NCBI GenBank assembly: GCA_011032825.1
Contig: JAADJZ010000002.1
Location: 806,001-870,000 of the forward strand
Direction of reading: 5' to 3'
DNA: 64,000 bases
From: Massariosphaeria phaeospora
Taxonomy: Eukaryota > Ascomycota > Dothideomycetes > Pleosporales
A model generated the notes under the pieces. That model searched no databases. It was not told the DNA's origin and worked only from the letters and a program-made list of their open reading frames with translations. Below, piece after piece: positions 1 to 64,000 of the stretch. The first letter of the stretch is position 1; each line of letters opens with the position of its first letter. A program made the translations under genes and the position numbers.

Positions 1-3000
1 GCAACACACCCCCTCATCCTGTAGTCGTCTCACGACGTAAGGATGAACCTCTCAGGCGTTGTTCTCCATCGCACGAACCTTTGAATGAATGTCGATCTGG
101 TGGAGTTGCTGTACAAATTCGGCGTGCTTCTGTCGAGGAAGAATCTTCGTCATGCCGTCAGCAGGAATTTGGTTTGTGGGCTTCTAGTGTACGTATAGGC
201 GGCTCTCCTCGACCTCCTGGCGAATCCAGTTCTAGTGGATATCGACGTGTTTGAGCTTAGTGCTAAGCTTGTCTTGCTCCTTCGTGACTATACCTACAGT
301 CTGTTGGTTGTCACACTAAATAATAGGCGTTTGGTTGAGCTTCAAAGACAGTCCTTTAAACAGGCGGCACTACTCTTCTATCTCTGATCTAGCGAGTAAT
401 AGAGCGAGCAGTTCTGCTTCAGTCGTAGATTTCGTGACCGTGCGTTGGAGTGTTGACTTTCAGTCAACTGTCATGCCAAACAGCTGAAATACGTATCCTT
501 GAGAGCTTCAGCGCGTCTCAACATCGTCAGCAAAGGAGGCATCAGATGCTCTAAAGAAAATAGAATCGCGATAGTCCTGTGGTGTAGCGAGGTACTCTTG
601 TATCTCTGCTTCGTCAATAGCTTAAGCCTGCAGAGCTTGGTACTTTGTTTCAAGAATATGACGCTACACCCTTCGAATAGATTCGACGTGCGCTTAACCA
701 AGGTTGGTTAAATGTAAAGCGTAGATAACGTAAGCGCGAGCTAGATTAGGTCGGGTATACTGCGTTAAGTAGGCAAGGTAGCTTACAAGCTCTTAATAGG
801 TCTTCGTCCGAGCTTCATTCGATTTCTCAAGAGATTGTTCTAGGTAGCTTACTAGCATAGGCACCTTAGAAGGGCAGCTAGTAGAAATAATGTTGTATTT
901 AGCAGCAACTTTGTCGATGTAGGCGTTCTGTACCAAGTGAATTGTACATGCGTTAATGTCTCGAACAACGCGTATGCCTAAGAACTACTTAAGTTCTCCA
1001 AGGCATTTTAGGCTATAATGCTCTTTAAGCTTTTTCTCAAACTTTTGGTGTAGATGCCTGTTTGATAGGTGGAAAGCCATAACGATATTGTCAACGTAGA
1101 CGAACAGGATCAACTAGCTGTTAGCGTAGACGCATGGAAATTCTGATATAGGCGTTAAGCCCAAAGACTTTAGTGTCTCTCTTAGGTCCTTGTACTACAA
1201 AAGCGGTAATTTCTTTAGTCCGTACAAGGCTCTTAGCACCTGTAGTAGCTCTCTATTTTTCTTAAAACTATCTAGTGTCTGGGCGTAGAGCTTTCGATTG
1301 AGTGTAGCGTTGAGAAACGCGTTCGGTACGTCGTACTAAAGTAGCTCTAATTCAAATTAATTGGCGATTGCAATAAGTGCTCGAAATGTTCGTGCAGCTA
1401 GTGTAGCAGCGTAGGTGTCTTCGTATAGCTGTTGTAAGTTGCCACGAACAACAAGTCGTGCTTTAAATCGATAGAAGTAGCCGTTTTTATCGAACTTGTA
1501 TGTAAATACCTACATTAGAGGTAGCACCTTTGCGTTAGCAGTTTCTGCTGTTTGTGTCGTTTTAGCGAAACAGCCTTTGCTTTATATTTTACGAAACTCT
1601 TTCTAAGCAGCTTGTCAAAACAGCTCTCCAAACGGATAAAATTCGAGCTCTTAATATAATCGAGGAGCTTTTGGCACCTGCGAACAGTGTATTTTCGTTG
1701 TCAGCTTAGCCTTCAAGGCCGTTGAGAAAGCCTTAAGGTAGTCGTTAACTAATTCTTTATATAAGACGGCGTAAGAGTGCTATCTCTCTAGTTTCTAGAG
1801 ATTAGCGTTTCGTCGTGTACGTCGTAAGCTTTCGATAATATTGTCAGTGCTAAAATCGAGGTTTCGACGTCTTGGAGCGTTGTTCTTATGTCGATTAAGT
1901 GTATAGCTTTTAATCTGCGTTGCTAACAGATTTTAAGATCCTTGCTCAACGTTGTGTTGTTCTTGAGCTAGCTGCTTATCCAAAGCACGTTGCTTTTGTT
2001 CTAAATTAGTAGAGAGAGTATCGTCTCGTCCGCCTTGTGTTGAGATTTCTAGAGTTAACAAACTCGTGCTAGGCTGCTCTTTATTCTGTTCTATTACTTT
2101 ACTTTTTATTTAAAACTTCGTAAGCACAGATGTAAGCTGTGATTAACGTCGTTGTCGAGTTGTCAAAAAGTCTTCGATTGCTATATCGTCAGATTCAAAC
2201 TCCTTAGGAAATGCAAGAAGCTTAATAACTTTTTTAATTACTAATTTTTAAGCGTAGCCTTGCAGGTTTTCGTAGAATTTTGTAAGTTCGAAGACAACGT
2301 TTCGTATGCGTATAACCTAGTCCTTAGTAAGCAGCTAGATCCTAAATATGTTGGTAGAGTCGTAGCCAACTAGGTAGCTAATAAGCGCTCTTAATTCGAG
2401 CTTGTCTGCGCGCTTGAGTAATCGGTTGAAAACGTAGGCTCGACATCTAATTGGACGCATGTGCTAAACCTTCGGCTTTGTCTTCTATACGATCTCGTAC
2501 GGTGTTTTCTACTGCAGCGCTTTAGTTAGTGTCTAGTTAAAGACGTATGCTGCTGTTCGAAACAGCTTATAAGCCAAAGACTTTGGCAGTCCTGCTTGGA
2601 TTCTCATAGCTCTGGATCAGACGACGAGAAGCGATCCCGCTTGCTTTGCTAGTCTATTCTGCTCTTCTGTATACTCAGCTCGTGCCTCGTATCGAATACC
2701 TAGGTCTCTGCAAAGTTCTTCTAGAAAGTTTAGCAACGTGCCGTATCCACGTTCGTTGTTTGTCTTGATAGCTGTTACGTCATAGTTAAAGATACGCTGT
2801 ATGCTGCGAATATCTAAATCAACTATCGACTTAGAAAGGGCTTCGATCGCTGTGGAAAAGTAGACGCTTTGTGCTATTTCGAGTATTAATCGACGAAGTG
2901 TTCAGCCCATCGATCACCGTTTAAGCAGGCCTCTTCTTGTGGTACGAGTTGAATAACGTCAACAGAGATTCGATAGAAGAGTCTCTAAGCTTGGTCCTTC

Positions 3001-3508
3001 TGTTGTCGTCGCGAAATCTGCTTCGTTAACTTTAACTCTGTACAGACAGTACAGAACTCGTTAGTGTCGCTTTTAATAACAAGACCGTCGACGTTTGCTG
3101 TAAGCTTCTCGATTGCTTTCTTGCTAAGATAACTCTATATCTAATAAGCTATTCTAGCATCGACCGTCTAATCTAGGCGTAGAGCCTTCGAGGGTTAGTA
3201 GGTAGTGCCAAAAGATAACAGCATAATCGGCTTCGGTCGGCGCGAGGCTTCGGCGTCTACTAGCTAGTGTCCTCCGTTGTGCTCTAGGTACGTAAAGACG
3301 TTTCCTAGATTGCTCTTGTACAGGAGATCCCGTTCTAAATCAAAGTGTATGCCTAGCTTCTTGCAGCGAGCCAAGCCAATTAGGCTAGTAATAAAACTTT
3401 CGACGTAGGCGACGTGAGTGAGCCTCAGCGATCGTGCGCTTGCGGGCGTGTTTGCTATAAGCTCCATGCTTCCCTAGGCCGTAATTTGGACACGTCCTGT
3501 TCTAGCAC
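1..3508 (-). mobile_element. Outer Ty1/Copia retrotransposon, left (3' pol) part, RIP-degraded
   Basis: Minus-strand remains of a Copia-type pol gene. Around 3467-3264 a readable stretch has the protease/integrase-junction look of Copia polyproteins (LTHVAYVESF, then LARCKKLGIHFD). Around 701-471 lies RNase H-like sequence parallel to the clearer copy at 4243-4010. The reading frames between are broken by many stops, and CpA to TpA-type decay is pervasive, as RIP would leave. The left end lies outside the window. The 5' (gag) half of the same element is at 13061-14586; the two halves are separated by the inner Copia element, which duplicated AGCAC at 3504-3508 and 13061-13065. Order and strand are read from the sequence; the family name rests on resemblance to Copia polyproteins. 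Confidence 0.8.
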
Positions 3509-3672
3509 TGTCGCGGTGAATGCAAACAGTGCGTAGGGAATTGAGAATTGAACTAAGGTTGTATTATCTAGAAGCTACAGAATTTGTAGGTGCGAAAGCA
3601 CAGACAGCGCTAGTCCTAGATAAGCGTAGTACTCTTATCCATCTTATAGAGTAAGAGCTATAAACCGTAACA
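3509..3672 (-). repeat. LTR of inner Copia element (3' LTR in element orientation)
   Basis: 164 bp, starting TGTCGCGG and ending CCGTAACA, nearly identical to 12897-13060. The few differences seen are transitions (for example ggtgaatg versus ggtaagtg), as expected from RIP-type decay. Confidence 0.9.
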
Positions 3673-6433
3673 CACTCTCTAGCTAGCGTAGACTCAAAAG
3701 CAAGAAGTCAACGACAGCTAATTAGTATTAGTATATATAGAGGGCGTTAATGTTGTTCCAATTGGCCTAATGTAAGCCCTTTAGGCGCTTAGTGATATCA
3801 ACGAAGCTAAGTTAGCAAACGAACTCTGTAAACTTCTGCTTTAGTAGTATCTTTGTAAGTCCATTAGCAGGCATACGATTAGTAGAAACTTATTGAACGT
3901 TGATTCGTAAGGCAGTGACTTTCTGTTGAATCTACAGCTAGTAGATGTTAACGTGCTTAACCTTTGTATAAAGCTTGTCGTGCTTTTTTGTAACAATACC
4001 AATAGTCTGCTAATTGTTACACCAAATTGTAGGTGTACAGTCGAGCGTAAAGTTGATTCTAGTAAAGAATCGCATCCATTTCTCTATTTGCGAGGCAGCG
4101 AGAGATAACGAGAGCAATTCAAACTCTGTAGTTGATTTTGTAACTGTGCGCTGTATAGTCGATTTCCAGTCAATCATAAGTCCACCGAATTTGAACGCGT
4201 AACCTTGAGAGCTTCGGCGAGTCTCAGGCTCGTCAGCGTACAAGGCGTTAGATAATCCAAAAAAAGAGAATCGCGATATAGAGGATCGTTAGAGAGATAC
4301 TCAGCCATGTTCTGTGCGCTAGCAGAGGCTTTAAGAGCGAAAGCCTTCGTGCTAAGCAGGTAGCGCTAGGTTTAGCGAATCTTCGAGACGTGTAACTGTT
4401 CTAAGTTGGTAAAGTAGCAAGCAAAGACAACGTGCGTTCGAGCGACGTTAGGCCTGCTCTAGACAGCAATGTATGCTAAAGAGCTAACTAGTTGCTAATA
4501 AAGCTTCGTTCGAGTAGCGTTAGGCTTCTCGATAGACTGCGGCAGCTAGTTCTCTATTAGTAGAACGTCTAAAGCCTTGCCTATAGCTTCAATACTAAAT
4601 CGAGCGCACACTTTATTAATAAAGGCGTTTTAAACAAGCCAAGTCTTGTGTAGAGCTTGATTGCGAACAATTCAAATGCCAAGGAACTATGTAAAGTTTC
4701 CTATAGCTTTGATGTTGTATAGGTTTACTAGATTCTTCTCAAAGGACCTGTAGAGATAAGCGTTTAATTGATAAAATGCCATAACGATGTCGTTAACGTA
4801 GACGAATAGAATAAGCCAGCAATTCGTGTACAGACACGAGAAGCTCTCAACTAGTTTTAGGCTTAGCTTAATAAGCTTGCGGCGTAGCTCGTTGTACTAT
4901 AGTACAAGTAACTTCTTTAGGCCGTAAAAAGCGCGAAGTACTATTATAATCTCGCTTTTGATTTGGCGAAAGGCCTTAAGTGTTTTAGCGTATAGCTTGC
5001 GATCGATCTAAGCGTTTAGAAAGGTAGTAGAGACGTCGTACTGCTTTAGCTCTAGATCGAAGTAATTAGCGATCGCAATTAGAGCGCGAAAGTTGCGAAT
5101 TGCGAGTGTAGCAGCGTACGTGTTGTTAAGCGAAGCTTTAAAGTTTTCTCGTACTACAAGTCGAGCCTTAAATCGTAAAAAATATCTATCTTCGTTTGTT
5201 TTGTAGGTGAAAACTTACATTAGAGGTAGCACCTTAGCGTCTGCAGTTGCCTTCGACTAATCTGTCTAGCCAAAAACGTTTTTAGCGCGTAGGTTTCGCC
5301 ATTTGATTTCTATAGCGCGTTGAAATTGATCGCTAAACATGTGTGTAGCAAGCTGCTTTACTGCCTTCGGCAAAAGCAGCAGCTGCGATTAATAAATTCG
5401 CAGTATCTTATCTACCCTAGCGGGTATTAAGTAAATCTTAGTTGAAAACGCTCGCAGGTAATCAACTAGAAGCTTAGGTCCTAGCTTCGTAGCGTAAGAC
5501 TAGATAGCAAAGTTGTTTAGATTCTTTGGTTTTTAACTGCGCTTGCCTGTAATAATAAAGCTTGTGTTATTTAAGTCGAGATTAACGTTCTGTAGAGCTC
5601 TCTAGCCTCGTCGGCGATAGTTTTTAGGTACTATTAGAATTAAGTCAACTTTAGAGAGTTTAGGAGTTGGCAGCTGTTGCTAAGTTAATTCGAGTACGTT
5701 GTTAGTTGTTTTACTTTCTACATAAGAGCTTCTAGCTGTTAGAGCTAAGGTTACAAGTGCTGTTTAGCAGCTGCGCTAACGAGCAGTTAACAAGTTTTGA
5801 TGCTAATATCGTCGTTCTGTAGCATCTCTAGATATTCGAGTAGCTTAATTACTTTTTTAATTACTAACGTAGAGGCGTAGCTGTCTATTCTCTTAAAAAA
5901 AAGCGTAGGTTCGAACACAACGTTACGTGTAACAATAACAGTATTCTTTGTAAACAGCTATATACGGAAGATATTAGTGCTTTAGTAGCCAACTAGGTAG
6001 CTAATAAGAGTACGCGATTTAAGCTTGTTAGCAGCTCTTAGATTACAGTTGTAGACGTAGGCGCGACAGCCGATAGGCCTTATATAAGCGACGAGTAGCT
6101 TTTGTTTCTATACAACCTCGTACGGTGTTTTCTAACCTAGTGCTTTAGTAGGCGTTTGATTAAGAATGTACGCAGCTGTGCGATACATTTTATGTAATAG
6201 ATTCTTTAGTAGGTTCGCGTGTATGCGCATAGCGCGAGCTCGCTAAGTAAAAACTCCGCCTGCGCGCTTAATAAGTCTATTTAGCTTCTTTGTGCTAGGT
6301 AGAGCTGGCTCGTACAGCATTTTCAGTTCGTTTGTAGTATTAATTAGATCGTTGCTAAATCTCTTTTCGTTGTTGCATTAGATAGCGACTACGTTAGCAT
6401 TGTACACGCGCTGAATCTTGCGAATCAAAGCTA

Positions 6434-8529
6434 CTATGCTCGTGCGCGCAGTGCGCCAGGTCGCGTAACGCGCCACCCTAACAACATAAAATAAACAAGA
6501 AAATAAAGCTGTACAGCTATCTACAGTCGCTATTATTACAAGATTACATAGTTTTATAGTAATTATAGCATTGCAATTATAATAAGCTACTTGTATTTAC
6601 TTAGTAGCTTAGTAGTGCAGCTGTAGCGAGTAGTCTAAGTTAAAACAGCTAGTGCAGCTACTTTAGCTTAAACATAAAATAAATTAACAACAACACGTTT
6701 TTAACGCTTCTGCTTTTAAAAAAAACTTTGTAAAACTTTGCGCTTCTTTTTTTAAAACAATTGTATAGCTTTTTAAGCGTCGTTAGCTTTGTTTTAAGCT
6801 TTCTTTTTAGCTACTTTAGCAGCTTTCTTTTTTTTTTGCACTTTTTTAAGTTTTTTTTTTTTAACACGCTTTTCTTTAGCTTGTTGAAGCTTATATAATT
6901 AAGCTTGCTCTTTTAGCTAAGATCTCTTAGCTTTTTGTAGTTGTTGTTGTTGTTTTTTTTGCTTTTGTATTACGTTATTATTTTAAGCCTGTTAGACTTT
7001 ACGAAAGCTCTAAAAGTAAGCTCTTTTATAGTACTTTTTTTAGCAGTTGAGTTGTAGAGTATAGCTTTTCTTTTTGTACTTTTTTTTTACTAAAAGAGCT
7101 TCTTTTAGGCTTTAGATTTTATAGTAAAAAAGCTTATTTTGTACTAAAATGTAGTAGAGCGATCGGCGGAGCTTTTTAAACTTTTTTGAGCTTTTATCTT
7201 AAGTCGATTAGCGTATAAGAAACTCTATTTTAAGCTAATTCTTTCTACTAAGTACTAACGTTAAGCTTTTATTTAAACTTAAAGCTTTCTTAGTAAATCT
7301 TTTAAGTATACCGTTCTAGTTATGTAGTACTATACTAGTAGCTTTAAAGCTCTTTTTAATAGTTTTAAAAATAAAAGCCTTGCTTTAGGCAGCTTAAAAC
7401 AACGAGAAAAAGTTTTTTTTGTGTACTAAAAAAAGCCTCTAACTCTTCTAAAAGTAAAATAAAAGCTTTTTTAAGTAAGCGTTTAATAAAAGCTTAAACA
7501 ACGCTACATTTAGTAGCTAAAGCGTATAAGTTAAATAAAAAAAAAAAACAGCTAGTAGAATCTTGTTGTTGTTGTAGTATTTAATAAAATCTATTGTTAC
7601 ATAAAATCTATAGCTGTCAAGAATAAGTAACTAGTAACTTAAGCGAGCTTTTTGTTTTGTTTTTTAATTAAATACTTTTTTAAGCTAAGCTAGCTCTATA
7701 TCGTTGTTAAACTAGCTAGAAAAAAATAAGCTAACAAAAACTAAGTGTTGTTTTTGTTTAATAAAAGCTATCTAGCTTGATTGTATAGTGTTGTTAGCTA
7801 ATTTAAATATAATGCTTAGCAACAAAGCTTCTTTATTTAAACAAACACAAGCTATTATTATTACCTACTTTCTATTGCTATCTTGAATAGCTGCTTTTAC
7901 TACTTTTTGCTTGTATAGTTTTTTATTAAACACTTTTTTTAAGCGTCCTGTTACTTTAATTATAAAGCTCTTTTTATTTATATTGTATATTTACTAAGCT
8001 TTTACTTTATACTCTTTTATTTTATTATGCAGAAAATCAAAGTACAAGCTGTACTTAGCTTTAGAATTAGCTTTGTAGCAATTTTAGTTCATTTTTTTTT
8101 GCTAGCGTAAAATAAAATAGCTTAAGTTTTTGCAGAAAAAGTAGGTAACCTAGCTTTCTAAAACTTCTCTACTAGCTAAAGTAAACGCAAAGCTGCGTAT
8201 TATCTCTCTTGTAGAGAGTGTACGCTTTTTAGTTAAAGTTTTAATATACTATACGAGCTTAGTTTCGCGTTGTAAGTTAAAAAAGAGGTAAAAATTAGTG
8301 CGAGTGCGCATTTAATCTTAGTAGCAGCGTTGCAGTGTAGACTGTACAACACTATACTTTTTTGCAATTTAGCAGTAGCTAAAATTATTTTCAGCTTTAC
8401 GCGATTCTATTTCTATAATTGCTTTTTAAATTGGATTTATATTGGTAGAGTTATAGAGCGTCGCAGTTACGTGTAATTATGTTAGAGTAGCGCGTTACGC
8501 AACCTAGCGCACTGCGCGCACAGGCATAG
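6434..8529 (-). mobile_element. Fot1/Pogo-like DNA transposon, copy 1 (RIP-degraded)
   Basis: 2,096 bp with about 50 bp terminal inverted repeats (left end CTATGCTCGTGCGCGCAG; the right end is its inverse) and TA on both sides (6432-6433 and 8530-8531). Minus-strand translation near the left end, around 6800-6900, gives a lysine-rich tail of the kind seen at the C-terminus of Fot1-type transposases. No intact transposase frame remains and composition is very AT-rich. Same length and orientation as copy 2. The superfamily is inferred from the TA duplication, the size, the TIR length and the basic tail. Confidence 0.8.
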
Positions 8530-9226
8530 TATGAACTAGCGTGTAAAAGTTAGCTTGTTCTTTCGCTTGATTGTAGCTATTTTATGCTATTTTGAGTACT
8601 CGTCTATTGAGTAAAGAGCGTATTTGCTACCGTTGATACACTTCTCTCTTATAGAGATAATGTAGATCAAGTTTATTGCAACTCGATAGAATAGTCGTTG
8701 TGCACGGCTCTCAGCCAAGCGCTTTAAGATAATATAAGTTATTTAAGCTTTGATACACGTCTAGCAGAGACAGTTTATATAGTCTTCTATTAGTTAGACA
8801 CTAGTAACGTTTAGTTTAAGTTGATCGATAGCTTTCCGGCCTAGGTGGCTCTATATTAGATGAGCAGAACGTTGATTGACGACGTTGGTAAGCTTTGGCG
8901 CGTACAACAGGCAGTACGATGCTCTAAAAGTACTTAATCGTAAGTATAAAAGTAATAGAAGCGGTCGGCGTAATAGCTTTGCATTAATTAGCTAGTGTTC
9001 TCTATTGTACTTGAGTTGCGCGATGACGTTTGATGTCTGTCGCATGTATAGGACGTCGCAGCTAGAGTCAAAGTAAATTAACTTTGTACAGCAGCGAGCG
9101 AGTTTTAGGACGCTTGTAAGAAAGCCTTTGACGTACGCAACGTGCGTTAGCTCTAGCGTTAGCAATTCATGTAGCGTACGGGCTACGAGGTCCATCGTGC
9201 TCCAAGCTGTAATAGAAATACAGCTA

Positions 9227-11322
9227 CTATGCTCGTGCGCGCAGTGCGCTAGGTCGCGTAACGCGCTACTCTAACAACATAAGATAAATAAGAAAATAAA
9301 GCTGTACAGCTACTTACAGTTGCTATTATTACAAGATTACATAGTTTTGTAGTAATTATAGCATTGCGATTATAATAGGCTACTTGTATTTACTTAGTAG
9401 CTTAGTAGTGCAGCTGTAGCAGGTAGTCTAAGTTAAAACAGCTAGTGCAGCTACTTTAGCTTAAACATAAAATAAATCAACAACAACACGTTTTTAACGC
9501 TTTTGCTTTTAAAAAGAGCCTTGTAAAGCTTTGCGCTTTTTTTTTTAAAACAATTGTATAGCTTTTTAAGCGTCGTTAGCTTTGTTTTAAGCTTTTTTTT
9601 TAGCTACTTTAGCAGCTTTCTCTTTCTTTTGCACTTTTTTAAGTTTTTTTTTTTTAACACGCTTTTTTTTAGCTTGTTAAAGCTTATATAATCGAGCTTG
9701 CTCTTTTAGCTAAAATTTCTTAGCTTTTTGTAGTTGTTGTTGTTGTTTCTTTTGCTTTTGTATTACGTTATTATTTTAAGCTTGTTAAACTTTACGAGGG
9801 CTCTAAAAGTAAGCTTTTTTGTAGTACTTTTTTTAGCAGTTAAGTTGTAAAGTATAGCTTTTCTTTTTGTGCTTTTTTTTTACTAAAAGAGCTTTTTTTA
9901 GGCCTTAGATTTTATAGTGAAAGAGCTTATTTTGTACTAAAATGTAGTAGAGCAATTGGCGAAGCTTTTTAGACTTTTTTAAGCTTTTATCTCAAGTCGA
10001 TTAGCGTATAAAAAACTCTATTTTAAGCTAATTCTTTTTACTAAGTACTAACGTTAAGCTTTTATCTAAACTTAAAGCTTCTTTAGTAAATCTTTTAAGT
10101 ATAACGTTTTAGTTAGGTAGTACTATACTAGTAGCTTTAAAGCTTTTTTTAATAGTTTTAAAAATAAAAGCCTTGCCTTAGGCAGCTTAAAACAACGAGA
10201 AAAAGTTTCTTTTGTGTACTAAAAAAAGCTTCTAACTTTTCTAAAAGTAAAATAAAAGCTTTTTTAAGTAAGCGTTTAATAGAGGCTTAAACAATACTAC
10301 ATTTAGTAGCTAAAGCGTATAAGTCAAATAAAAAAAAAAAACAGCTAGTAGAATCTTGTTGTTGTTGTAGTATTTAATAAAATCTATTGTTACATAAAAT
10401 CTATAGCTGTTAAGAATAAGTAACTAGTAACTTAAGCGAGCTTTCTGTTTTGTTTTTTAATTAAACACTTTTTTAAGCTAAGCTAGCTTTATATCGTTGT
10501 TAAACTAGCTAGAAAAAAATAAGCTAACAAAAACTAAGTGTTGTTCTTGTTTAATAAAGGCTACCTAGCTTGATTGTATAGTGTTGTTAGCTAATTTAAA
10601 TATAATGCTTAGCAACAAAGCTTCTTTATCTAAACAAATACAAGCTATTACTATTACTTACTTTCTATTGCTATCTTAAATAGCTGCTTTTACTACTTTT
10701 TGCTTGTATAGTTTTTTATTAAACACTTTTTTTAAGCGTTCTGTTACTTTAATTATAAAGCTTTTTTTATCTATATTGTATATTTGCTAAGCTTTTACTT
10801 TATACTTCTTTATTTTATTATGCAAAAGATTAAAGTACAAGCTGTACTTAGCTTTAGAATTAGCTTTGTAGCAATCTTAGTCCATTTCTCTTTGCTAGCG
10901 TAAAATAAAATAGCTTAGGTTTCTGCAAAAAAAGTAGGTAACTTAGCTTTCTAAAACCTCTTTACTAGCTAAAGTAAACGCAAAGCTGCGTATTATCTCT
11001 TTTGTAGAAAGTGTACGCTTTTTAGTCAAAGTTTTGATATACTGTACGAGCTCGGTTTCGCGTTGTAGGTTAAAAAGAAAGTAAAAATTAGTGCAAGTGC
11101 GCATTTGATCTTAGTAGCAGCGTTGCAGTGTAGACTGTACAACACTATACTTTTTTGCAATTTAGCAGTAGCTAAAATTATCTCTAGCTTCACGCGATTC
11201 TATTTCTTTAATTGCTTCTTAAATTGGATCTATATTGGTGGAGTTATGGGGCGTCGCAGTTACGTGTAATTATGTTGGAGTAGCGCGTTACGCGACCTAG
11301 CGCACTGCGCGCACGAGCATGG
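9227..11322 (-). mobile_element. Fot1/Pogo-like DNA transposon, copy 2 (RIP-degraded)
   Basis: 2,096 bp, the same length and orientation as copy 1, flanked by TA (9225-9226 and 11323-11324). The two TIR arms differ only by C/T transitions. Internal sequence is highly similar to copy 1 throughout, with scattered transitions. It lies about 700 bp from copy 1 inside the same Copia element. The intervening Copia sequence holds the protease-region fragment at 9195-8992. Confidence 0.8.
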
Positions 11323-12886
11323 TATTGCTAGCATTAACAAAGCGGCGCTCTAGGTTGTCGCTCGTTCTCTTCTAGCTTTTCTATGTCTCTAAGTTGACAA
11401 CGTGTGTGTTAAATCTAGGATCAACAATTCATCGATTAAGTAGGTTAGTCTAAGTAGTGTTATGAACAGCTATTGTTGTAAGAGTTCCGACAGACTTGGT
11501 GAGAGCTTCGATCGCGATACTGTCATGACCGTCGTAACCGTCGTAGCCAAGTGTTATAAGTAATAGGCTAGTTGATATTACAAACGTGTTAGTGTTAGCA
11601 GGTAGCTTGCTGTTGTTAACTCGTAGTAACCTAGCGTTCTGTTCAGCGCTCTGAGGTTAGCAGGCTGCTTACCTCTCAAGAGCAGTTTTGATGCGCGCGT
11701 TGATCTTGGAATCTTTCCGCGCTTTCTCAATCTTGCGTATAGCTTTAGCTGCAAGCTGATAAAACTTCGAACGCTCCGAGTAGCGGGTATTCAGAATAAA
11801 GCAGTTAGTGTACCAATGCTTCTTTTTACAGATACAAGTTAGCGTTGGTCGTAGGCTATTACGATAACCTCGACTAGTTGATGTAGCCTTAGTTAGCTTC
11901 GTAATTCCGAGCTTAGCAGCAGACACTGCTAGGCTAGTAGAGTAAAGCTTCGTACGGCGTAGATATGTAGTTATCTCGGCGACGTAGGTCTCTAGAGATA
12001 AAATCTTAGCAGTAGTGCCTCGCGCTTTATGTTTGAATATCTCGCGCAGGCAAGTTGTAGCGTATTCTTGATCAAGTGCTTTGCAGGCGATTAGAAAGTC
12101 CTCTTGTAGTCAATTGCCGTTAGTTTCTAGCAGATTAACAGCCTTGCCTTAAGCTGTAATGAATATCTAGTTAGATAGCTATTGTTCGACTTTCTTTGCA
12201 GCTTTCGAAGCAGTTTTGAGTGTGTTGTATTTGTCAGCAAGCTTGCAGCAGCGAGTTGCGTTAGTTGAACAAAGAAACTTCTTAAGAGCAACTAGTCGGT
12301 CGTAGAGTGTTTCGTAATCTTTAATTAGGTGTATGTAGCGTACAGCAATCGTCTTGCTAATGTTCGTGTTCAAGTTAGCTAAAGCCTTCTTCTAGGTGCG
12401 GTACTTAGAGCGGCGTCGCTCCTATCAATCGCATTTCTATTGGTAAGACTCTTGGTTGTCTGCAGTTAGGTTAGAGAGCCTAATAGCTCTAGCCTTGTAG
12501 TTGGTAAGTTGAAGCTTAGTAGCCTTCGTTAGCTTAGAGAGAAGCTCTCTAGCTACGTTAGAATTGATATACTGCCAAAGACCGTAGCGATTGGCAACGT
12601 CTCGGCGAATAAACAGCTAGGTAAACTAGTCGTTAAGCGTGTTTAGTATAACTGTGACGCGCGTTACAGCGAGGTTAGACTTAGTAGTTATTGTAGAAGC
12701 TATAGTCGTATGTGATTGGATTTAGGCTAAGATCTAGGCAATGTGCGTTGTAGGTAAACGCAGTAACAAGTGCGCTGTAGTAGACGCGGTAACAGGTGCG
12801 TTGTAGTAAACGCGGTATAGCAACGTGCGACTTAGAGTAGAGTAACAATTGCAGCAGTAGGTAAGAACAATTCTAGGTTGCAGCTA

Positions 12887-12896
12887 GGCTCATAAC
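12887..12896 (-). other. Primer-binding site, inner Copia element
   Basis: The plus strand reads GGCTCATAAC immediately next to the LTR. This matches the anticodon stem-loop of initiator tRNA-Met, so the minus-strand element RNA would pair with an internal tRNAiMet fragment, the half-tRNA priming known for copia-type elements. The identical sequence sits beside the outer LTR at 14577-14586. Confidence 0.7.
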
Positions 12897-13060
12897 TGTC
12901 GCGGTAAGTGCAAACAGTGCGTAGGAAATTGAGAATTGAACTAAGGTTGTATTATCTAGAAGCTACAGAATTTGTAGGTGCGAAAGCACAAACAGCGCTA
13001 GTCCTAGATAAGCGTAGTACCCTTATCTATTTTATAGAGTAAGAGCTATAAACCGTAACA
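12897..13060 (-). repeat. LTR of inner Copia element (5' LTR in element orientation)
   Basis: 164 bp partner of 3509-3672, followed by the target duplication AGCAC at 13061-13065. Directly inside it, at 12887-12896, is GGCTCATAAC on the plus strand, the primer-binding site described separately. Confidence 0.9.
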
Positions 13061-14586
13061 AGCACCAACAAAGTTAGTAGAAGCAGCGTCGTACTCTTTC
13101 GTCTATTTCTTTTAGTTCTTAGTGTTTATCACGTAAGTGTTGGAGCTAGGGTCAAGAATCCATCGGTTGCTAAGCTTGTTAATATTCTCTTCTATGCTCA
13201 CTGCTGTGTAGAGGTTGCCTTCTAGCTTCATGTCGTCATCTGCGATCGTTATCGTTTCGACTTGATCGTTGTTATTATCTAGAGCGGGTTGCTCTAGGTC
13301 TTGTATTATGTACTGTACAGTGTTAGCTGTAGGTCTAGTAGAGCAGCTGCTATCGTCTATAGCAATGCTTCTTTCGTTCTTTTGCTGCTTCGCGCGCTAC
13401 TTGTCAAGCGCCTTGTTGATCTTGTTTCTTAAGTCGTTGTCGGCAGCTAGGGCAGCGTCGAGCTTCTTTTGGCCAATTGCATTAGCGTAGGCCTTTGGCC
13501 TTCGTAGGTGCTTAGTGTTAATCAACTAGCAGTTAACCCAGTAATGTTTTAAGCTACATAGGCATTTCGGTTTCGTCTTGTTGCTATTCTTGTTGCTTTT
13601 CTTGTTCTGCTGCTAAGGTTTAGCAGCGTCGAGCTTTGCAGCTATTGAGCTAAGTCCTGTCAACAACGGTAGCACACGCTTTAGGTACGTAGTAAACTTG
13701 CTAACGTAGTCTTCCACTAATGGGATAGTAGTGCTAGCATCCTCTAGGTCGATTAGAGCTCGCAGACCTGACGTACTATACTCTGGATCAATTGTTCTGC
13801 AGGCGACTAGGAAATCTTCCTGTGCCCGAGATCCCGTTGTCTTTGGAATCTCTGCGGCTATGCACATGTTGGTGATCTCTACCCAAGAGCGTAGCTACTC
13901 CTCAGCCTTCCTGCCGCGTGGCGGCGTCTGGAGGGCTTTGTATCGTGCGATAAAATCGCGTTGTCGTGTCGCGTCAGACGGTGCAAGGTGCTTCTTAAGC
14001 GTTGTCAATCGATCGTGCGGCGTGTCCTTGTTCTCGATAAAGTAAAGGTGCTTTGCAGCAATTGTCTTGCTAATCTTAGAGTTGAACTCAGCGAGAGCCT
14101 TCTTCTGACGCTTAAACTTAAGGTCCTTCCGCTCCCATCGCTCGTACTCTCACTGAAACAGCTTCTGCTGTGCTGCAGTGAGATAGGCAAGGGACGTCGC
14201 GTCATTGTTGTAATCCGTCAGTTGAAGTTCGACTGGTGCCAGTAACGTAGGCAGATCTGCTGCCTTCGTGGCAGGGTCAACGTACTGCCAGAGTTCGCTC
14301 TTCTGCGCAGTATCCTTTCGAATGAACAGCCACTTGTGCCAGTCGTCAGCTCGATCGAGGACGACGGTCACTCGGGTGACTGCAGGGTCTGATTCTGTAG
14401 TCATTGTCGATGGTGTATCGGTAGGTTGGCGGCTCCGCACAGTATGATCAATCGTGATCTCGATCGTGGGTGCCAATCAGTTGGTAGGCGGCTCCGTACA
14501 GTATGATCAATTGTTGATCTCGATCGTAGGTGCCAATCAGTTGTTGTGAGTGAGCGAGCTGTCTAGTCGCAATCCGGGCTCATAAC
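13061..14586 (-). mobile_element. Outer Copia element, gag (5') part
   Basis: Minus-strand gag remains begin at an ATG at 14476. The stretch with LDRADDWHKWLFIRKD and ELWQYVDP is the N-terminal gag region of Copia polyproteins. A stop at about 14150 interrupts it and the frame resumes to about 13613. The downstream part (ISKTIAAKHLYFIE, HDRLTTLKKHL) is clearly related to the inner element's gag at 12373-12179, so the two insertions are relatives rather than copies. This half is less degraded than the rest of the island. A 62-64 bp direct duplication of the 5' leader lies at about 14412-14539. Confidence 0.8.
14412..14539. repeat. Tandem duplication in the outer Copia leader
   Basis: Two adjacent, roughly 63 bp copies share GGCGGCTCCG, CAGTATGATCAAT, GATCTCGATCGT and GGTGCCAATCAGTTG. 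The first copy overlaps the gag start codon at 14476, so the duplication placed the leader partly in the coding region. Confidence 0.75.
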
Positions 14587-14784
14587 TGTTGCAGTGTAGA
14601 ATGCAGTGAAAACAAAAGTATTGTATATTGTTCTGTTGTGTTCGTGCTGCCCTCTCGAAGGGCCAGCAGCAGGGTCTATTTACATGACGTATCTATGATA
14701 CAGCTAAGGTAAGAGGTACTCGATAAGTGAGGAAGTAGCACTAGAACACCATTACGTGATCTGCTTCTCCTCATAACCGCTACA
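14587..14784 (-). repeat. Probable LTR of the outer Copia element
   Basis: Starts TGTTGCAGTG directly after the tRNAiMet-type primer site (14577-14586) and ends CCGCTACA, giving a TG...CA repeat of about 198 bp. The partner LTR would be left of the window, so the outer boundary and target duplication cannot be checked here. Ordinary, non-RIP base composition begins soon after it. Confidence 0.6.
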
Positions 14785-14971
14785 TTTTAGCAACAGGTAG
14801 GTTGTCTACTCTTGTCTTTAACAAAGCCCTACTGTATCTAACATACTAGGTATTGTCGTGTAGGGCTTGTAGAGGTAAGAGAAGAGAGTAAGCCTACCTA
14901 GCTGCGCATCGGAAACGAATTATGACAGGGCGGTAAGCCAGACGCCCTAGGCCGGCTATTTCGCAGCGCTT

Positions 14972-15013
<42 letters not shown>

Positions 15014-15458
15014 TACACACGCCAATAACCAACAAGCCAAACCACAATTAAGCAAGCATAAGCAACGATGGTCAAAGACACATGAAATTGGATGCCAAAG
15101 CAGTCATCTAGCTGAGTTGAGCTGTGCAGCCGTGACACCGAGAACCCCGCCGTCGTTAATCACCCACCATTGACCCTCCCCAAACCGAAACTCCGATTCA
15201 TGTAAAGCCCCACACCCCCAAAGTATCCGTTGCTACGCCACGCATGATAACGAAACTCGCCTTGAGGAAGTAGAGTGCAAGCCCAAGTGCAAGCCCAAGT
15301 GCAAGCCCAAGTGCAAGCACGGTCGGTGTAAGAAAAGCCCGGGCTGACCATCCACGCGCAAGCAAGGCAAGTAAGCAAGCAGCAAGCAAGAAGCAAGCAA
15401 GACGCAAGCAAGAAGCAAGCAAGACGCAAGCAAGCAGCAAGCAAGCAGCAAGAACGCC
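14785..15458. repeat. Gene-free interval with microsatellite and minisatellites
   Basis: Holds a (CA)n run at about 14969-15012, four copies of the 12-mer GCAAGCCCAAGT at about 15285-15325, and a (GCAA)n-derived array with interspersed GAC and GCA at about 15359-15451. The last ends only a few bases from the stop codon of the next gene. Open frames across the arrays are products of the repeats. Confidence 0.8.
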
Positions 15459-15973
15459 CTAGATGTCGGACTCGCCGGCACGGAACAGGTCATCTGCAGT
15501 GCGCAGAATATCGTCTTTCTCCTCGCCCTTGATCTTGAAATCACCGAATTCTTCGTCGTCGTCGCTGAGGTTGGCGGCGGCACGCTTCTTGGGAGCGGCG
15601 CCCTTCTGCTTCTTCGTCGGGCTGGCGTCGGCATCTCCAGTTGCGCTGGCGCCACGTTTGCCGGTGGACTTGGGCGTCGTTTTGGGTCGGCCGCCGGAGG
15701 ATCCCTTCTTCGGTGTAACGGGGGCCCCGCCGACACTCGCAGCGTGTTGTTTGAGTTTGCGCTTTATGTTGCCCATGGTGACGCTAGCAGAGCCGTGGGT
15801 GTAGCCAGTCAGGCTGGCGAGCTTGTCGATGTCGATCTAGGGGAGGCAGGGTTAGATGTGTGGGATTCGGGTATCGTGAGAGGTTGGCTTACCTTGGGCT
15901 CCGATTCCATGCACTGCCAGGCGAGCGCGAGAACCTCCATTTCGCGAGCGGAGAAGCTCACAGCTTCAGCCAT
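15459..15973 (-). CDS. Small nuclear, histone-like or Myb-like basic protein
   Basis: Two exons, 15973-15893 and 15836-15459, with a 56 bp intron (donor GTAAGC, acceptor CCTAG), give 152 residues. The N-terminus (MAEAVSFSAREMEVLALAWQ, then KLASLTGYT and NIKRKLKQH at about residues 30-55) resembles a small family of fungal proteins with a helical, SANT/Myb-like domain. The rest is lysine-, serine- and alanine-rich with KKxK nuclear-localisation-type motifs (PTKKQKGAAPKKR) and an acidic patch (DDDEEFGDF). Nuclear or chromatin location is inferred from this composition; no enzymatic motif is present. An in-frame ATG at 16021 exists but would add a hydrophobic stretch not expected for the family. 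Confidence 0.75.
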
Positions 15974-16739
15974 GTTGATGATTGGGTAGAGGAGGTGGGA
16001 TAGTGTAGAAAGAGTGGGCAAAAAAGCTTTCCAAGCAGGAGGGTTGATGGTCGCTGTTGGAAGTGGGGTGGAAGAAGAAAGAAGAAAGAGAGGCGAAAGA
16101 GCAGCGATGGCTTTACTTTATATGCCAAGCCGCCCCCCCAAGAGCGGTGAAATTGGCAGATAAGAGGTCCTTTCTAAGAAACCAGTGAGGACAGGGAGAC
16201 TCACCGCAACCAAGGTGAAAAGTGGTGAAAATCCATTTTTTTACCTTTTGATTGGTCTTGCGCTGCTATTATTGGCGACAAAGCCTGGCAAAACCGGACA
16301 TTAAGCTGTGTGGTGAAAAACGACCTGTCGCCTACAGCGCTCTTACAACGCGTACCTATTCACGAAACCACGTGACGTCCATTGACCCATCCCCGTACTT
16401 CGGAGCCAAACAGAATGCGGGGTCCGGACCAATAAAATGATACCAGCTTGCACATGCGAGATGCGCCGATACACTGAGAAGATTGCACCGAAGATTGTAG
16501 CCTTGTCGCCTGTCGCCTGTCGCCTGTCGCCTGTCACCTTGTCGCCTTGTCGCATTGTCCCATTGTCGTACAGTTGACTAGTAGCCTGCCAGGGTGCCTG
16601 GTCGCGAGCCAACAGTAGACACAGCCGACGCAATTCACTCGCCTGTTAAGGAGTCTCGAGTTCTTCGTGTTGAGCAGGCACATCACAGCGCAGAGGGTGA
16701 GCTAGCATAGGCATGGGAAGGCGCAGTAACAACCAGCCT
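15974..16739. repeat. Intergenic region with a 7-mer minisatellite
   Basis: Between the converging 5' side of the small nuclear protein and the 3' end of the PIG-U gene. At 16502-16565 there is a run of GTCGCCT units decaying into GTCGCAT and GTCCCAT. No convincing gene was seen. Confidence 0.7.
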
Positions 16740-18163
16740 TCATATTCGTTTTACCTCTTTACCCCGCAATTCGGGCCTGTCCACATCTAATTCATCTCGC
16801 AATGCGGCGTATAATGAGTCGCCAACGATCACAGATAGTCCCAGGCTCCACACCAATGTGATTGCGTAGAAGAAGTTGGCATTCCCGGAGCCGGCATATA
16901 TCCAAAGGTGATAGAAGGCCGGCCCTAGGAATGACGTATACAGTATGCTAGATGATGCTAGGAAGGTGTATCGCATCACTGCGAGAGTTAGTTGGGCATA
17001 TGGTTCGCATAAAGGCATATACTGACCGGGAAACAGGTGTCGGAACAATGGCACCAGCGATAGATATAGGGAGGCGTCGGCGATGCTGGGATACGGCGTA
17101 AAGATTGCAAAGATGCCGGTCAACGTAGTAGCAACGAACAGGGGCTGTCTATACAGCCGTATCGTTAGGCCGGGCATGTATGAGGCCACATGGAGCCAAA
17201 AGACGCCCAAGAAGAACTCTCGGAATGAATCGAACATTTCGGTGAAAAAGTACCACCAAAGACCCACATTGGGTGTTAGATCCGGAAGTAGGAGCCGCAC
17301 ACCGTACGTCGCAGCAAGAAAGTCCCATGAGCCTGTGAGCACTGCCGAGACAACCAGTAGCGCTCCGGAGGCCACTGCCAAGCCCAGTGTGTGAAGAATG
17401 GCGAACATCCAAGGATTTGGTGCGTGCTTCGTTCTGGCTGTACGAGTGTCATAGCAGAGAAGGGCAAGCGGCGGGAAGAGAAGAATCGGGTGGAGGGCAA
17501 GGTATGAGGCGAAAGAGATAGCTAATATAAAAGTGATGCTGGCGCCTTGAGACGCTTTTGCCATGGCAGTCAGAATGCAGAGATTGGTCAAGGCCGAGGT
17601 CGAGCGGGCAACACAGGTTGCGACGGTGAAGGGATTGAAGAGGAAGCTAATGCAGTTAGCGCAGTAGACAGAAGCCGTGTGTTATGCCTACCCAGCTGCG
17701 ATTGCGGCGCTGCTCCAGCGCAGGTCCTTTCGCGAAGACGTGAAGAGGCGCGTAACTGCCGCCTGCCCACTCTCGGCCACTTGGGCCAATGCATACGCAC
17801 TCAGCAGGTCAACCACGGTGAAGACGACATTTGTAGCGAACGGGTGGTACGACGGGTTCGGGAGGAGCGAGAACAGCGGGAGGAGAAGCGGGGCCTGGTG
17901 GAAGACGCCGCCGTCGTAGGGCGAGACATTGTGCGTGTAGAGGAAGAGGCCCTCTTGGACTGAAGGCATAGTCAGCGGCCATTCTGGATGCAGCTGGAGG
18001 TGAAGGTGGGGCAATTCGCACGTCTCTTGAAGCTCGTCACCGGCGTGGACACTTCGACGCGGCCAGCGAGGAGGCTCGGTAACGACGGGAAGGCAGTGAA
18101 CAGCAGCAGTCGCACTGCGGCAGCAACCCCGAAGAGCAGTGCCTGCTGTTGATCAAGCGCCAT
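16740..18163 (-). CDS. GAB1: GPI transamidase subunit PIG-U/Gab1
   Basis: Four exons, 18163-18022, 17959-17692, 17646-17027 and 16978-16740, give 422 residues. The product is a multi-pass ER membrane protein of the GPI-transamidase complex, which attaches GPI anchors to proteins. Family hallmarks: TSFKRLQEGLFLYTHNVSPY formed across the first splice, then HQAPLLLPLF, then LFNPFTVATC after the second splice, and GPAFYHLWIYAGSGNANFFY near the C-terminus. The third intron (17026-16979, 48 bp, branch CTAAC, acceptor CGCAG) is divisible by three and lacks a stop; removing it restores the family-typical HLFPVMRYTF. Divergent from Pescadillo across 251 bp. Confidence 0.92.
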
Positions 18164-18414
18164 GCAGCCACGGGGGATCAGACGGCCGGCGACAGAGGCG
18201 GGGCGTCCGACGAGCAGTCTGGCATGCTCTTGGTGTTGACCTGACTGGAGTGTGCCTGAGGTGTGGACCTGCACGCCAAGCCGGCGTCCGGACAAACTTT
18301 ACGCCTATTCCTCGGCCAAAATTGCTTGCTCGAACTTTTTTCTGTCCCGCAGCGCAGAGTCGAGGGAGAGTGCAATCGCCCGACTTCTGCATTCCGACTT
18401 CCCATACCCTCAAG
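18164..18414. promoter_or_regulatory. Bidirectional promoter between PIG-U and Pescadillo genes
   Basis: 251 bp separating two divergent housekeeping start codons; it must contain both promoters. GC-rich, with no TATA box seen. Confidence 0.6.
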
Positions 18415-20555
18415 ATGGGTCGCATCAAGAAGAAAGGTATTGTTCATCTTTCGCGAGCGCTTGCCATTGCTAACAGGCGACAGGCACCGCCGGCGCCGCC
18501 AAAAACTACATCACCCGCACACGCGCCGTGAAGAAGCTGCAGATTTCGCTCCCAGATTTCCGGCGATTATGTATCTTCAAGGGTCAGTTCCCGACCGCGT
18601 GACGGACACGGCAACTTGTACCTGACGTGACATCAGGCATCTACCCTCGCGAGCCCCGCAACAAGAAAAAGGTGTCCAAGGGCTCGACCGCGGCGACGAC
18701 CTACTACTACACCAAAGACATACAGTATCTGCTCCATGAGCCGCTGCTTACCAAGTTCCGCGAGCACAAGTCTGTGGCAAAGAAGATCGGCAAGGCGCTG
18801 GGCCGGGGTGAGGCTGGGGATGCTGCGCGACTGGAGAAAAATTTGATGCCGAAGCTCAAGCTCGACCACATTATCAAGGAGCGCTATCCCACCTTTGTCG
18901 ATGCGTTAAGAGACCTGGACGACGCCCTCTCGATGCTGTTCCTCTTCGCCAACTTGCCATCGAGCGACCACATACCTGCCAAAACCATCGCCCTTTGCCA
19001 GCGTCTCTGCCACGAGTTCGAGCACTACCTCATCATCTCCCACTCGCTGCGCAAATCCTTTTTGTCTATCAAGGGCATCTACTACCAGGCGACCATCCAA
19101 GGACAGGACATCCTCTGGCTCGTCCCATATCGCTTCGTGCAGAGGACGGCTGGTGACATCGACTTTCGCATTATGGGTACCTTCGTCGAGTTCTACACTA
19201 CACTGCTGGGTTTCGTCAACTACCGACTATATACGTCGCTTGGTCTAGTGTACCCTCCCAAATTCAACGCCAAGAGCGACGAAGAGGGTGGAGAGCTGGG
19301 CGCTTTCCAGCTAGAGGGCTTGAGTCTTACGAATGGCGAAGAGACTACTAACGGAGAGCAAGCCAAACCTGCGTCAGCCGAAGCCCAGGCGGTTGCAGAC
19401 CAGGTGGCAGCCCTAGTAGACCCCGACGAGCAGGATACTACTGCCAGTGCTCAAGTCGACGAACTGGATAACACCGACGCGATCGACAAGTTTGAGACTA
19501 CAGCCCCAGACGCCGACGTCCTCCCCCAGCCACAAGCGAGCAGTGCCGAAGTAGCTTCTCTGTTTGCTTCTTTCACCTTCTACCTATCTCGTGAAACGCC
19601 GCGTGCGCCCCTTGAGTTTCTACTCAAAGCTTTTGGCTGTAAGAGGGTTGGCTGGGATGGAACCCTGGGCGATGGCGCTTTTACAACGAACGAGTCGGAT
19701 CCTTCGATTACCCACCAGATCATAGACCGACCTGCACCCGCCAACGACTCGCTTCCTGAGGTTGCCGAAGCGACCAAGGAAGATGGTGCCACTCCAAAAG
19801 CACAATGGCCGAGATCGACGATGCCCGGAAGAACTTATGTACAGCCGCAATGGGTCTGGGACTGCATAAATCAGAGCAAGCTTCTTCGTCCTGACTTGTA
19901 TGGACCTGGTGCTGAGCTTCCACCCCATCTTAGCCCCTGGATCAAACCAAAGAAGGGTGAGTATGATCCAATGGTTCCTCTCGCAGCACAAGAGCTTGAA
20001 GGCGAGGCAGAAGCGTTCGAAGACGAGGAGGAAGACATCGACGACGAAGACGTCATGTTGTCCGATGATGAGGCTCCGGTCATTAATGGCAAAGACGACA
20101 TGGCGGCCATTGTTGATCGTGATAACTCAGTGGAGGTGGGAGAGGGTATGGATGTTGCCACGTCAGATTCCGAGGACGAAGAAGACGATGATGCAGGCGC
20201 GGCCGCCGATGATTGGGACGGCTTTGACTCTGATGCCGAGTCTGATGTCTCCGACGGCGAAGTTACACGTAGGCGGCATCAACGTGAGCTTGAAGCCGAG
20301 GCAACGGGTGTTGCGCCTGAGCCTGTGATTGAGACAAACAGGACCAAGAATGCTGCCATCCGCAAAAAGGCGGACAAGAAGCGTAGAGAGGAGGAGGAGG
20401 AGCGGGCTAGGCAAAAGATGATGTTGTCGAACAAGAAGAGGAAGCTTCTTACACGAATCGAGCATGGCACCAACAAGCGCGATGCTGAATCGGAAAAGCT
20501 GAGGAAGAAGCGCAGAAAGGTTGAGAAAGCCAAACAGGCTGCTGATGCTCTATAG
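18415..20555 (+). CDS. NOP7: Pescadillo homologue, ribosome biogenesis factor
   Basis: Exons 18415-18436, 18484-18582 and 18637-20555 give 679 residues. The start MGRIKKKG, the exon-2 segment with [13 protein letters not shown] and [13 protein letters not shown], and GIYPREP in exon 3 are the conserved Pescadillo N-terminus. A BRCT domain lies at about residues 343-460 ([15 protein letters not shown] through the conserved [11 protein letters not shown]). A long acidic stretch and a lysine-rich coiled tail follow, with nuclear-localisation-like KKRR motifs. In yeast Nop7 acts with Erb1 and Ytm1 in 60S subunit maturation in the nucleolus. Both introns (47 and 54 bp) interrupt glycine codons. 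Length is normal for the family. Confidence 0.96.
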
Positions 20556-21372
20556 CGGCTCAAAAGTCATTGCGGCGTTCAGTCTGGCTGGTGTTCTTGG
20601 AGTCTTGCGCGGGATATTCCAGAATTCCATATCTTTTCCAGCCATATATTCAACGGCCTGGTCTATCGATGCAAGCTGCACATAGACCTGGACACTGACA
20701 CAGCCATTGAGTGTGTTTCTGTCCCATTAGGTACGTGACCAGGGGTAGTGGAGGATTGTGGCGCAAGCAGCACCCGTTAAACGAATGAGTCAACGAAATA
20801 TTTGAGCTTCTTAAAGTCCAGTCACATCCACCTCCGAACCATCCCATCAACACTCCGTTTTCATTACAACCGCGAAATATTATATTGTAGCTCTACCGTT
20901 ATCCTCGTCGCTTCAAACTATTTGCATAATCATGGCGGTGTAATAGCGCATCATCCAGACATGCAGAAATAAACTCTCTGCAAGCGCTTTCGCGCTTTCG
21001 AGCTAATAACTATGTCGTAAATAAGGCATTCACCCTGGCGTTCAGGGTGCTGTTCGTCTTGGTAGGAGACTGTTTGCCACCCGCCTATGCGCTTCCGAAT
21101 AATAGCAACAAACTGACTAATTTCATACCAGGTGTTGGACAATGACCATTGTGAACAATCCTGGAAAATAGTTTATTGCCTTCCGACCCGCAGGAGTCCT
21201 AGGGAATGCGCGCTGCCGAAACGCTACCGAGAACCACTTCGCCAAGAGCACGGATGGGTGAAAAATTTGCTGCACAACCTTATTTTGTAGGGCAAATTTT
21301 TTCCCAAGTGAAACCGTCTTGCTGTTTCACAATAAGACTTGACTGATGATTGGCTACAGAACGACGGAAAAC
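20556..21372. other. Intergenic, no gene seen
   Basis: 3' flank of Pescadillo and distal upstream region of the next gene. Short open frames on both strands show no family resemblance. Confidence 0.6.
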
Positions 21373-21492
21373 GGCACTATTGTGGGCGAAAAACAATAGC
21401 AACGTCACGTGCCCGTCTATCCACTTCCAACCACAATAGCTGCTATTGTGCATCACTCGACAATAGGGCCGGACCAGACTAGGTGTATATAA
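21373..21492 (+). promoter_or_regulatory. Promoter with five ACAATAG motifs, an E-box and a TATA box
   Basis: ACAATAG or its complement CTATTGT occurs at 21377-21383, 21393-21399, 21433-21439, 21443-21449 and 21460-21466. The third and fourth form a perfect palindrome (CACAATAGC, T, GCTATTGTG). A CACGTG E-box is at about 21406-21411 and TATATAA at about 21485. The ACAAT core is the type of site bound by HMG-box (Sox, Rox1, MAT-HMG) factors; the actual binder is unknown. Confidence 0.6.
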
Positions 21493-21668
21493 GTTCCGCC
21501 GCCAGCCATTTCAAACCTTCAAACCTACATCTCCGAAGACATACTCGACTCAACCTCTACGAAGCTCACTGTATACATCAAATCCCACTTCACGCCTCAC
21601 CCCTCTATCTCCCAACACCTCCTCAACCCGCCCAAGACGTCCAGAGCCTCATCCTCCACCTATCAAAA

Positions 21669-22493
21669 ATGGCACTCATCCAGCTCCTCCCGACCCTCTC
21701 CCCCGAACTCCGCAACATGGTCTACGCCTCCACCATCAACCCCTCCAACCCACGCACATCCGCCGGCCTCCCCTTCCCCTCGAAAACCTACTCCTGCCGC
21801 CACACCACCACCACCATCACGCCCCTGCACCGCGGCAACCCAAGCCTACTCGCCCTGCCCCGCGAATCCGTGCTCGAAGCAGCCGAATACGCCTCCTGGG
21901 TGCGCGCCCACGCCACCACGCTGCACATCGCCATCGTCTTCTCGGGCCACCTGCACACGTTCGAGCCCGCGGACTGGGCGCGGAAAATGGAGGCGCATTT
22001 GCGTAAGCTGGCGAGGCTGCATCCTTGGCTGAGGAAAGTGGCGGCTTATGATGTGTGTGTGAGCTGGGAGCCCGATATGGCGGGTACGCTGAGGGCCAGG
22101 AAGTGGAAGGTTGCGGGGGAGGTTGTTGAGGGCATGGTGAGGGTGCTGGTGGGTCAAAGGAATGAAGTGGCTTTGAGGGGCAAGGGGGAATTGAAGGTTG
22201 CGTTGTTTTTTGAAGAGGGCGCTGTGGAGAAGGTACATCGGTTGTGTGCGAAGCCGATGGGGCTGGGCCTGTTCTTTGCGCTTCCGTTTGCAAGCTACGA
22301 GCCGGGTTTCAAGACGCAGGCAAGAGAGACGTGGGTTGTAAGGAGGGGGTGTATGGGGAAGGGGGTTGAGGGGACCAATGGCGAGCTGGTTATGAGGAAG
22401 GTGGTGCGTGGAGGGGCGGTGGTGGAGAGTGCGATTGGAGACGTGGAGAATCGGCGGATTGAGGGGCTTGTGCGGGAGTGTATTGGGAACTAG
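21669..22493 (+). CDS. Uncharacterised protein with F-box/2EXR-like N-terminus
   Basis: Single exon, 274 residues from the ATG at 21669. The N-terminal MALIQLLPTLSPELRNMVY resembles the LPxELRNxIY segment common in Dothideomycete F-box-like and 2EXR-domain proteins. The middle holds a tryptophan-rich part (FEPADWARKMEAHLRKLARLHPWLR). No catalytic motif was recognised. An upstream in-frame ATG at 21483 would add 62 residues, but it coincides with the TATA element, so I use 21669. The promoter carries the repeated ACAATAG motifs noted separately. The function is unknown. Confidence 0.7.
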   Translation: MALIQLLPTLSPELRNMVYASTINPSNPRTSAGLPFPSKTYSCRHTTTTITPLHRGNPSLLALPRESVLEAAEYASWVRAHATTLHIAIVFSGHLHTFEPADWARKMEAHLRKLARLHPWLRKVAAYDVCVSWEPDMAGTLRARKWKVAGEVVEGMVRVLVGQRNEVALRGKGELKVALFFEEGAVEKVHRLCAKPMGLGLFFALPFASYEPGFKTQARETWVVRRGCMGKGVEGTNGELVMRKVVRGGAVVESAIGDVENRRIEGLVRECIGN

Positions 22494-22647
22494 CTTTTGT
22501 TGTCTCAGCTAGGCGTGGACGGGAGGCATTCATCATGGGCAAAACATGGCGTTGGAATAGATAGGTAGCCCTAATGCAGGCTACGGCTTTTGATTTGATA
22601 GAGATGATATACATGAAAGTGCACGAGCATTAGGCATATGGGGTCCG

Positions 22648-22682
22648 CCAGCCCAGCCCAGCCCAGCCCAGCCCAGCCCAGC
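22648..22682. repeat. CAGCC pentanucleotide microsatellite
   Basis: Six to seven tandem CAGCC units (scoring as CCAGC in other phase) immediately downstream of the stop codon of the secreted-protein gene that ends at 22694. Confidence 0.85.
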
Positions 22683-22693
22683 TCCGCTCCATC

Positions 22694-23263
22694 TCAGTAG
22701 TAAACACGCTTTTCCAGCCCAATCAAGCCCTCCGGAAAGCCTTCCTCCTCCATCTTGCTCACAACCTCCTTCACCTGCTCCATCTTCGCGCTGCCCACCC
22801 CACCCGCCAACCGCTCATCGCCCAGCCCATCCTTCGCAGCACCCGCCACAACCGCCGTCCCAACCACAGCGTTCGCACTGGCCGCCTGCGCCCCGCCCGT
22901 GAAACACTTGATGCCGCCAAACGTCGGCGGCGACGCGCCCACGCCGGGAAACCGCACCGTTTGCACTTCCTTGCCCGCGCACGTCGCCTTTTCGTACAGG
23001 ATGCAGTAGCCGCCGGGGTCCGGGCCGATGGATTGAGGTGCCTTGGAGCCGGTGCCGGGGATGCGGCACGAGTCCGAGGGCGCGACCCAGCCGCAGTCGC
23101 CGCGGAAGTTGGGTGAGGTGCAGATGTAGACGGCGCCGGGGAGGCCGCGGCGGTGGAGTTGGGTGTTGGTGGGTGAGGTTGGGAGAGCGATGGTGGGGGA
23201 GATGAGGGTTAGGAGGAGGGCGAGGTAGAGGGCGATGATGGGGAATGTGGGACGGTAGTCCAT
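22694..23263 (-). CDS. Secreted protein with a crystallin-like cysteine pattern
   Basis: Single exon, 189 residues from the ATG at 23263 (an in-frame ATG at 23299 would add 12). A signal peptide is clear (MDYRPTFPIIALYLALLLTL, then ISPTIALP), followed by a dibasic, Kex2-type site (HRR). The mature part has GAVYICTSPNFRGDCGW, SDSCRIP, GGYCILYEKATC and IKCFTGG, a cysteine and aromatic spacing I associate with small beta/gamma-crystallin-like secreted proteins of Dothideomycetes. An Ala/Gly-rich region and an acidic helical tail follow. Likely exported to the cell wall or host interface; no enzyme motif. The upstream region holds imperfect repeats of GGTAGTATGCCGTGG. Confidence 0.7.
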   Translation of the reverse strand: MDYRPTFPIIALYLALLLTLISPTIALPTSPTNTQLHRRGLPGAVYICTSPNFRGDCGWVAPSDSCRIPGTGSKAPQSIGPDPGGYCILYEKATCAGKEVQTVRFPGVGASPPTFGGIKCFTGGAQAASANAVVGTAVVAGAAKDGLGDERLAGGVGSAKMEQVKEVVSKMEEEGFPEGLIGLEKRVYY

Positions 23264-25300
23264 GGTGGTGAGAGGTAGTATGTCGTGGTTTGATGGCAAG
23301 AGGTAGTATGCCGTGGCTTGATGGCAGGAGATCGTATGCCGTGGTTTAGAAATTACTTTATTTGGGTAGACTAGAAGTGAAGTGAAGTGTAGGTGTGCGA
23401 CGGTCTAGCGCTCCCCGTATCGTGTCGTGTGCCGAAAAGCCGTGGGTGAGAGAAGCCGTGGGTGAGTGAGAGAAGTTTTTCCAAGCTCAAAACTTCAGTC
23501 AGAGAGTGTCGTCGACGAGGATGTAAAAAGATTCAGGGTGTCTGTTTGCCTGTGTCAGGACACACCATATTTTATCGACGCCCAAACAAAGCATCAAAGA
23601 AACAACATACCCGCTCAAGGAACCACGCGCGGAAACCCGCCTCGCGCAGACGGACCAGCCCGGTTTTCTTTGTCGGTCGCGTTGTTAGCGTCGTCTGGGG
23701 CGTCGTCGTCGTCAAAGAGCATCTGCCAGAGATGCAAGTCTTTGTTGCTCAGCCCCATTGTTTGTCGAGACCACGGGCCGTCGATGCTCACGAGTGCCAG
23801 CGCGCCATCAAGCCGATCGATCGGGAATCAAGTTTAACGAAAGTAGATAAAAAAAGAGACGCGGCGTTTGTCAACAACGGGCCCAGCAGGAAGCAGGGGG
23901 CACAGCGGACAGATATGGTGGGCGGAAGTTCAGTTGCGCTGCGCGACGGTGTTGGGAGCGAGGTTATGCGTGATGTGGTGCGTGAAACGGGTGTCTGACT
24001 CTATGATGCGACTGAACGGGTCGCACACATAAGCCCGCGTCCGATGCCTGCGAACGGCCCAACCGCCACTTGTAACTCTTCTGGCATAAAAGGTGTGGAT
24101 CGCCCAGAGTTTGCGGTATTCTTGGAGGTGTGGTCTTTTCCGTTGAGAGGGGGTGCGATGCCCGTATTCTACCAAATTCGCGGAGACTTCGTACGCTGGA
24201 TGCATATCAGTCGAACTCATCAGCCGGATAGGCGACTAAATGCAAAGGCAAGTTGTTCGAAGGTAGAATGCGCACGTTGTTTTACAGTCTTGTCGGCTAA
24301 TCCATCAACACGACACTGTGCTGAGGCCGAAAGAACAGCGGAGCAGGCTCCGAGATCTGTAACATGTGCATTTGGCGTCAGCTGGGGTTGTCTGCAGAAA
24401 GGCGGGGGCGATGGCGTTCCGTCTTCAAACGTCAAACTTTAATGCGTTTTACCCTAACCGGATCAAGTATGGAGGTATTTCCAGTATCGGAAACAAGCGG
24501 AAGACTACTCCGTAGTGTGGGGGCATCTTGAAGTCGAAAAAAAAAAGAACAACTCCATTCCACCTCACTACTTCCTATGATTGCGCCTGCATCGCGCGCT
24601 CGATGCGTGCGCCTCAGAACAGGCGCTTGTCGTACGTGCTTGCGGATGCTTCCATTTGCTGCATTTGCTGTACTGGTAGACTTGCCACCTTGACACCGCG
24701 ACTCCCCGGTCGAATGCAGATCGAGTGCCTTGACTGCTCTTCGCCGGCTAGCTTGACAGGCACAGGCGACCTGGTGCACATCTTGAACCCAAAGGGCCTA
24801 CTGTGTACTCCTTTAGTAACTAGCTGGATCTCACGAACAGGCGGAAGATTAGAAGATCGGCAAAATCCGAGTGCGAAGGTTAGCAGAATTGCATCAACCA
24901 ATCCCAGCATCCTCGAATGACGCTCTTCACTATCACAATACTATTAAAAGCGCCAACCGCAAATCTTCGACTGCAAAGCTGCAGCAATCACGCCTACCGA
25001 CGCCATCGTCCTGATCGCCCACGGTGCTACATCACGGTCTCGCCGACTGTGATTGGGTACACGATTGCGACGATAGAGAAAGGCAAGCTCTCGTGCACCA
25101 GAATAGTTCTAGAGGGAAGTGGTAGACCTGTTTCTCGTGCGAGGGCCTCGGAGTTTATATGCCTACTAATCTACTCAAGTATATAGGCGGGGCCGGGTTC
25201 ACATGCACCTGCTTCCGCTTTGGACATCCCCAACTCCCTAACTTACGGATCCACTTCCTAGTTCTCCGCTTCACCTCGATCGCGGGCAGGTGCCAATGCC
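23264..25300. other. 2 kb interval without a supported gene
   Basis: Several open frames of 70-178 codons lie on both strands, none with a recognisable domain. The best protein candidate is a 98-codon minus frame at 24910-24614 with a hydrophobic N-terminus that could be a signal peptide. TATATAGG at about 25180 probably belongs to the promoter of the gene starting at 25301. Confidence 0.5.
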
Positions 25301-26611
25301 ATGTCGCTCAAGGATGAGCTTGACAAAATTCCCCCAGATATGCTCGACAAGCTACCAATCCTTGCACCGCCGCCGGGCGTTCAGTCCAATTTCATAGATG
25401 CGCCCAATGTGAGCGGGAAGATCCTTGCTGTACTGACTTGTCTCTTTGTCATAATGTTGGGATTCTCAATGATACGGATCTATGTTGCTATCCAGATCAA
25501 GCGCAAGATGGACCCGGACGACTGGATGACAGCTGCTGCTGCTGTTGGGGTCTGCTTATACTATATACTTGCGTGCCTTTGTAAGTTTTCTCCGCCTGGC
25601 CATGTTGTAGGTCTGTACTTGGGACAAAAGTAACAGAATTTTAGTGATACGACTGAAAGTGGGGTGGCATGGGTGGGACATAAGCGTCGCAGAGGTGCTC
25701 GATGACCGTTATTCCGTGGTGAGGACTCAGCCAGAAACACATGTCTTGCGAGGACAACCTCCACTGACAACCATGGATAGCGGACCTCCCTGGCGACTGG
25801 TCCACCGAACTTCGTTTGGCCGTTACCAAAAACTATATTCCTCCTCATGTACCTGCGACTCTTCCGCCTTCTGACCTGGCTCCGCTGGTGTGCCATAACT
25901 GGGATCGTTGTAATCTGGATATGGTACTATGTGACTGGAATCATTCTGATCGCCTACACCGCTCCAATGCATGGACAATCCTGGAGGGACGCCGTACTGT
26001 CACCCAGACGTCAGAAAGCCTTCGATTTAACGATACCGAATGGGTGCTTTGGCCTCGTTGCCGACATTTTCATACTCGCTCTACCGCTCATCGCCATCTC
26101 ACATCTGCATTTGACCAAGAGGAGGAAGCTGGCAGTTGCGGCTATGTTCTCAACGGGCGGTATTTGCTGTATCGCATCTTCCGTGACCCTCTATTTCCAA
26201 CATGTTTTGAAGAAGTTTCCAACCGACTCAACTTACTGGCTGTCCTTCATCCTGCTCTCATACATGACCGAAACGTGCGTCGGCATTTCAACGGCGTGTA
26301 TGCCATCGCTTGCGCGGCTGTGTAGGCACCACAACATCGACATCGGGTCTATCATCTCTCGTGTTAGCTTTCCGCGCAAAGCACGCACAGCGCCGATGGC
26401 TGCGGACAGTCAGAGACCCCCGACCTTTGGAAGTCCTGCTGTGAGAAGGCCGTGGTCGAGTATCGTGGATGCGGAGGGGAATGCTTCGCACAGCATGGAG
26501 AATATAGTGCAGGCTCCTAGCGAGGCCACGCTTGTGAAGAAGCCTTCGTACGAGCCAGCACATCATGGCAACGTGCACATGGAGAACTTCGATTATCGAG
26601 GGCAGCTGTAG
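25301..26611 (+). CDS. Rhodopsin-domain (PTH11-like) seven-transmembrane protein
   Basis: Exons 25301-25580, 25645-25718 and 25781-26611 (introns 64 and 62 bp) give 394 residues. Fungal integral membrane proteins of this type have seven helices and a conserved WHxWD motif after helix 2; here GWHGWDISVAEV is read across exon 2. Membrane segments include AVLTCLFVIMLGFSMIRIYV, ITGIVVIWIWYYVTGI, GLVADIFILALPLIAI and YWLSFILLSYMTETCVGIS. The C-terminal tail is cytoplasmic, serine/proline-rich and disordered. Such proteins are predicted receptors at the plasma membrane; the ligand is unknown. No CFEM domain is present at the N-terminus. The third exon restores the helix-4 segment (FVWPLPKTIFLLMYLRLF). 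Confidence 0.85.
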
Positions 26612-27066
26612 TCGAAGGCTCCATTAGCGAAGGGACATGGAGATATGCCTGTCGAGAAAGAAGACCAAGGTTTAAGCCAGAGAGTAGTAGTAGCATCTAA
26701 TGAAGCCTGCAAAACGATAACGTTCCGTTCAATGGCTTCTCCTCCCTGATGCCGCAGTCAGCGTCGGGCCATCTCATCCAACATTCTATATCGATCATCC
26801 AGGCGAGGTCTGAAACTTATTCACTTCTCCAAGCTTAACATACGAGTGATGCTCGCCCGGGAGCTCGACGATGAGTTGAGCTGAAGTGTGGACTGCATTG
26901 CTGTTGGTTCGCAACAGCTCGTGCAGGTGAAGGTGGTGAGGGCTGATTCCCGAGTCCGTGCGCACACTGCGTCATCTGTCGGCTAGCAGCGGACGGAATA
27001 AAAGTCTCCGAAAAACATTCACACCTCCGAACAATTGCTCACGGCCGGTGCCAGCATAATGCCCGT
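26612..27066. other. Intergenic region upstream of folylpolyglutamate synthase
   Basis: 455 bp with no gene seen; it contains the FPGS promoter. Confidence 0.6.
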
Positions 27067-28775
27067 ATGTTTGTAGCCCGCACACGCCTGTACTCTAGGC
27101 GAACTGTAGCATCCGCTCGTGCTGCCAGCAGCCTATCTGCCATGGAGCGACGTGACTATGGGGTAGGCTCGTGGCTACCGTTTACCCCGTTTTCTGTCTA
27201 ATCGAGCGCAGGCTGCTGTTGCGGCGCTCAATACGCTCCAGTCCAATTTCTCCATCGTGGATGCAATACGCAAGTCGGGAAAGGGCATGAACAAGCAGGC
27301 GATCCCCGAGATGCTCGAGTGGTCCAGAAAGATTGGATATAAGGTGTGCGGGCTCCCCTCCGGACTACGAATTGAGCAGCAGCTAATCTTCATAGTAGCC
27401 CTCCGATTTCGACCGATTAAAGCCTATCCATATCGCTGGGACAAAGGGGAAAGGGTCCACGAGCGCCTTCATCTCCTCCATTCTCGCCCAGTACCTCCCC
27501 TCATCCGCCTCACCTGCCGCGCCTACGAAGATTGGCTTATATACGTCGCCCCACCTCCGATTCGTCCGGGAGCGCATCCAGATTGACAACGTACCTATGT
27601 CCGAAGACAAGTTTGCAAAGTACTTCTTTGAAATATGGGACCGGCTGGAGGCCGCGGCAAGGATAGATGCGCCTGCAGACGCTCCGACCAAGCCCATTTA
27701 CTTTCGGTATTTGACCCTGATGGCGCTGCATGCGTACCTAGAAGAGGGAGTCGACACGGCAGTCATAGAATGTGGCATTGGTGGGGAATACGACAGCACC
27801 AACATCCTTGCGAAGCCGACCGTCACAGCCGTTACGAGTTTGGGAATAGATCACACGGCAATGCTGGGCTCAACACTCACCGAAATTGCATGGCACAAAG
27901 CAGGCATCTTCAAGGAAGGGAGCATGGCATTTACGGCGCCACAGAAAGCCGAGGCTATCACGGTGCTGCAGCAGCGAGCAGCGGAAAGGGGAACTGCTCT
28001 ACATGTTGTCGAAACTCACCCTTCTCTAGCGAACGATGAGGTGAAGCTTGGCCTCTCTGCGTCCTTTCAGAAGATCAACGCTTCAGTCGCTATTGCAGTT
28101 GCCGCAGCCCATTTGCGGTTGCTGGGACACACATCTATCCCCGATCCTACAACAGTTCCACACATCATACTTCCGCCAGAGTTTGTCCGTGGTCTCGAGC
28201 AGGTCAGGTTGCCTGGGCGATGCGAAATTCGACAGGAGAAGAACGTTGCCTGGCATGTCGATGGTGGTCATACGCTCGAGAGCATTGAGGTGACTGGTCG
28301 GTGGTTTGCAGAGCAGATTGCGTACTCTGTCGCTGCTTCCTCTACTAAAGCGCCCCGCGTTTTGATCTTCAACCAGCAGACAAGAGATGCGAAAGCGCTC
28401 GCCAAAGCTCTCTACGCAGCCCTGCAAGTCGGCATTTCCGGCGCCACATCCCCTTTCTCCCACGTCATCTTCACGACCAACCAGACTTTCTCAGAGGGCT
28501 ACAGACCCGACCTCGTGTCGATCAATACAAATCAGCAGGATGTGGACACTCTCGCTGTGCAAAAGGCTTTGGCACAGACCTGGTCTGAGATCGACCCCGC
28601 GGTGGAAGTAAGCGTGGTAAAGACCATCGACGAAGCCATCAACGCTGCAAGGGCCGTAGCTCACAGATGGACTGAGCAATCGGATGAGCACGTTGAGGTT
28701 ATGACCCTGATTACGGGAAGTTTACATCTGGTAGGCGGTGCTATTGAAGTGCTAGAGAGTGGGCAGGTACGATGA
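27067..28775 (+). CDS. MET7: Folylpolyglutamate synthase, mitochondrial/cytosolic
   Basis: Exons 27067-27162, 27212-27343 and 27399-28775 (introns 49 and 55 bp) give 534 residues. The enzyme adds glutamates to folates (ATP plus folate plus Glu), retaining them for one-carbon metabolism. Motifs: ATP-binding loop AGTKGKGSTSAF, YTSPHLRFVRERIQ, the second ATP-site motif ECGIGGEYDSTN, GIDHTAMLG, HKAGIFK and VDGGHTLES. From the first ATG the N-terminus is arginine-rich and free of acidic residues (MFVARTRLYSRRTVASAR), a typical mitochondrial presequence. A second in-frame ATG at 27142 starts the conserved protein without it (509 residues), which would give a cytosolic form. The last exon carries most of the domain. 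Confidence 0.93.
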
Positions 28776-29144
28776 GAGTAGCTTGATACCCCTTCGCGAT
28801 AGAACAGGTGCTTTTCAACACGCGCCAGTGTTGTACATTCCTCCTGCCACTTCCTTTCTGTTGCGATTCCAACTGCCGTGACACTATTTTGCAAGAGGTT
28901 AGACTTGGTCTTTTGCAGTGTTGGATCTGATGTTCGCTTACATGAGCGCTCACGAGTTAATGCATGGGCTGACTCAGCCACAATCACTGTTAACCACTAA
29001 CCGTGTTTGCTTTTAGCCGACCTAGGCTGCGATCTCAACTGGAACGTCGAGATGGGTGCTAGGCCTCTTCTCTACCTTACACCTAAGAAGGCGTTTCTTG
29101 TGCACACAAGCTTTGCGCGCCTATGCTTCGTCTAGTCCATTAGT
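28776..29144. other. Intergenic, possible upstream exon of the CorA-like gene
   Basis: No clear gene. An acceptor-like site preceded by an ACTAAC branch motif near 29016 opens a frame of about 38 codons to about 29133, which might be an upstream exon of the next gene; I could not join it in phase. Confidence 0.4.
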
Positions 29145-31075
29145 ATGGCAACTGAGGCTCGTCCAGCGCTATACTTTTTCGAGGCCTGGGAGGATCCAGC
29201 CGCTCACGTAATTACTCCAAAAAGCCTTACCTGTCCACTTACTGATGGTAGTTTCTTAGAACCATATCAGATTCCGGAGTGGACCTCTACCTTACGAAAA
29301 AGTTGAGGATTGGCTACAGCTCAAGGTATGGTTGCTCGCAGGACGGCGTGCAATACTAAACCATCTGTGCAGGGTGAATATGGCATCGTCGCGGGCAAGA
29401 ATAAGGTGTTATCTTCTGACATGTTACTACTTCGGTTCACGTATGTACACATTTTCCCTATATCTTTACTGAATCGCGGGCCTGCAAGTCCAACCATGAT
29501 GGCCATGGTTCCTTATTGATTCACCCCTTCGCACTTCACCCATAGTGGATGCGAGCAGTATTGAGTAGTCTTCAGACTGTTTCACTAACTTCTCGACCGC
29601 AGCTCTTGCGACTTAGGCAGTCATCCTTTCAAACTGTCCTGTGGCCACCGCTTGTTTGAACAGATACGCAAAGCATTCAAACTGCACGCAACCTCTGAAG
29701 AGGTAATACTTAACAACAATGGCGCCTTTGCTAGACATTTCTTCAAAAGTCGTAATACTTTAGGTACACCATAGAGATCTAAGATATGCTCCACACGCTG
29801 ACCCCTACAAAGCAATTGTCTTGAAAGTGCCGAACTCCGTCAATTTCGGCTACGATGCACTATCCATGGTCTTCGACGGGACAAGACGCAGTACTCGTGC
29901 TTTCTTCCATGGTCAACTGGGTGATGAGTACGAGCGCCTTGTCAGTTCCTTCCAGAGTCAGAAAGATAGGAGTTTCTTCACGCAGCCAATGCTTCTCCCT
30001 ACTCGCCTTCTTCTAAACCACCGTCTAAACACAGAACGCTACCGGTCCAAGATCGACCACACCCTCCACAGCACAGAACGCGAGATAGGCTATGCCATTC
30101 CAGGCCTGCTGCAGTACAACCCATCCAGAGACGCGGATGCAGAGTCGAAGCCGGATTTCGAACGCATCGTTCGCCAACTGCACTCCTGCCAGACCGAACT
30201 CAGTCAAATACCGTATCAGGGACAGTTTGGCTATGATTTTGGCGTGTTTCTGGGAAAGACTGCGCTGGAGGTCAAGGACTGGGGGTTTCTGCCTCCTAAC
30301 GACGCGCATGATTATAGCGAGGGTTTGGTGCATCGTATTGAGTTTGCGACGAATTTGTATTCGACGATCTTGATGCAGAGTTCTATCTTGAAGTCTAGGG
30401 TGCAGAACCATATAAACCTCGTGAGTGGCCGCTATGTGCGCTGTAAATTGAGGGGCTTATAGCAAACTAGACATTCAGTCTCATCGCCCAAGACGAGAAC
30501 AAAATCAGCCGATCGATAGCTCAGGAAAGCGCCTTGATTGCAGCGGCTAGTAAACGCGACAGCGCAGCCATGAAGACCATCTCGGTCCTGACCATGGTCT
30601 TCCTGCCGCCCACTTTCGTCGCCGTACGTCCTCTCTTTCCCATCCACCCCCGTCCATCTAACCGCCCCTCCAGACCTTCTTCAGCATGACAATGTTCGAC
30701 TGGACGCCGCCCTCGCCCCCTCCCTCTCCCTCTCCGAGCACCAGCCCCAACCCCGGCGTCACATACACCTACCTCTGGGTGTACTGGGCCGTCGCCCTCC
30801 CGCTGACCGCCCTCGTTCTCATCGTGTGGCGCGTATGGTGGAGCATAGCAGATAGGCGCTACCAGCATGAGATGCGCAAAGAAAATCCGGAGAAAAAGAA
30901 GAGGGGTAAGCGGGCGAAGAGTCCGGAGAGACCTGCTGGATCGGCGGATGGGGAGGACGAGGAGCATTGGGCTGTGGGGAATAGGACGGCGCATCGCGAG
31001 TGGGCGTTTCCGCTGTTTCGGCGCGGGAAGTCGTTTGAGAGGGAGAGGGGGGAGGAGGAACAGGGGGATGTGTGA
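29145..31075 (+). CDS. CorA-like Mg2+ transporter-family membrane protein
   Basis: Seven exons proposed: 29145-29207, 29260-29325, 29373-29440, 29603-29702, 29764-30420, 30471-30623 and 30674-31075, giving 502 residues. All junctions keep phase and use GT...AG. The C-terminal part matches fungal CorA-like proteins: SLIAQDENKISRSIAQESA, SKRDSAAMKTISVLTMVFLP, FFSMTMFDW, then a second membrane helix (YLWVYWAVALPLTALVLIVW) and a basic cytoplasmic tail. The usual GMN signature of true CorA channels is not seen, so magnesium transport is only the family name. The 3' four exons are secure; the first three small exons and the start codon are tentative, and exon 4 follows an unusually long 162 bp intron. 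Confidence 0.75.
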
Positions 31076-31594
31076 GATGGGGTGTGGTTTTGTAAGTCAT
31101 AATGCGCATTCTGCATCGTTTCGGACACACGGATCATATGCTCTATTATATCAAGCATGCTGGGTATGGTTATGAACAGAGTTGCCGGCGGTGAGGATCA
31201 ATATAGACTAACATTCTACAAGGTTGTCCACAGTGTCTCTATGTCGCCTAATCTTTACGACGCCGAGGGCAGGGTACGGTGTTTCAGTGGTAATATTAGA
31301 GGGTCAGGCTGTTTTGACAAACATTTTTGTATATAGTACACGTGGTAATATTCCCGCTGGCTAACCTGCGGACTCTAGGCCCGTATATTCACATACGGCA
31401 TGTTCGTAGACGAATCACCTCATGTGTATTCCATTCCGCCATAGAACTAACCACCCACTTATCCAAGCGAGCCGCCCAGTTCAGCCATCCTCCTTCCCAC
31501 CCCTTCGCATTCGACGCTCACCATCCCAACCACATAACTCCTCCCCCATTCGCCTGGTCGTCCTCGCAGTCCACAGCGCAGCGTATCCCACACT
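31076..31594. other. Intergenic between convergent genes
   Basis: 519 bp between the ends of the CorA-like gene and the first CCCH-protein gene; no coding signal recognised. Confidence 0.6.
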
Positions 31595-32014
31595 CTATCG
31601 CTTGAACCAACTCCGTTTCGGCGGCTTGTACGGCTTCTTGAACTGCTTCGGCTCCTCCCTGAGATTGGCGATATGTTGCTCATAAATCCCCATCTGATCC
31701 TCGTGGAGGTACGGACACGCCTGACGGTTCTTGCACGGCTGGGGAGGCAGCATCAGTGTTTGCGGACACCATTTCTTGATCTGTGGCTTGGGGAGGGCGG
31801 GGTTGGTGGAGGCCATTGCGAGGGGGCGGTGCAGCGGTCGAGCCTGGCGGTTTGCGCGGACAACGTGGGCCCGTGAGTGGCGGTGTTGGATGGTGCGTTT
31901 TGGGGGTTTGTGGGGGTGGTGGGCGATGTGGGTGGTGGAGAGTCGGGTGGCGTTGTAGGAGTAGAGAAGGAGCGGAGAGGTTTTTGGACGTTGCGTATGG
32001 TTTTTCATCTGCAT
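31595..32014 (-). CDS. Small CCCH zinc-finger protein, paralogue 1
   Basis: Single exon, 139 residues from the ATG at 32014 (another in-frame ATG at 32071 would add 19). The C-terminal half reads IKKWCPQTLMLPPQPC, KNRQAC, PYLH, then DQMGIYEQHIANLREEPK and a basic tail (KKPYKPPKRSWFKR). The cysteines and histidine are spaced C-x10-C-x5-C-x3-H, a CCCH-type zinc finger with a longer first loop than usual. The basic N-terminus is histidine- and arginine-rich. A TATAAAAA-type element lies at about 32095-32103 on the minus strand. The neighbouring gene at 32505-33210 encodes a related protein, so this is a tandem duplication. RNA binding is the common role of CCCH fingers but is not shown here. Confidence 0.7.
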   Translation of the reverse strand: MQMKNHTQRPKTSPLLLYSYNATRLSTTHIAHHPHKPPKRTIQHRHSRAHVVRANRQARPLHRPLAMASTNPALPKPQIKKWCPQTLMLPPQPCKNRQACPYLHEDQMGIYEQHIANLREEPKQFKKPYKPPKRSWFKR

Positions 32015-32504
32015 GATGGTCGATAATAGAGAGTTGGGTGTGGGGTGTTGTAAGGATGAAGACAGCAGCATAGAGACTCGCGGTGCGCTTCCTTTTTATA
32101 TGAGTGAGCGAGCCCGTGAAGATAGGAACTGAAGGGTGTGGAGTGAACACCTGCACTTGGAGACGGTCTTAGTTGTGTCTTAGTCGGCGAAATTATGTCC
32201 CGCTACAATACGATGCCCTAGACATGGCGGTGAAACAGTTCAGCGGTGTCGCGACACCGCCCGCGCGCATCCCACAACATGTTTGGGGACGGAAGTTGCT
32301 ATGAGTTGGTTCGTCTGGTCAATTGCGAGTAATCACAGAAAGTTGCTATATTTGTACTGAATTGAGCAAGCTGACTACTGAGTCCGCTGTATGAGCTGGT
32401 AGTCATCCCGACCACGTAATTCCGTCTGCATCTGCCTAGTGACCCTCATACGGTGTTGTGCAGGCCAACGCGTTCTGACACAGCCCTAAGTAGCAACCAA
32501 CCAG
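32015..32504. other. Intergenic between the two CCCH paralogues
   Basis: 490 bp; contains the promoter of paralogue 1 (TATA-like element near 32100). No gene seen. Confidence 0.6.
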
Positions 32505-33210
32505 CTAGTAGTGTATCAAAATTTTACGCTTTGTCCTCTTCCATGGTTTCTCGTATGGCTTCGGCTCGTTCTTGAGATTGGCGATTTCCGCCTCGTAGAT
32601 ATCCTCCTGGTCCCTGTGTACGCACTTGCACGCTTTACGATCGGTGCAGGGCTGCAGACTGAACTCGTGCGGACACCATTTCTTGATCGTCGGCTTGGCT
32701 AGCTGAGACGCTGGCGTGGTAGAACGTTCACTCTTAGCTGCGCTCCTAAGTGAAGTATGGTTAGCGTTTTACCTAGAGTAAATTTTGCAGTACGTTCGCG
32801 CTTACTTCTTGCTGGCGACGGTACTGGCAGTAGGGAGCAGCTCATTTTTGGCCTTGGGGTTGTTTGCACCTTCGATCTTCTTGGACGCGGTACCGCCTTT
32901 GACTGGTTAGTACAAGAGCTTCATGGAGTGACGGGTAGTAAGCACCTGTGGCTACATGAGTAGCCGCCTCAGCCGACTTGACCGGCCCAGCAGACGCGAA
33001 GTCTTGGTCCCCGCCACTGGTAGTTGTGGAATTGACAGGTTCGACACCTTCCTCGTCGTCCATGCTCATCTCGTAACGATGAATCCTCCTCAAAACAGAT
33101 TCGTAGAGGGCTATCTTGCGGTCCTTTTCCTCGAGCTCCAGCACCAGCTGAGTTACTGGAGGCAGCGGCGACCTCGGCGGGTGAACGGCATCGGGGAGGT
33201 TGAGTTCCAT
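32505..33210 (-). CDS. CCCH zinc-finger protein, paralogue 2
   Basis: Exons 33210-32946, 32902-32806 and 32745-32505 (introns 43 and 60 bp, the first with an ACTAAC branch) give 200 residues. The N-terminus has a short coiled-coil-like segment (TQLVLELEEKDRKIALYESVLRRI, cut here by its frame at about residues 20-43) followed by an acidic, serine-rich linker. The C-terminus reads KPTIKKWCPHEFSLQPC, TDRKAC, KCVH, DQEDIYEAEIANLKNEPKPY. The spacing C-x8-C-x5-C-x3-H is the canonical tristetraprolin-type finger, here single. Shared flanks with paralogue 1 (IKKWCP, ACxxxHxDQ, IYExxIANLxxEPK) show common origin. It is divergent from the hairpin locus starting near 33.6 kb. Confidence 0.78.
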
Positions 33211-33615
33211 CCTATAGCGTCGGTGGAGGTTGGGTTGGAGTGGCTGGGTGTAGACTGTTGTGCGATGGAGGTCGGTGGCCAGCAGCGGGGTTTTATCTGT
33301 GTCGGGGTATCAGCCCGCAAAGGCATAGCTAGAGTCTGGTGAATAGCCAAGCTGCGCGGAAGCGCCAGATGGGAACATTTTAGGGCCATGAATTTGTCCA
33401 TGCAGCCCAAAGCTAGGACATGAACACCTTGAGGTCTTGGCGGTGAGATGACGCAGCGATGGAGTCTCCGTCGTGACGCTGAAGAAACGTAGTCTCAGGC
33501 GATATTGAAGCTTTCACGTGAGGCGGCTTTTCACTAAATAACTAGGTAGCTTGGCGGGGCGGGGCGCAGCTCGGCTAGCGCACGGACACTGACGCGGGTG
33601 GTCCGAGCGTCTACT
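33211..33615. other. Intergenic region upstream of paralogue 2 and the hairpin locus
   Basis: About 400 bp with a short GC-box-like GGGGCGGGGCG at about 33556-33566; no gene seen. It could serve as a divergent promoter. Confidence 0.5.
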
Positions 33616-33620
33616 TCCTC

Positions 33621-33630
33621 AATATATATC
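33621..33630 (+). promoter_or_regulatory. TATA-like element ahead of the hairpin array
   Basis: AATATATATC followed by about 100 bases of pyrimidine-rich sequence, the usual layout of a fungal Pol II core promoter and start-site region. The first clear hairpin is about 150 bp downstream. Confidence 0.5.
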
Positions 33631-33770
33631 CCTCCGCTGCGCCCTCACTCCGCACCCAACTTCTATTTGTCGCTTTTCTCACCACCTCCACCTACTTTGT
33701 TTTCACTCCGCCCGCGGTCTGAGCTGCTGATCCCAGTCTCAGCCGTCTTCTCTTTATCTTCACTCCCACG

Positions 33771-34630
33771 CGCAAAGGGTCGCTCCCTTTGGTCTGCAAC
33801 CGCGCGCAGGTCAGAGAAACTTTGCTCTGGCCTGCATAGCGCAGAAGTCGGAGAAACTTTGCTCCGGCTTCACCCGCGTAGGGATGAGAGAAATGTTGCT
33901 CTCGTCTCTGCAGCTTAGAGAAATGTCGCTCTATTCTGCATTGCGCACCCGCGTAGGAGGCGAGAGAAATGTTGCTCTCGTCTCTGCAGCTCAGAGAAAT
34001 GTCGCTCTGTTCTGCATTGCGTAGAGGAAGTTTGGAGAAATGTTGCTCCATTCTTCACCCCCTGTGTAGGAGCCGAGAGAAATGTTGCTCTCGATCTCTG
34101 CAGTTCAGAGAAATGTCGCTCTGTTCTGTGTCGCGCAGAAGGCGTAGGAGCCGGGAGAAACGTTGCTCTCGGTCTCTGCAGCTCAAGGAAACGTTGCCTG
34201 TGCCGCATTGCGCAGAGCCTTGAAGAAATTTGCTCCAAGGCTCACCTCGCGAACGCTGGAGAAACTTCGCTCCAGTTAGTCTGTATGAGCAGCATCAGAG
34301 AAACGTTGCTCTGGTCTGTTTGCGTGGGAGGTATCCATTCCTCTAATAGTATCACGCACAGGGTTAGTGTACTCCGGTTCCTCTCCCTGTTTGCATACCG
34401 CGCAGCACTTCAAGGGTCACTCCTTTTGGTCTGCAATCCCCGCGCGAAAGTGAGAAAAATCCTTCGAGCTTTCGGTTTGCGACCTGGGCGAAGGGTTGGT
34501 ACCCCTTCGTTCAGCAATCCCAGAGTGATCTGATTGATCTCTGGAAGAGAGCTAGAACTCTCCTGTCACACCTCGCGGGTGCAAGTCTGCCCGAGGTCCC
34601 TCACAGGCCTCAACTTTTTTTCGTTGAGTT
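33771..34630 (+). ncRNA. Candidate structured RNA: array of covarying short hairpins
   Basis: At least 14 units share the core GAGAAAYKTYGCTC or a close variant, with core starts at about 33814, 33851, 33888, 33918, 33964, 33994, 34035, 34077, 34108, 34155, 34186, 34222, 34259 and 34298. In each, the bases before and after the core pair: CAGAG/CTCTG, CGGAG/CTCCG, GAGAG/CTCTC, TAGAG/CTCTA, TGGAG/CTCCA, CTGGAG/CTCCAG, and one with a G-U wobble. The stem changes on both sides together while the 8-base loop stays nearly constant. Spacing alternates about 30 and 37-47 bp. A related AAGGG...CCYTT hairpin plus GGTCTGCAA occurs near both ends (about 33773 and 34408), and a CTCAAC-T7-C-GTTGAG hairpin lies at 34609-34628. 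Transcription is inferred from the TATA-like element only. Confidence 0.55.
34609..34628 (+). terminator. Hairpin with T-run at the end of the array
   Basis: CTCAAC, seven T, C, GTTGAG. The T-run would stop RNA polymerase III or form the loop of a small hairpin; whether it acts as an end signal is inference. Confidence 0.3.
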
Positions 34631-34995
34631 CCTTTCCTACATGGCGAGGGCTTGAAGAAGATTGCCGTATACTTATGTCTGGCGTATATGGATAACGTAG
34701 CATGAACACCTTCGTCGGTAAAGACTTATGGTGAAGGCTTATGGTGAGGGTGACGACGTTGACATATGTGGAGTTGTCCTATGCTTCAATGCACGGGAAC
34801 ATGCGAACCGCTCACACGATTTGAGATGCGCAGTCAGAAATTCAAGATTTTGGCATTTCAATCAGATTATAAGAGAAGCCCGGTAACCCTGAATGTGCAG
34901 TGGACTTTGAAAGTCACTGCCGTCCCACTTCCGTCGCTTTTAACCCCATGCATGAAACCATTTTGAGAAACGTGCCAGTCGAGCCTGATAGCAAG
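34631..34995. other. Intergenic, no gene seen
   Basis: 365 bp between the hairpin locus and the 3' end of the secreted cysteine-rich gene. Confidence 0.5.
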
Positions 34996-35428
34996 CTATT
35001 TGCACCAGCCGCACTTCTGCTTGCACTGTCATAGCATGTATCAGCGCCTTGAGAACCAGAATATGCGTTCAGAATACTCACGTCCTCGAACCTGCACACG
35101 TCGTTCCTGCAAGGCCGGGTGCATGCGATCGGAATGATGAAGCAATACCATTTCTACAGAGCCGTTAGCTGAATGTTTTGTGCGGAGATGATGGGCCCTG
35201 GACCCTCTTGCAGTCGCGGAAACGCTTGTCGCACTTGTCGCATTCTGCGTTGGCGGAAACTTCGTCGTTGTCGGGTGTGGCAATGGCGGTAGGATCCTCG
35301 TTCTGGATTGCTGCAATGGCAGTAGGAGCCTCGTTCTGGATTGCGGTACCGATCGTGGGAACCTCGACCTGGGGTTTTCCAATGACGAGGGCAGCGATGG
35401 CCGCCATGATGAAGATGGAGAGCTTCAT
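34996..35428 (-). CDS. Small secreted cysteine-rich protein (effector-like)
   Basis: Three exons, 35428-35204, 35153-35082 and 35025-34996 (introns 50 and 56 bp; the first has a GCTAAC branch and GTAG acceptor, the second GTGAGT...GACAG), give 108 residues. A signal peptide (MKLSIFIMAAIAALVIG) precedes a low-complexity segment with two imperfect copies of AIQNE-x-PTAIA and an acidic patch. The C-terminal 43 or so residues hold ten cysteines: CDKC, then RDC, WYC, IAC, RPC, DVC, EDC, QKC and GWC. The last 30 bp exon encodes only CKQKCGWCK. Size, signal and cysteine count match candidate effectors or antimicrobial peptides. TATATAG on the minus strand lies about 100 bp upstream. Read unspliced, the frame ends early and loses seven cysteines. 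Confidence 0.72.
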
Positions 35429-35833
35429 GGTTGCTGTGGACGTGGAAGTCGGATGAGGTGGATGCTTTGTTAGGGCTGGAGTGTTGAGAGGAAGAGAGAG
35501 AGGAAGAGAGGGAAGATGACCGACTCTTATATAGGGTAAAGCTGGGCCAGCGGCTGGGTGAAGGCGGTAAGAGGGCCAGCGGCGGGGTGAAGGCGGTGAG
35601 AGGGCCAGCGGCGTAGGTAAAGTTGAAGTGACGGTGAGAGTAAAAGTAATAGAGGTCCGCACGTGCGAAGTGATGAAGGCTTTAGAAGTGAATGTGAAAG
35701 ACTAGTATATTTTACTCAAGTGAAGGTGAATATTGGGCACCGAACTTTCGTGCACGTGGCAACTCCCACAAACCAAATCTCTCCGCACAGCCACTCAATC
35801 AAAGCGAATTACATACGGACATGCACTCTCATC
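35429..35833. repeat. Promoter region with a 29-30 bp minisatellite
   Basis: About 2.5 copies of a GGGCCAGCGGC...GGTGAAGGCGGT unit at about 35543-35616, upstream of the TATA-like element (35526-35534) of the cysteine-rich gene. No coding signal. Confidence 0.7.
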
Positions 35834-36930
35834 CTAGCTCTTGAAATTATCTTTTCGAATCTTGGTCCCAGTCTTCAAAGCATTCCACATGGTGTGTCCG
35901 TCATCCATCATCAAGCCTACATGGTGAATACCTTCAGGGTTGTTGGCACAGTCGCATTTGCCGCCGAAGAAGACCGCATCACCAGCGCGTCTATTCGCCC
36001 ATTCGATCTTCCTATAGCGCATGGTTAGCCTCAGATGCGAAGCTACGTACACACCGGGAGATATGAGATCATAGCCCACGACAACCACTGGGCCTTTACA
36101 AAACGCCATGGTATCTACCACACCAGGTAATGTCCCAGTAGAGCGAGTAGAAGCGTCGGACGTAGGTGCACTTACTTGTACTTTAGCTTGCTCTCTTTCG
36201 CACAGTACATTGACCTTGTCACCCGAAGACCCTCGGAGAATAGATCGCGCCCAGTCACCTTGCATACAGCCCATGAGACGAGGCCGGAGCAGTCGAAGCC
36301 ACCACCAGTCGGGCCCTTGCAGTTTCCTCCGGCCCAGTGATCTAGTGGTTTCGTCAGTAGGGACATTCACTAAATATCATTTGAAAGCTACTAACACGGT
36401 AGCCCTTCCGCTTCCTTAGCCTTCGCCAGGATCTTCTCTCCTATATTGGGTGTCGGCTTTGGTTTGGAGGTTGCGCTGGGCTTCTCCGGCGGAGGGCTCG
36501 ACTTTGGCGGCTCGCTTGGCTTTGGCTCTTTACTCGGCTTCGCGGTGGTCGTTGAATTGCTGGTAGCGCTTGGTAGCGCCCCTGTAGGAATCTCGTTCGT
36601 CACGCAGCATCTGAAGGCATCCGGCCCCGGGCAGAGGTATTGAATGAGGCTTTTCCCGCCCCCACATTTATCGACCCATCGACAATCACCCTTTCTCGCC
36701 TCGAGCTGGCACGACGTCTTGGTACAGCATTTGATGTCTTCGGGCGTGCCTGGACACGCGTTGGAGATATATGTGCCGTTATCGCGTGTGCATGAAGCTG
36801 TTGGAACGCAGACTCCGACAGCACCGTTTTCACCGGTACAAGGCCCATTGATCCTCGCTGTGGGAGAAGCGACGTTGGCGTTGACTGCCGTAGCTGCGAG
36901 AAGGAAAAAGGCAGCTTGGTATGCGCGCAT
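35834..36930 (-). CDS. Secreted NlpC/P60-family peptidase with cysteine-rich N-terminal repeats
   Basis: Exons 36930-36396, 36341-36176 and 36011-35834 (introns 54 and 164 bp) give 292 residues. A signal peptide (MRAYQAAFFLLAATAVNA) is followed by two cysteine-rich repeats (NACPGTPEDIKCC and YLCPGPDAFRCC), then a Ser/Pro/Lys-rich linker (KPSKEPKPSEPPKSSPPPEK) and the catalytic domain. Catalytic cysteine is in GGGFDCSGLVSW and histidine in GIHHVGLMMD. NlpC/P60 enzymes cleave peptide bonds in bacterial cell-wall peptidoglycan or related amides. The second intron was set by phase: splicing at AA|GTAAGT joins LKYKK to IEWANRRAGDAVFFGG as in relatives. Same strand as the adjacent small secreted protein, 405 bp away. 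Confidence 0.85.
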
Positions 36931-38721
36931 TTTAACAGAGCGGTGAAAGCACTAGAATATCGGAACGAATGACTAGGGTAAGGAAGGTAGGGCTGGCGAA
37001 AGGGACATTCACATCGGCACTACGAAGATCATATATGATCCATCGAGGAAGCAAAAAAGGAGAGATTTCGCAAAGCTGAGATCTGAAACCGTAAAGCTGT
37101 ACAGCTGTTCGTGTTAGTCGCTCTCACATCTAGCTTCGGGAATCGTATCTGCAGATTCATCAAATTGCCGCGCGGGCAAAAGGCTTTCCATCATGTTTAG
37201 CGGGGCTACCCGGACCATTTGCAGTCGTAATTCGCATTCGCAGCTCTGTTGACCGGTTGTGCCTCAAAAGTCTAGGGGGAAACGTCGATGTAAAGTATGT
37301 ACAGCCGCGGCGCAATCACCGGATACGAGTCCGGACTTGCCAAGCCGCGCCGCTGAGATGCACACGATGATGCCACGACTCTGATAGCGAATGGAAAGAT
37401 TTCGTGAGATGTTGCGTGGCGTAGATCGTGGTTAGTACCTGCATCTGTGCCTCGTAGCCCCAGATGAAGTGTAACGGTGGCGTAGCCAGTGCTTCGTGAG
37501 CCCCAAGTTTAGATGTTTGTGCGGGGTTCAAGAATTGGCTGAGATGAAAACTTTAGGTTGAGAACGATGCTATCCAGTAGGTGTATAGACGAAGAAAGGT
37601 ATTCCAAGGTTGGGAGGGAAGTACTGATGTTTTCCGGCTCGACAGCAGTGACGTGATCCTTCCAGGCTTAGTTATAGCTGACCCCGCACCCACGTGATCA
37701 ACCACAATCACGTGCGCAAGCACCTGCCGCTTCAATCTCGCTCAGATACCTGGGTTGCGTTTCGATATAATGGTCAAGAGACTCTAGATAAAAGCCTACA
37801 GAACTGTACCACTTTGTCAATACAGCGCGGTCGAGATTTGATGTGACAGGGCTTACATAGCCAACAGGTTCGCAGCCGGTCTCTTCACTTCCCCTCAATG
37901 CCAGGTGCTTGAGCAATTTCATCGTCGCAGACGCTGAGAAAATGTGAAGATATCAGAAAGTTGGCGCCAACTATGGGTGAGGGGACACGTTGGTATTTCG
38001 AGAGACGCAGAGGTAAGCCCGCACCCTAGTATTTTCCCGGGCAATGCCTCTTTCGTCAGGTACACGCAGCGCAACTCCACGATACAAAAACGCCATCCCA
38101 CTAGGAACGGTCCGACCCGACCACATGGTGTGCGCATGCACGCTCCTTCACTGTGCACAACCCCGTCACCGATAAACCCGCAGACCAGCGATAACGGATA
38201 TGCCACTCTCAAGAATGGGTGAAGAGTAATAATTTGTGTTGAAGCGAGTCCGAAGTTTATCGCTGCATTCAGAGGGCTTTATAGTGCTGACATGCATGAC
38301 ACGGAGACATATCAGCCCTAAAGACGCATCTCCGATCATTTGCAGAAGGCAGCGTGGAGAACGAAATTGAATTGTACTGGGATATGATGCATGACGAGTT
38401 AGGCAAACAATGGTTTTCATGAAGATTCCATCCGCGATTAGCGGACCCTGGGGACAGGTTTGGGGGCGGGAAGGAACAAGCCTGCACACTAACTCTCTAG
38501 CCGCCTGCAAACAGCTGGCATTGTCTGATTAGTCTGCGGGAAGGGCCCGATGCGTCTGTGACGCCCACGCAGATTACACTAGCCCTACCGATCGCGCATG
38601 ATTATATGAGGTGCATGTTCGTCAACGGTAACACAAGCACGATGATCCAGCCTTATTCCAGTTGTTTATGCCACCCGCTTACTCACTCTAACCCCTTCGG
38701 CTCCACCGAAACCCACGCCCT
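36931..38721. other. 1.8 kb interval without a supported gene
   Basis: Open frames of 60-114 codons on both strands show no domain. A 74-codon minus frame at 37922-37698 is the most protein-like but has no recognisable relative. The region separates the secreted-protein pair from the polyketide genes. Confidence 0.5.
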
Positions 38722-40446
38722 TCAACGCGTCCACCCCACAAGCAACTGCTGACTCTCCGCTTCTAGACTGTCCCCCTGCGAACACCCCACGGTGTCAAAC
38801 CCCGCGCGCCGGAATGTCGCCATCCACTTCTCAGCAGCCTGAATCGGGTATCCCTTTCCGCCCTCGGCGAGCCACCAACCATCCAGTAGTCCGAAGCAGA
38901 TATCGTACCAATTAACTGGCCGTGTGACTTCTGCAAGTACCATGAATCCTCCCTCGCGCAGCGTCCCATGGAGTCTACAACAGGCGGCTGTGCGGTCCGA
39001 CGCTGCGTGCACTGCGTTTGCGCCGATAACAATGTCGAAGTGGTTGCGGAATGGTTCCGCTGGGTCTTTCTCGAAGTCGAAAGTGCCGAAGGATACCCAC
39101 GGGTACTGCTTGAAGCGGCGTTTTGCTTGGGCGACGAATGCTGAGGATATGTCTGTGATGGTGTACTCGATTGCTCTATCCGTTTGACCGAGTCCTTCGA
39201 CTAATCGAGCCGTAGCACTCCCGGTCCCAGCACCAACTTCCAAAATGCGCAAAGGCGTGCTCTCATCGCTTCTGCGCTCAGTCGCAAAATTGACTACAAA
39301 ATGTACGAGTTGATCGTTGAGCGTGGACAGCATGGGCGAGTCGGCGTAGAACGATTCCATAATCCGCAGCGACGACAAACTCCCGAACATGACTGACGCA
39401 GCATCCGTCTTCCCGCTCACGCATTCGGCCAATCGCGGTCCAACGAGTCCCAGCAAATCTGTTTCACGCTTGTATTGCGGGAAGCGCTCTCGTAGAGAAG
39501 CGTTGAGCTTGGAAGAGCCATCAGTCTCCAGTGGAGCGTTGCCGCGAACGAGTCCATCGCGGCCTCGAACGATGATGTGTATTTCGACGAGTAAGTCCCA
39601 CATCCGGTCGAACAGTTTGTTGTACTTCGGCAGGTGCTCGACATCAGAGAAAATGGTACCCGATGGAATATCAGCCAAATCCACTCCCAGAGTGGAAAAG
39701 CCTTCTGTTACGTAGGCAAGCAGCAGTTCGTCAAATGCAGGAGCGACGTCATCCCAATAATTCGAATAGCCTCGTTTCTGGGCCAATGCGTCGAATTCAT
39801 TGTCAGCTTTGGCGAGAGCCCTGAATGGATCCTGGAACTCATCTGGGGTTGTGTCTGAGGAATCATCTAGAGGTGTGTCAATCGTTGGTGAGGTATCGAC
39901 GGGAGAGTCTTTCCGCTCTACAGCCGGTCCATCCGACCTGAATTCGAGGCACTTCCTGAGGCTTCCAACTGTCGTATTCTCATTGAATAGGCTTTCAGCA
40001 ATCGTCGTCGCAAACGCCTCTTCAAGATCTTGTCGCAATAACAGCATCGCCATAGGATCCAATCCCAGCCCGCCCAGTGTCTGAGTGTCGTCAATTTGCG
40101 TAACTTCAAACTCTGCGGCTTGTGAAATCAAGCGTATCATCTTCTCGGACCCAGTGGCATCTGGCTCTTTTGGGATGTTTACAGCAGGTATACTGATTTT
40201 GGCCTTCTCCACTGCAGCTGTGTTGGCATTTTCGTTGGGGAGTTGCTGAAGAATATGTTGCAACGTAGAAACCAGAAGTGCGTCCGCCGAGATTTGGAGT
40301 GCAAATCTGCTCGCCAACTCCGCAGCTAACTGTACTGCCTGCAAAGAGTCGAGTCCCAAATCCTCCAGAACGCTACGGTGAGCGACATCAGCGTGAATAC
40401 CTGTGTAGCCCGCGACGAGCTTCGTAACAATGTCGCTGTTGGCCAT
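38722..40446 (-). CDS. Stand-alone ACP-ACP-C-methyltransferase protein (detached C-terminal part of a non-reducing PKS)
   Basis: Single exon, 574 residues from the ATG at 40446; the open frame extends to 40539, but that stretch shows no homology. Order: ACP1 (residues 1-70, LEDLGLDSLQAVQ, phosphopantetheine serine at 34), ACP2 (about 100-165, GGLGLDPMAMLLL, where residue 131 is proline instead of serine), an acidic Ser/Thr/Pro linker, and a C-methyltransferase domain (about 205-574). The latter has SAM motif LRILEVGAGTGSATA at about 403, ITDISSAFVAQAK, VIGANAVHAASD and RPVNWYDICFGLLDGWW. This is the tail of methylating non-reducing PKSs, which normally follows the ACP in one chain. No KS, AT or thioesterase is present. 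It presumably works in trans with the PKS at 42999-48289. Confidence 0.85.
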   Translation of the reverse strand: MANSDIVTKLVAGYTGIHADVAHRSVLEDLGLDSLQAVQLAAELASRFALQISADALLVSTLQHILQQLPNENANTAAVEKAKISIPAVNIPKEPDATGSEKMIRLISQAAEFEVTQIDDTQTLGGLGLDPMAMLLLRQDLEEAFATTIAESLFNENTTVGSLRKCLEFRSDGPAVERKDSPVDTSPTIDTPLDDSSDTTPDEFQDPFRALAKADNEFDALAQKRGYSNYWDDVAPAFDELLLAYVTEGFSTLGVDLADIPSGTIFSDVEHLPKYNKLFDRMWDLLVEIHIIVRGRDGLVRGNAPLETDGSSKLNASLRERFPQYKRETDLLGLVGPRLAECVSGKTDAASVMFGSLSSLRIMESFYADSPMLSTLNDQLVHFVVNFATERRSDESTPLRILEVGAGTGSATARLVEGLGQTDRAIEYTITDISSAFVAQAKRRFKQYPWVSFGTFDFEKDPAEPFRNHFDIVIGANAVHAASDRTAACCRLHGTLREGGFMVLAEVTRPVNWYDICFGLLDGWWLAEGGKGYPIQAAEKWMATFRRAGFDTVGCSQGDSLEAESQQLLVGWTR

Positions 40447-41091
40447 ATTATCAGGACAATAGTAGAATAACGTGCGGAACGGGGTGGTCTGTGAATCCGA
40501 GATTGTAATGCGGGTGTCTGCAACTCCCCCCCAAAACAACGGCCTTCACTGGCCAGTATTATACGCAGCGCATGCTCAAAAGTACCCCTCCAACCCCGCA
40601 CATCAAAAAGGCAACCTCCACGGTCCGCCCACCGCCGTCGACCGGCTGAATATCTTCGGAAAACGAAACCACGCAATCACTCACTCCGATACCGCAAATC
40701 CGCCCATCTACAAGCAGACATGGCCACATGAAACCCCCCTGTCCTGCATCCAACGGGAATTACTATCTTACCGAGAATCCGGTAATAGTGAGATGGGATC
40801 AGATGTGCATATCCACGTCCAATAGGAACCACTCCAGCTGCGCATACACTCACAAGTGATTGGCGGACCAAAAATGACGGGTGCAAGCGTGACTGCTGCC
40901 GTAGGTAAGATTCCTAGCTTGGCTACATACATGCAGACCGATAAGCAACTGCCAGCACTCCTGTGCGACATCGCGTAGACCAGACCACAACCACCACCTC
41001 GAAAAACTATCGGATAACGCAAGGGGAAAACGGGGTTCGCGAGCATAACTGTCCACCGCTCCGCTCGTGCATCACGCATTTACGGCCAAAA
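40447..41091. promoter_or_regulatory. Intergenic region between the methyltransferase genes
   Basis: 645 bp containing the promoter of the ACP-CMeT gene and the 3' flank of the O-methyltransferase. A 117-codon plus frame (40472-40825) has no recognisable domain. Confidence 0.5.
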
Positions 41092-42433
41092 CTAGCCCGT
41101 CCACACCACCTCGACGATGTGCATAGTGCGTCCGGAAGCCATGCGCACTGCATTCAGCACGAATCGGGAGTCGGCCGCCTTGAGCAACTTCTCGAAGTCG
41201 ACGCGGCGCCGCTCCTTGCCGTTGAACATGGCCGCCATGATCATGTCGAGCTGGAAGCCGAAGCGGGCGGAGAGATCCGTAACCGGCTTGTCTTCCAGGA
41301 CATACTCGTAGATCAGGATCTTGGTTCCCGGTCTGAGTGCCGGTCGCAAGTTTTGCAGAATCTGGACAGCGTACTTGTCGCTCCAGTTATGCAAGATGTA
41401 CCGGAGGAGGAAGGCAGCCGGTGGATCCTCCGTGGCCTGTTGCGGCTCGAGGAAGCTGTGGGCTAGGAAATCGACACGGCTCTTCAGCGTGTCGGAGACC
41501 TGGCTGCGTTGGCTGCGCCCTACCTCGACAACTTCAGGCAGATCCTGCACCACGAAACGGACATGTTTCGTATGCTGCGCAAGGAAGTAACTGATTTGAC
41601 CGTGGCCCCCACCGATATCTACAATCGTAGCGCCAGGATAGTCGAGTTCGGGTGCTGTCCAGTCAAAGGCCGTGAGGATATGACGAAGATCCCAGCTATC
41701 GCCTTTAGTGTAGTGACCCATGGCACTGCCGAACCGGCGGCCTCTCTCAGGCTCCGCGGCGTATATCCCAAAGGTGGGTAGATCACTCTGGTTTTCCATG
41801 CTGAATGCGGTCCTAGACTGCTCGCCCACATCGTGGCCATGTCGGTTCCAAACTTTAGGGAGCCTCAATGCGGCCGGCGCAATATCTTCGAGCTGCAGCC
41901 CCACGGAATCATGCAACTGGCTGTCGGTCGCAAGCTTGCGCGAAGAAGCGGTATGGCGGACACGACCTGTCGCAGGATCCTCATCGAACAGATTGCTACC
42001 CATGGCGCAGCGAATGAACCTACGGCACAGATCCTCGTGGAGACCAGACGATCCCGAAATCTCGGCATAGGAAGCAGTTCCTTCAAGCGGGACAGCCTTG
42101 GCAAGGTTGTAGTGATAGATGACCAGAAGGGGCACTGCATCAGTCCACTGATAAGAACCGGAGTTAGCCAACTTCAGACCCAACTACAGAGGCAATCCGG
42201 GAACTTACACAGAACGTAATGTCCATGATATCCATAACCGCGCCACGTGCCAGTTTCTTCAGTTCATTGCTCCCGTTAGCAAGCGAAGCTCGCAAGTCCT
42301 GATACTCAGCCGGCAGGTCGTCCAGAGGATCGACATGGATGGATGGGTATGGCAAGTTCTTCTCCTCCAGAGCTGCATCGAGCTGCTTGGCATGTGCGAG
42401 GATAGCTTCGGCTTTGGCGGTCAGAGATGCCAT
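41092..42433 (-). CDS. SAM-dependent O-methyltransferase (COMT-like)
   Basis: Exons 42433-42209 and 42147-41092 (61 bp intron, GTAAGT...TATCAG) give 426 residues. The first half is the helical dimerisation/winged-helix part (YNLAKAVP, then SGLHEDLCRRFIRCAM). The C-terminal half binds SAM: ATIVDIGGGHGQISYFLAQ at about 250, FVVQDLPEVV, RYILHNWSDKYAVQIL with the catalytic histidine at about 326, and ILIYEYVLEDKP. Family members methylate phenolic hydroxyls in fungal polyketides. It is divergent from the PKS across 565 bp and next to the ACP-CMeT gene, so the likely substrate is the cluster's aromatic product. The second-exon frame alone opens with a spurious upstream extension. Confidence 0.92.
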
Positions 42434-42998
42434 GATGTGAACGAGTTGGCGGCAAACAAGTGATAGTGGTGAAACAGATAAGGGTGATGACTGCAGGTTT
42501 TCAAACGGAATGTTGGTTCGATTATTTCCTTGACTGAAGGCCTGCCTAAATAGCCAACTGACGCGGCTTTCACTGGACGCATACAGGGTATGGCTTACGA
42601 GTGCATCCCGATCCTTTTGGAGATTGAGTCAGTCTGCGCTGTTAGTCCGGAGGTACTAGGTTGCATTTGTGCCTTATGCCTTATCAAAGAAGGCAGCGGA
42701 CCGGCCCTTGGATCTACATTACGCTGCATAGAAAGGCTTACGTTCATTTTATCCAGAACCACCTCATCCTGGTTTTTGATGCCCGTGGTACAATCCCCAC
42801 ATCCGGGCTGCAGGAGTGGCTGTTTGAGGGAACCCCGAGCTTATCGACATCTGAGCTGCGTAAGCCCACTATGGACGGGGTATCAATCCTGATTTGTGAA
42901 TTTGGCAAGGTAGAGTCTGTCCTCTCCCTGAAGTTAAAAGTCCAGATCCGAAGTTATTTGTTCTCCAAACCAATATTCAACATTTTACTTTCACCATC
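42434..42998. promoter_or_regulatory. Bidirectional promoter, O-methyltransferase / PKS
   Basis: 565 bp between divergent start codons. It holds CGG/CCG-type motifs (for example GTCCGGAGG at about 42638 and GCGGACCGGCC at about 42694) that could bind Zn2Cys6 regulators; no such regulator gene is seen nearby, so this is suggestive only. Confidence 0.55.
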
Positions 42999-45900
42999 AT
43001 GGCATCCCCTATTGATGTTCTGTACTATGGCGACCAGTCTGTCGAGCCCTTCGTCTCGATCGAAGAGCTTGTCGGCGAGAGCCAGAAGTCTGAATTGCTC
43101 GATAGGTTCCTGCACTCCGTGTTCAAGGCGTTGACTTTGGAGGTCGCTAGTCTTCCTTCTCCAGAGAAAGACTTGTTCTCTGGCAGCTCGTTTGGCGCTC
43201 TTGCAACGTTGATTCGTTCGAAGAAGACCCAGAATGTTGCTGTCTCGACGGTGTTCAGTTGCGTGGCTCAGCTTGGGTGGACTATCGTGTAAGTTTATCT
43301 GTACGCTATGTGATCGATCAGGTGATGATAATAAGACAGACATCGAGAAAAATATCCAGAGAGATGGTCCGGTTCTCTTGATCGGGCTTTGGTGGGGGTG
43401 TGCACGGGTAGCCTGGCTGCAATTGCTGCCATCGTTGCCCGATCTGAGACCGACCTCCTCCGATTAGCTCCAGAGTTTGCTCTCCTAGCTCTTCGACTTG
43501 GCATCGAAGTCTCCAGGCGGAGTCTTAGCCTCGAAAATTCGTCTGAGCCATGGTCTGTTGCCGTCACGAGGGTGTCTCGTGAGGATCTTGAAGCTGCGCT
43601 TGATGCATTCAATCGCTCGCAGGTATGTAGAATGTCACAATTCTGGCATCCAGGAAACGGTTAACAATGTCGTAGAACATCCCTGCGTATAAGAGGGTTT
43701 ACATCAGCGCTCAATCTTCTGCGGGTATCACTTTAAGCGGCCCGCCGACCATACTTCAGTCATTCTTTGAGAACTCGCAGGCCATGAAGGCCGTTCCCAA
43801 ACTTACTATGCCAATTTACGGATCTTTCCACGCATCTCATCTTCCACTCCCCAATGTCGAAGGAATTGTCGGCAATTCCGAATTCTGGAAGCGTCCCATC
43901 ACCGGCGATATGAGGAAGTCGCTCCTGCTTCCTAGTTCAACCGGGGAAGACCAGAATACGTTACATGAATTACTGATCAGTGCCGTAACGGATATTCTGC
44001 AGAATCCAATCGACTTTGAATCCTTAGTCAAACGGACTCAGTCAAAAACCCAAGGAAAGCTGGTTCGTTTTGCTTCAATCGGACCAGCACACACAGGTGC
44101 GCTCAAACGCGCTCTGACCCCCACGGAAATCGAACGTTTCGGCTCGCTAAGCCTTCCCTCCTCGGAGCAGCTTTCACCCAAAGACGACTACAAAGACGCC
44201 ATTGCAATCGTCGGAATGGCCTGTAGATTGCCCGAGGCCCAAACCTTGGACGAGTTCTGGGAAGTGCTCATGCAGGGCCGAGATTTACACCGGCAGATAC
44301 CTCCGGATCGCTTCGATGTCGCAACCCACTATGATCCCAGTGGCAAGATCCCAAACACCAGTATCACCCAGTGGGGTTGTTTTGATGATAATATCGCACA
44401 ATTCGATCTCTCGTTGTTCAAGATGTCGCCTAGAGAGGCTATTCAAACGGACCCGTGTCATCGCATGATGTTGATCACGGGCTATGAGGCGCTCGAAGCA
44501 GCTGGATACTATGATCCAGGCAGTCCTCGTCCGAAGTTTGGTACCTTCTATGGGCAAGCTGGGGATGATTACCGGATGGCCAATTCGGGCCAGAATGTCG
44601 ACACAAACTACATCACCGGTGGCATTCGTGCGTTCGCGCCAGGCCGGGTCAGCTACTTTTTCGGCTGGGAAGGCCCAAGTATGAGCGTTGACACTGCATG
44701 CTCATCGAGTGCAGTTGCAATCCATCAAGCATGTTCTAGCTTGCATCTCCGGGAATCCGATATGGCCTTGGCAGGTGGAGCGAATTTGTTAACGAGTTCT
44801 GACTTCTTCGCTGGACTCAGCCGAGCGAGGTTCGTATCTACGACAGGCCCCTGTAAAACGTTCGACGAGAATGCCGATGGCTATTGTAGAGCGGATGGCG
44901 CTGGATCGGTAGTGCTAAAGCGATACGAAGACGCCATCCGCGACAAAGACAATATCCTGGGAGTCATCCGGTCCATCGAAACCGGCCACGCAGGCACAGC
45001 CATCTCCATTACCCACCCAGACGCCGACCATCAATACGCTCTCTTCTCAAGTGTTCTCGCCAAGGTGGGCATGGACGCCCAAGACATCGATCACGTTGAG
45101 ATGCATGGTACCGGCACTCAAGCTGGAGATCTTGCCGAAACCTCGTCGGTAGCGCGATTGCTGCAAGCAGCGAATCGACCACGACCAAATAACCAACCGC
45201 TAACTATTGCTTCCGTCAAACCGAATGTGGGACATTCCGAAGGCGCTTCTGGCGTCACGTCTCTTATCAAAGCGATACTAATGATGAAGCATCGCGTCAA
45301 CCCTCGCCACATCGGTATCAAGACAAAGATGAATCCGAAGTTGCCGCCCCTGGCCGACTTGGGAATCATTCCTCCACTAGAACACAGGCCTTATGTTCCC
45401 ATTGGTGACAAGGCTCGAATGTTAGTCAACAACTTCAATGCCACCGGAGGCGCCACGACCATGGTTCTGGAAGAGCATACGCCTAATCAAGAGCTCACAA
45501 TTGATCCCAGAGGCTATTATCCCATTGTAATTTCTGCTGCGACTCAAAAGTCTCTCACCAAAGCCATGTCTCGTCTGTTAGATCATCTCAAAGCCGAACC
45601 CGATGTTGAACTTTCGCATCTTTCATACACCTTGACAGCGAGAAGATTGCATCACAGCTATGGCTTTTCGTGTGTTGCGAGTGGCATCAACGATCTCGTA
45701 CAGCAGCTGCAGAGTGCCGGGGCGAGCCCCAGTCGCACTTCCATAACCAAGAGAGGCGCTTTGAAATCGGTAGTGTTCGCGTTCACCGGGCAGGCCGTGT
45801 CTCATATCGGTATGGCCAAGACTCTATACAGAACGAACGACATCTTTCGTGGCCATCTTGTTCAGTCCGATGCACTATGTCGAAACATGGATCTTCCTTC

Positions 45901-48289
45901 TTTCCTGGAAGTGATAGACAATGACAGCTCTGAAGATCTGTCCAGATATGGCCCGACTAAGGCCCAACTAGCCCTTGTCGCCCTGGAGGTCGCCCTCGCA
46001 CATCTCTTCAGTTCGTGGGGTATTCGACCTGTCGCTGTCATGGGCCACAGCCTAGGCGAGTACAGCGCTCTCTGTGTTTCGCAAGCTCTCTCGGTGGCCG
46101 ACACTCTGTACTTGGTCGGGAGGCGCGCGCAGTTAATGGAATCGTTGTGCCGTCCAAAGGAGTATGCGATGATTGCCACATCGCTATCCGCGAAGGACGC
46201 TCAGAAACACTTGGCCAAATTCGATACATGTCAAGTCGCATGCCTTAACGGGCCATCGCAGACCGTGATTAGTGGACCTGACGCTGCCATCGATGACTTG
46301 TCGGCGTACCTAGAGCGCCAGAGTGTCAAGATTAAGAAACTTCCAGTGGATTATGCCTTCCACTCTGCGCAGATGGATCCTCTACTTTCTCAATACGAAC
46401 GTATTGCTGACGGTGTTTCGTTCCACGAGCCGAAAGTACCCCTGGTATCCACATATCTGGGAAGAGCCGCGAATATCGAGGACCTGAATCCCAGGTATGT
46501 ATGCCAGCAGACCCGCCAGGCAGTTAAATTCCAGGAAGCAGTCGAAACTCTCGATTTAGAATACTCTCCTCTTTGGATAGAGCTGGGCCCGGCGCCCACG
46601 TGTTCGCAGTTCATCTCCCTGATTACAGGCACTAGAAACACTGTGGCTGCTCTCGATCCCCGAAAACCCAATTGGCGCACGATCAGCGACGTTGTCACGA
46701 AGCACTACCTCGCTCATGGTGACCTCCGGTGGGATGAATTCCACAAACAATATCTTGATAGCCTGCGTTTGGTGCAGACGCCGTCATATTCTTTCGATAT
46801 GACCAAGCAATGGATCCAGTATGAAGGAAACTGGGGGATCATCAAGAATCATGGACCCACAGTTCAGGCGGCCACAACATCTCCACCGACTGAATCTCTT
46901 ATCAGCTCAACATTGACTCGGTTGGAGAGTGCTTCGGTCAATAAAGATGCCCGAAAGTTAGTCTTCAGCTCAGACCTCAAGGGCCATCGGTCGCCCGAGC
47001 TGGGTTCTGTCTACAGTATCGGCAATGCCACGTTTACTGCTGGATCCATATTTGTGGACATGGCGCTGACAGCAGCTTCGGAACTCTGGAAACGGGTCAA
47101 CATCGACGTTGCGTGCCCGGTCATGGAAGTCGCGTCCCTTGAGCTACTCGATGGTGTTCAACTCGGAGGCAGCGATGGCCAGTTGAAACTCACAGCGACA
47201 CAGCAACCATTCGACGAGAGTATGGTGCAGATCACCATCTCTAATGTCGAGGCTGGGGGCAAGTCTCGTGACCTAGCGAAATGCAAGGTCATATACGGAG
47301 ATAATGACGAGTGGACGGCTGACGCAGATGTCACTTCGTTCCTCTACCAATCTCGGATGGACTTGCTGGAGATGGTCCATAAGAGCACATCTGGTCTCTC
47401 AACCCCTGCCAGCACGAATACGCTGCAAAGCATCCAAGAACTGATCCTCGCCCCGGGTACTTCCGAAGCAGTGGCCAGAATCGTGCTGCAGGCGAGCCAG
47501 GGAGACTTCAAGTGCGATCCCCAGTGGTCCAATGCAATCCTTCAGCTGTCAAGCTTCGTTCTAGCTCGAGAGGACATCTGTTACTTGCTCAGCGGATGGC
47601 AAGCTCTGCGAGTGCTGCGGCCTCTGCAGTCTGGTACCCAATATCGCTGTCATATCCGTGTACAACAAGACGACGCCACGGGCTCGATGACTGGGAATTT
47701 GCATGTCTTTGACTCCGAAGGTCGACCTGTTGCGAAGGTCAAGAATATTCGGTATCAGGCCGCTGGACGGGTCAACAAGCCCTTACTGGGAAAGCCAAAG
47801 GTTCTGCCTCAGGTCGCATGGTCTGATACACAAACGACAACAGTGGTAAACTCGGCCACCAACTCTCCAGCAAGCCCCGAGAAAGCGGCATTCACTGAGT
47901 TGGACCTCACTACCCCGCGCAAGTCTCCGCCGGTGGCTGTCATTTCTCTTCCTCAAGAAAAGACAGATAAGATGAACGGTGTCCCGAAACTAGCCAACAA
48001 AACACAGCCGATGAAGCAATCTTCAGAATCCACCGTCGACATTTCGCAAGTTTTGTCCGTGTTGGCATCTGAATTGGGGATAAATGTCGAAGCATTAGAT
48101 GACCAGGAGCTCCTGGAAGATATGGGTGTAGACTCGATCATGGGGATGACGCTATTGGCAAAGATGCAAGAATCTTTTACGGCGAAACTACCCAGTCAGT
48201 TGCTGGTTGAGCAAAATAGCTTTGGGAAACTCAAAACCTTCTTCGGAAACTGGTCTGCACTACAGGTCCCGATGACCAACGGCGCTTAG
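42999..48289 (+). CDS. Non-reducing polyketide synthase, SAT-KS-AT-PT-ACP, lacking a C-terminal CMeT or release domain
   Basis: Exons 42999-43288, 43340-43622 and 43676-48289 (introns 51 and 53 bp) give 1,728 residues. SAT: GVCTGSLAA with catalytic Cys 118, and SFHASHL with His 243. KS (about 365-790): VDTACSSS with Cys 533, HGTGTQAGD, NVGHSEGASG. AT (about 890-1190): GHSLGEYSAL with Ser 983; its FTGQAVS departs from the usual GQGS. PT (about 1270-1560): the His of HxxxGxxxxP is Tyr 1304 and the Asp of the second motif is Asn 1477. ACP: MGVDSIMGM with Ser 1678. The KS resembles methylating NR-PKS clades (MSPREAIQTDP, GRVSYFFGWEGPS). The chain ends about 50 residues after the ACP serine. It shares a promoter region with the O-methyltransferase. 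The spliced N-terminus restores the SAT domain. Confidence 0.95.
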
Positions 48290-49391
48290 TTATGAAACAA
48301 CGTCGGCAAATGTATTTACCAATTTGATGGCCTGTTTAGGTTGACAGAAGTAGAGTCTTTGCTAGATTTGAGGGTTTTCTTCGCTTCGTCGATGATCTGA
48401 TGGATGGTCTTAGAGATCGAGTGTTGATCTTTCGCTTTTCGTAATATTCGCATATCACCATCTTATTCCCCTTCTCCAACAAAACAAATCCATATCTGCT
48501 GCTGTCCGCTCTTTCCACATCGCCGTGCGCCATTGCAATGCTTCTGATGCCCGCCATGTCGTTCAACCCGGTTGGGCTGTTCCATCGTCCGACAAGATCC
48601 CAGAGAGCTAGCAACACAAAACGATCGCGGCAGGGCCATTTTCGAAGACTTGCAAGATGTCTGTAACATGACCGATGATTGACGCGTCTTTCTCGAGGTC
48701 GTGAGGAGAGGTTGGTGGCGGGGGCTGGTTGGGGCTGGAAACTTTGCACTAGCGCTTGGTCAGAGCTTTCCCGCGGGGCAAGGACGTTCCGAGACCTCTT
48801 CTTGCGTCTCCCTCTCTGCTAGAGGCGTGATAGGGTCTGGCCACACGACTCGTCCCCTCATTGTTTCTACCCAATGTTTGTCTTCGTTGTGTTATATTGG
48901 TCTAGAACATCGGGAGCTTCTTGGAATTGATTCACTGTCACTTTGGCCCAGATCAGCTTATTACAGTCACGAATATACGGAGTATATACGGAGTACTCCT
49001 ATATGCCTAATGAATCCTAACTCCTCCAGATCTATAATCTCTCCAACGAACGCCTGCGAACCCAGAATCCCAGCGAGAATAATTATTAATGCAAGGGGTA
49101 TAGTATGCAGGTAAGCTCGAACAAGACGCCGAAGCTAGACGAGACGAGAGCCAATGTGAGGGCGGCTTCTCTCACTGAAGAATAAACGAGGCAAAAGCAA
49201 GCAATGTGTACCATGCAAAAGCAACAGACGCGGAGAAATAAAACGGTCTTTCATGCACCATGCATCATGCCCAGTGCTCAGCCCTACCGGACCCGGTGCC
49301 GGCAATTACGCACGTGAATGTAAGCTGAGCGCAGCAACATCCAATCGAGTGACAGGTCAGACATAGACCCGAATACAACCTCAACCTCACA
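48290..49391. other. 1.1 kb interval, no gene seen
   Basis: 3' flank of the PKS. An ATATACGGAGT motif is directly repeated at about 48973-48998. A 137-codon minus frame (48749-48336) has no recognised domain. Confidence 0.55.
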
Positions 49392-50384
49392 TCACCGCCT
49401 CGCGCGCCTGGGGCGAGTGCTAGACTCAGCATACCCAGCTGACGTCTGCGAACTGCTCACACAGTCCCAGTTGAAGGGGATAGACGAAGTTGGGATAGTC
49501 ACGCCTTGGTAACGTTGCAGTCGCTCCCGTCGCGGTGGTGGCGATGGTTGCGCAAATGCTTCGCGACGAACATTCTCGAGCGCGTGGTTCGTTGCGGCGA
49601 GCACGGCGAAGCGCCTGTCTGGCACGCGACGAGCGGCTGTGTTCGGCGTACGCGAACGAGCCTGGCGACTAGCTGAGGCTTGTCGGTCGGGCTGACGAGA
49701 ACGGTGGTGGCGAGGTTGAGACCGAGATGATTCGGGAGTCTCTTGATGATCCGGCTCGGTCTCGTGACGGCGGGAAGAGCGCTGGCTGCGAGGCGAGGAA
49801 TCCAAGGTCTGATAACGATGTTCTCGTCTTGAGGGCGTCTTTGGTGGAGACGGCGCAAAGAACGACCACCCTCTTGAACTCTCCGGTTTGACGCTTTTCT
49901 TTGATTTGGAGTGTCGCAGTGGGTCGCGCTTGGCCCCGCGACCATGCAATGTGGTTTGCGACGTGCGTTTGGGATGGCGTTGTCTGTGATGTGGGCTTCG
50001 ATGTGGGCGCGGGTTCAATAGCGTTTCCTGAGATGAATTGCCACTGTCTTGAGCCACAGAACGATGCCACATTGCAGGGACTTGAACATTCAGGTCCGGT
50101 CTGTGCTGTCCCCTACTTCTGTGCGCATCAGGAGCCTGGGATGGTTGTCGAGGGCGGCGCTCTTCCTTGTCCCGTCGCGGGGAGCGCGGGGTCACAGTTT
50201 CTCGGGATCTCTTCTTTCTGGGCGTCTCTTTCGACCTGCGCTTCTCCTCAACCTCCGCGACAACTGGTTCTCCATGGCCGTGGAGTGAATCCGATACCGG
50301 CCGCTCCCGTCTCTTTTTCTCGCCCGACGACGAACTCTTCCGCTTTTTGCCGCCAGGAAGACCGAAGGGGAAACACCAGCACAT
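49392..50384 (-). CDS. Arg/Ser/Pro-rich disordered protein
   Basis: Single exon, 330 residues. The N-terminus MCWCFPFGLPGGKKRKSSSS has two cysteines beside a basic cluster, a pattern often lipidated. The rest is extremely arginine-, serine-, histidine- and proline-rich (KKRSRETVTPRSPRRDKEER is one example), predicted disordered, with many potential SR-type or kinase sites. A short ordered-looking C-terminal segment (RFAVLAATNHALENVRREAF, then IPFNWDCVSSS) follows. A TATA-like element lies near 50473 on the minus strand. A 161-codon antisense frame overlaps but lacks features. The function is unknown. Confidence 0.6.
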   Translation of the reverse strand: MCWCFPFGLPGGKKRKSSSSGEKKRRERPVSDSLHGHGEPVVAEVEEKRRSKETPRKKRSRETVTPRSPRRDKEERRPRQPSQAPDAHRSRGQHRPDLNVQVPAMWHRSVAQDSGNSSQETLLNPRPHRSPHHRQRHPKRTSQTTLHGRGAKRDPLRHSKSKKSVKPESSRGWSFFAPSPPKTPSRREHRYQTLDSSPRSQRSSRRHETEPDHQETPESSRSQPRHHRSRQPDRQASASRQARSRTPNTAARRVPDRRFAVLAATNHALENVRREAFAQPSPPPRRERLQRYQGVTIPTSSIPFNWDCVSSSQTSAGYAESSTRPRRARR

Positions 50385-52724
50385 AGCGATCCTAGAACAA
50401 GTCTCGGATCGCTATGCGCTCAAGTATTGCGTCCAGTATGCAGAAAGTAGGTGTGTTGTGACTCCGCGCATATAGAGGCCCGAGAATCGGCGGTACCGGG
50501 ATCTCCACAGCAGACGGATGCAAGGTGGTACTTATGGATGCGCGGGACAAGCCAATAGTCACGGATCAAGGAAGGCTGGCTGTTTCAAGCAAGGACGGTC
50601 ACGGTATAGGGTGATGAGAAGGGCAAGAGAAGCAGATGGGGTAGTAGTATGATCTCATCCGAAGGGAGCGCGGTTCGGGATGCCTGATAGCAGCGGGCAC
50701 TGCAGCGCGGCGTCGAAGTGCCAATAGCTGCATGGCGACGAGCTAAAACAAGAAAGGATTCATACAAAGTACCTTGTATTGTGGAATGCGCCGGCCAATC
50801 AGGGCGGGGCCGGCCTGATGGTGTGTGGGAAAAGGACGGATTCGTAAGTTCGCGGAGGGGTGGCTTACGGGCCATGTGATCATTCACCCCTCCAGCTGAT
50901 CGACTCATCGTTCCGGCGCACCGTGGGCTGCCCGCGCCGGCAGAACGACGCGCAGAGCGCAGCGCGGTGGATATGCTGTGCGGGCGGCGGCGGGCCTCTT
51001 ATAGGCACTGAGCAGCCCGTTTGAGACGGTTTTATGCCCATTCTGTGCTGATTCTGAGCGTACCTGCGCACTGCAACGTGGCACCTGTGCTGCTCAGAAG
51101 AAGGGCGGGCCGGTGCGCGGGAGGATCCTGGGCAGGGCTATCGATGAAGCTGCATGTGCCCTAGCTGGGCGTGCGAGAGAGACGGCGAGTGACGGGAGTC
51201 TGCTAGCTGCAGATGGGATGGATGGTGGAGTGCAGCAGCTGACGTCGTCGGGGTTGTGGGCTTATCGTTATCGGACCGGCTCGACGCGATTGGCCAGACG
51301 CGCCCCACTGCCGAGCGCCGCCTAAGCGAGAGTGAATGTCCAGTGCAGTCTCCGTTTCAGCCCCCCTCGATCCAAGTCCTGCGACTCAAGCTAACGTGCC
51401 TAGATGCGACGCAAAAGGCGCTGCTGCGGACAGTACCTGCTTTCCCGGTTTCCTGCATTTCAGGTGCTGCTGAGACAGGCTGCCTCGCCGCCTCTGATGT
51501 GCCCCTTGCTGGTGGCGTCGGTGGCGGCTTGGGCTACGCGCCAATAGAGGGCCGCAGGGGCTATTCTCCGTCGCACGGAAGCACGATGGTGTGCAGGGCC
51601 CAGCTCGGGGCGATGCAGAAGGGTGGCACTTGTGCATGCAGACGCAATGACGCGTAGACTATTGGACATCGCCCTGAATTAATAGCCCTTAGTCGCGAGT
51701 TGATAGAGAGTTCATTGGTATGTAGACCCCGAAGTATGTCACTAACTGATTTCTAGAGAAGTTGCTACCTGTAAGTAGCCCAAACCAGAGATGCGGCACG
51801 GCATCTCCCTTTCGGCCCAGGCGGACGAACTTCTGATCGGCGCAGTTCTCTCTCGCAGCGCGCTCCGACAGGTCAACTACGTATTGAATCTGGTCAAGTC
51901 GGCGACTGGACCGGAAGCCCCACGTGTCTACCGCTCAACAGGTTATGTCGATATGTGCCGCTGAGCCTCACTTCTAATGCCTTCATACATAATTGTTCAG
52001 CTCTCCTGTTGTTATCTATTCCAAAGGAGGCCCGATAAGTGTGAAAGCAGGAATACATTCAGATGATGCTCTCACATGAGACTAAGTACTACGAACAAGC
52101 GGTTTGCTAACCGCTATTCTAGCAAATGCAGAGGGTGAATGTCAGACTGCATGTTTGCTATTCGAACATTATCATGATATGTATTAGCGAGCCGCATACG
52201 TTGACAAACTACAGCCTCGAGGTACAAATACCTGAGGACTCCGTGCCGCTGAAAGACTCTATGCGCCGGGCTTCTTTTCGCAGCAAAGACATCTCAATTA
52301 CTACCCGGTCCCTCAACGAATCATACATTGAAACCTTAGCGATCGCGATAGAGAAGAGCCGAATGGTACTTTCACCCAGCTCTTACGGAAACGGGATCTC
52401 CGGTACTAAATAGATAAATTTGCGCGCCTCCAAAAGGATCAACTAACGCATCAATATACCTGTTAAAAAGCTATAATTCTCTACACAGCGTTTACTGAAT
52501 GTTACAAAGACAGAACATCAAATCTAAATCCTACATAGACAGGACTTCAGTTACAAACAACGTAGCGTGTTCAGCCTTAGTTCCGGAGATTCTGTTTCCG
52601 TAAGAGACCCCGCTATCGGCCCTAACATCATCTTTCGAATGAGTCCAAACTGCAGAGTACCTCGACTCACCCAGGAAGAGAGCAACCCTTCCACACCATC
52701 TACAGACGAAATAATCCATCCAAC
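50385..52724. other. 2.3 kb interval, gene-poor
   Basis: No protein with recognisable features. It contains the inverted repeat described at 52378-52609. Open frames at 51113-51325 and 51256-51657 are unsupported. Confidence 0.5.
52378..52609. repeat. Short inverted repeat (possible fold-back element)
   Basis: CTCTTACGGAAAC and ATCTCCGG on the plus strand at about 52379-52404 recur in inverse orientation at about 52576-52606 (28-30 bp, three or four mismatches). Together they bound about 230 bp, like a small MITE. No target duplication is evident. Confidence 0.4.
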
Positions 52725-53857
52725 ATGCCTCTCATCGCCCAGAACCCCAAAGACCGAGTCATCCTCGGATTGATGACCTTTGGTACCCCCTCCTTCTCCT
52801 ACCCTCTCGCGTAACCACCCCAACATACACACTCACTAACGCCTCACCCCAGGCCCCAACGAAGCTGCCGGCGCCCGCATAACCTCCTTCCCCGAATTCA
52901 CCAAATCGCTCGACTACTTTCAGTCGCAAGGCTACAATGAAGTCGACACGGCACGCATGTACGTGGGCGGCGCGCAAGAAGCCTGGACGCGCGACGCAAA
53001 GTGGCAGAATCGCGGCCTGACGCTCGCGACGAAAGTGTATCCCTACGAGCCGGGCGTGCACAAGCCGGATCGCCTCAAAGAGCATGCGTACAAGTCCTTG
53101 AGCGAGCTGGGCGCAGACACTGTGGATATCTTCTATCTGCATGCGCCAGACCACTCGGTGCCGTTCGTGGAGACACTGGGCGCGGTGAATGAAATGCACA
53201 AGGAGGGCAAGTTTGTGGAGTTGGGGTTGAGCAATTTCGCGGCGTGGGAGGTGGCGGAGGTATGGAATATCTGCAATGAGAGGGGGTGGGTCAAGCCGAC
53301 GATATACCAGGCCATGTACAACGCAATCAGTACGTTGCCCGCCCTCTACATATCTCGATGTTTGACTAACCACCACCGCCACAACAACAGCCCGCTCCAT
53401 CGAAACCGAGCTCATCCCCGCCTGCCGCAAATACAAAATCGACATCGTCATTTACAACCCGCTCGCCGGCGGCATCTTCTCCGGCAAGATAAAATCAAAA
53501 GACATCATCCCGCAAGAAGGCCGCTACTCCAACACGTCCGAGAAATTCGGCCAGATGTACCGCGAGCGCTACTTCAAAGACGCCACCTTCGACGCTCTCC
53601 GCATCATCGAGCCCGCCGCGCAAAAGTACAATCTCACACTGCTAGAGGTTGCGTTGCGCTGGACGGTGCACCACTCTGCGCTGAAGACGCGGGCCAAGGG
53701 CGGCAACGACGGGGTGGTGATTGGCGTGTCGAACTTTGCGCAGTTAGAGGGCAATTTGAGGGATCTGGAGAAGGGGCCGTTGCCTGAGGATGTTGTGAAG
53801 GCGCTGGATGAGGCGTGGTTGGTGGCGAAGGCTACAACGCCGAACTACTTCCGTTGA
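52725..53857 (+). CDS. Aldo/keto reductase, aflatoxin-aldehyde-reductase (AKR7) type
   Basis: Exons 52725-52782, 52853-53329 and 53391-53857 (introns 70 and 61 bp, both with CTAAC branch sites) give 333 residues. A cytosolic NADPH-dependent enzyme that reduces aldehydes and ketones. TIM-barrel motifs: VILGLMTFG at the N-terminus across the first splice, NEVDTARMYVGGAQE with the catalytic Asp and Tyr, LATKVYP with the catalytic Lys, DIFYLHAPDHSVP with the His, ELGLSNF, YNPLAGGIFSGK and VVIGVSNFAQLEGNL. Length is normal. It is 4.4 kb from the PKS with unrelated sequence between, so cluster membership is uncertain. Confidence 0.93.
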
Positions 53858-54280
53858 TACGTGGACGACTCGAGAATAGGTACATGGAATAGGTGCAATA
53901 CAGGATATTTGCTTGTTCAAGGTAGTCTGCCTTTTTCAAGGAGGAAACTTCATTCGTGAAGATGTTCTCTTGGTTTAGAAGTGTATATTGTAAAGTACAA
54001 AGATTAGTCTTGGATCCGGTAAGAGCCTCATCCCAGTCCATGAGCAAAACGTTGCTGGCAAGCTCATAGCATGAGTAAGATACCAAGGTACATTCTGTCA
54101 CCTTGTTGTTCATAGACCGAAACGCTTGGTATTATGGTCTAAAAGTTCCCCTATCAACTCCGTCTGCCGCCATCGTTTTGACAAGGCATTAGGTAGATGA
54201 CGCTACTCGTATACCAAGATGGATCTTCACATTCTCCATCTAATCAGTCCTAATCAGTCTCACTCCCTCGTCCCCAGTAC
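53858..54280. other. Intergenic between convergent genes
   Basis: 423 bp between the ends of the reductase and acetyltransferase genes; nothing recognised. Confidence 0.55.
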
Positions 54281-55163
54281 TCACGCAGAAAGCTCGACCG
54301 ATCTTCCCGCAGTCTCACCAACCGGCTCCTTTTTCGCCTCTTCCACCTCCCCATCTCCCCCCCTCACAACCCCCGGCCCTCTCCGCACCATATTCACCTC
54401 CCCCAACGGCACAAACCCCACCCGCAAATACAAGCCCCTCCCCGCCGGCGAAGCCTCCAAATACAGCGGCGTAACCGGCACCATCGCATCCGCCCGCTCA
54501 AACGCCCACTCCAGCAACATCTTCCCAACCCCCCGACCCCGATACTCCGGCCACGTGAACAGCGTCGTCAAATACCAATGCTTCTCCTGCCCCAACACCT
54601 CCGCACGCACGCGGTCCCCCTCCGCGAAGTTCCAGCTCCAGCTCTCGGCCGTCACGCCCGCCCACATGTCCGCCAGCTCCTCATCGCTCCACCCCATGCG
54701 CGCCTGCCAGCCGTAGAATTCGACGGCGTCGCGCCGCAGGATGTTCATGATGGGGGTGCCGGGGCCGGTCCAGCCGGCGATGCCGATGGTCGCGCCCGTG
54801 GAGGGCTGCACGGCTTTGAGCCAGTGCATGTGCGGGAGCGTGAAGCTGGGGCGGAGGCGCGCGGCGAGCCGGTTTTGGCGCGTTATGTAGTTAGGGGGGC
54901 GGAGCGAGAGGGGTTCTCGTCGGGCCCAGGCGCTCTCGGGCCAGCAGGTGTAGAGACCTTCGGCCTGGGGTGGGGTGTTAGCGGGAAGGGAGGTTGAGGG
55001 AGGTGGTAAGGGTAGGGTAACGCACGATTTTGTCTGCGTCTTTCTCGTCGCACCGCTCAATTCTAATCGCGGAATCCTTGACACGCTGCTCGGGTTCGAC
55101 TGGCATTGTGTGTGACTGGCCTGACGCAGCGCTCGTGATCAATTCCGCTTTCTGGTCTGGCAT
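54281..55163 (-). CDS. GNAT-family N-acetyltransferase
   Basis: Exons 55163-55026 and 54964-54281 (61 bp intron, GTGCGT...CCCAG) give 273 residues. The acetyl-CoA fold appears as HWYLTTLFTWPEYRGRGVGK followed by MLLEWAFERAD, with the P-loop-like RGRGVGK, and then LYLEASPAGRGLYLRVGFV, the beta-bulge and C-terminal strand typical of fungal GNATs. The N-terminus (IRIERCDEKDADKI joined to AEGLYTCWPES) is the usual first strand and helix. The substrate is unknown. The C-terminal tail is serine- and glutamate-rich. Confidence 0.88.
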
Positions 55164-55640
55164 GTTGCGTTGTTGTGACTGTGCCTGTGCCGTGCTCTCA
55201 CCGTTTCTATAATCAGAGTTACTGGAGGCCAGAACAGATTATATACCAACGCAGAGCCCTACGTAGATACAAGAAGCCCAGCGCTCGTACGGGGTTGAAC
55301 TCCGATGACGACCCCGGGCCACCTCTTATACGGCGTTGAACACCGATCAGGAGAAATCGCTGACTCAGCTAAGAGTCGCAGGCACACAGTTATCCTCGCG
55401 CTGTTTCTCTTCTGATAGCTTGAAGTATTCGTATTCGAATAAGTCTTCGCATATTATTTATACGGCATGATTTGTTACTGCAATAAGAGCAGATATAGAT
55501 TATTCTTTGCACGTTTGATCAGTTCAGCGACGATCAATCCGTCAGCTTATCCAGAATGACGTCAATGGTGTTGGCCCTAACTGTAATGGATAGCGTAACC
55601 TAAAATCCGTACGCCGAGACGAAGAACAGCAAACGAACGC
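55164..55640. other. Intergenic, no gene seen
   Basis: 477 bp upstream of the acetyltransferase. A GGGTTGAACTCCGATGACGA-type stretch is loosely repeated (about 55293 and 55333); otherwise featureless. Confidence 0.5.
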
Positions 55641-56456
55641 TCATTTTGTGCTCGTCTCCGCTTTACCCTCTACGGGAACACCTGTAGACCCCACCACAAT
55701 TTCATACGCCGGCGGACTGTCAAGCACCACCGCATCATGCTGCCTATAATCCTGCGCAGTACCATAAGCCCCAACACCTCGTCCCTCTTCCGCCCTCAAC
55801 TCAATCCTTTGCGCAACCCCGCTCTTCCCCGAATTTCTCCGCGCACACCCACCCAGCCTCGCAACCGTCAAAACCGGCAACAAGACCGGCAACAGCGGCG
55901 GCCAAAAGAGCGTGTGTTCTTTATGCGATCTGGGCAGCGAGCGGTTGGACTGGGCTAGGATGATATCGACGAGCGCGCCTAGCCACGCCGTGGATGCGCA
56001 GGCAAAGGGAAGCACGCTGAAGATGGCGAAGAGCGGCCAGGAGGGGTAGATGTTGCTGCTGAGGTATTCGAGACACTCGGGGCGGACCTTTAGTTCGTAC
56101 ATGCCCATGACGCGGAAGGCGAAGGCGATGCACAGCGGAAGCATGAGCAGGGTTGTGTAGGTGAGGCGGATCTTGCGCGCGTGCGCTGACGGCACGTAAT
56201 CCCTACCGCCGTCTAGAATCCGGCGTCTGCCTCGTTGTTGTTGTTGAGCGGATGCGACAACCGTAGTCGTTGTCGCTGGAGCCTCTACATCCGCGGTCGC
56301 ATGGTGGTTATGATCTTCGCCTGAAAAGGGAAAAGAACGTGCTGTTACTTCGGTGATCACGGTCAGGATGACGATTAATATGCTGAGGCCGATGCTTTTC
56401 GGGTTGAACGGCGAGTCCTGGAAGTGGTATTCAAACTTGCAATCGAATTCGGCCAT
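55641..56456 (-). CDS. Four-transmembrane protein of unknown function
   Basis: Single exon, 271 residues from the ATG at 56456; the open frame extends upstream to 56675 but lacks features. Hydrophobic segments: IGLSILIVILTVITEVT, YTTLLMLPLCIAFAFRVMG, PLFAIFSVLPFACASTAWLG and LFWPPLLPVLLPVLTVARL. A loop after the first helix is rich in His, Thr and Gln (QQQQRGRRR). The C-terminal tail contains a PPAY motif (LDSPPAYEIVV), a possible docking site for WW-domain ubiquitin ligases of the Rsp5 type. No family recognised. Confidence 0.65.
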   Translation of the reverse strand: MAEFDCKFEYHFQDSPFNPKSIGLSILIVILTVITEVTARSFPFSGEDHNHHATADVEAPATTTTVVASAQQQQRGRRRILDGGRDYVPSAHARKIRLTYTTLLMLPLCIAFAFRVMGMYELKVRPECLEYLSSNIYPSWPLFAIFSVLPFACASTAWLGALVDIILAQSNRSLPRSHKEHTLFWPPLLPVLLPVLTVARLGGCARRNSGKSGVAQRIELRAEEGRGVGAYGTAQDYRQHDAVVLDSPPAYEIVVGSTGVPVEGKAETSTK

Positions 56457-57286
56457 GGTGCGAGCGTAAGTTAGGTTCTTGACAGCGGCGATATGGACGG
56501 CGGGTCGAGGAGGAGTGTTTGCCGTCGGAGTGCGAAGTCGCGGAGCTTTGTAGTGTTGAAACATGTGGCTATGCTTCACGGGTGAACATTCCTGGTACGC
56601 CCTGCAAAGTCCGAGTAGGCCTTCCAAGGCGGGCAACGAAATGCGCTGCGGCCAGCGGCGCAGACTATTGACCAATAAGGCTATTGTTCACCGAACGACT
56701 CAAAGAGGCAGCTGGTGAGTGCTCCTCAACACGTCACCTGTTGGTTTTCCACAAGCTACCAAACCCAACTGCTACCCTATTTATCGCTCAAAGGCTAGTA
56801 CCACCTCTTCCCGCGTGACACAAGCAACGCTGGATGGATGACGTCATGCGCTGTAAATCCAAACGGGTGCGAGCTCAAGCCTCGAAAGTTGCCCGGTGAT
56901 GGTTGAGGACGGAATGTGAGTGACAGCCGGCCCAAACCATCCCATCGTGATCGAAACCGCTAGTTAACCGACAGACTAACCGTTTTAGTATTAGCAGCCA
57001 GCTCCTTCCTCTGTCTACCACTCACGTAGTCTCCTTTAATCAGCACCAACAAGACCGACGACGCCACGACAACAACATCAAATTCAAAAAATAGCTGAAG
57101 CCAGTTCCCTACGGAGATAAAGCGGAGAAGATACAAATGAATAAATAGAGTTGCTCTAGGAGCGAAGAAGTGAAGACCAATCCTACTGATCCCCGAGCAT
57201 TATAGATCCCACCATGTCCCTCTCTTTAACATGTCCAAAAACTCAAAACATCTCTACAGCCCTCCTGCTTCCACATCCCGTCCATC
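56457..57286. other. Intergenic, no gene seen
   Basis: 830 bp between a divergent 5' end and the 3' end of the hydrolase gene. Contains TGACGTCA-like ATGACGTCAT at about 56840, a possible bZIP/CRE site. Confidence 0.5.
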
Positions 57287-58207
57287 TCAGCCCCTCCGCG
57301 CCAACACCCCCATCAACCTCGTCGCAAACCCCATCGGATTCACCGCATAATCGACATGCTCCCCGGGCACCATCTGCACCTCCACGCCCACGCGCTCCGA
57401 AATCACGCGGTTCGCCCTAACATACAGAGCCTCCGCCGGCGACCCTTCCCCAATAAGCAACACCAGCTTGGCCTTCTGCTTCGCGATGGCGTCGATATCC
57501 AGGTCGGCCAGCGGGTACGGCAGGAGCTCGCGCTCAAACCACAAGAGACTGTTGCCGGCGACGTCAGGCGCGATTTTCGCATCCATGCTGCTGATGAGGC
57601 CGGCGACCATGATGGGGTGCATGTTGTTGACGGCCGCGAATTGCAGCAGTGCAGGCGGGATGCCGCCGGCGCGGTAGGTGGTGTAGACGGCGCGTTGGGC
57701 GGCTTCGAGGGCTGCGCTGTCGGGGAGGACTTTGATGGCGGGGGGTTCGTGGGCGATGAGAGTGCGGAGGCAGTCCGGGTGGCGCTGGAGCAGTTGCAGT
57801 GCGACGATGGCGCCGGAGCTGGTGCCCATGACGGTGGCGGGGGTGCCGGGCGAGAGGTGTTCGACTAGGAGGGCGGCGTCGTCGGCGTCGGTGTCGAGTT
57901 TGTGGGCGTAGTCTTGCGGCTGGGTGCTCGACAGATGGCTACGCGAGTAGCCGCGGCGGTCGTACAGAGCGACGGTGTAGTTCTGGGCGAGAATGGCAGC
58001 CATCATGCGCCAGACATCGGCGTTACCGTTCGCTCCGGATATGAAAAGTACGAGGGGGCCGGAACCTTGGACCTCGTAGTAGAGATCCGCACCCGGGACA
58101 GGAAGATATCCGAGGCGAGCGGTAGGCATAGTAAAGTTCTGGGCCATGACTCCGGTGAGAAGTTGGGCGAAGAGCAAGGTAAAGGAGGAGAGGAGCATTT
58201 GAAACAC
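57287..58207 (-). CDS. Secreted alpha/beta hydrolase
   Basis: Single exon, 306 residues. Signal peptide MFQMLLSSFTLLFAQLLTGV followed by MAQ. The fold is clear: GSGPLVLFISGANGNADVW with the oxyanion segment, VALYDRRGYSRS, nucleophile elbow VMGTSSGAIVAL with the serine at about 131, AHEPPAI, LLIGEGSPAEA and GEHVDYA with the catalytic histidine. Likely an extracellular esterase, lipase or epoxide-hydrolase-like enzyme; substrate unknown. It is 9 kb from the PKS and secreted, so it is an unlikely PKS-releasing enzyme. Confidence 0.88.
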   Translation of the reverse strand: MFQMLLSSFTLLFAQLLTGVMAQNFTMPTARLGYLPVPGADLYYEVQGSGPLVLFISGANGNADVWRMMAAILAQNYTVALYDRRGYSRSHLSSTQPQDYAHKLDTDADDAALLVEHLSPGTPATVMGTSSGAIVALQLLQRHPDCLRTLIAHEPPAIKVLPDSAALEAAQRAVYTTYRAGGIPPALLQFAAVNNMHPIMVAGLISSMDAKIAPDVAGNSLLWFERELLPYPLADLDIDAIAKQKAKLVLLIGEGSPAEALYVRANRVISERVGVEVQMVPGEHVDYAVNPMGFATRLMGVLARRG

Positions 58208-59041
58208 TTGAAAGAGAGTAGGTGATTGAGGAAGTACTTATTAAATGAAAGACGAGTGTGAAGGTGAGGTGAGATAGTAGTCGAGCGAACCCATCCTTAT
58301 ATACGCCCACTCCCCATAGCATGATATTGCTAGGAAGCTCGAACTTTTCCCGCCAGTCAAATCATACGCGTCGCCAGTTCAGACACTTAGCTGCCTCGAG
58401 GCTCGCGTTGCTTCCGAAGGATTCCAAGCCGGGCTCTCGGTGTATCGACGTCGCTCAGCCATCGGTCTCTCGTCGAGTTGAAGTTGGGCAGCCACTAGTC
58501 TCAGCGCGGCTCTCTCGTGCATTCATGATTCAACCCCTCTGTCGATACAAATATTTTATATCTTGACTCTTTTGAGATGCTACCTCGCGTTTCGGGCCGA
58601 AAACGGTTTAGCGGGTACAAGCTCGGATCCTTAGACATCCTGTAGTCCCGGCCTCGTGGAGTCTGAAAGCAGCGGACCTGGGCAAGAATCCCTGCGGTCT
58701 GGTTTGAAGTTGAGCGGAAACATATCACATCCGGGTCCCTGGCTCGTTACTAATTTGATTGTGCGCCACGGTGAGGTCTTAGTCTCCGGATACGTGTTAT
58801 GCCGTTCCTGATGTCAACTAGGATTTTCGACGTGACTCTGTGTGTAGTGATCGAACGGAAGTCTGAGCTGTGCTCGTTCCCGACAATTCGTCCAGGATGT
58901 CATATCGCCTACATCGAAATTGACGTCAGAAACCCACTTTCGTACAACGTTACACGACGCCTTACCTAATGCCACAGAAACCTCATCCGACGTGTCAACA
59001 CAAACAAACCCAACATCCCTCAAGCCACCACCCCGCCGTCA
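58208..59041. other. Intergenic between divergent genes
   Basis: 834 bp with no gene seen; contains both promoters. A TATATACG element near 58297 fits the hydrolase (minus strand). Confidence 0.5.
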
Positions 59042-60447
59042 ATGCAGCTGCTCGACATCCCCCCAGAGCTGTTCGCCCGAACGATACACCTCCTGGTAGA
59101 CGAAGTCGGCATCCGCCAATCATGCAAATACCGACATGTATGCCGTAAGTAACGCGTAACAACCACTCCGACGCTCTGTGTTGATAGCAGTAGGACTGTT
59201 CGCATCGGAGATACTGAATAATATCATTGCCTGTCAGCCAGTCGAAGAATTATTGCGTAGCGATCGAACGGAAGCCCTGTTCCTTCGCCACGGCGGTGCG
59301 ATTCTACGATCCAGAGTCCTCCAGACACATCGGCACGCATCGAACATGGCTGTATTCACGAGGCGGCTTATCGATGCGATAGTATCTCTAGAGGGGTCAG
59401 GGTTGGCATCGCTGCGGCAGCAATACACGGCGGATATCTGCAACGCCCTGGCGTGTGTCCGCAACTACAGGCTCTATGCCCATGTCTGGCAGCCCGAAAT
59501 TCCTATGGAACAGGTTGCTCAGGATAGACTCATATCGGAAGGGTTGCCTGCAGCCGCTGCTGCTATCGGAAACATCGAGCTTTTCACAAAACTGCAGCCC
59601 GCGGGGGTAACATTGTCAATTCTTACATGGAACCATGTATTTTTGCCCAACGCACTGTTTGCCGCGGTTGGGTCAGGCAAGTCCAGCATGGTCCGATTTT
59701 TGTTGGACCACGTCTCTAGAATAATTCGGAAGGACTCCAAGACAGGCAAGTGGTTATCTCTAGACGAGCTTGCAGAGTGCCTGGAGAACGATATTTTGGT
59801 AGCAATCAGGAGCCATCACAATGACCTCGGAGTCATGATGTTCGATTTCCTATTGGAGCAGAAAAAAAAAGTTGACGCTCACATTGGGTCGCTGGTGGAT
59901 GGCGTTGTCAGAGAATGCATCCGTTTCGGCAATCCGGAGTTTTGCTGCACCGTGCTCAAGTACAGAGGGAGTAAAGTCTCCCGCAGCTCGCCCGTCATAA
60001 CTTCCAGCTCGTCCTCAGATTCCAAAGAGGCAGTCAAGGAGAGAAAGGAAGTGAAAACATGGCCAGGTGGCCAATATCTCTTCCGATATGGAGACGGAAG
60101 CGTCCTCCGAGCTCTAATTCAACAAGGCTTTATCGACCCCAACCACTCTCACGTTTCAACACCACTTGATCTGACGCTTTACTCCAGAAGATACAATCTT
60201 GCCCACATCTCTGCTCCAGAACGGCGCGGCAGTAGACGGCAGAGCTGGGGGGCTCTCTGCACTCTGGGGTGCTGTGAAAGACGAGCGTTTATCTGAAGTT
60301 ATGTTCCTTCTGGATCACGGTGCAGACCCCGACTTGCACGGAGACTGGAGATCACCGATTCAGGCGGCGAGAGCGGCTGGTCGAACAGACATCGTCAGTC
60401 TGCTTGAGGACGTCAAACAGCATGGGAGGGCGGCGTTGCTTGGCTAG
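59042..60447 (+). pseudogene. Ankyrin-repeat protein gene with a frameshift
   Basis: Exon 1 59042-59144 (F-box-like MQLLDIPPELFARTIHLL), intron of 43 or 46 bp (two possible acceptors, at 59187 and 59190), then a long exon. The frame stays open to a stop at 60296. Ankyrin homology, however, runs in the first frame to about 60205 (STPLDLTLYSRRYNLAH) and continues in the next frame (LLQNGAAVDG, then EVMFLLDHGADPDL) to 60447. One extra base near 60206 explains the break; no GT-AG intron fits. Earlier ankyrin-like segments include GNIELFTKLQPAGV and GKSSMVRFLLDHV. Either a recent mutation, leaving a truncated protein that still reaches residue 404 or so, or a sequencing error. Confidence 0.75.
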
Positions 60448-61005
60448 AATATTGTGACCAAAGTGCGAGATCCTCCGTCGGTTGCTCGGCTGGAATTTGC
60501 CGTTGTGGATGGAAGCGGAGAGGTGAAATCTTGAGAATGTGTGATTTAAAGATATGGTCGCCTCCAACGCGTACAACAATCATTCTGGGTCGAAGACCGG
60601 CCATTCAGAAGACCTCGCAGAGGTAGATATATACAGCGAAAGAGCGGGTCTGCGGTGCGCGTAAGGAGAAGATCGCCTCGGATGCCTTCCTGAACATACA
60701 AGTTATCGACCAGGAGAATAACAACGTAATTACAAATAGTACTGATGGCGAGTAATCAAGAGCCATCTTCAGACGCGGAAATGCTATGCGATGTGGTGAC
60801 GGACACAAATCCCCCATATAATGCAACCCAAAACGCCAGACAATGCTGCCAACGCCGAAAAATTATTACAGCATGCCACCGGGGTATAAAGCGCTGCGTG
60901 AACCATAGATGCCGTCGGGTATAGAACGCCGTCCGATGCCGTCAATCGTACAAATAGCCATCTTATCTCGTATCGTCATGTCGGTGCTTCAACGATCGCG
61001 ATCGC
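60448..61005. other. Intergenic between convergent genes
   Basis: 558 bp; small open frames only. Confidence 0.55.
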
Positions 61006-62340
61006 TTATGGATTTGGATGAACAAAATGTGCGCCCTGGCATGGCGAGTATCGTGCTTTGAAGGACTTGATGCGCTCCATCATCCACCCCGACGTCCACT
61101 TTCTGTCGCCGTCTGCAGGCTGCTGGTGACCGAGCCGGATGGTACGAGATAGCCTGCAGGTATCCCCGAAGTGCTCGTACTGAACGCACTTGGTGTCTTT
61201 GAGGCAGGCGTTGAAACAGGTGTCGAAGGATATGGCCGCGGGGTTTCCCTTGTTGTACGTGACGTCCTCGGACATGTTGGACCAGTCGTCGACCTGGTCT
61301 GCTATAATGGTTTCGATAAAGGAGAATAGCTCTTCGAATATCAGTGGCCGCGAGGGATGCTTGCGGGCCTGTTCCCAGCGCTGCAGGGCATTGAAATCAT
61401 CCTCGCCCAAATGGTGGAGCGTGAGTATAGCCTCGCACCACTGCTCCCAGCCAAAGTGTACGGTCGTGGGCCTTTCGCCATTGAACATGGGCCAGTAGCC
61501 CTTGATCGGGACTCCGCTCTCCTTCAAGACTTGAGCGAGGATCTCATCGCCGCAGCATTCCTTGGAGACGTCCTTTCCGAACAGATGCGTGCCCGGGAAC
61601 TTGTGGTTCTCGGCAAACATGCGGCCGCGCGCCAGCAGCTTGTTCAGGGCGCCGCGCGACAGGACGAAACCGCTGCCGCCGTGGGCAAAGACGGTGCGGC
61701 CGGTGGGCCACACGGGCGAGCCGAAGTAGTAGGGCGTCATCGGGTTGAAGTTCAGCAGGAAGCGGTACATGTTGTCCCAGTTGACATAGGTGTCCAGCTC
61801 GATGAAGACGAACCAGCGCGACTCGGGCCGCAGGTGCGCCGCGAGCTCCACCATGGGCAGGAACTTGTACCGGTCTAGGCGCCAGCCCTCGTTCGACTTC
61901 TCCTCGGTGGTGTTGGCCTGCTGGATGCGGTCGTAGATGTCGAAGTCGGGGTTGTTGTAGCGGTACTCGGGACGCAGGTTGGCGAGGGCGTCAACGATGT
62001 CGAAGCCGTTGAGCTCGGCCTCGCGGTCCGAGAATAGGAGCAGGTCCTGCTTGCAGCGGCCGAGGCGGTTGAGGTAGGCCGGCAGCTGCGCCGCCACCTC
62101 GCCGCTGCCCATCTTCAGCACGACCGTGGTGTCCTCCATGACACCGGCCTTGAAGGGCGAGCACTCTTCGCCGAAGGGCACGTCGGGCGACGACGGCCGG
62201 GAGCGAGCGGGCGAGGGGCGCTCGTGCAGCACGTCGTAGCCCCGCTCGCCGAACAGCGACGACGAGACGAAGGAGGTGACGGCAAAGAGGCAGAGGAAGA
62301 CGGCGGCGCACAGCAGGCGCGTGGGCGTCAATCGCACCAT
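61006..62340 (-). CDS. GT31-like glycosyltransferase, type II membrane protein
   Basis: Single exon, 444 residues from the ATG at 62340; the frame is open to 62514 but the extra part lacks features and would place the membrane anchor internally. A short cytoplasmic tail precedes a single membrane helix (LLCAAVFLCLFAVTSFVSS), as in Golgi enzymes. The luminal domain has KFLPMVELAAHLRPESRWFV, the DxD-type metal site FIELDTYVNW, FAHGGSGFVLSRGAL and CCGDEILAQVL, which mark Fringe/C1GalT-like family 31 enzymes of fungi. A C-terminal cysteine-containing module (FDTCFNACLKDTKC, GDTCRLS) resembles a PAN/Apple domain. Probable role: adding a sugar to glycoproteins or glycolipids in the secretory pathway. 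Confidence 0.87.
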   Translation of the reverse strand: MVRLTPTRLLCAAVFLCLFAVTSFVSSSLFGERGYDVLHERPSPARSRPSSPDVPFGEECSPFKAGVMEDTTVVLKMGSGEVAAQLPAYLNRLGRCKQDLLLFSDREAELNGFDIVDALANLRPEYRYNNPDFDIYDRIQQANTTEEKSNEGWRLDRYKFLPMVELAAHLRPESRWFVFIELDTYVNWDNMYRFLLNFNPMTPYYFGSPVWPTGRTVFAHGGSGFVLSRGALNKLLARGRMFAENHKFPGTHLFGKDVSKECCGDEILAQVLKESGVPIKGYWPMFNGERPTTVHFGWEQWCEAILTLHHLGEDDFNALQRWEQARKHPSRPLIFEELFSFIETIIADQVDDWSNMSEDVTYNKGNPAAISFDTCFNACLKDTKCVQYEHFGDTCRLSRTIRLGHQQPADGDRKWTSGWMMERIKSFKARYSPCQGAHFVHPNP

Positions 62341-63116
62341 GATGGCTGGGTGTGCGAATGTCGGGACGCTGGTGTTGTGGAAAAAGCAGGCCCAGGGCCC
62401 TCGGGGGAGCGCGTAGATGGCTAGCCTGCATCGGGCTAGCCGGTCCTCGAGGGAAAGACGGGACGACCGCGCACACTTCGCCTTCGGTTTCGCCCGACCT
62501 CGCACGCCCACCAACGCCTACGAGCAAACAATATGCTGACACTGCTCTGTCGTGGCCGGCTTCGTCGCGGTTCAGCCCAGCACATTGCGATCCCGCTATT
62601 TCCTTCTCTCGGCCGCCGGCAGGTTCCGTCCACACTCCAGAGCAGACGTCATGATGGCATCAGCATTCTGATGGTCAGTTCACGATGAGACGAGCAAGTC
62701 GAATATGGTACCCGGGCTTGCAGCAGTCGACCACATTCACAACGATTTCTCAAGCAAAAGAGTCCACTGAAACGAGTCGGGGAAGCTGCATCGATACTTG
62801 ATGCGAATCACTGCTTGGCACTAGCCTCCTCACTCGAGGTTTGATATGGTGTCATTTGCAGTCTCTCGGGGATGCATGGGGATTACGCACTCCTTTTGCC
62901 TGCAATTTTACCAGCACATTGGTAACTATATTGATACCACGAACTTAAATGCTCTATGGACAGCTATCGAACAACCACTCTACTTTGGTTGATACAGGCG
63001 ACCCACGGGACCATGGATGATTCTCCTGTGGCGAGCCCCCACCGAGCTCAGATACTGTTTCTAAATCTTGTCATCTAGCAGTTTGTTTTGGAGAAAGAAA
63101 CCGCGGCAATCCCCTC
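62341..63116. other. Intergenic, no gene seen
   Basis: 776 bp; promoter side of the glycosyltransferase and 3' side of the degraded beta-lactamase-like gene. Confidence 0.55.
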
Positions 63117-64000
63117 CTATAATCTCCACAGCAATGACTCCACATTACCAGCCGCATCTCTCTGGAATCTCAGCACGAACTGCTCCCATTTACACCAGTC
63201 GATGTATTCGCGCAACTGCGCCTCTTCGCGAGTTGGGGGCAGGAATCCGAGCATATCAAAGTGGTAGTGGTGCAGACGGTGGTGTTGCTTTGGCCGATGG
63301 TTGATCAGCAGCTTGAGTGAAGATTCACTCAGCTCCTCAGTATCATGGGTGATATCAAGCGTCATCAACAGCCCGTCGTTCCTAAACACGCCGAGGAAGT
63401 CCTGGACAGGTGCCTGAGGGGTGTTTGGGGTGCGGTGCAAGTTGTACTGATGTGTAAGAGACGCGTGGAAATGGTATTGGAACTCCGCACGAGCACTGGC
63501 CAGGGACACATAGTCTCGCTTGGGTTGGAGATCGAACAGGGCTTCCGCAATGATGTGTGCTGTCCAGTCGGGTGCATCGCCGAGGCCGTATGAGTTCGCC
63601 ATCCCACGATAGCTGTTCTCGTCTCTGGGAAGAGGTAGAATGCCGACAAATACCCCGATTGGCCGCCATTGTGTTATAGCAGCTGGCGTGGTCGTGAGTC
63701 GGCCCCAAGGACATGGTCCCGCTGAAGTCCATTGTGAGAAATGAAGCCCAAGCCCTTCGACGGCAGGAGAGCCCGTATCCAGCCCATGGCATAGCTGTTC
63801 TCGTGCATAGACTGCTCGACCGCAATCTTCGGGGAGAATAGCGTCTCAACCTCTTTGAGAAGCGTTTGACGCTCGGTCCCGATCGCTTCAATGCCGTCTA
63901 GAAGCGCCTTCGCCCACTTGAGCATGTCGGGAACCGTTGACCAAACCGAACCGGCACCCCCTACTGCAGTTCGGTCTGACATGTCGGTCGGAGGTATCGT
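63117..64000 (-). pseudogene. Beta-lactamase-like serine hydrolase gene, broken, 5' end outside window
   Basis: Minus-strand sequence matching the C-terminal half of fungal class C beta-lactamase-like proteins. In order: GGAGSVWSTVPDMLKWAKAL, ENSYAMGWIRALLPS, then HNGGQSGYLSAFYLFPET, RTAIV, MANSYGLGDAPDWTAHIIAE and a C-terminal domain ending at 63117. Two lesions interrupt it: a TAA at 63676-63674 where relatives have tyrosine (LLYHxG), and a frame change near 63603-63606 between TAIV and MANSYG, consistent with loss of one base. No intron with GT...AG joins the pieces. Hence a decaying gene; the active-site SxxK would lie outside the window. Confidence 0.75.

What the first reader, a model, noticed from the sequence alone, without database searches (positions are those of the whole stretch)
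38722..48289. A methylating non-reducing PKS split into two proteins encoded by separate genes
The PKS at 42999-48289 is SAT-KS-AT-PT-ACP and stops soon after its ACP. Two genes away, on the opposite strand, a separate protein has ACP-ACP-CMeT and nothing else. In known NR-PKSs the CMeT domain follows the ACP within one polypeptide. The gene pair, with an O-methyltransferase between them, looks like a functional two-part synthase with a trans-acting C-methyltransferase that brings its own carrier domain. The CMeT motifs look intact and the frame is full-length, so it is not a simple remnant. I do not know of a described system with exactly this split, but could not search.
Basis: partly seen in the sequence, partly recalled or inferred. 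Interest (0 to 1): 0.87.

Follow-up and report, generated by a model that had tools for sequence, protein, structure and literature searches.

The report
Polyketide synthase with separate carrier-bearing methyltransferase
A fungus encodes a polyketide-building enzyme and, beside it, a separate protein that joins a carrier domain to a carbon-methylating domain; other fungi also keep both as separate genes, which points to a two-part methylating synthase of a kind I did not find described, though its product is unknown.

Summary
In Massariosphaeria phaeospora (Pleosporales) an intact SAT-KS-AT-PT-ACP non-reducing PKS (42999-48289, +) lies beside an O-methyltransferase and an intact 574-aa ACP-ACP-CMeT protein (38722-40446, -). 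Two corrections: the small protein's second carrier has lost its phosphopantetheine serine (Pro131), and the PKS product-template domain has lost its catalytic His (Tyr) and Asp (Asn). No release domain was found nearby.

It is not an assembly accident. Eight free-standing relatives of the ACP-CMeT protein were found; with the window's they form one clade (UFBoot 100), and 9 of 9 keep carrier-1 Ser and the catalytic His and Glu. Three share a contig (by length) with a PKS of the same PKS clade: Xylaria FL1042, Nemania FL0916, one metagenome contig.

It is probably not one gene cut in two: the KS does not group with the three CMeT-bearing NR-PKSs available (AU p about 0.02), while the CMeT descends from fused ACP-ACP-CMeT-esterase PKSs. 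A recruited, carrier-bearing trans-CMeT fits better.

Against: only 2 of 14 named Xylariales-type PKSs had a detected partner. Product, contact and expression are untested.

The parts
42999..48289 (+). NR-PKS gene, exons 42999-43288, 43340-43622, 43676-48289; SAT-KS-AT-PT-ACP, 1728 aa
   Evidence: Pfam; splice; public model P0033
44195..45319 (+). ketosynthase, catalytic Cys and two His present
45773..46600 (+). acyltransferase, Ser and His present
47012..47014 (+). PT catalytic-His position, codon for Tyr1304
   Evidence: the column holds His in 50 of 50 comparison NR-PKSs
47531..47533 (+). PT catalytic-Asp position, codon for Asn1477
   Evidence: Asp in 48 of 50 comparison NR-PKSs, 2 gaps; Asp in 11 of 40 rows of the window's clade
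48047..48235 (+). PKS carrier (ACP), Ser at 48134-48136; the protein ends 54 residues from the start of the GVDS motif
41092..42433 (-). O-methyltransferase gene; probable intron 42208-42148 gives 426 aa (13 frame-keeping introns were listed)
   Evidence: PF00891; splice trials
38722..40446 (-). free-standing ACP-psiACP-CMeT protein, 574 aa, no intron needed
40237..40443 (-). carrier 1, Ser34 (codon 40347-40345), motif LEDLGLDSLQ
39943..40158 (-). carrier 2, phosphopantetheine Ser replaced by Pro131 (codon 40056-40054); modelled as a helical domain, block pLDDT 71-85
39571..39804 (-). HTH_51 (methyltransferase helix-turn-helix) domain
38944..39243 (-). SAM-binding methyltransferase core (LEVGAGTG); catalytic His480 and Glu506
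   Evidence: fold

Best explanation
A two-protein methylating NR-PKS. The PKS starts and extends a short poly-beta-ketone chain; its PT cannot catalyse the usual aldol closure and it has no release domain. The separate protein supplies C-methylation in trans. Its live carrier 1 is probably malonylated by the PKS's AT and used by the PKS's KS as a second carrier, so that the beta-ketoacyl group made on it is methylated by the attached CMeT and handed back to the KS; dead carrier 2 is a spacer or docking remnant. Release is by spontaneous pyrone closure or by an unlinked hydrolase, and the O-methyltransferase then caps a hydroxyl (a C-methylated methoxy-pyrone is my guess). Shown by sequence: domain content, lost and kept residues, conservation, shared contigs. 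Inferred: physical partnership, carrier shuttle, release route, product.
For: Adjacent genes here; the pair on one contig, judged by equal contig length, in Xylaria sp. FL1042 (P0011/P0041, 360439), Nemania sp. FL0916 (P0013/P0044, 520428) and a JGI metagenome contig (P0001/P0036, 57476). Nine free-standing proteins form one clade, UFBoot 100; all 9 keep carrier-1 Ser, His480 and Glu506. Carrier 2 is Pro, Asp, Ala, Ala in four, absent or mostly absent in four (P0001, P0003, P0004, P0013) and intact only in Xylaria P0011: relaxed on carrier 2, held on carrier 1. In the subclade around the window, 7 PKSs (window, P0034-P0039) face 7 free-standing CMeTs. KS and AT catalytic residues are present in 40 of 40 rows of the PKS clade; PT His in 1 of 40 (2 gaps) against 50 of 50 comparison PKSs. 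The model's CMeT matches the citrinin synthase CMeT 5MPT (TM 0.92 by target length).
Against: No hit could be tied to 12 of the 14 named Xylariales-type PKSs, nor to the named lichen (P0046, P0050) and Conoideocrella (P0057) ones, in two searches that scored only the 7995 candidates sharing most words and that limit length (by the stated rule about 316-1004 aa; one search listed 282-1007 aa), so the CMeT is not universal in the clade or is often missed. Five of the 8 relatives could not be tied to a PKS contig; two of those lie on contigs under 5 kb. Gene distance on the shared contigs is unknown. The carrier-shuttle step has no direct evidence. No expression data.
Confidence: 0.6

Rival explanations
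1. Fission: an ancestral fused SAT-KS-AT-PT-ACP-(ACP-ACP)-CMeT PKS was cut into two genes, which still work together.
For: The free-standing CMeT clade lies among fused ACP-ACP-CMeT-esterase PKS ends (node with P0006, P0007, P0009, P0012: UFBoot 79). Published view that the ancestral NR-PKS had a CMeT that was lost several times (PMC8262933, passages).
Against: Trees forcing the PKS clade plus P0091 together with CMeT-bearing PKSs are rejected (AU p 0.0175 and 0.0151, constraint trees from fast searches; p 1.8e-32 when P0091 is kept out of the group). In the FastTree rooted on the genome's own C17 PKS the clade sits among thioesterase-type, CMeT-less PKSs. But only three CMeT-bearing references were available, and not the KS of the CMeT's nearest fused relatives.
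Confidence: 0.2
2. Trans-CMeT with the carrier as a docking handle only: the CMeT methylates chains on the PKS's own ACP, and carrier 1 is not acylated.
For: PsoF and CalH, free-standing fungal CMeT-fold enzymes, came up as fold matches (CalH titled 'trans-methyltransferase'; PsoF pathway titled 'trans-acting C-methyltransferase' in a reference). Carrier 2 shows that a dead carrier can be kept.
Against: Carrier 1 keeps its Ser in 9 of 9 proteins while carrier 2 keeps it in 1 of 9.
Confidence: 0.25
3. Neighbours without a joint function: the CMeT protein acts with another PKS, or is a slowly decaying leftover.
For: 12 of 14 named Xylariales-type and the named lichen members of the PKS clade show no CMeT partner. 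This genome has another CMeT-bearing PKS on C17.
Against: Same-contig pairing in three further genomes or contigs; 12 of 17 pocket positions identical in all nine proteins, the other five changed only among similar residues; intact frame.
Confidence: 0.12
4. Assembly or annotation artefact (inversion, misjoined contig, missed exon).
For: The public gene model of the CMeT protein is truncated (P0153).
Against: Free-standing copies in other sequenced fungi and metagenomes; PKS models end 42-62 residues from the start of the ACP motif in 37 of 39 public rows (one is this gene's own model), the other two being cut at or before the ACP; no carrier or CMeT domain found downstream of the PKS.
Confidence: 0.02

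Closest known systems
Fused CMeT NR-PKSs (citrinin PksCT/CitS and relatives; lichen group IX such as Atr1)
   Same: Same CMeT fold (5MPT), HTH_51, catalytic His-Glu dyad (dyad named in PMC11579551)
   Different: Here the CMeT is a separate protein with its own carrier; the PKS has no CMeT or release domain and its KS does not group with the three CMeT-bearing PKSs tested
PsoF (pseurotin) and CalH (calbistrin), free-standing fungal C-methyltransferases
   Same: Free-standing CMeT-fold enzymes encoded beside a PKS; fold matches
   Different: They serve reducing PKS systems and carry no ACP (recalled; PsoF is named monooxygenase/methyltransferase; CalH is 273 aa in PMC6299560, and a 386-residue chain)
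Group V NR-PKSs (e.g. AdaA, StpA)
   Same: SAT-KS-AT-PT-ACP ending after the ACP, needing release in trans (PMC12139152, passages)
   Different: Partner there is a metallo-beta-lactamase-type thioesterase; none found nearby here; here the PT dyad is lost and the nearest PKSs outside the clade are thioesterase-type
SorB, ClaF, MPAS (NR-PKSs with inactive PT)
   Same: PT dyad replaced (Y/E, N/E, L/E in PMC13300579, passages); here Tyr/Asn
   Different: SorB has its CMeT in the same polypeptide, and removing it stopped production; here the CMeT is a separate protein
AsbPKS plus AsbTE; CitS plus CitA
   Same: A fungal NR-PKS helped by a separate enzyme (PMC11579551)
   Different: The separate part there is the hydrolase; AsbPKS has its MT fused

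Membership tests
Fungal non-reducing PKS | SAT, KS, AT, PT, ACP in this order, no reductive domains | tested here: met
Fungal non-reducing PKS | Working PT dyad (His, Asp) | tested here: not met
   Tyr and Asn; inactive PTs are known in other NR-PKSs
CMeT-type (fused) NR-PKS | CMeT in the same polypeptide as the KS | tested here: not met
   opposite strands; no CMeT found downstream of the PKS
CMeT-type (fused) NR-PKS | KS groups with CMeT-bearing NR-PKSs | tested here: not met
   AU p about 0.02; three references only
NR-PKS CMeT domain | CMeT fold with HTH_51, SAM motif, His-Glu dyad | tested here: met
Group V NR-PKS | No release domain on the PKS | tested here: met
Group V NR-PKS | Partner metallo-beta-lactamase thioesterase | tested here: inconclusive
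   no Pfam match of any kind within 29500-38720 and 48290-52800; genome-wide not searched
Trans-acting fungal CMeT (PsoF, CalH kind) | Free-standing CMeT protein beside a PKS without its own CMeT | tested here: met
Trans-acting fungal CMeT (PsoF, CalH kind) | Methylates the PKS-bound chain | not testable with these tools
   needs expression or an in vitro assay

The most novel reading that the evidence does not exclude
An undescribed class of two-component NR-PKS: a PT-dead, release-less SAT-KS-AT-PT-ACP core of a CMeT-less lineage that took over, in trans, an ACP-CMeT arm shed by a different PKS family, with the arm's carrier serving as an alternative elongation carrier on which methylation happens in cis; kept across Dothideomycetes and Sordariomycetes.
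Probability: 0.38. Interest if true: 0.82.

Novelty: new variant of a known kind. Interest (0 to 1): 0.66.

Why it matters
How iterative fungal PKSs decide when to methylate is an open question, usually framed as a contest between KS and CMeT in one polypeptide. A natural system in which the CMeT arrives on a separate protein with its own carrier would let dose, carrier and contact be varied independently, without cutting a megasynthase. It would also show that NR-PKS arms can be exchanged between lineages as separate genes. And it marks a clade of 39 distinct sequences of release-less PKSs with a mostly dead PT, in Pleosporales, Xylariales and lichens, for which I know of no product.

Tried and rejected
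Considered and set aside: assembly inversion (separate genes recur); decayed remnant (motifs kept in 9 of 9); an upstream exon joining the OMT to the CMeT protein (645 bp gap, an in-frame stop about 100 bp before the ATG, and relatives that also start 38-50 residues before carrier-1 Ser); membership of group V (dead PT, nearest outside relatives thioesterase-type).

Led nowhere: the species name in print (4 papers listed, none opened); a KS tree by IQ-TREE on 91 rows timed out and was replaced by FastTree and a 27-row IQ-TREE. In that 27-row tree the three CMeT-bearing PKSs fall together (UFBoot 80) inside the comparison set, and the PKS clade plus P0091 is split off by UFBoot 100, so 'nested among thioesterase types' depends on the root; what does not depend on it is that the clade is not next to the CMeT-bearing ones. 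One constraint tree (c2) was never finished. For trees and counts I used 47 of the 80 listed proteins P0073-P0152, the clade rows P0033-P0071 (P0072, a fragment, dropped) and four PKSs of the own genome. Domain scans found no transcription factor, transporter, P450 or hydrolase from 29500 to 38720 or from 48290 to 52800; an aldo-keto reductase lies at 52840 and an alpha/beta hydrolase at 57290, not linked to the system by any evidence.

Literature: ten searches of the held open-access library (nine on the subject, lists capped at 8-40) showed no paper describing a free-standing ACP-CMeT partner of an NR-PKS. Subscription papers are mostly absent. One paper reports a Xylaria PKS called KS-AT-DH-ACP-ACP-MT (XyPKS7, PMC13293291, passages), which may be a fused or merged relative; not checked.
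Full report
What is there. The window lies on contig C12 of a 42.1 Mb, 51-contig genome (C12 is 2,441,825 bases). A public protein, 96% identical over 100% of the query, sits on a contig of exactly that length and is labelled Massariosphaeria phaeospora BDV95DRAFT_644000, a Pleosporales fungus. Three genes form a compact group: an ACP-ACP-CMeT protein (38722-40446, -), an O-methyltransferase (41092-42433, -) and a SAT-KS-AT-PT-ACP PKS (42999-48289, +), the last two diverging from a shared 565-bp stretch. Stop-masked domain scans of 9.2 kb to the left and 4.5 kb to the right found no other domain, and the same masking recovered the known OMT and SAT domains as a control.

The small protein. Its frame of 574 codons is open from an ATG in good context. 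Carrier 1 has the usual DSL; carrier 2 has DPM and cannot be primed. The C-terminal part matches the citrinin synthase CMeT domain by sequence (E 5.1e-60) and by fold (TM 0.92 by target length; model from 9 sequences, mean pLDDT 78.5). The SAM motif, His480 and Glu506 are present; these correspond to the catalytic dyad His2067 and Glu2093 of CitS (mapped by me from the alignment; dyad named in PMC11579551, parts 1 and 2 of 3 read). Of the 17 pocket positions named there, 12 are identical in all nine free-standing proteins.

The PKS. SAT Cys and His, KS Cys-His-His, AT Ser-His and ACP Ser are present. At the PT dyad the window has Tyr and Asn. Across the PKS clade (40 rows, 39 distinct because P0033 is the same gene) the PT His is present in 1 row (P0056), gapped in 2 and replaced in 37; the PT Asp is kept in 11. 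All 50 comparison NR-PKSs have the His. P0091, next to the clade, also lacks the His (Cys) but keeps the Asp. Loss of the dyad does not stop such PKSs in principle: SorB, ClaF and MPAS have Y/E, N/E and L/E, and SorB without its PT still makes its products at lower yield (PMC13300579, passages). Of 39 public rows, 37 end 42-62 residues from the start of the ACP motif; P0058 lacks the ACP and P0071 stops at it. So a PKS that ends after its ACP is the rule in the clade.

Relatives of the small protein. The first search (32 hits) and a profile search (31 hits at E 1e-30) gave eight other free-standing proteins: P0001, P0003, P0004 (446 aa, one carrier), P0002, P0005, P0008 (565-580 aa, dead second carrier: Asp, Ala, Ala), P0011 (Xylaria sp. 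FL1042, 583 aa, second carrier intact) and P0013 (Nemania sp. FL0916, 513 aa, second carrier largely missing in the model). They begin 38-50 residues before carrier-1 Ser (34 in the window) and stop shortly after the CMeT. P0006, P0007, P0009, P0010, P0012 and P0014-P0020 I read as pieces of fused PKSs, because PT sequence precedes or esterase-like sequence follows (sequences; Pfam columns). In a maximum-likelihood tree of 25 CMeT domains the nine free-standing ones form one clade (UFBoot 100), joined to P0006, P0007, P0009 and P0012 at UFBoot 79.

Pairing. By equal contig length, and in two cases equal species name, three of the eight relatives lie on the same contig as a PKS of the clade: P0011/P0041, P0013/P0044, P0001/P0036. 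The other five have no listed match; P0003 and P0008 are on contigs under 5 kb. In the subclade around the window there are 7 PKSs and 7 free-standing CMeTs. Against this, 12 of the 14 named Xylariales-type PKSs (P0053, labelled Lasiodiplodia, counted among them by its place in the tree) and the named lichen and Conoideocrella ones have no hit tied to them. The searches score only the candidates sharing most words and limit length, so fused, long or unannotated partners would be missed, but real absence is as likely.

One gene cut in two? In a FastTree of 91 KS-AT rows the PKS clade is monophyletic (support 0.998) and, rooted on the genome's own CMeT-bearing PKS (C17), lies among thioesterase-type PKSs without CMeT. 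In a 27-row IQ-TREE the clade plus P0091 is separated from everything else with UFBoot 100, and the three CMeT-bearing PKSs (P0092, P0099, C17) group together elsewhere with UFBoot 80. Forcing them next to the clade is rejected (AU p 0.0175 and 0.0151). Published work places loss of the CMeT before groups I to V diverged (PMC8262933, passages). The simplest reading is that the CMeT arm came from another PKS lineage, lost its esterase and became a partner protein. The main weakness is that the KS of the CMeT's closest fused relatives was not available.

How it probably works. In fused NR-PKSs the CMeT methylates the beta-ketoacyl chain on the ACP in competition with the KS (PMC11579551). Here the CMeT must reach the chain from another protein. 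The steady retention of carrier-1 Ser next to the decay of carrier 2 suggests that carrier 1 is loaded and used. My preferred model is that the PKS's AT and KS use carrier 1 as an alternative elongation carrier, so that methylation takes place in cis on the small protein. A pure docking role is the main rival. With a dead PT and no release domain, spontaneous pyrone closure is the likely exit; thioesterase-free pyrone release is reported for a truncated type I PKS, and pyrophen-making fungal NR-PKSs are said to have no thioesterase partner (PMC10204065, passages). The O-methyltransferase would then cap the ring. Product, contact and expression are inference.

Position among known systems. Free-standing fungal CMeTs are known: PsoF (title of a paper cited in PMC7421883) and the CalH candidate (PMC6299560, passages). 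Release in trans is known for group V (PMC12139152, passages) and for CitS and AsbPKS. I found no description of a carrier-bearing CMeT partner for an NR-PKS in ten searches of the held library (listed in Tried and rejected), which lacks most subscription papers. I therefore file it as a new variant of a known kind.

Noticed in passing
G000:C17:544500-554400 (L018): The genome's only other listed HTH_51 match is a fused KS-AT-PT-ACP-CMeT NR-PKS, with esterase-like sequence at its end and an intact PT dyad; its branch in the KS tree is very long (about 2.3 substitutions per site).
   Followed up: partly
window 1-14000: G+C falls to 31-44% against 50-58% in the rest of the window, with few long frames: an AT-rich block of the kind left by repeat-induced mutation or old mobile elements.
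   Followed up: no
window 38725-39603: The public proteins hold only a 293-aa model (P0153) starting at an internal ATG of the CMeT protein, hiding both carriers; similar genes may be mis-modelled elsewhere.
   Followed up: partly
window 47846-48007: The public PKS model P0033 leaves out 54 residues of the PT-ACP linker, as if an intron; the stretch is in frame, so either reading gives an intact protein.
   Followed up: no
P0053: A PKS labelled Lasiodiplodia mahajangana groups with Xylariales sequences; Lasiodiplodia is a Dothideomycete genus (recalled), so the label or the sample is probably wrong.
   Followed up: no
P0091: A 1218-aa environmental PKS piece next to the whole clade already lacks the PT His (Cys), keeps the Asp, and ends after its ACP.
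   Followed up: partly
window 49395-50411 (-): A 339-aa open frame directly right of the PKS has no Pfam match; it could be a missing cluster gene or not a gene.
   Followed up: no
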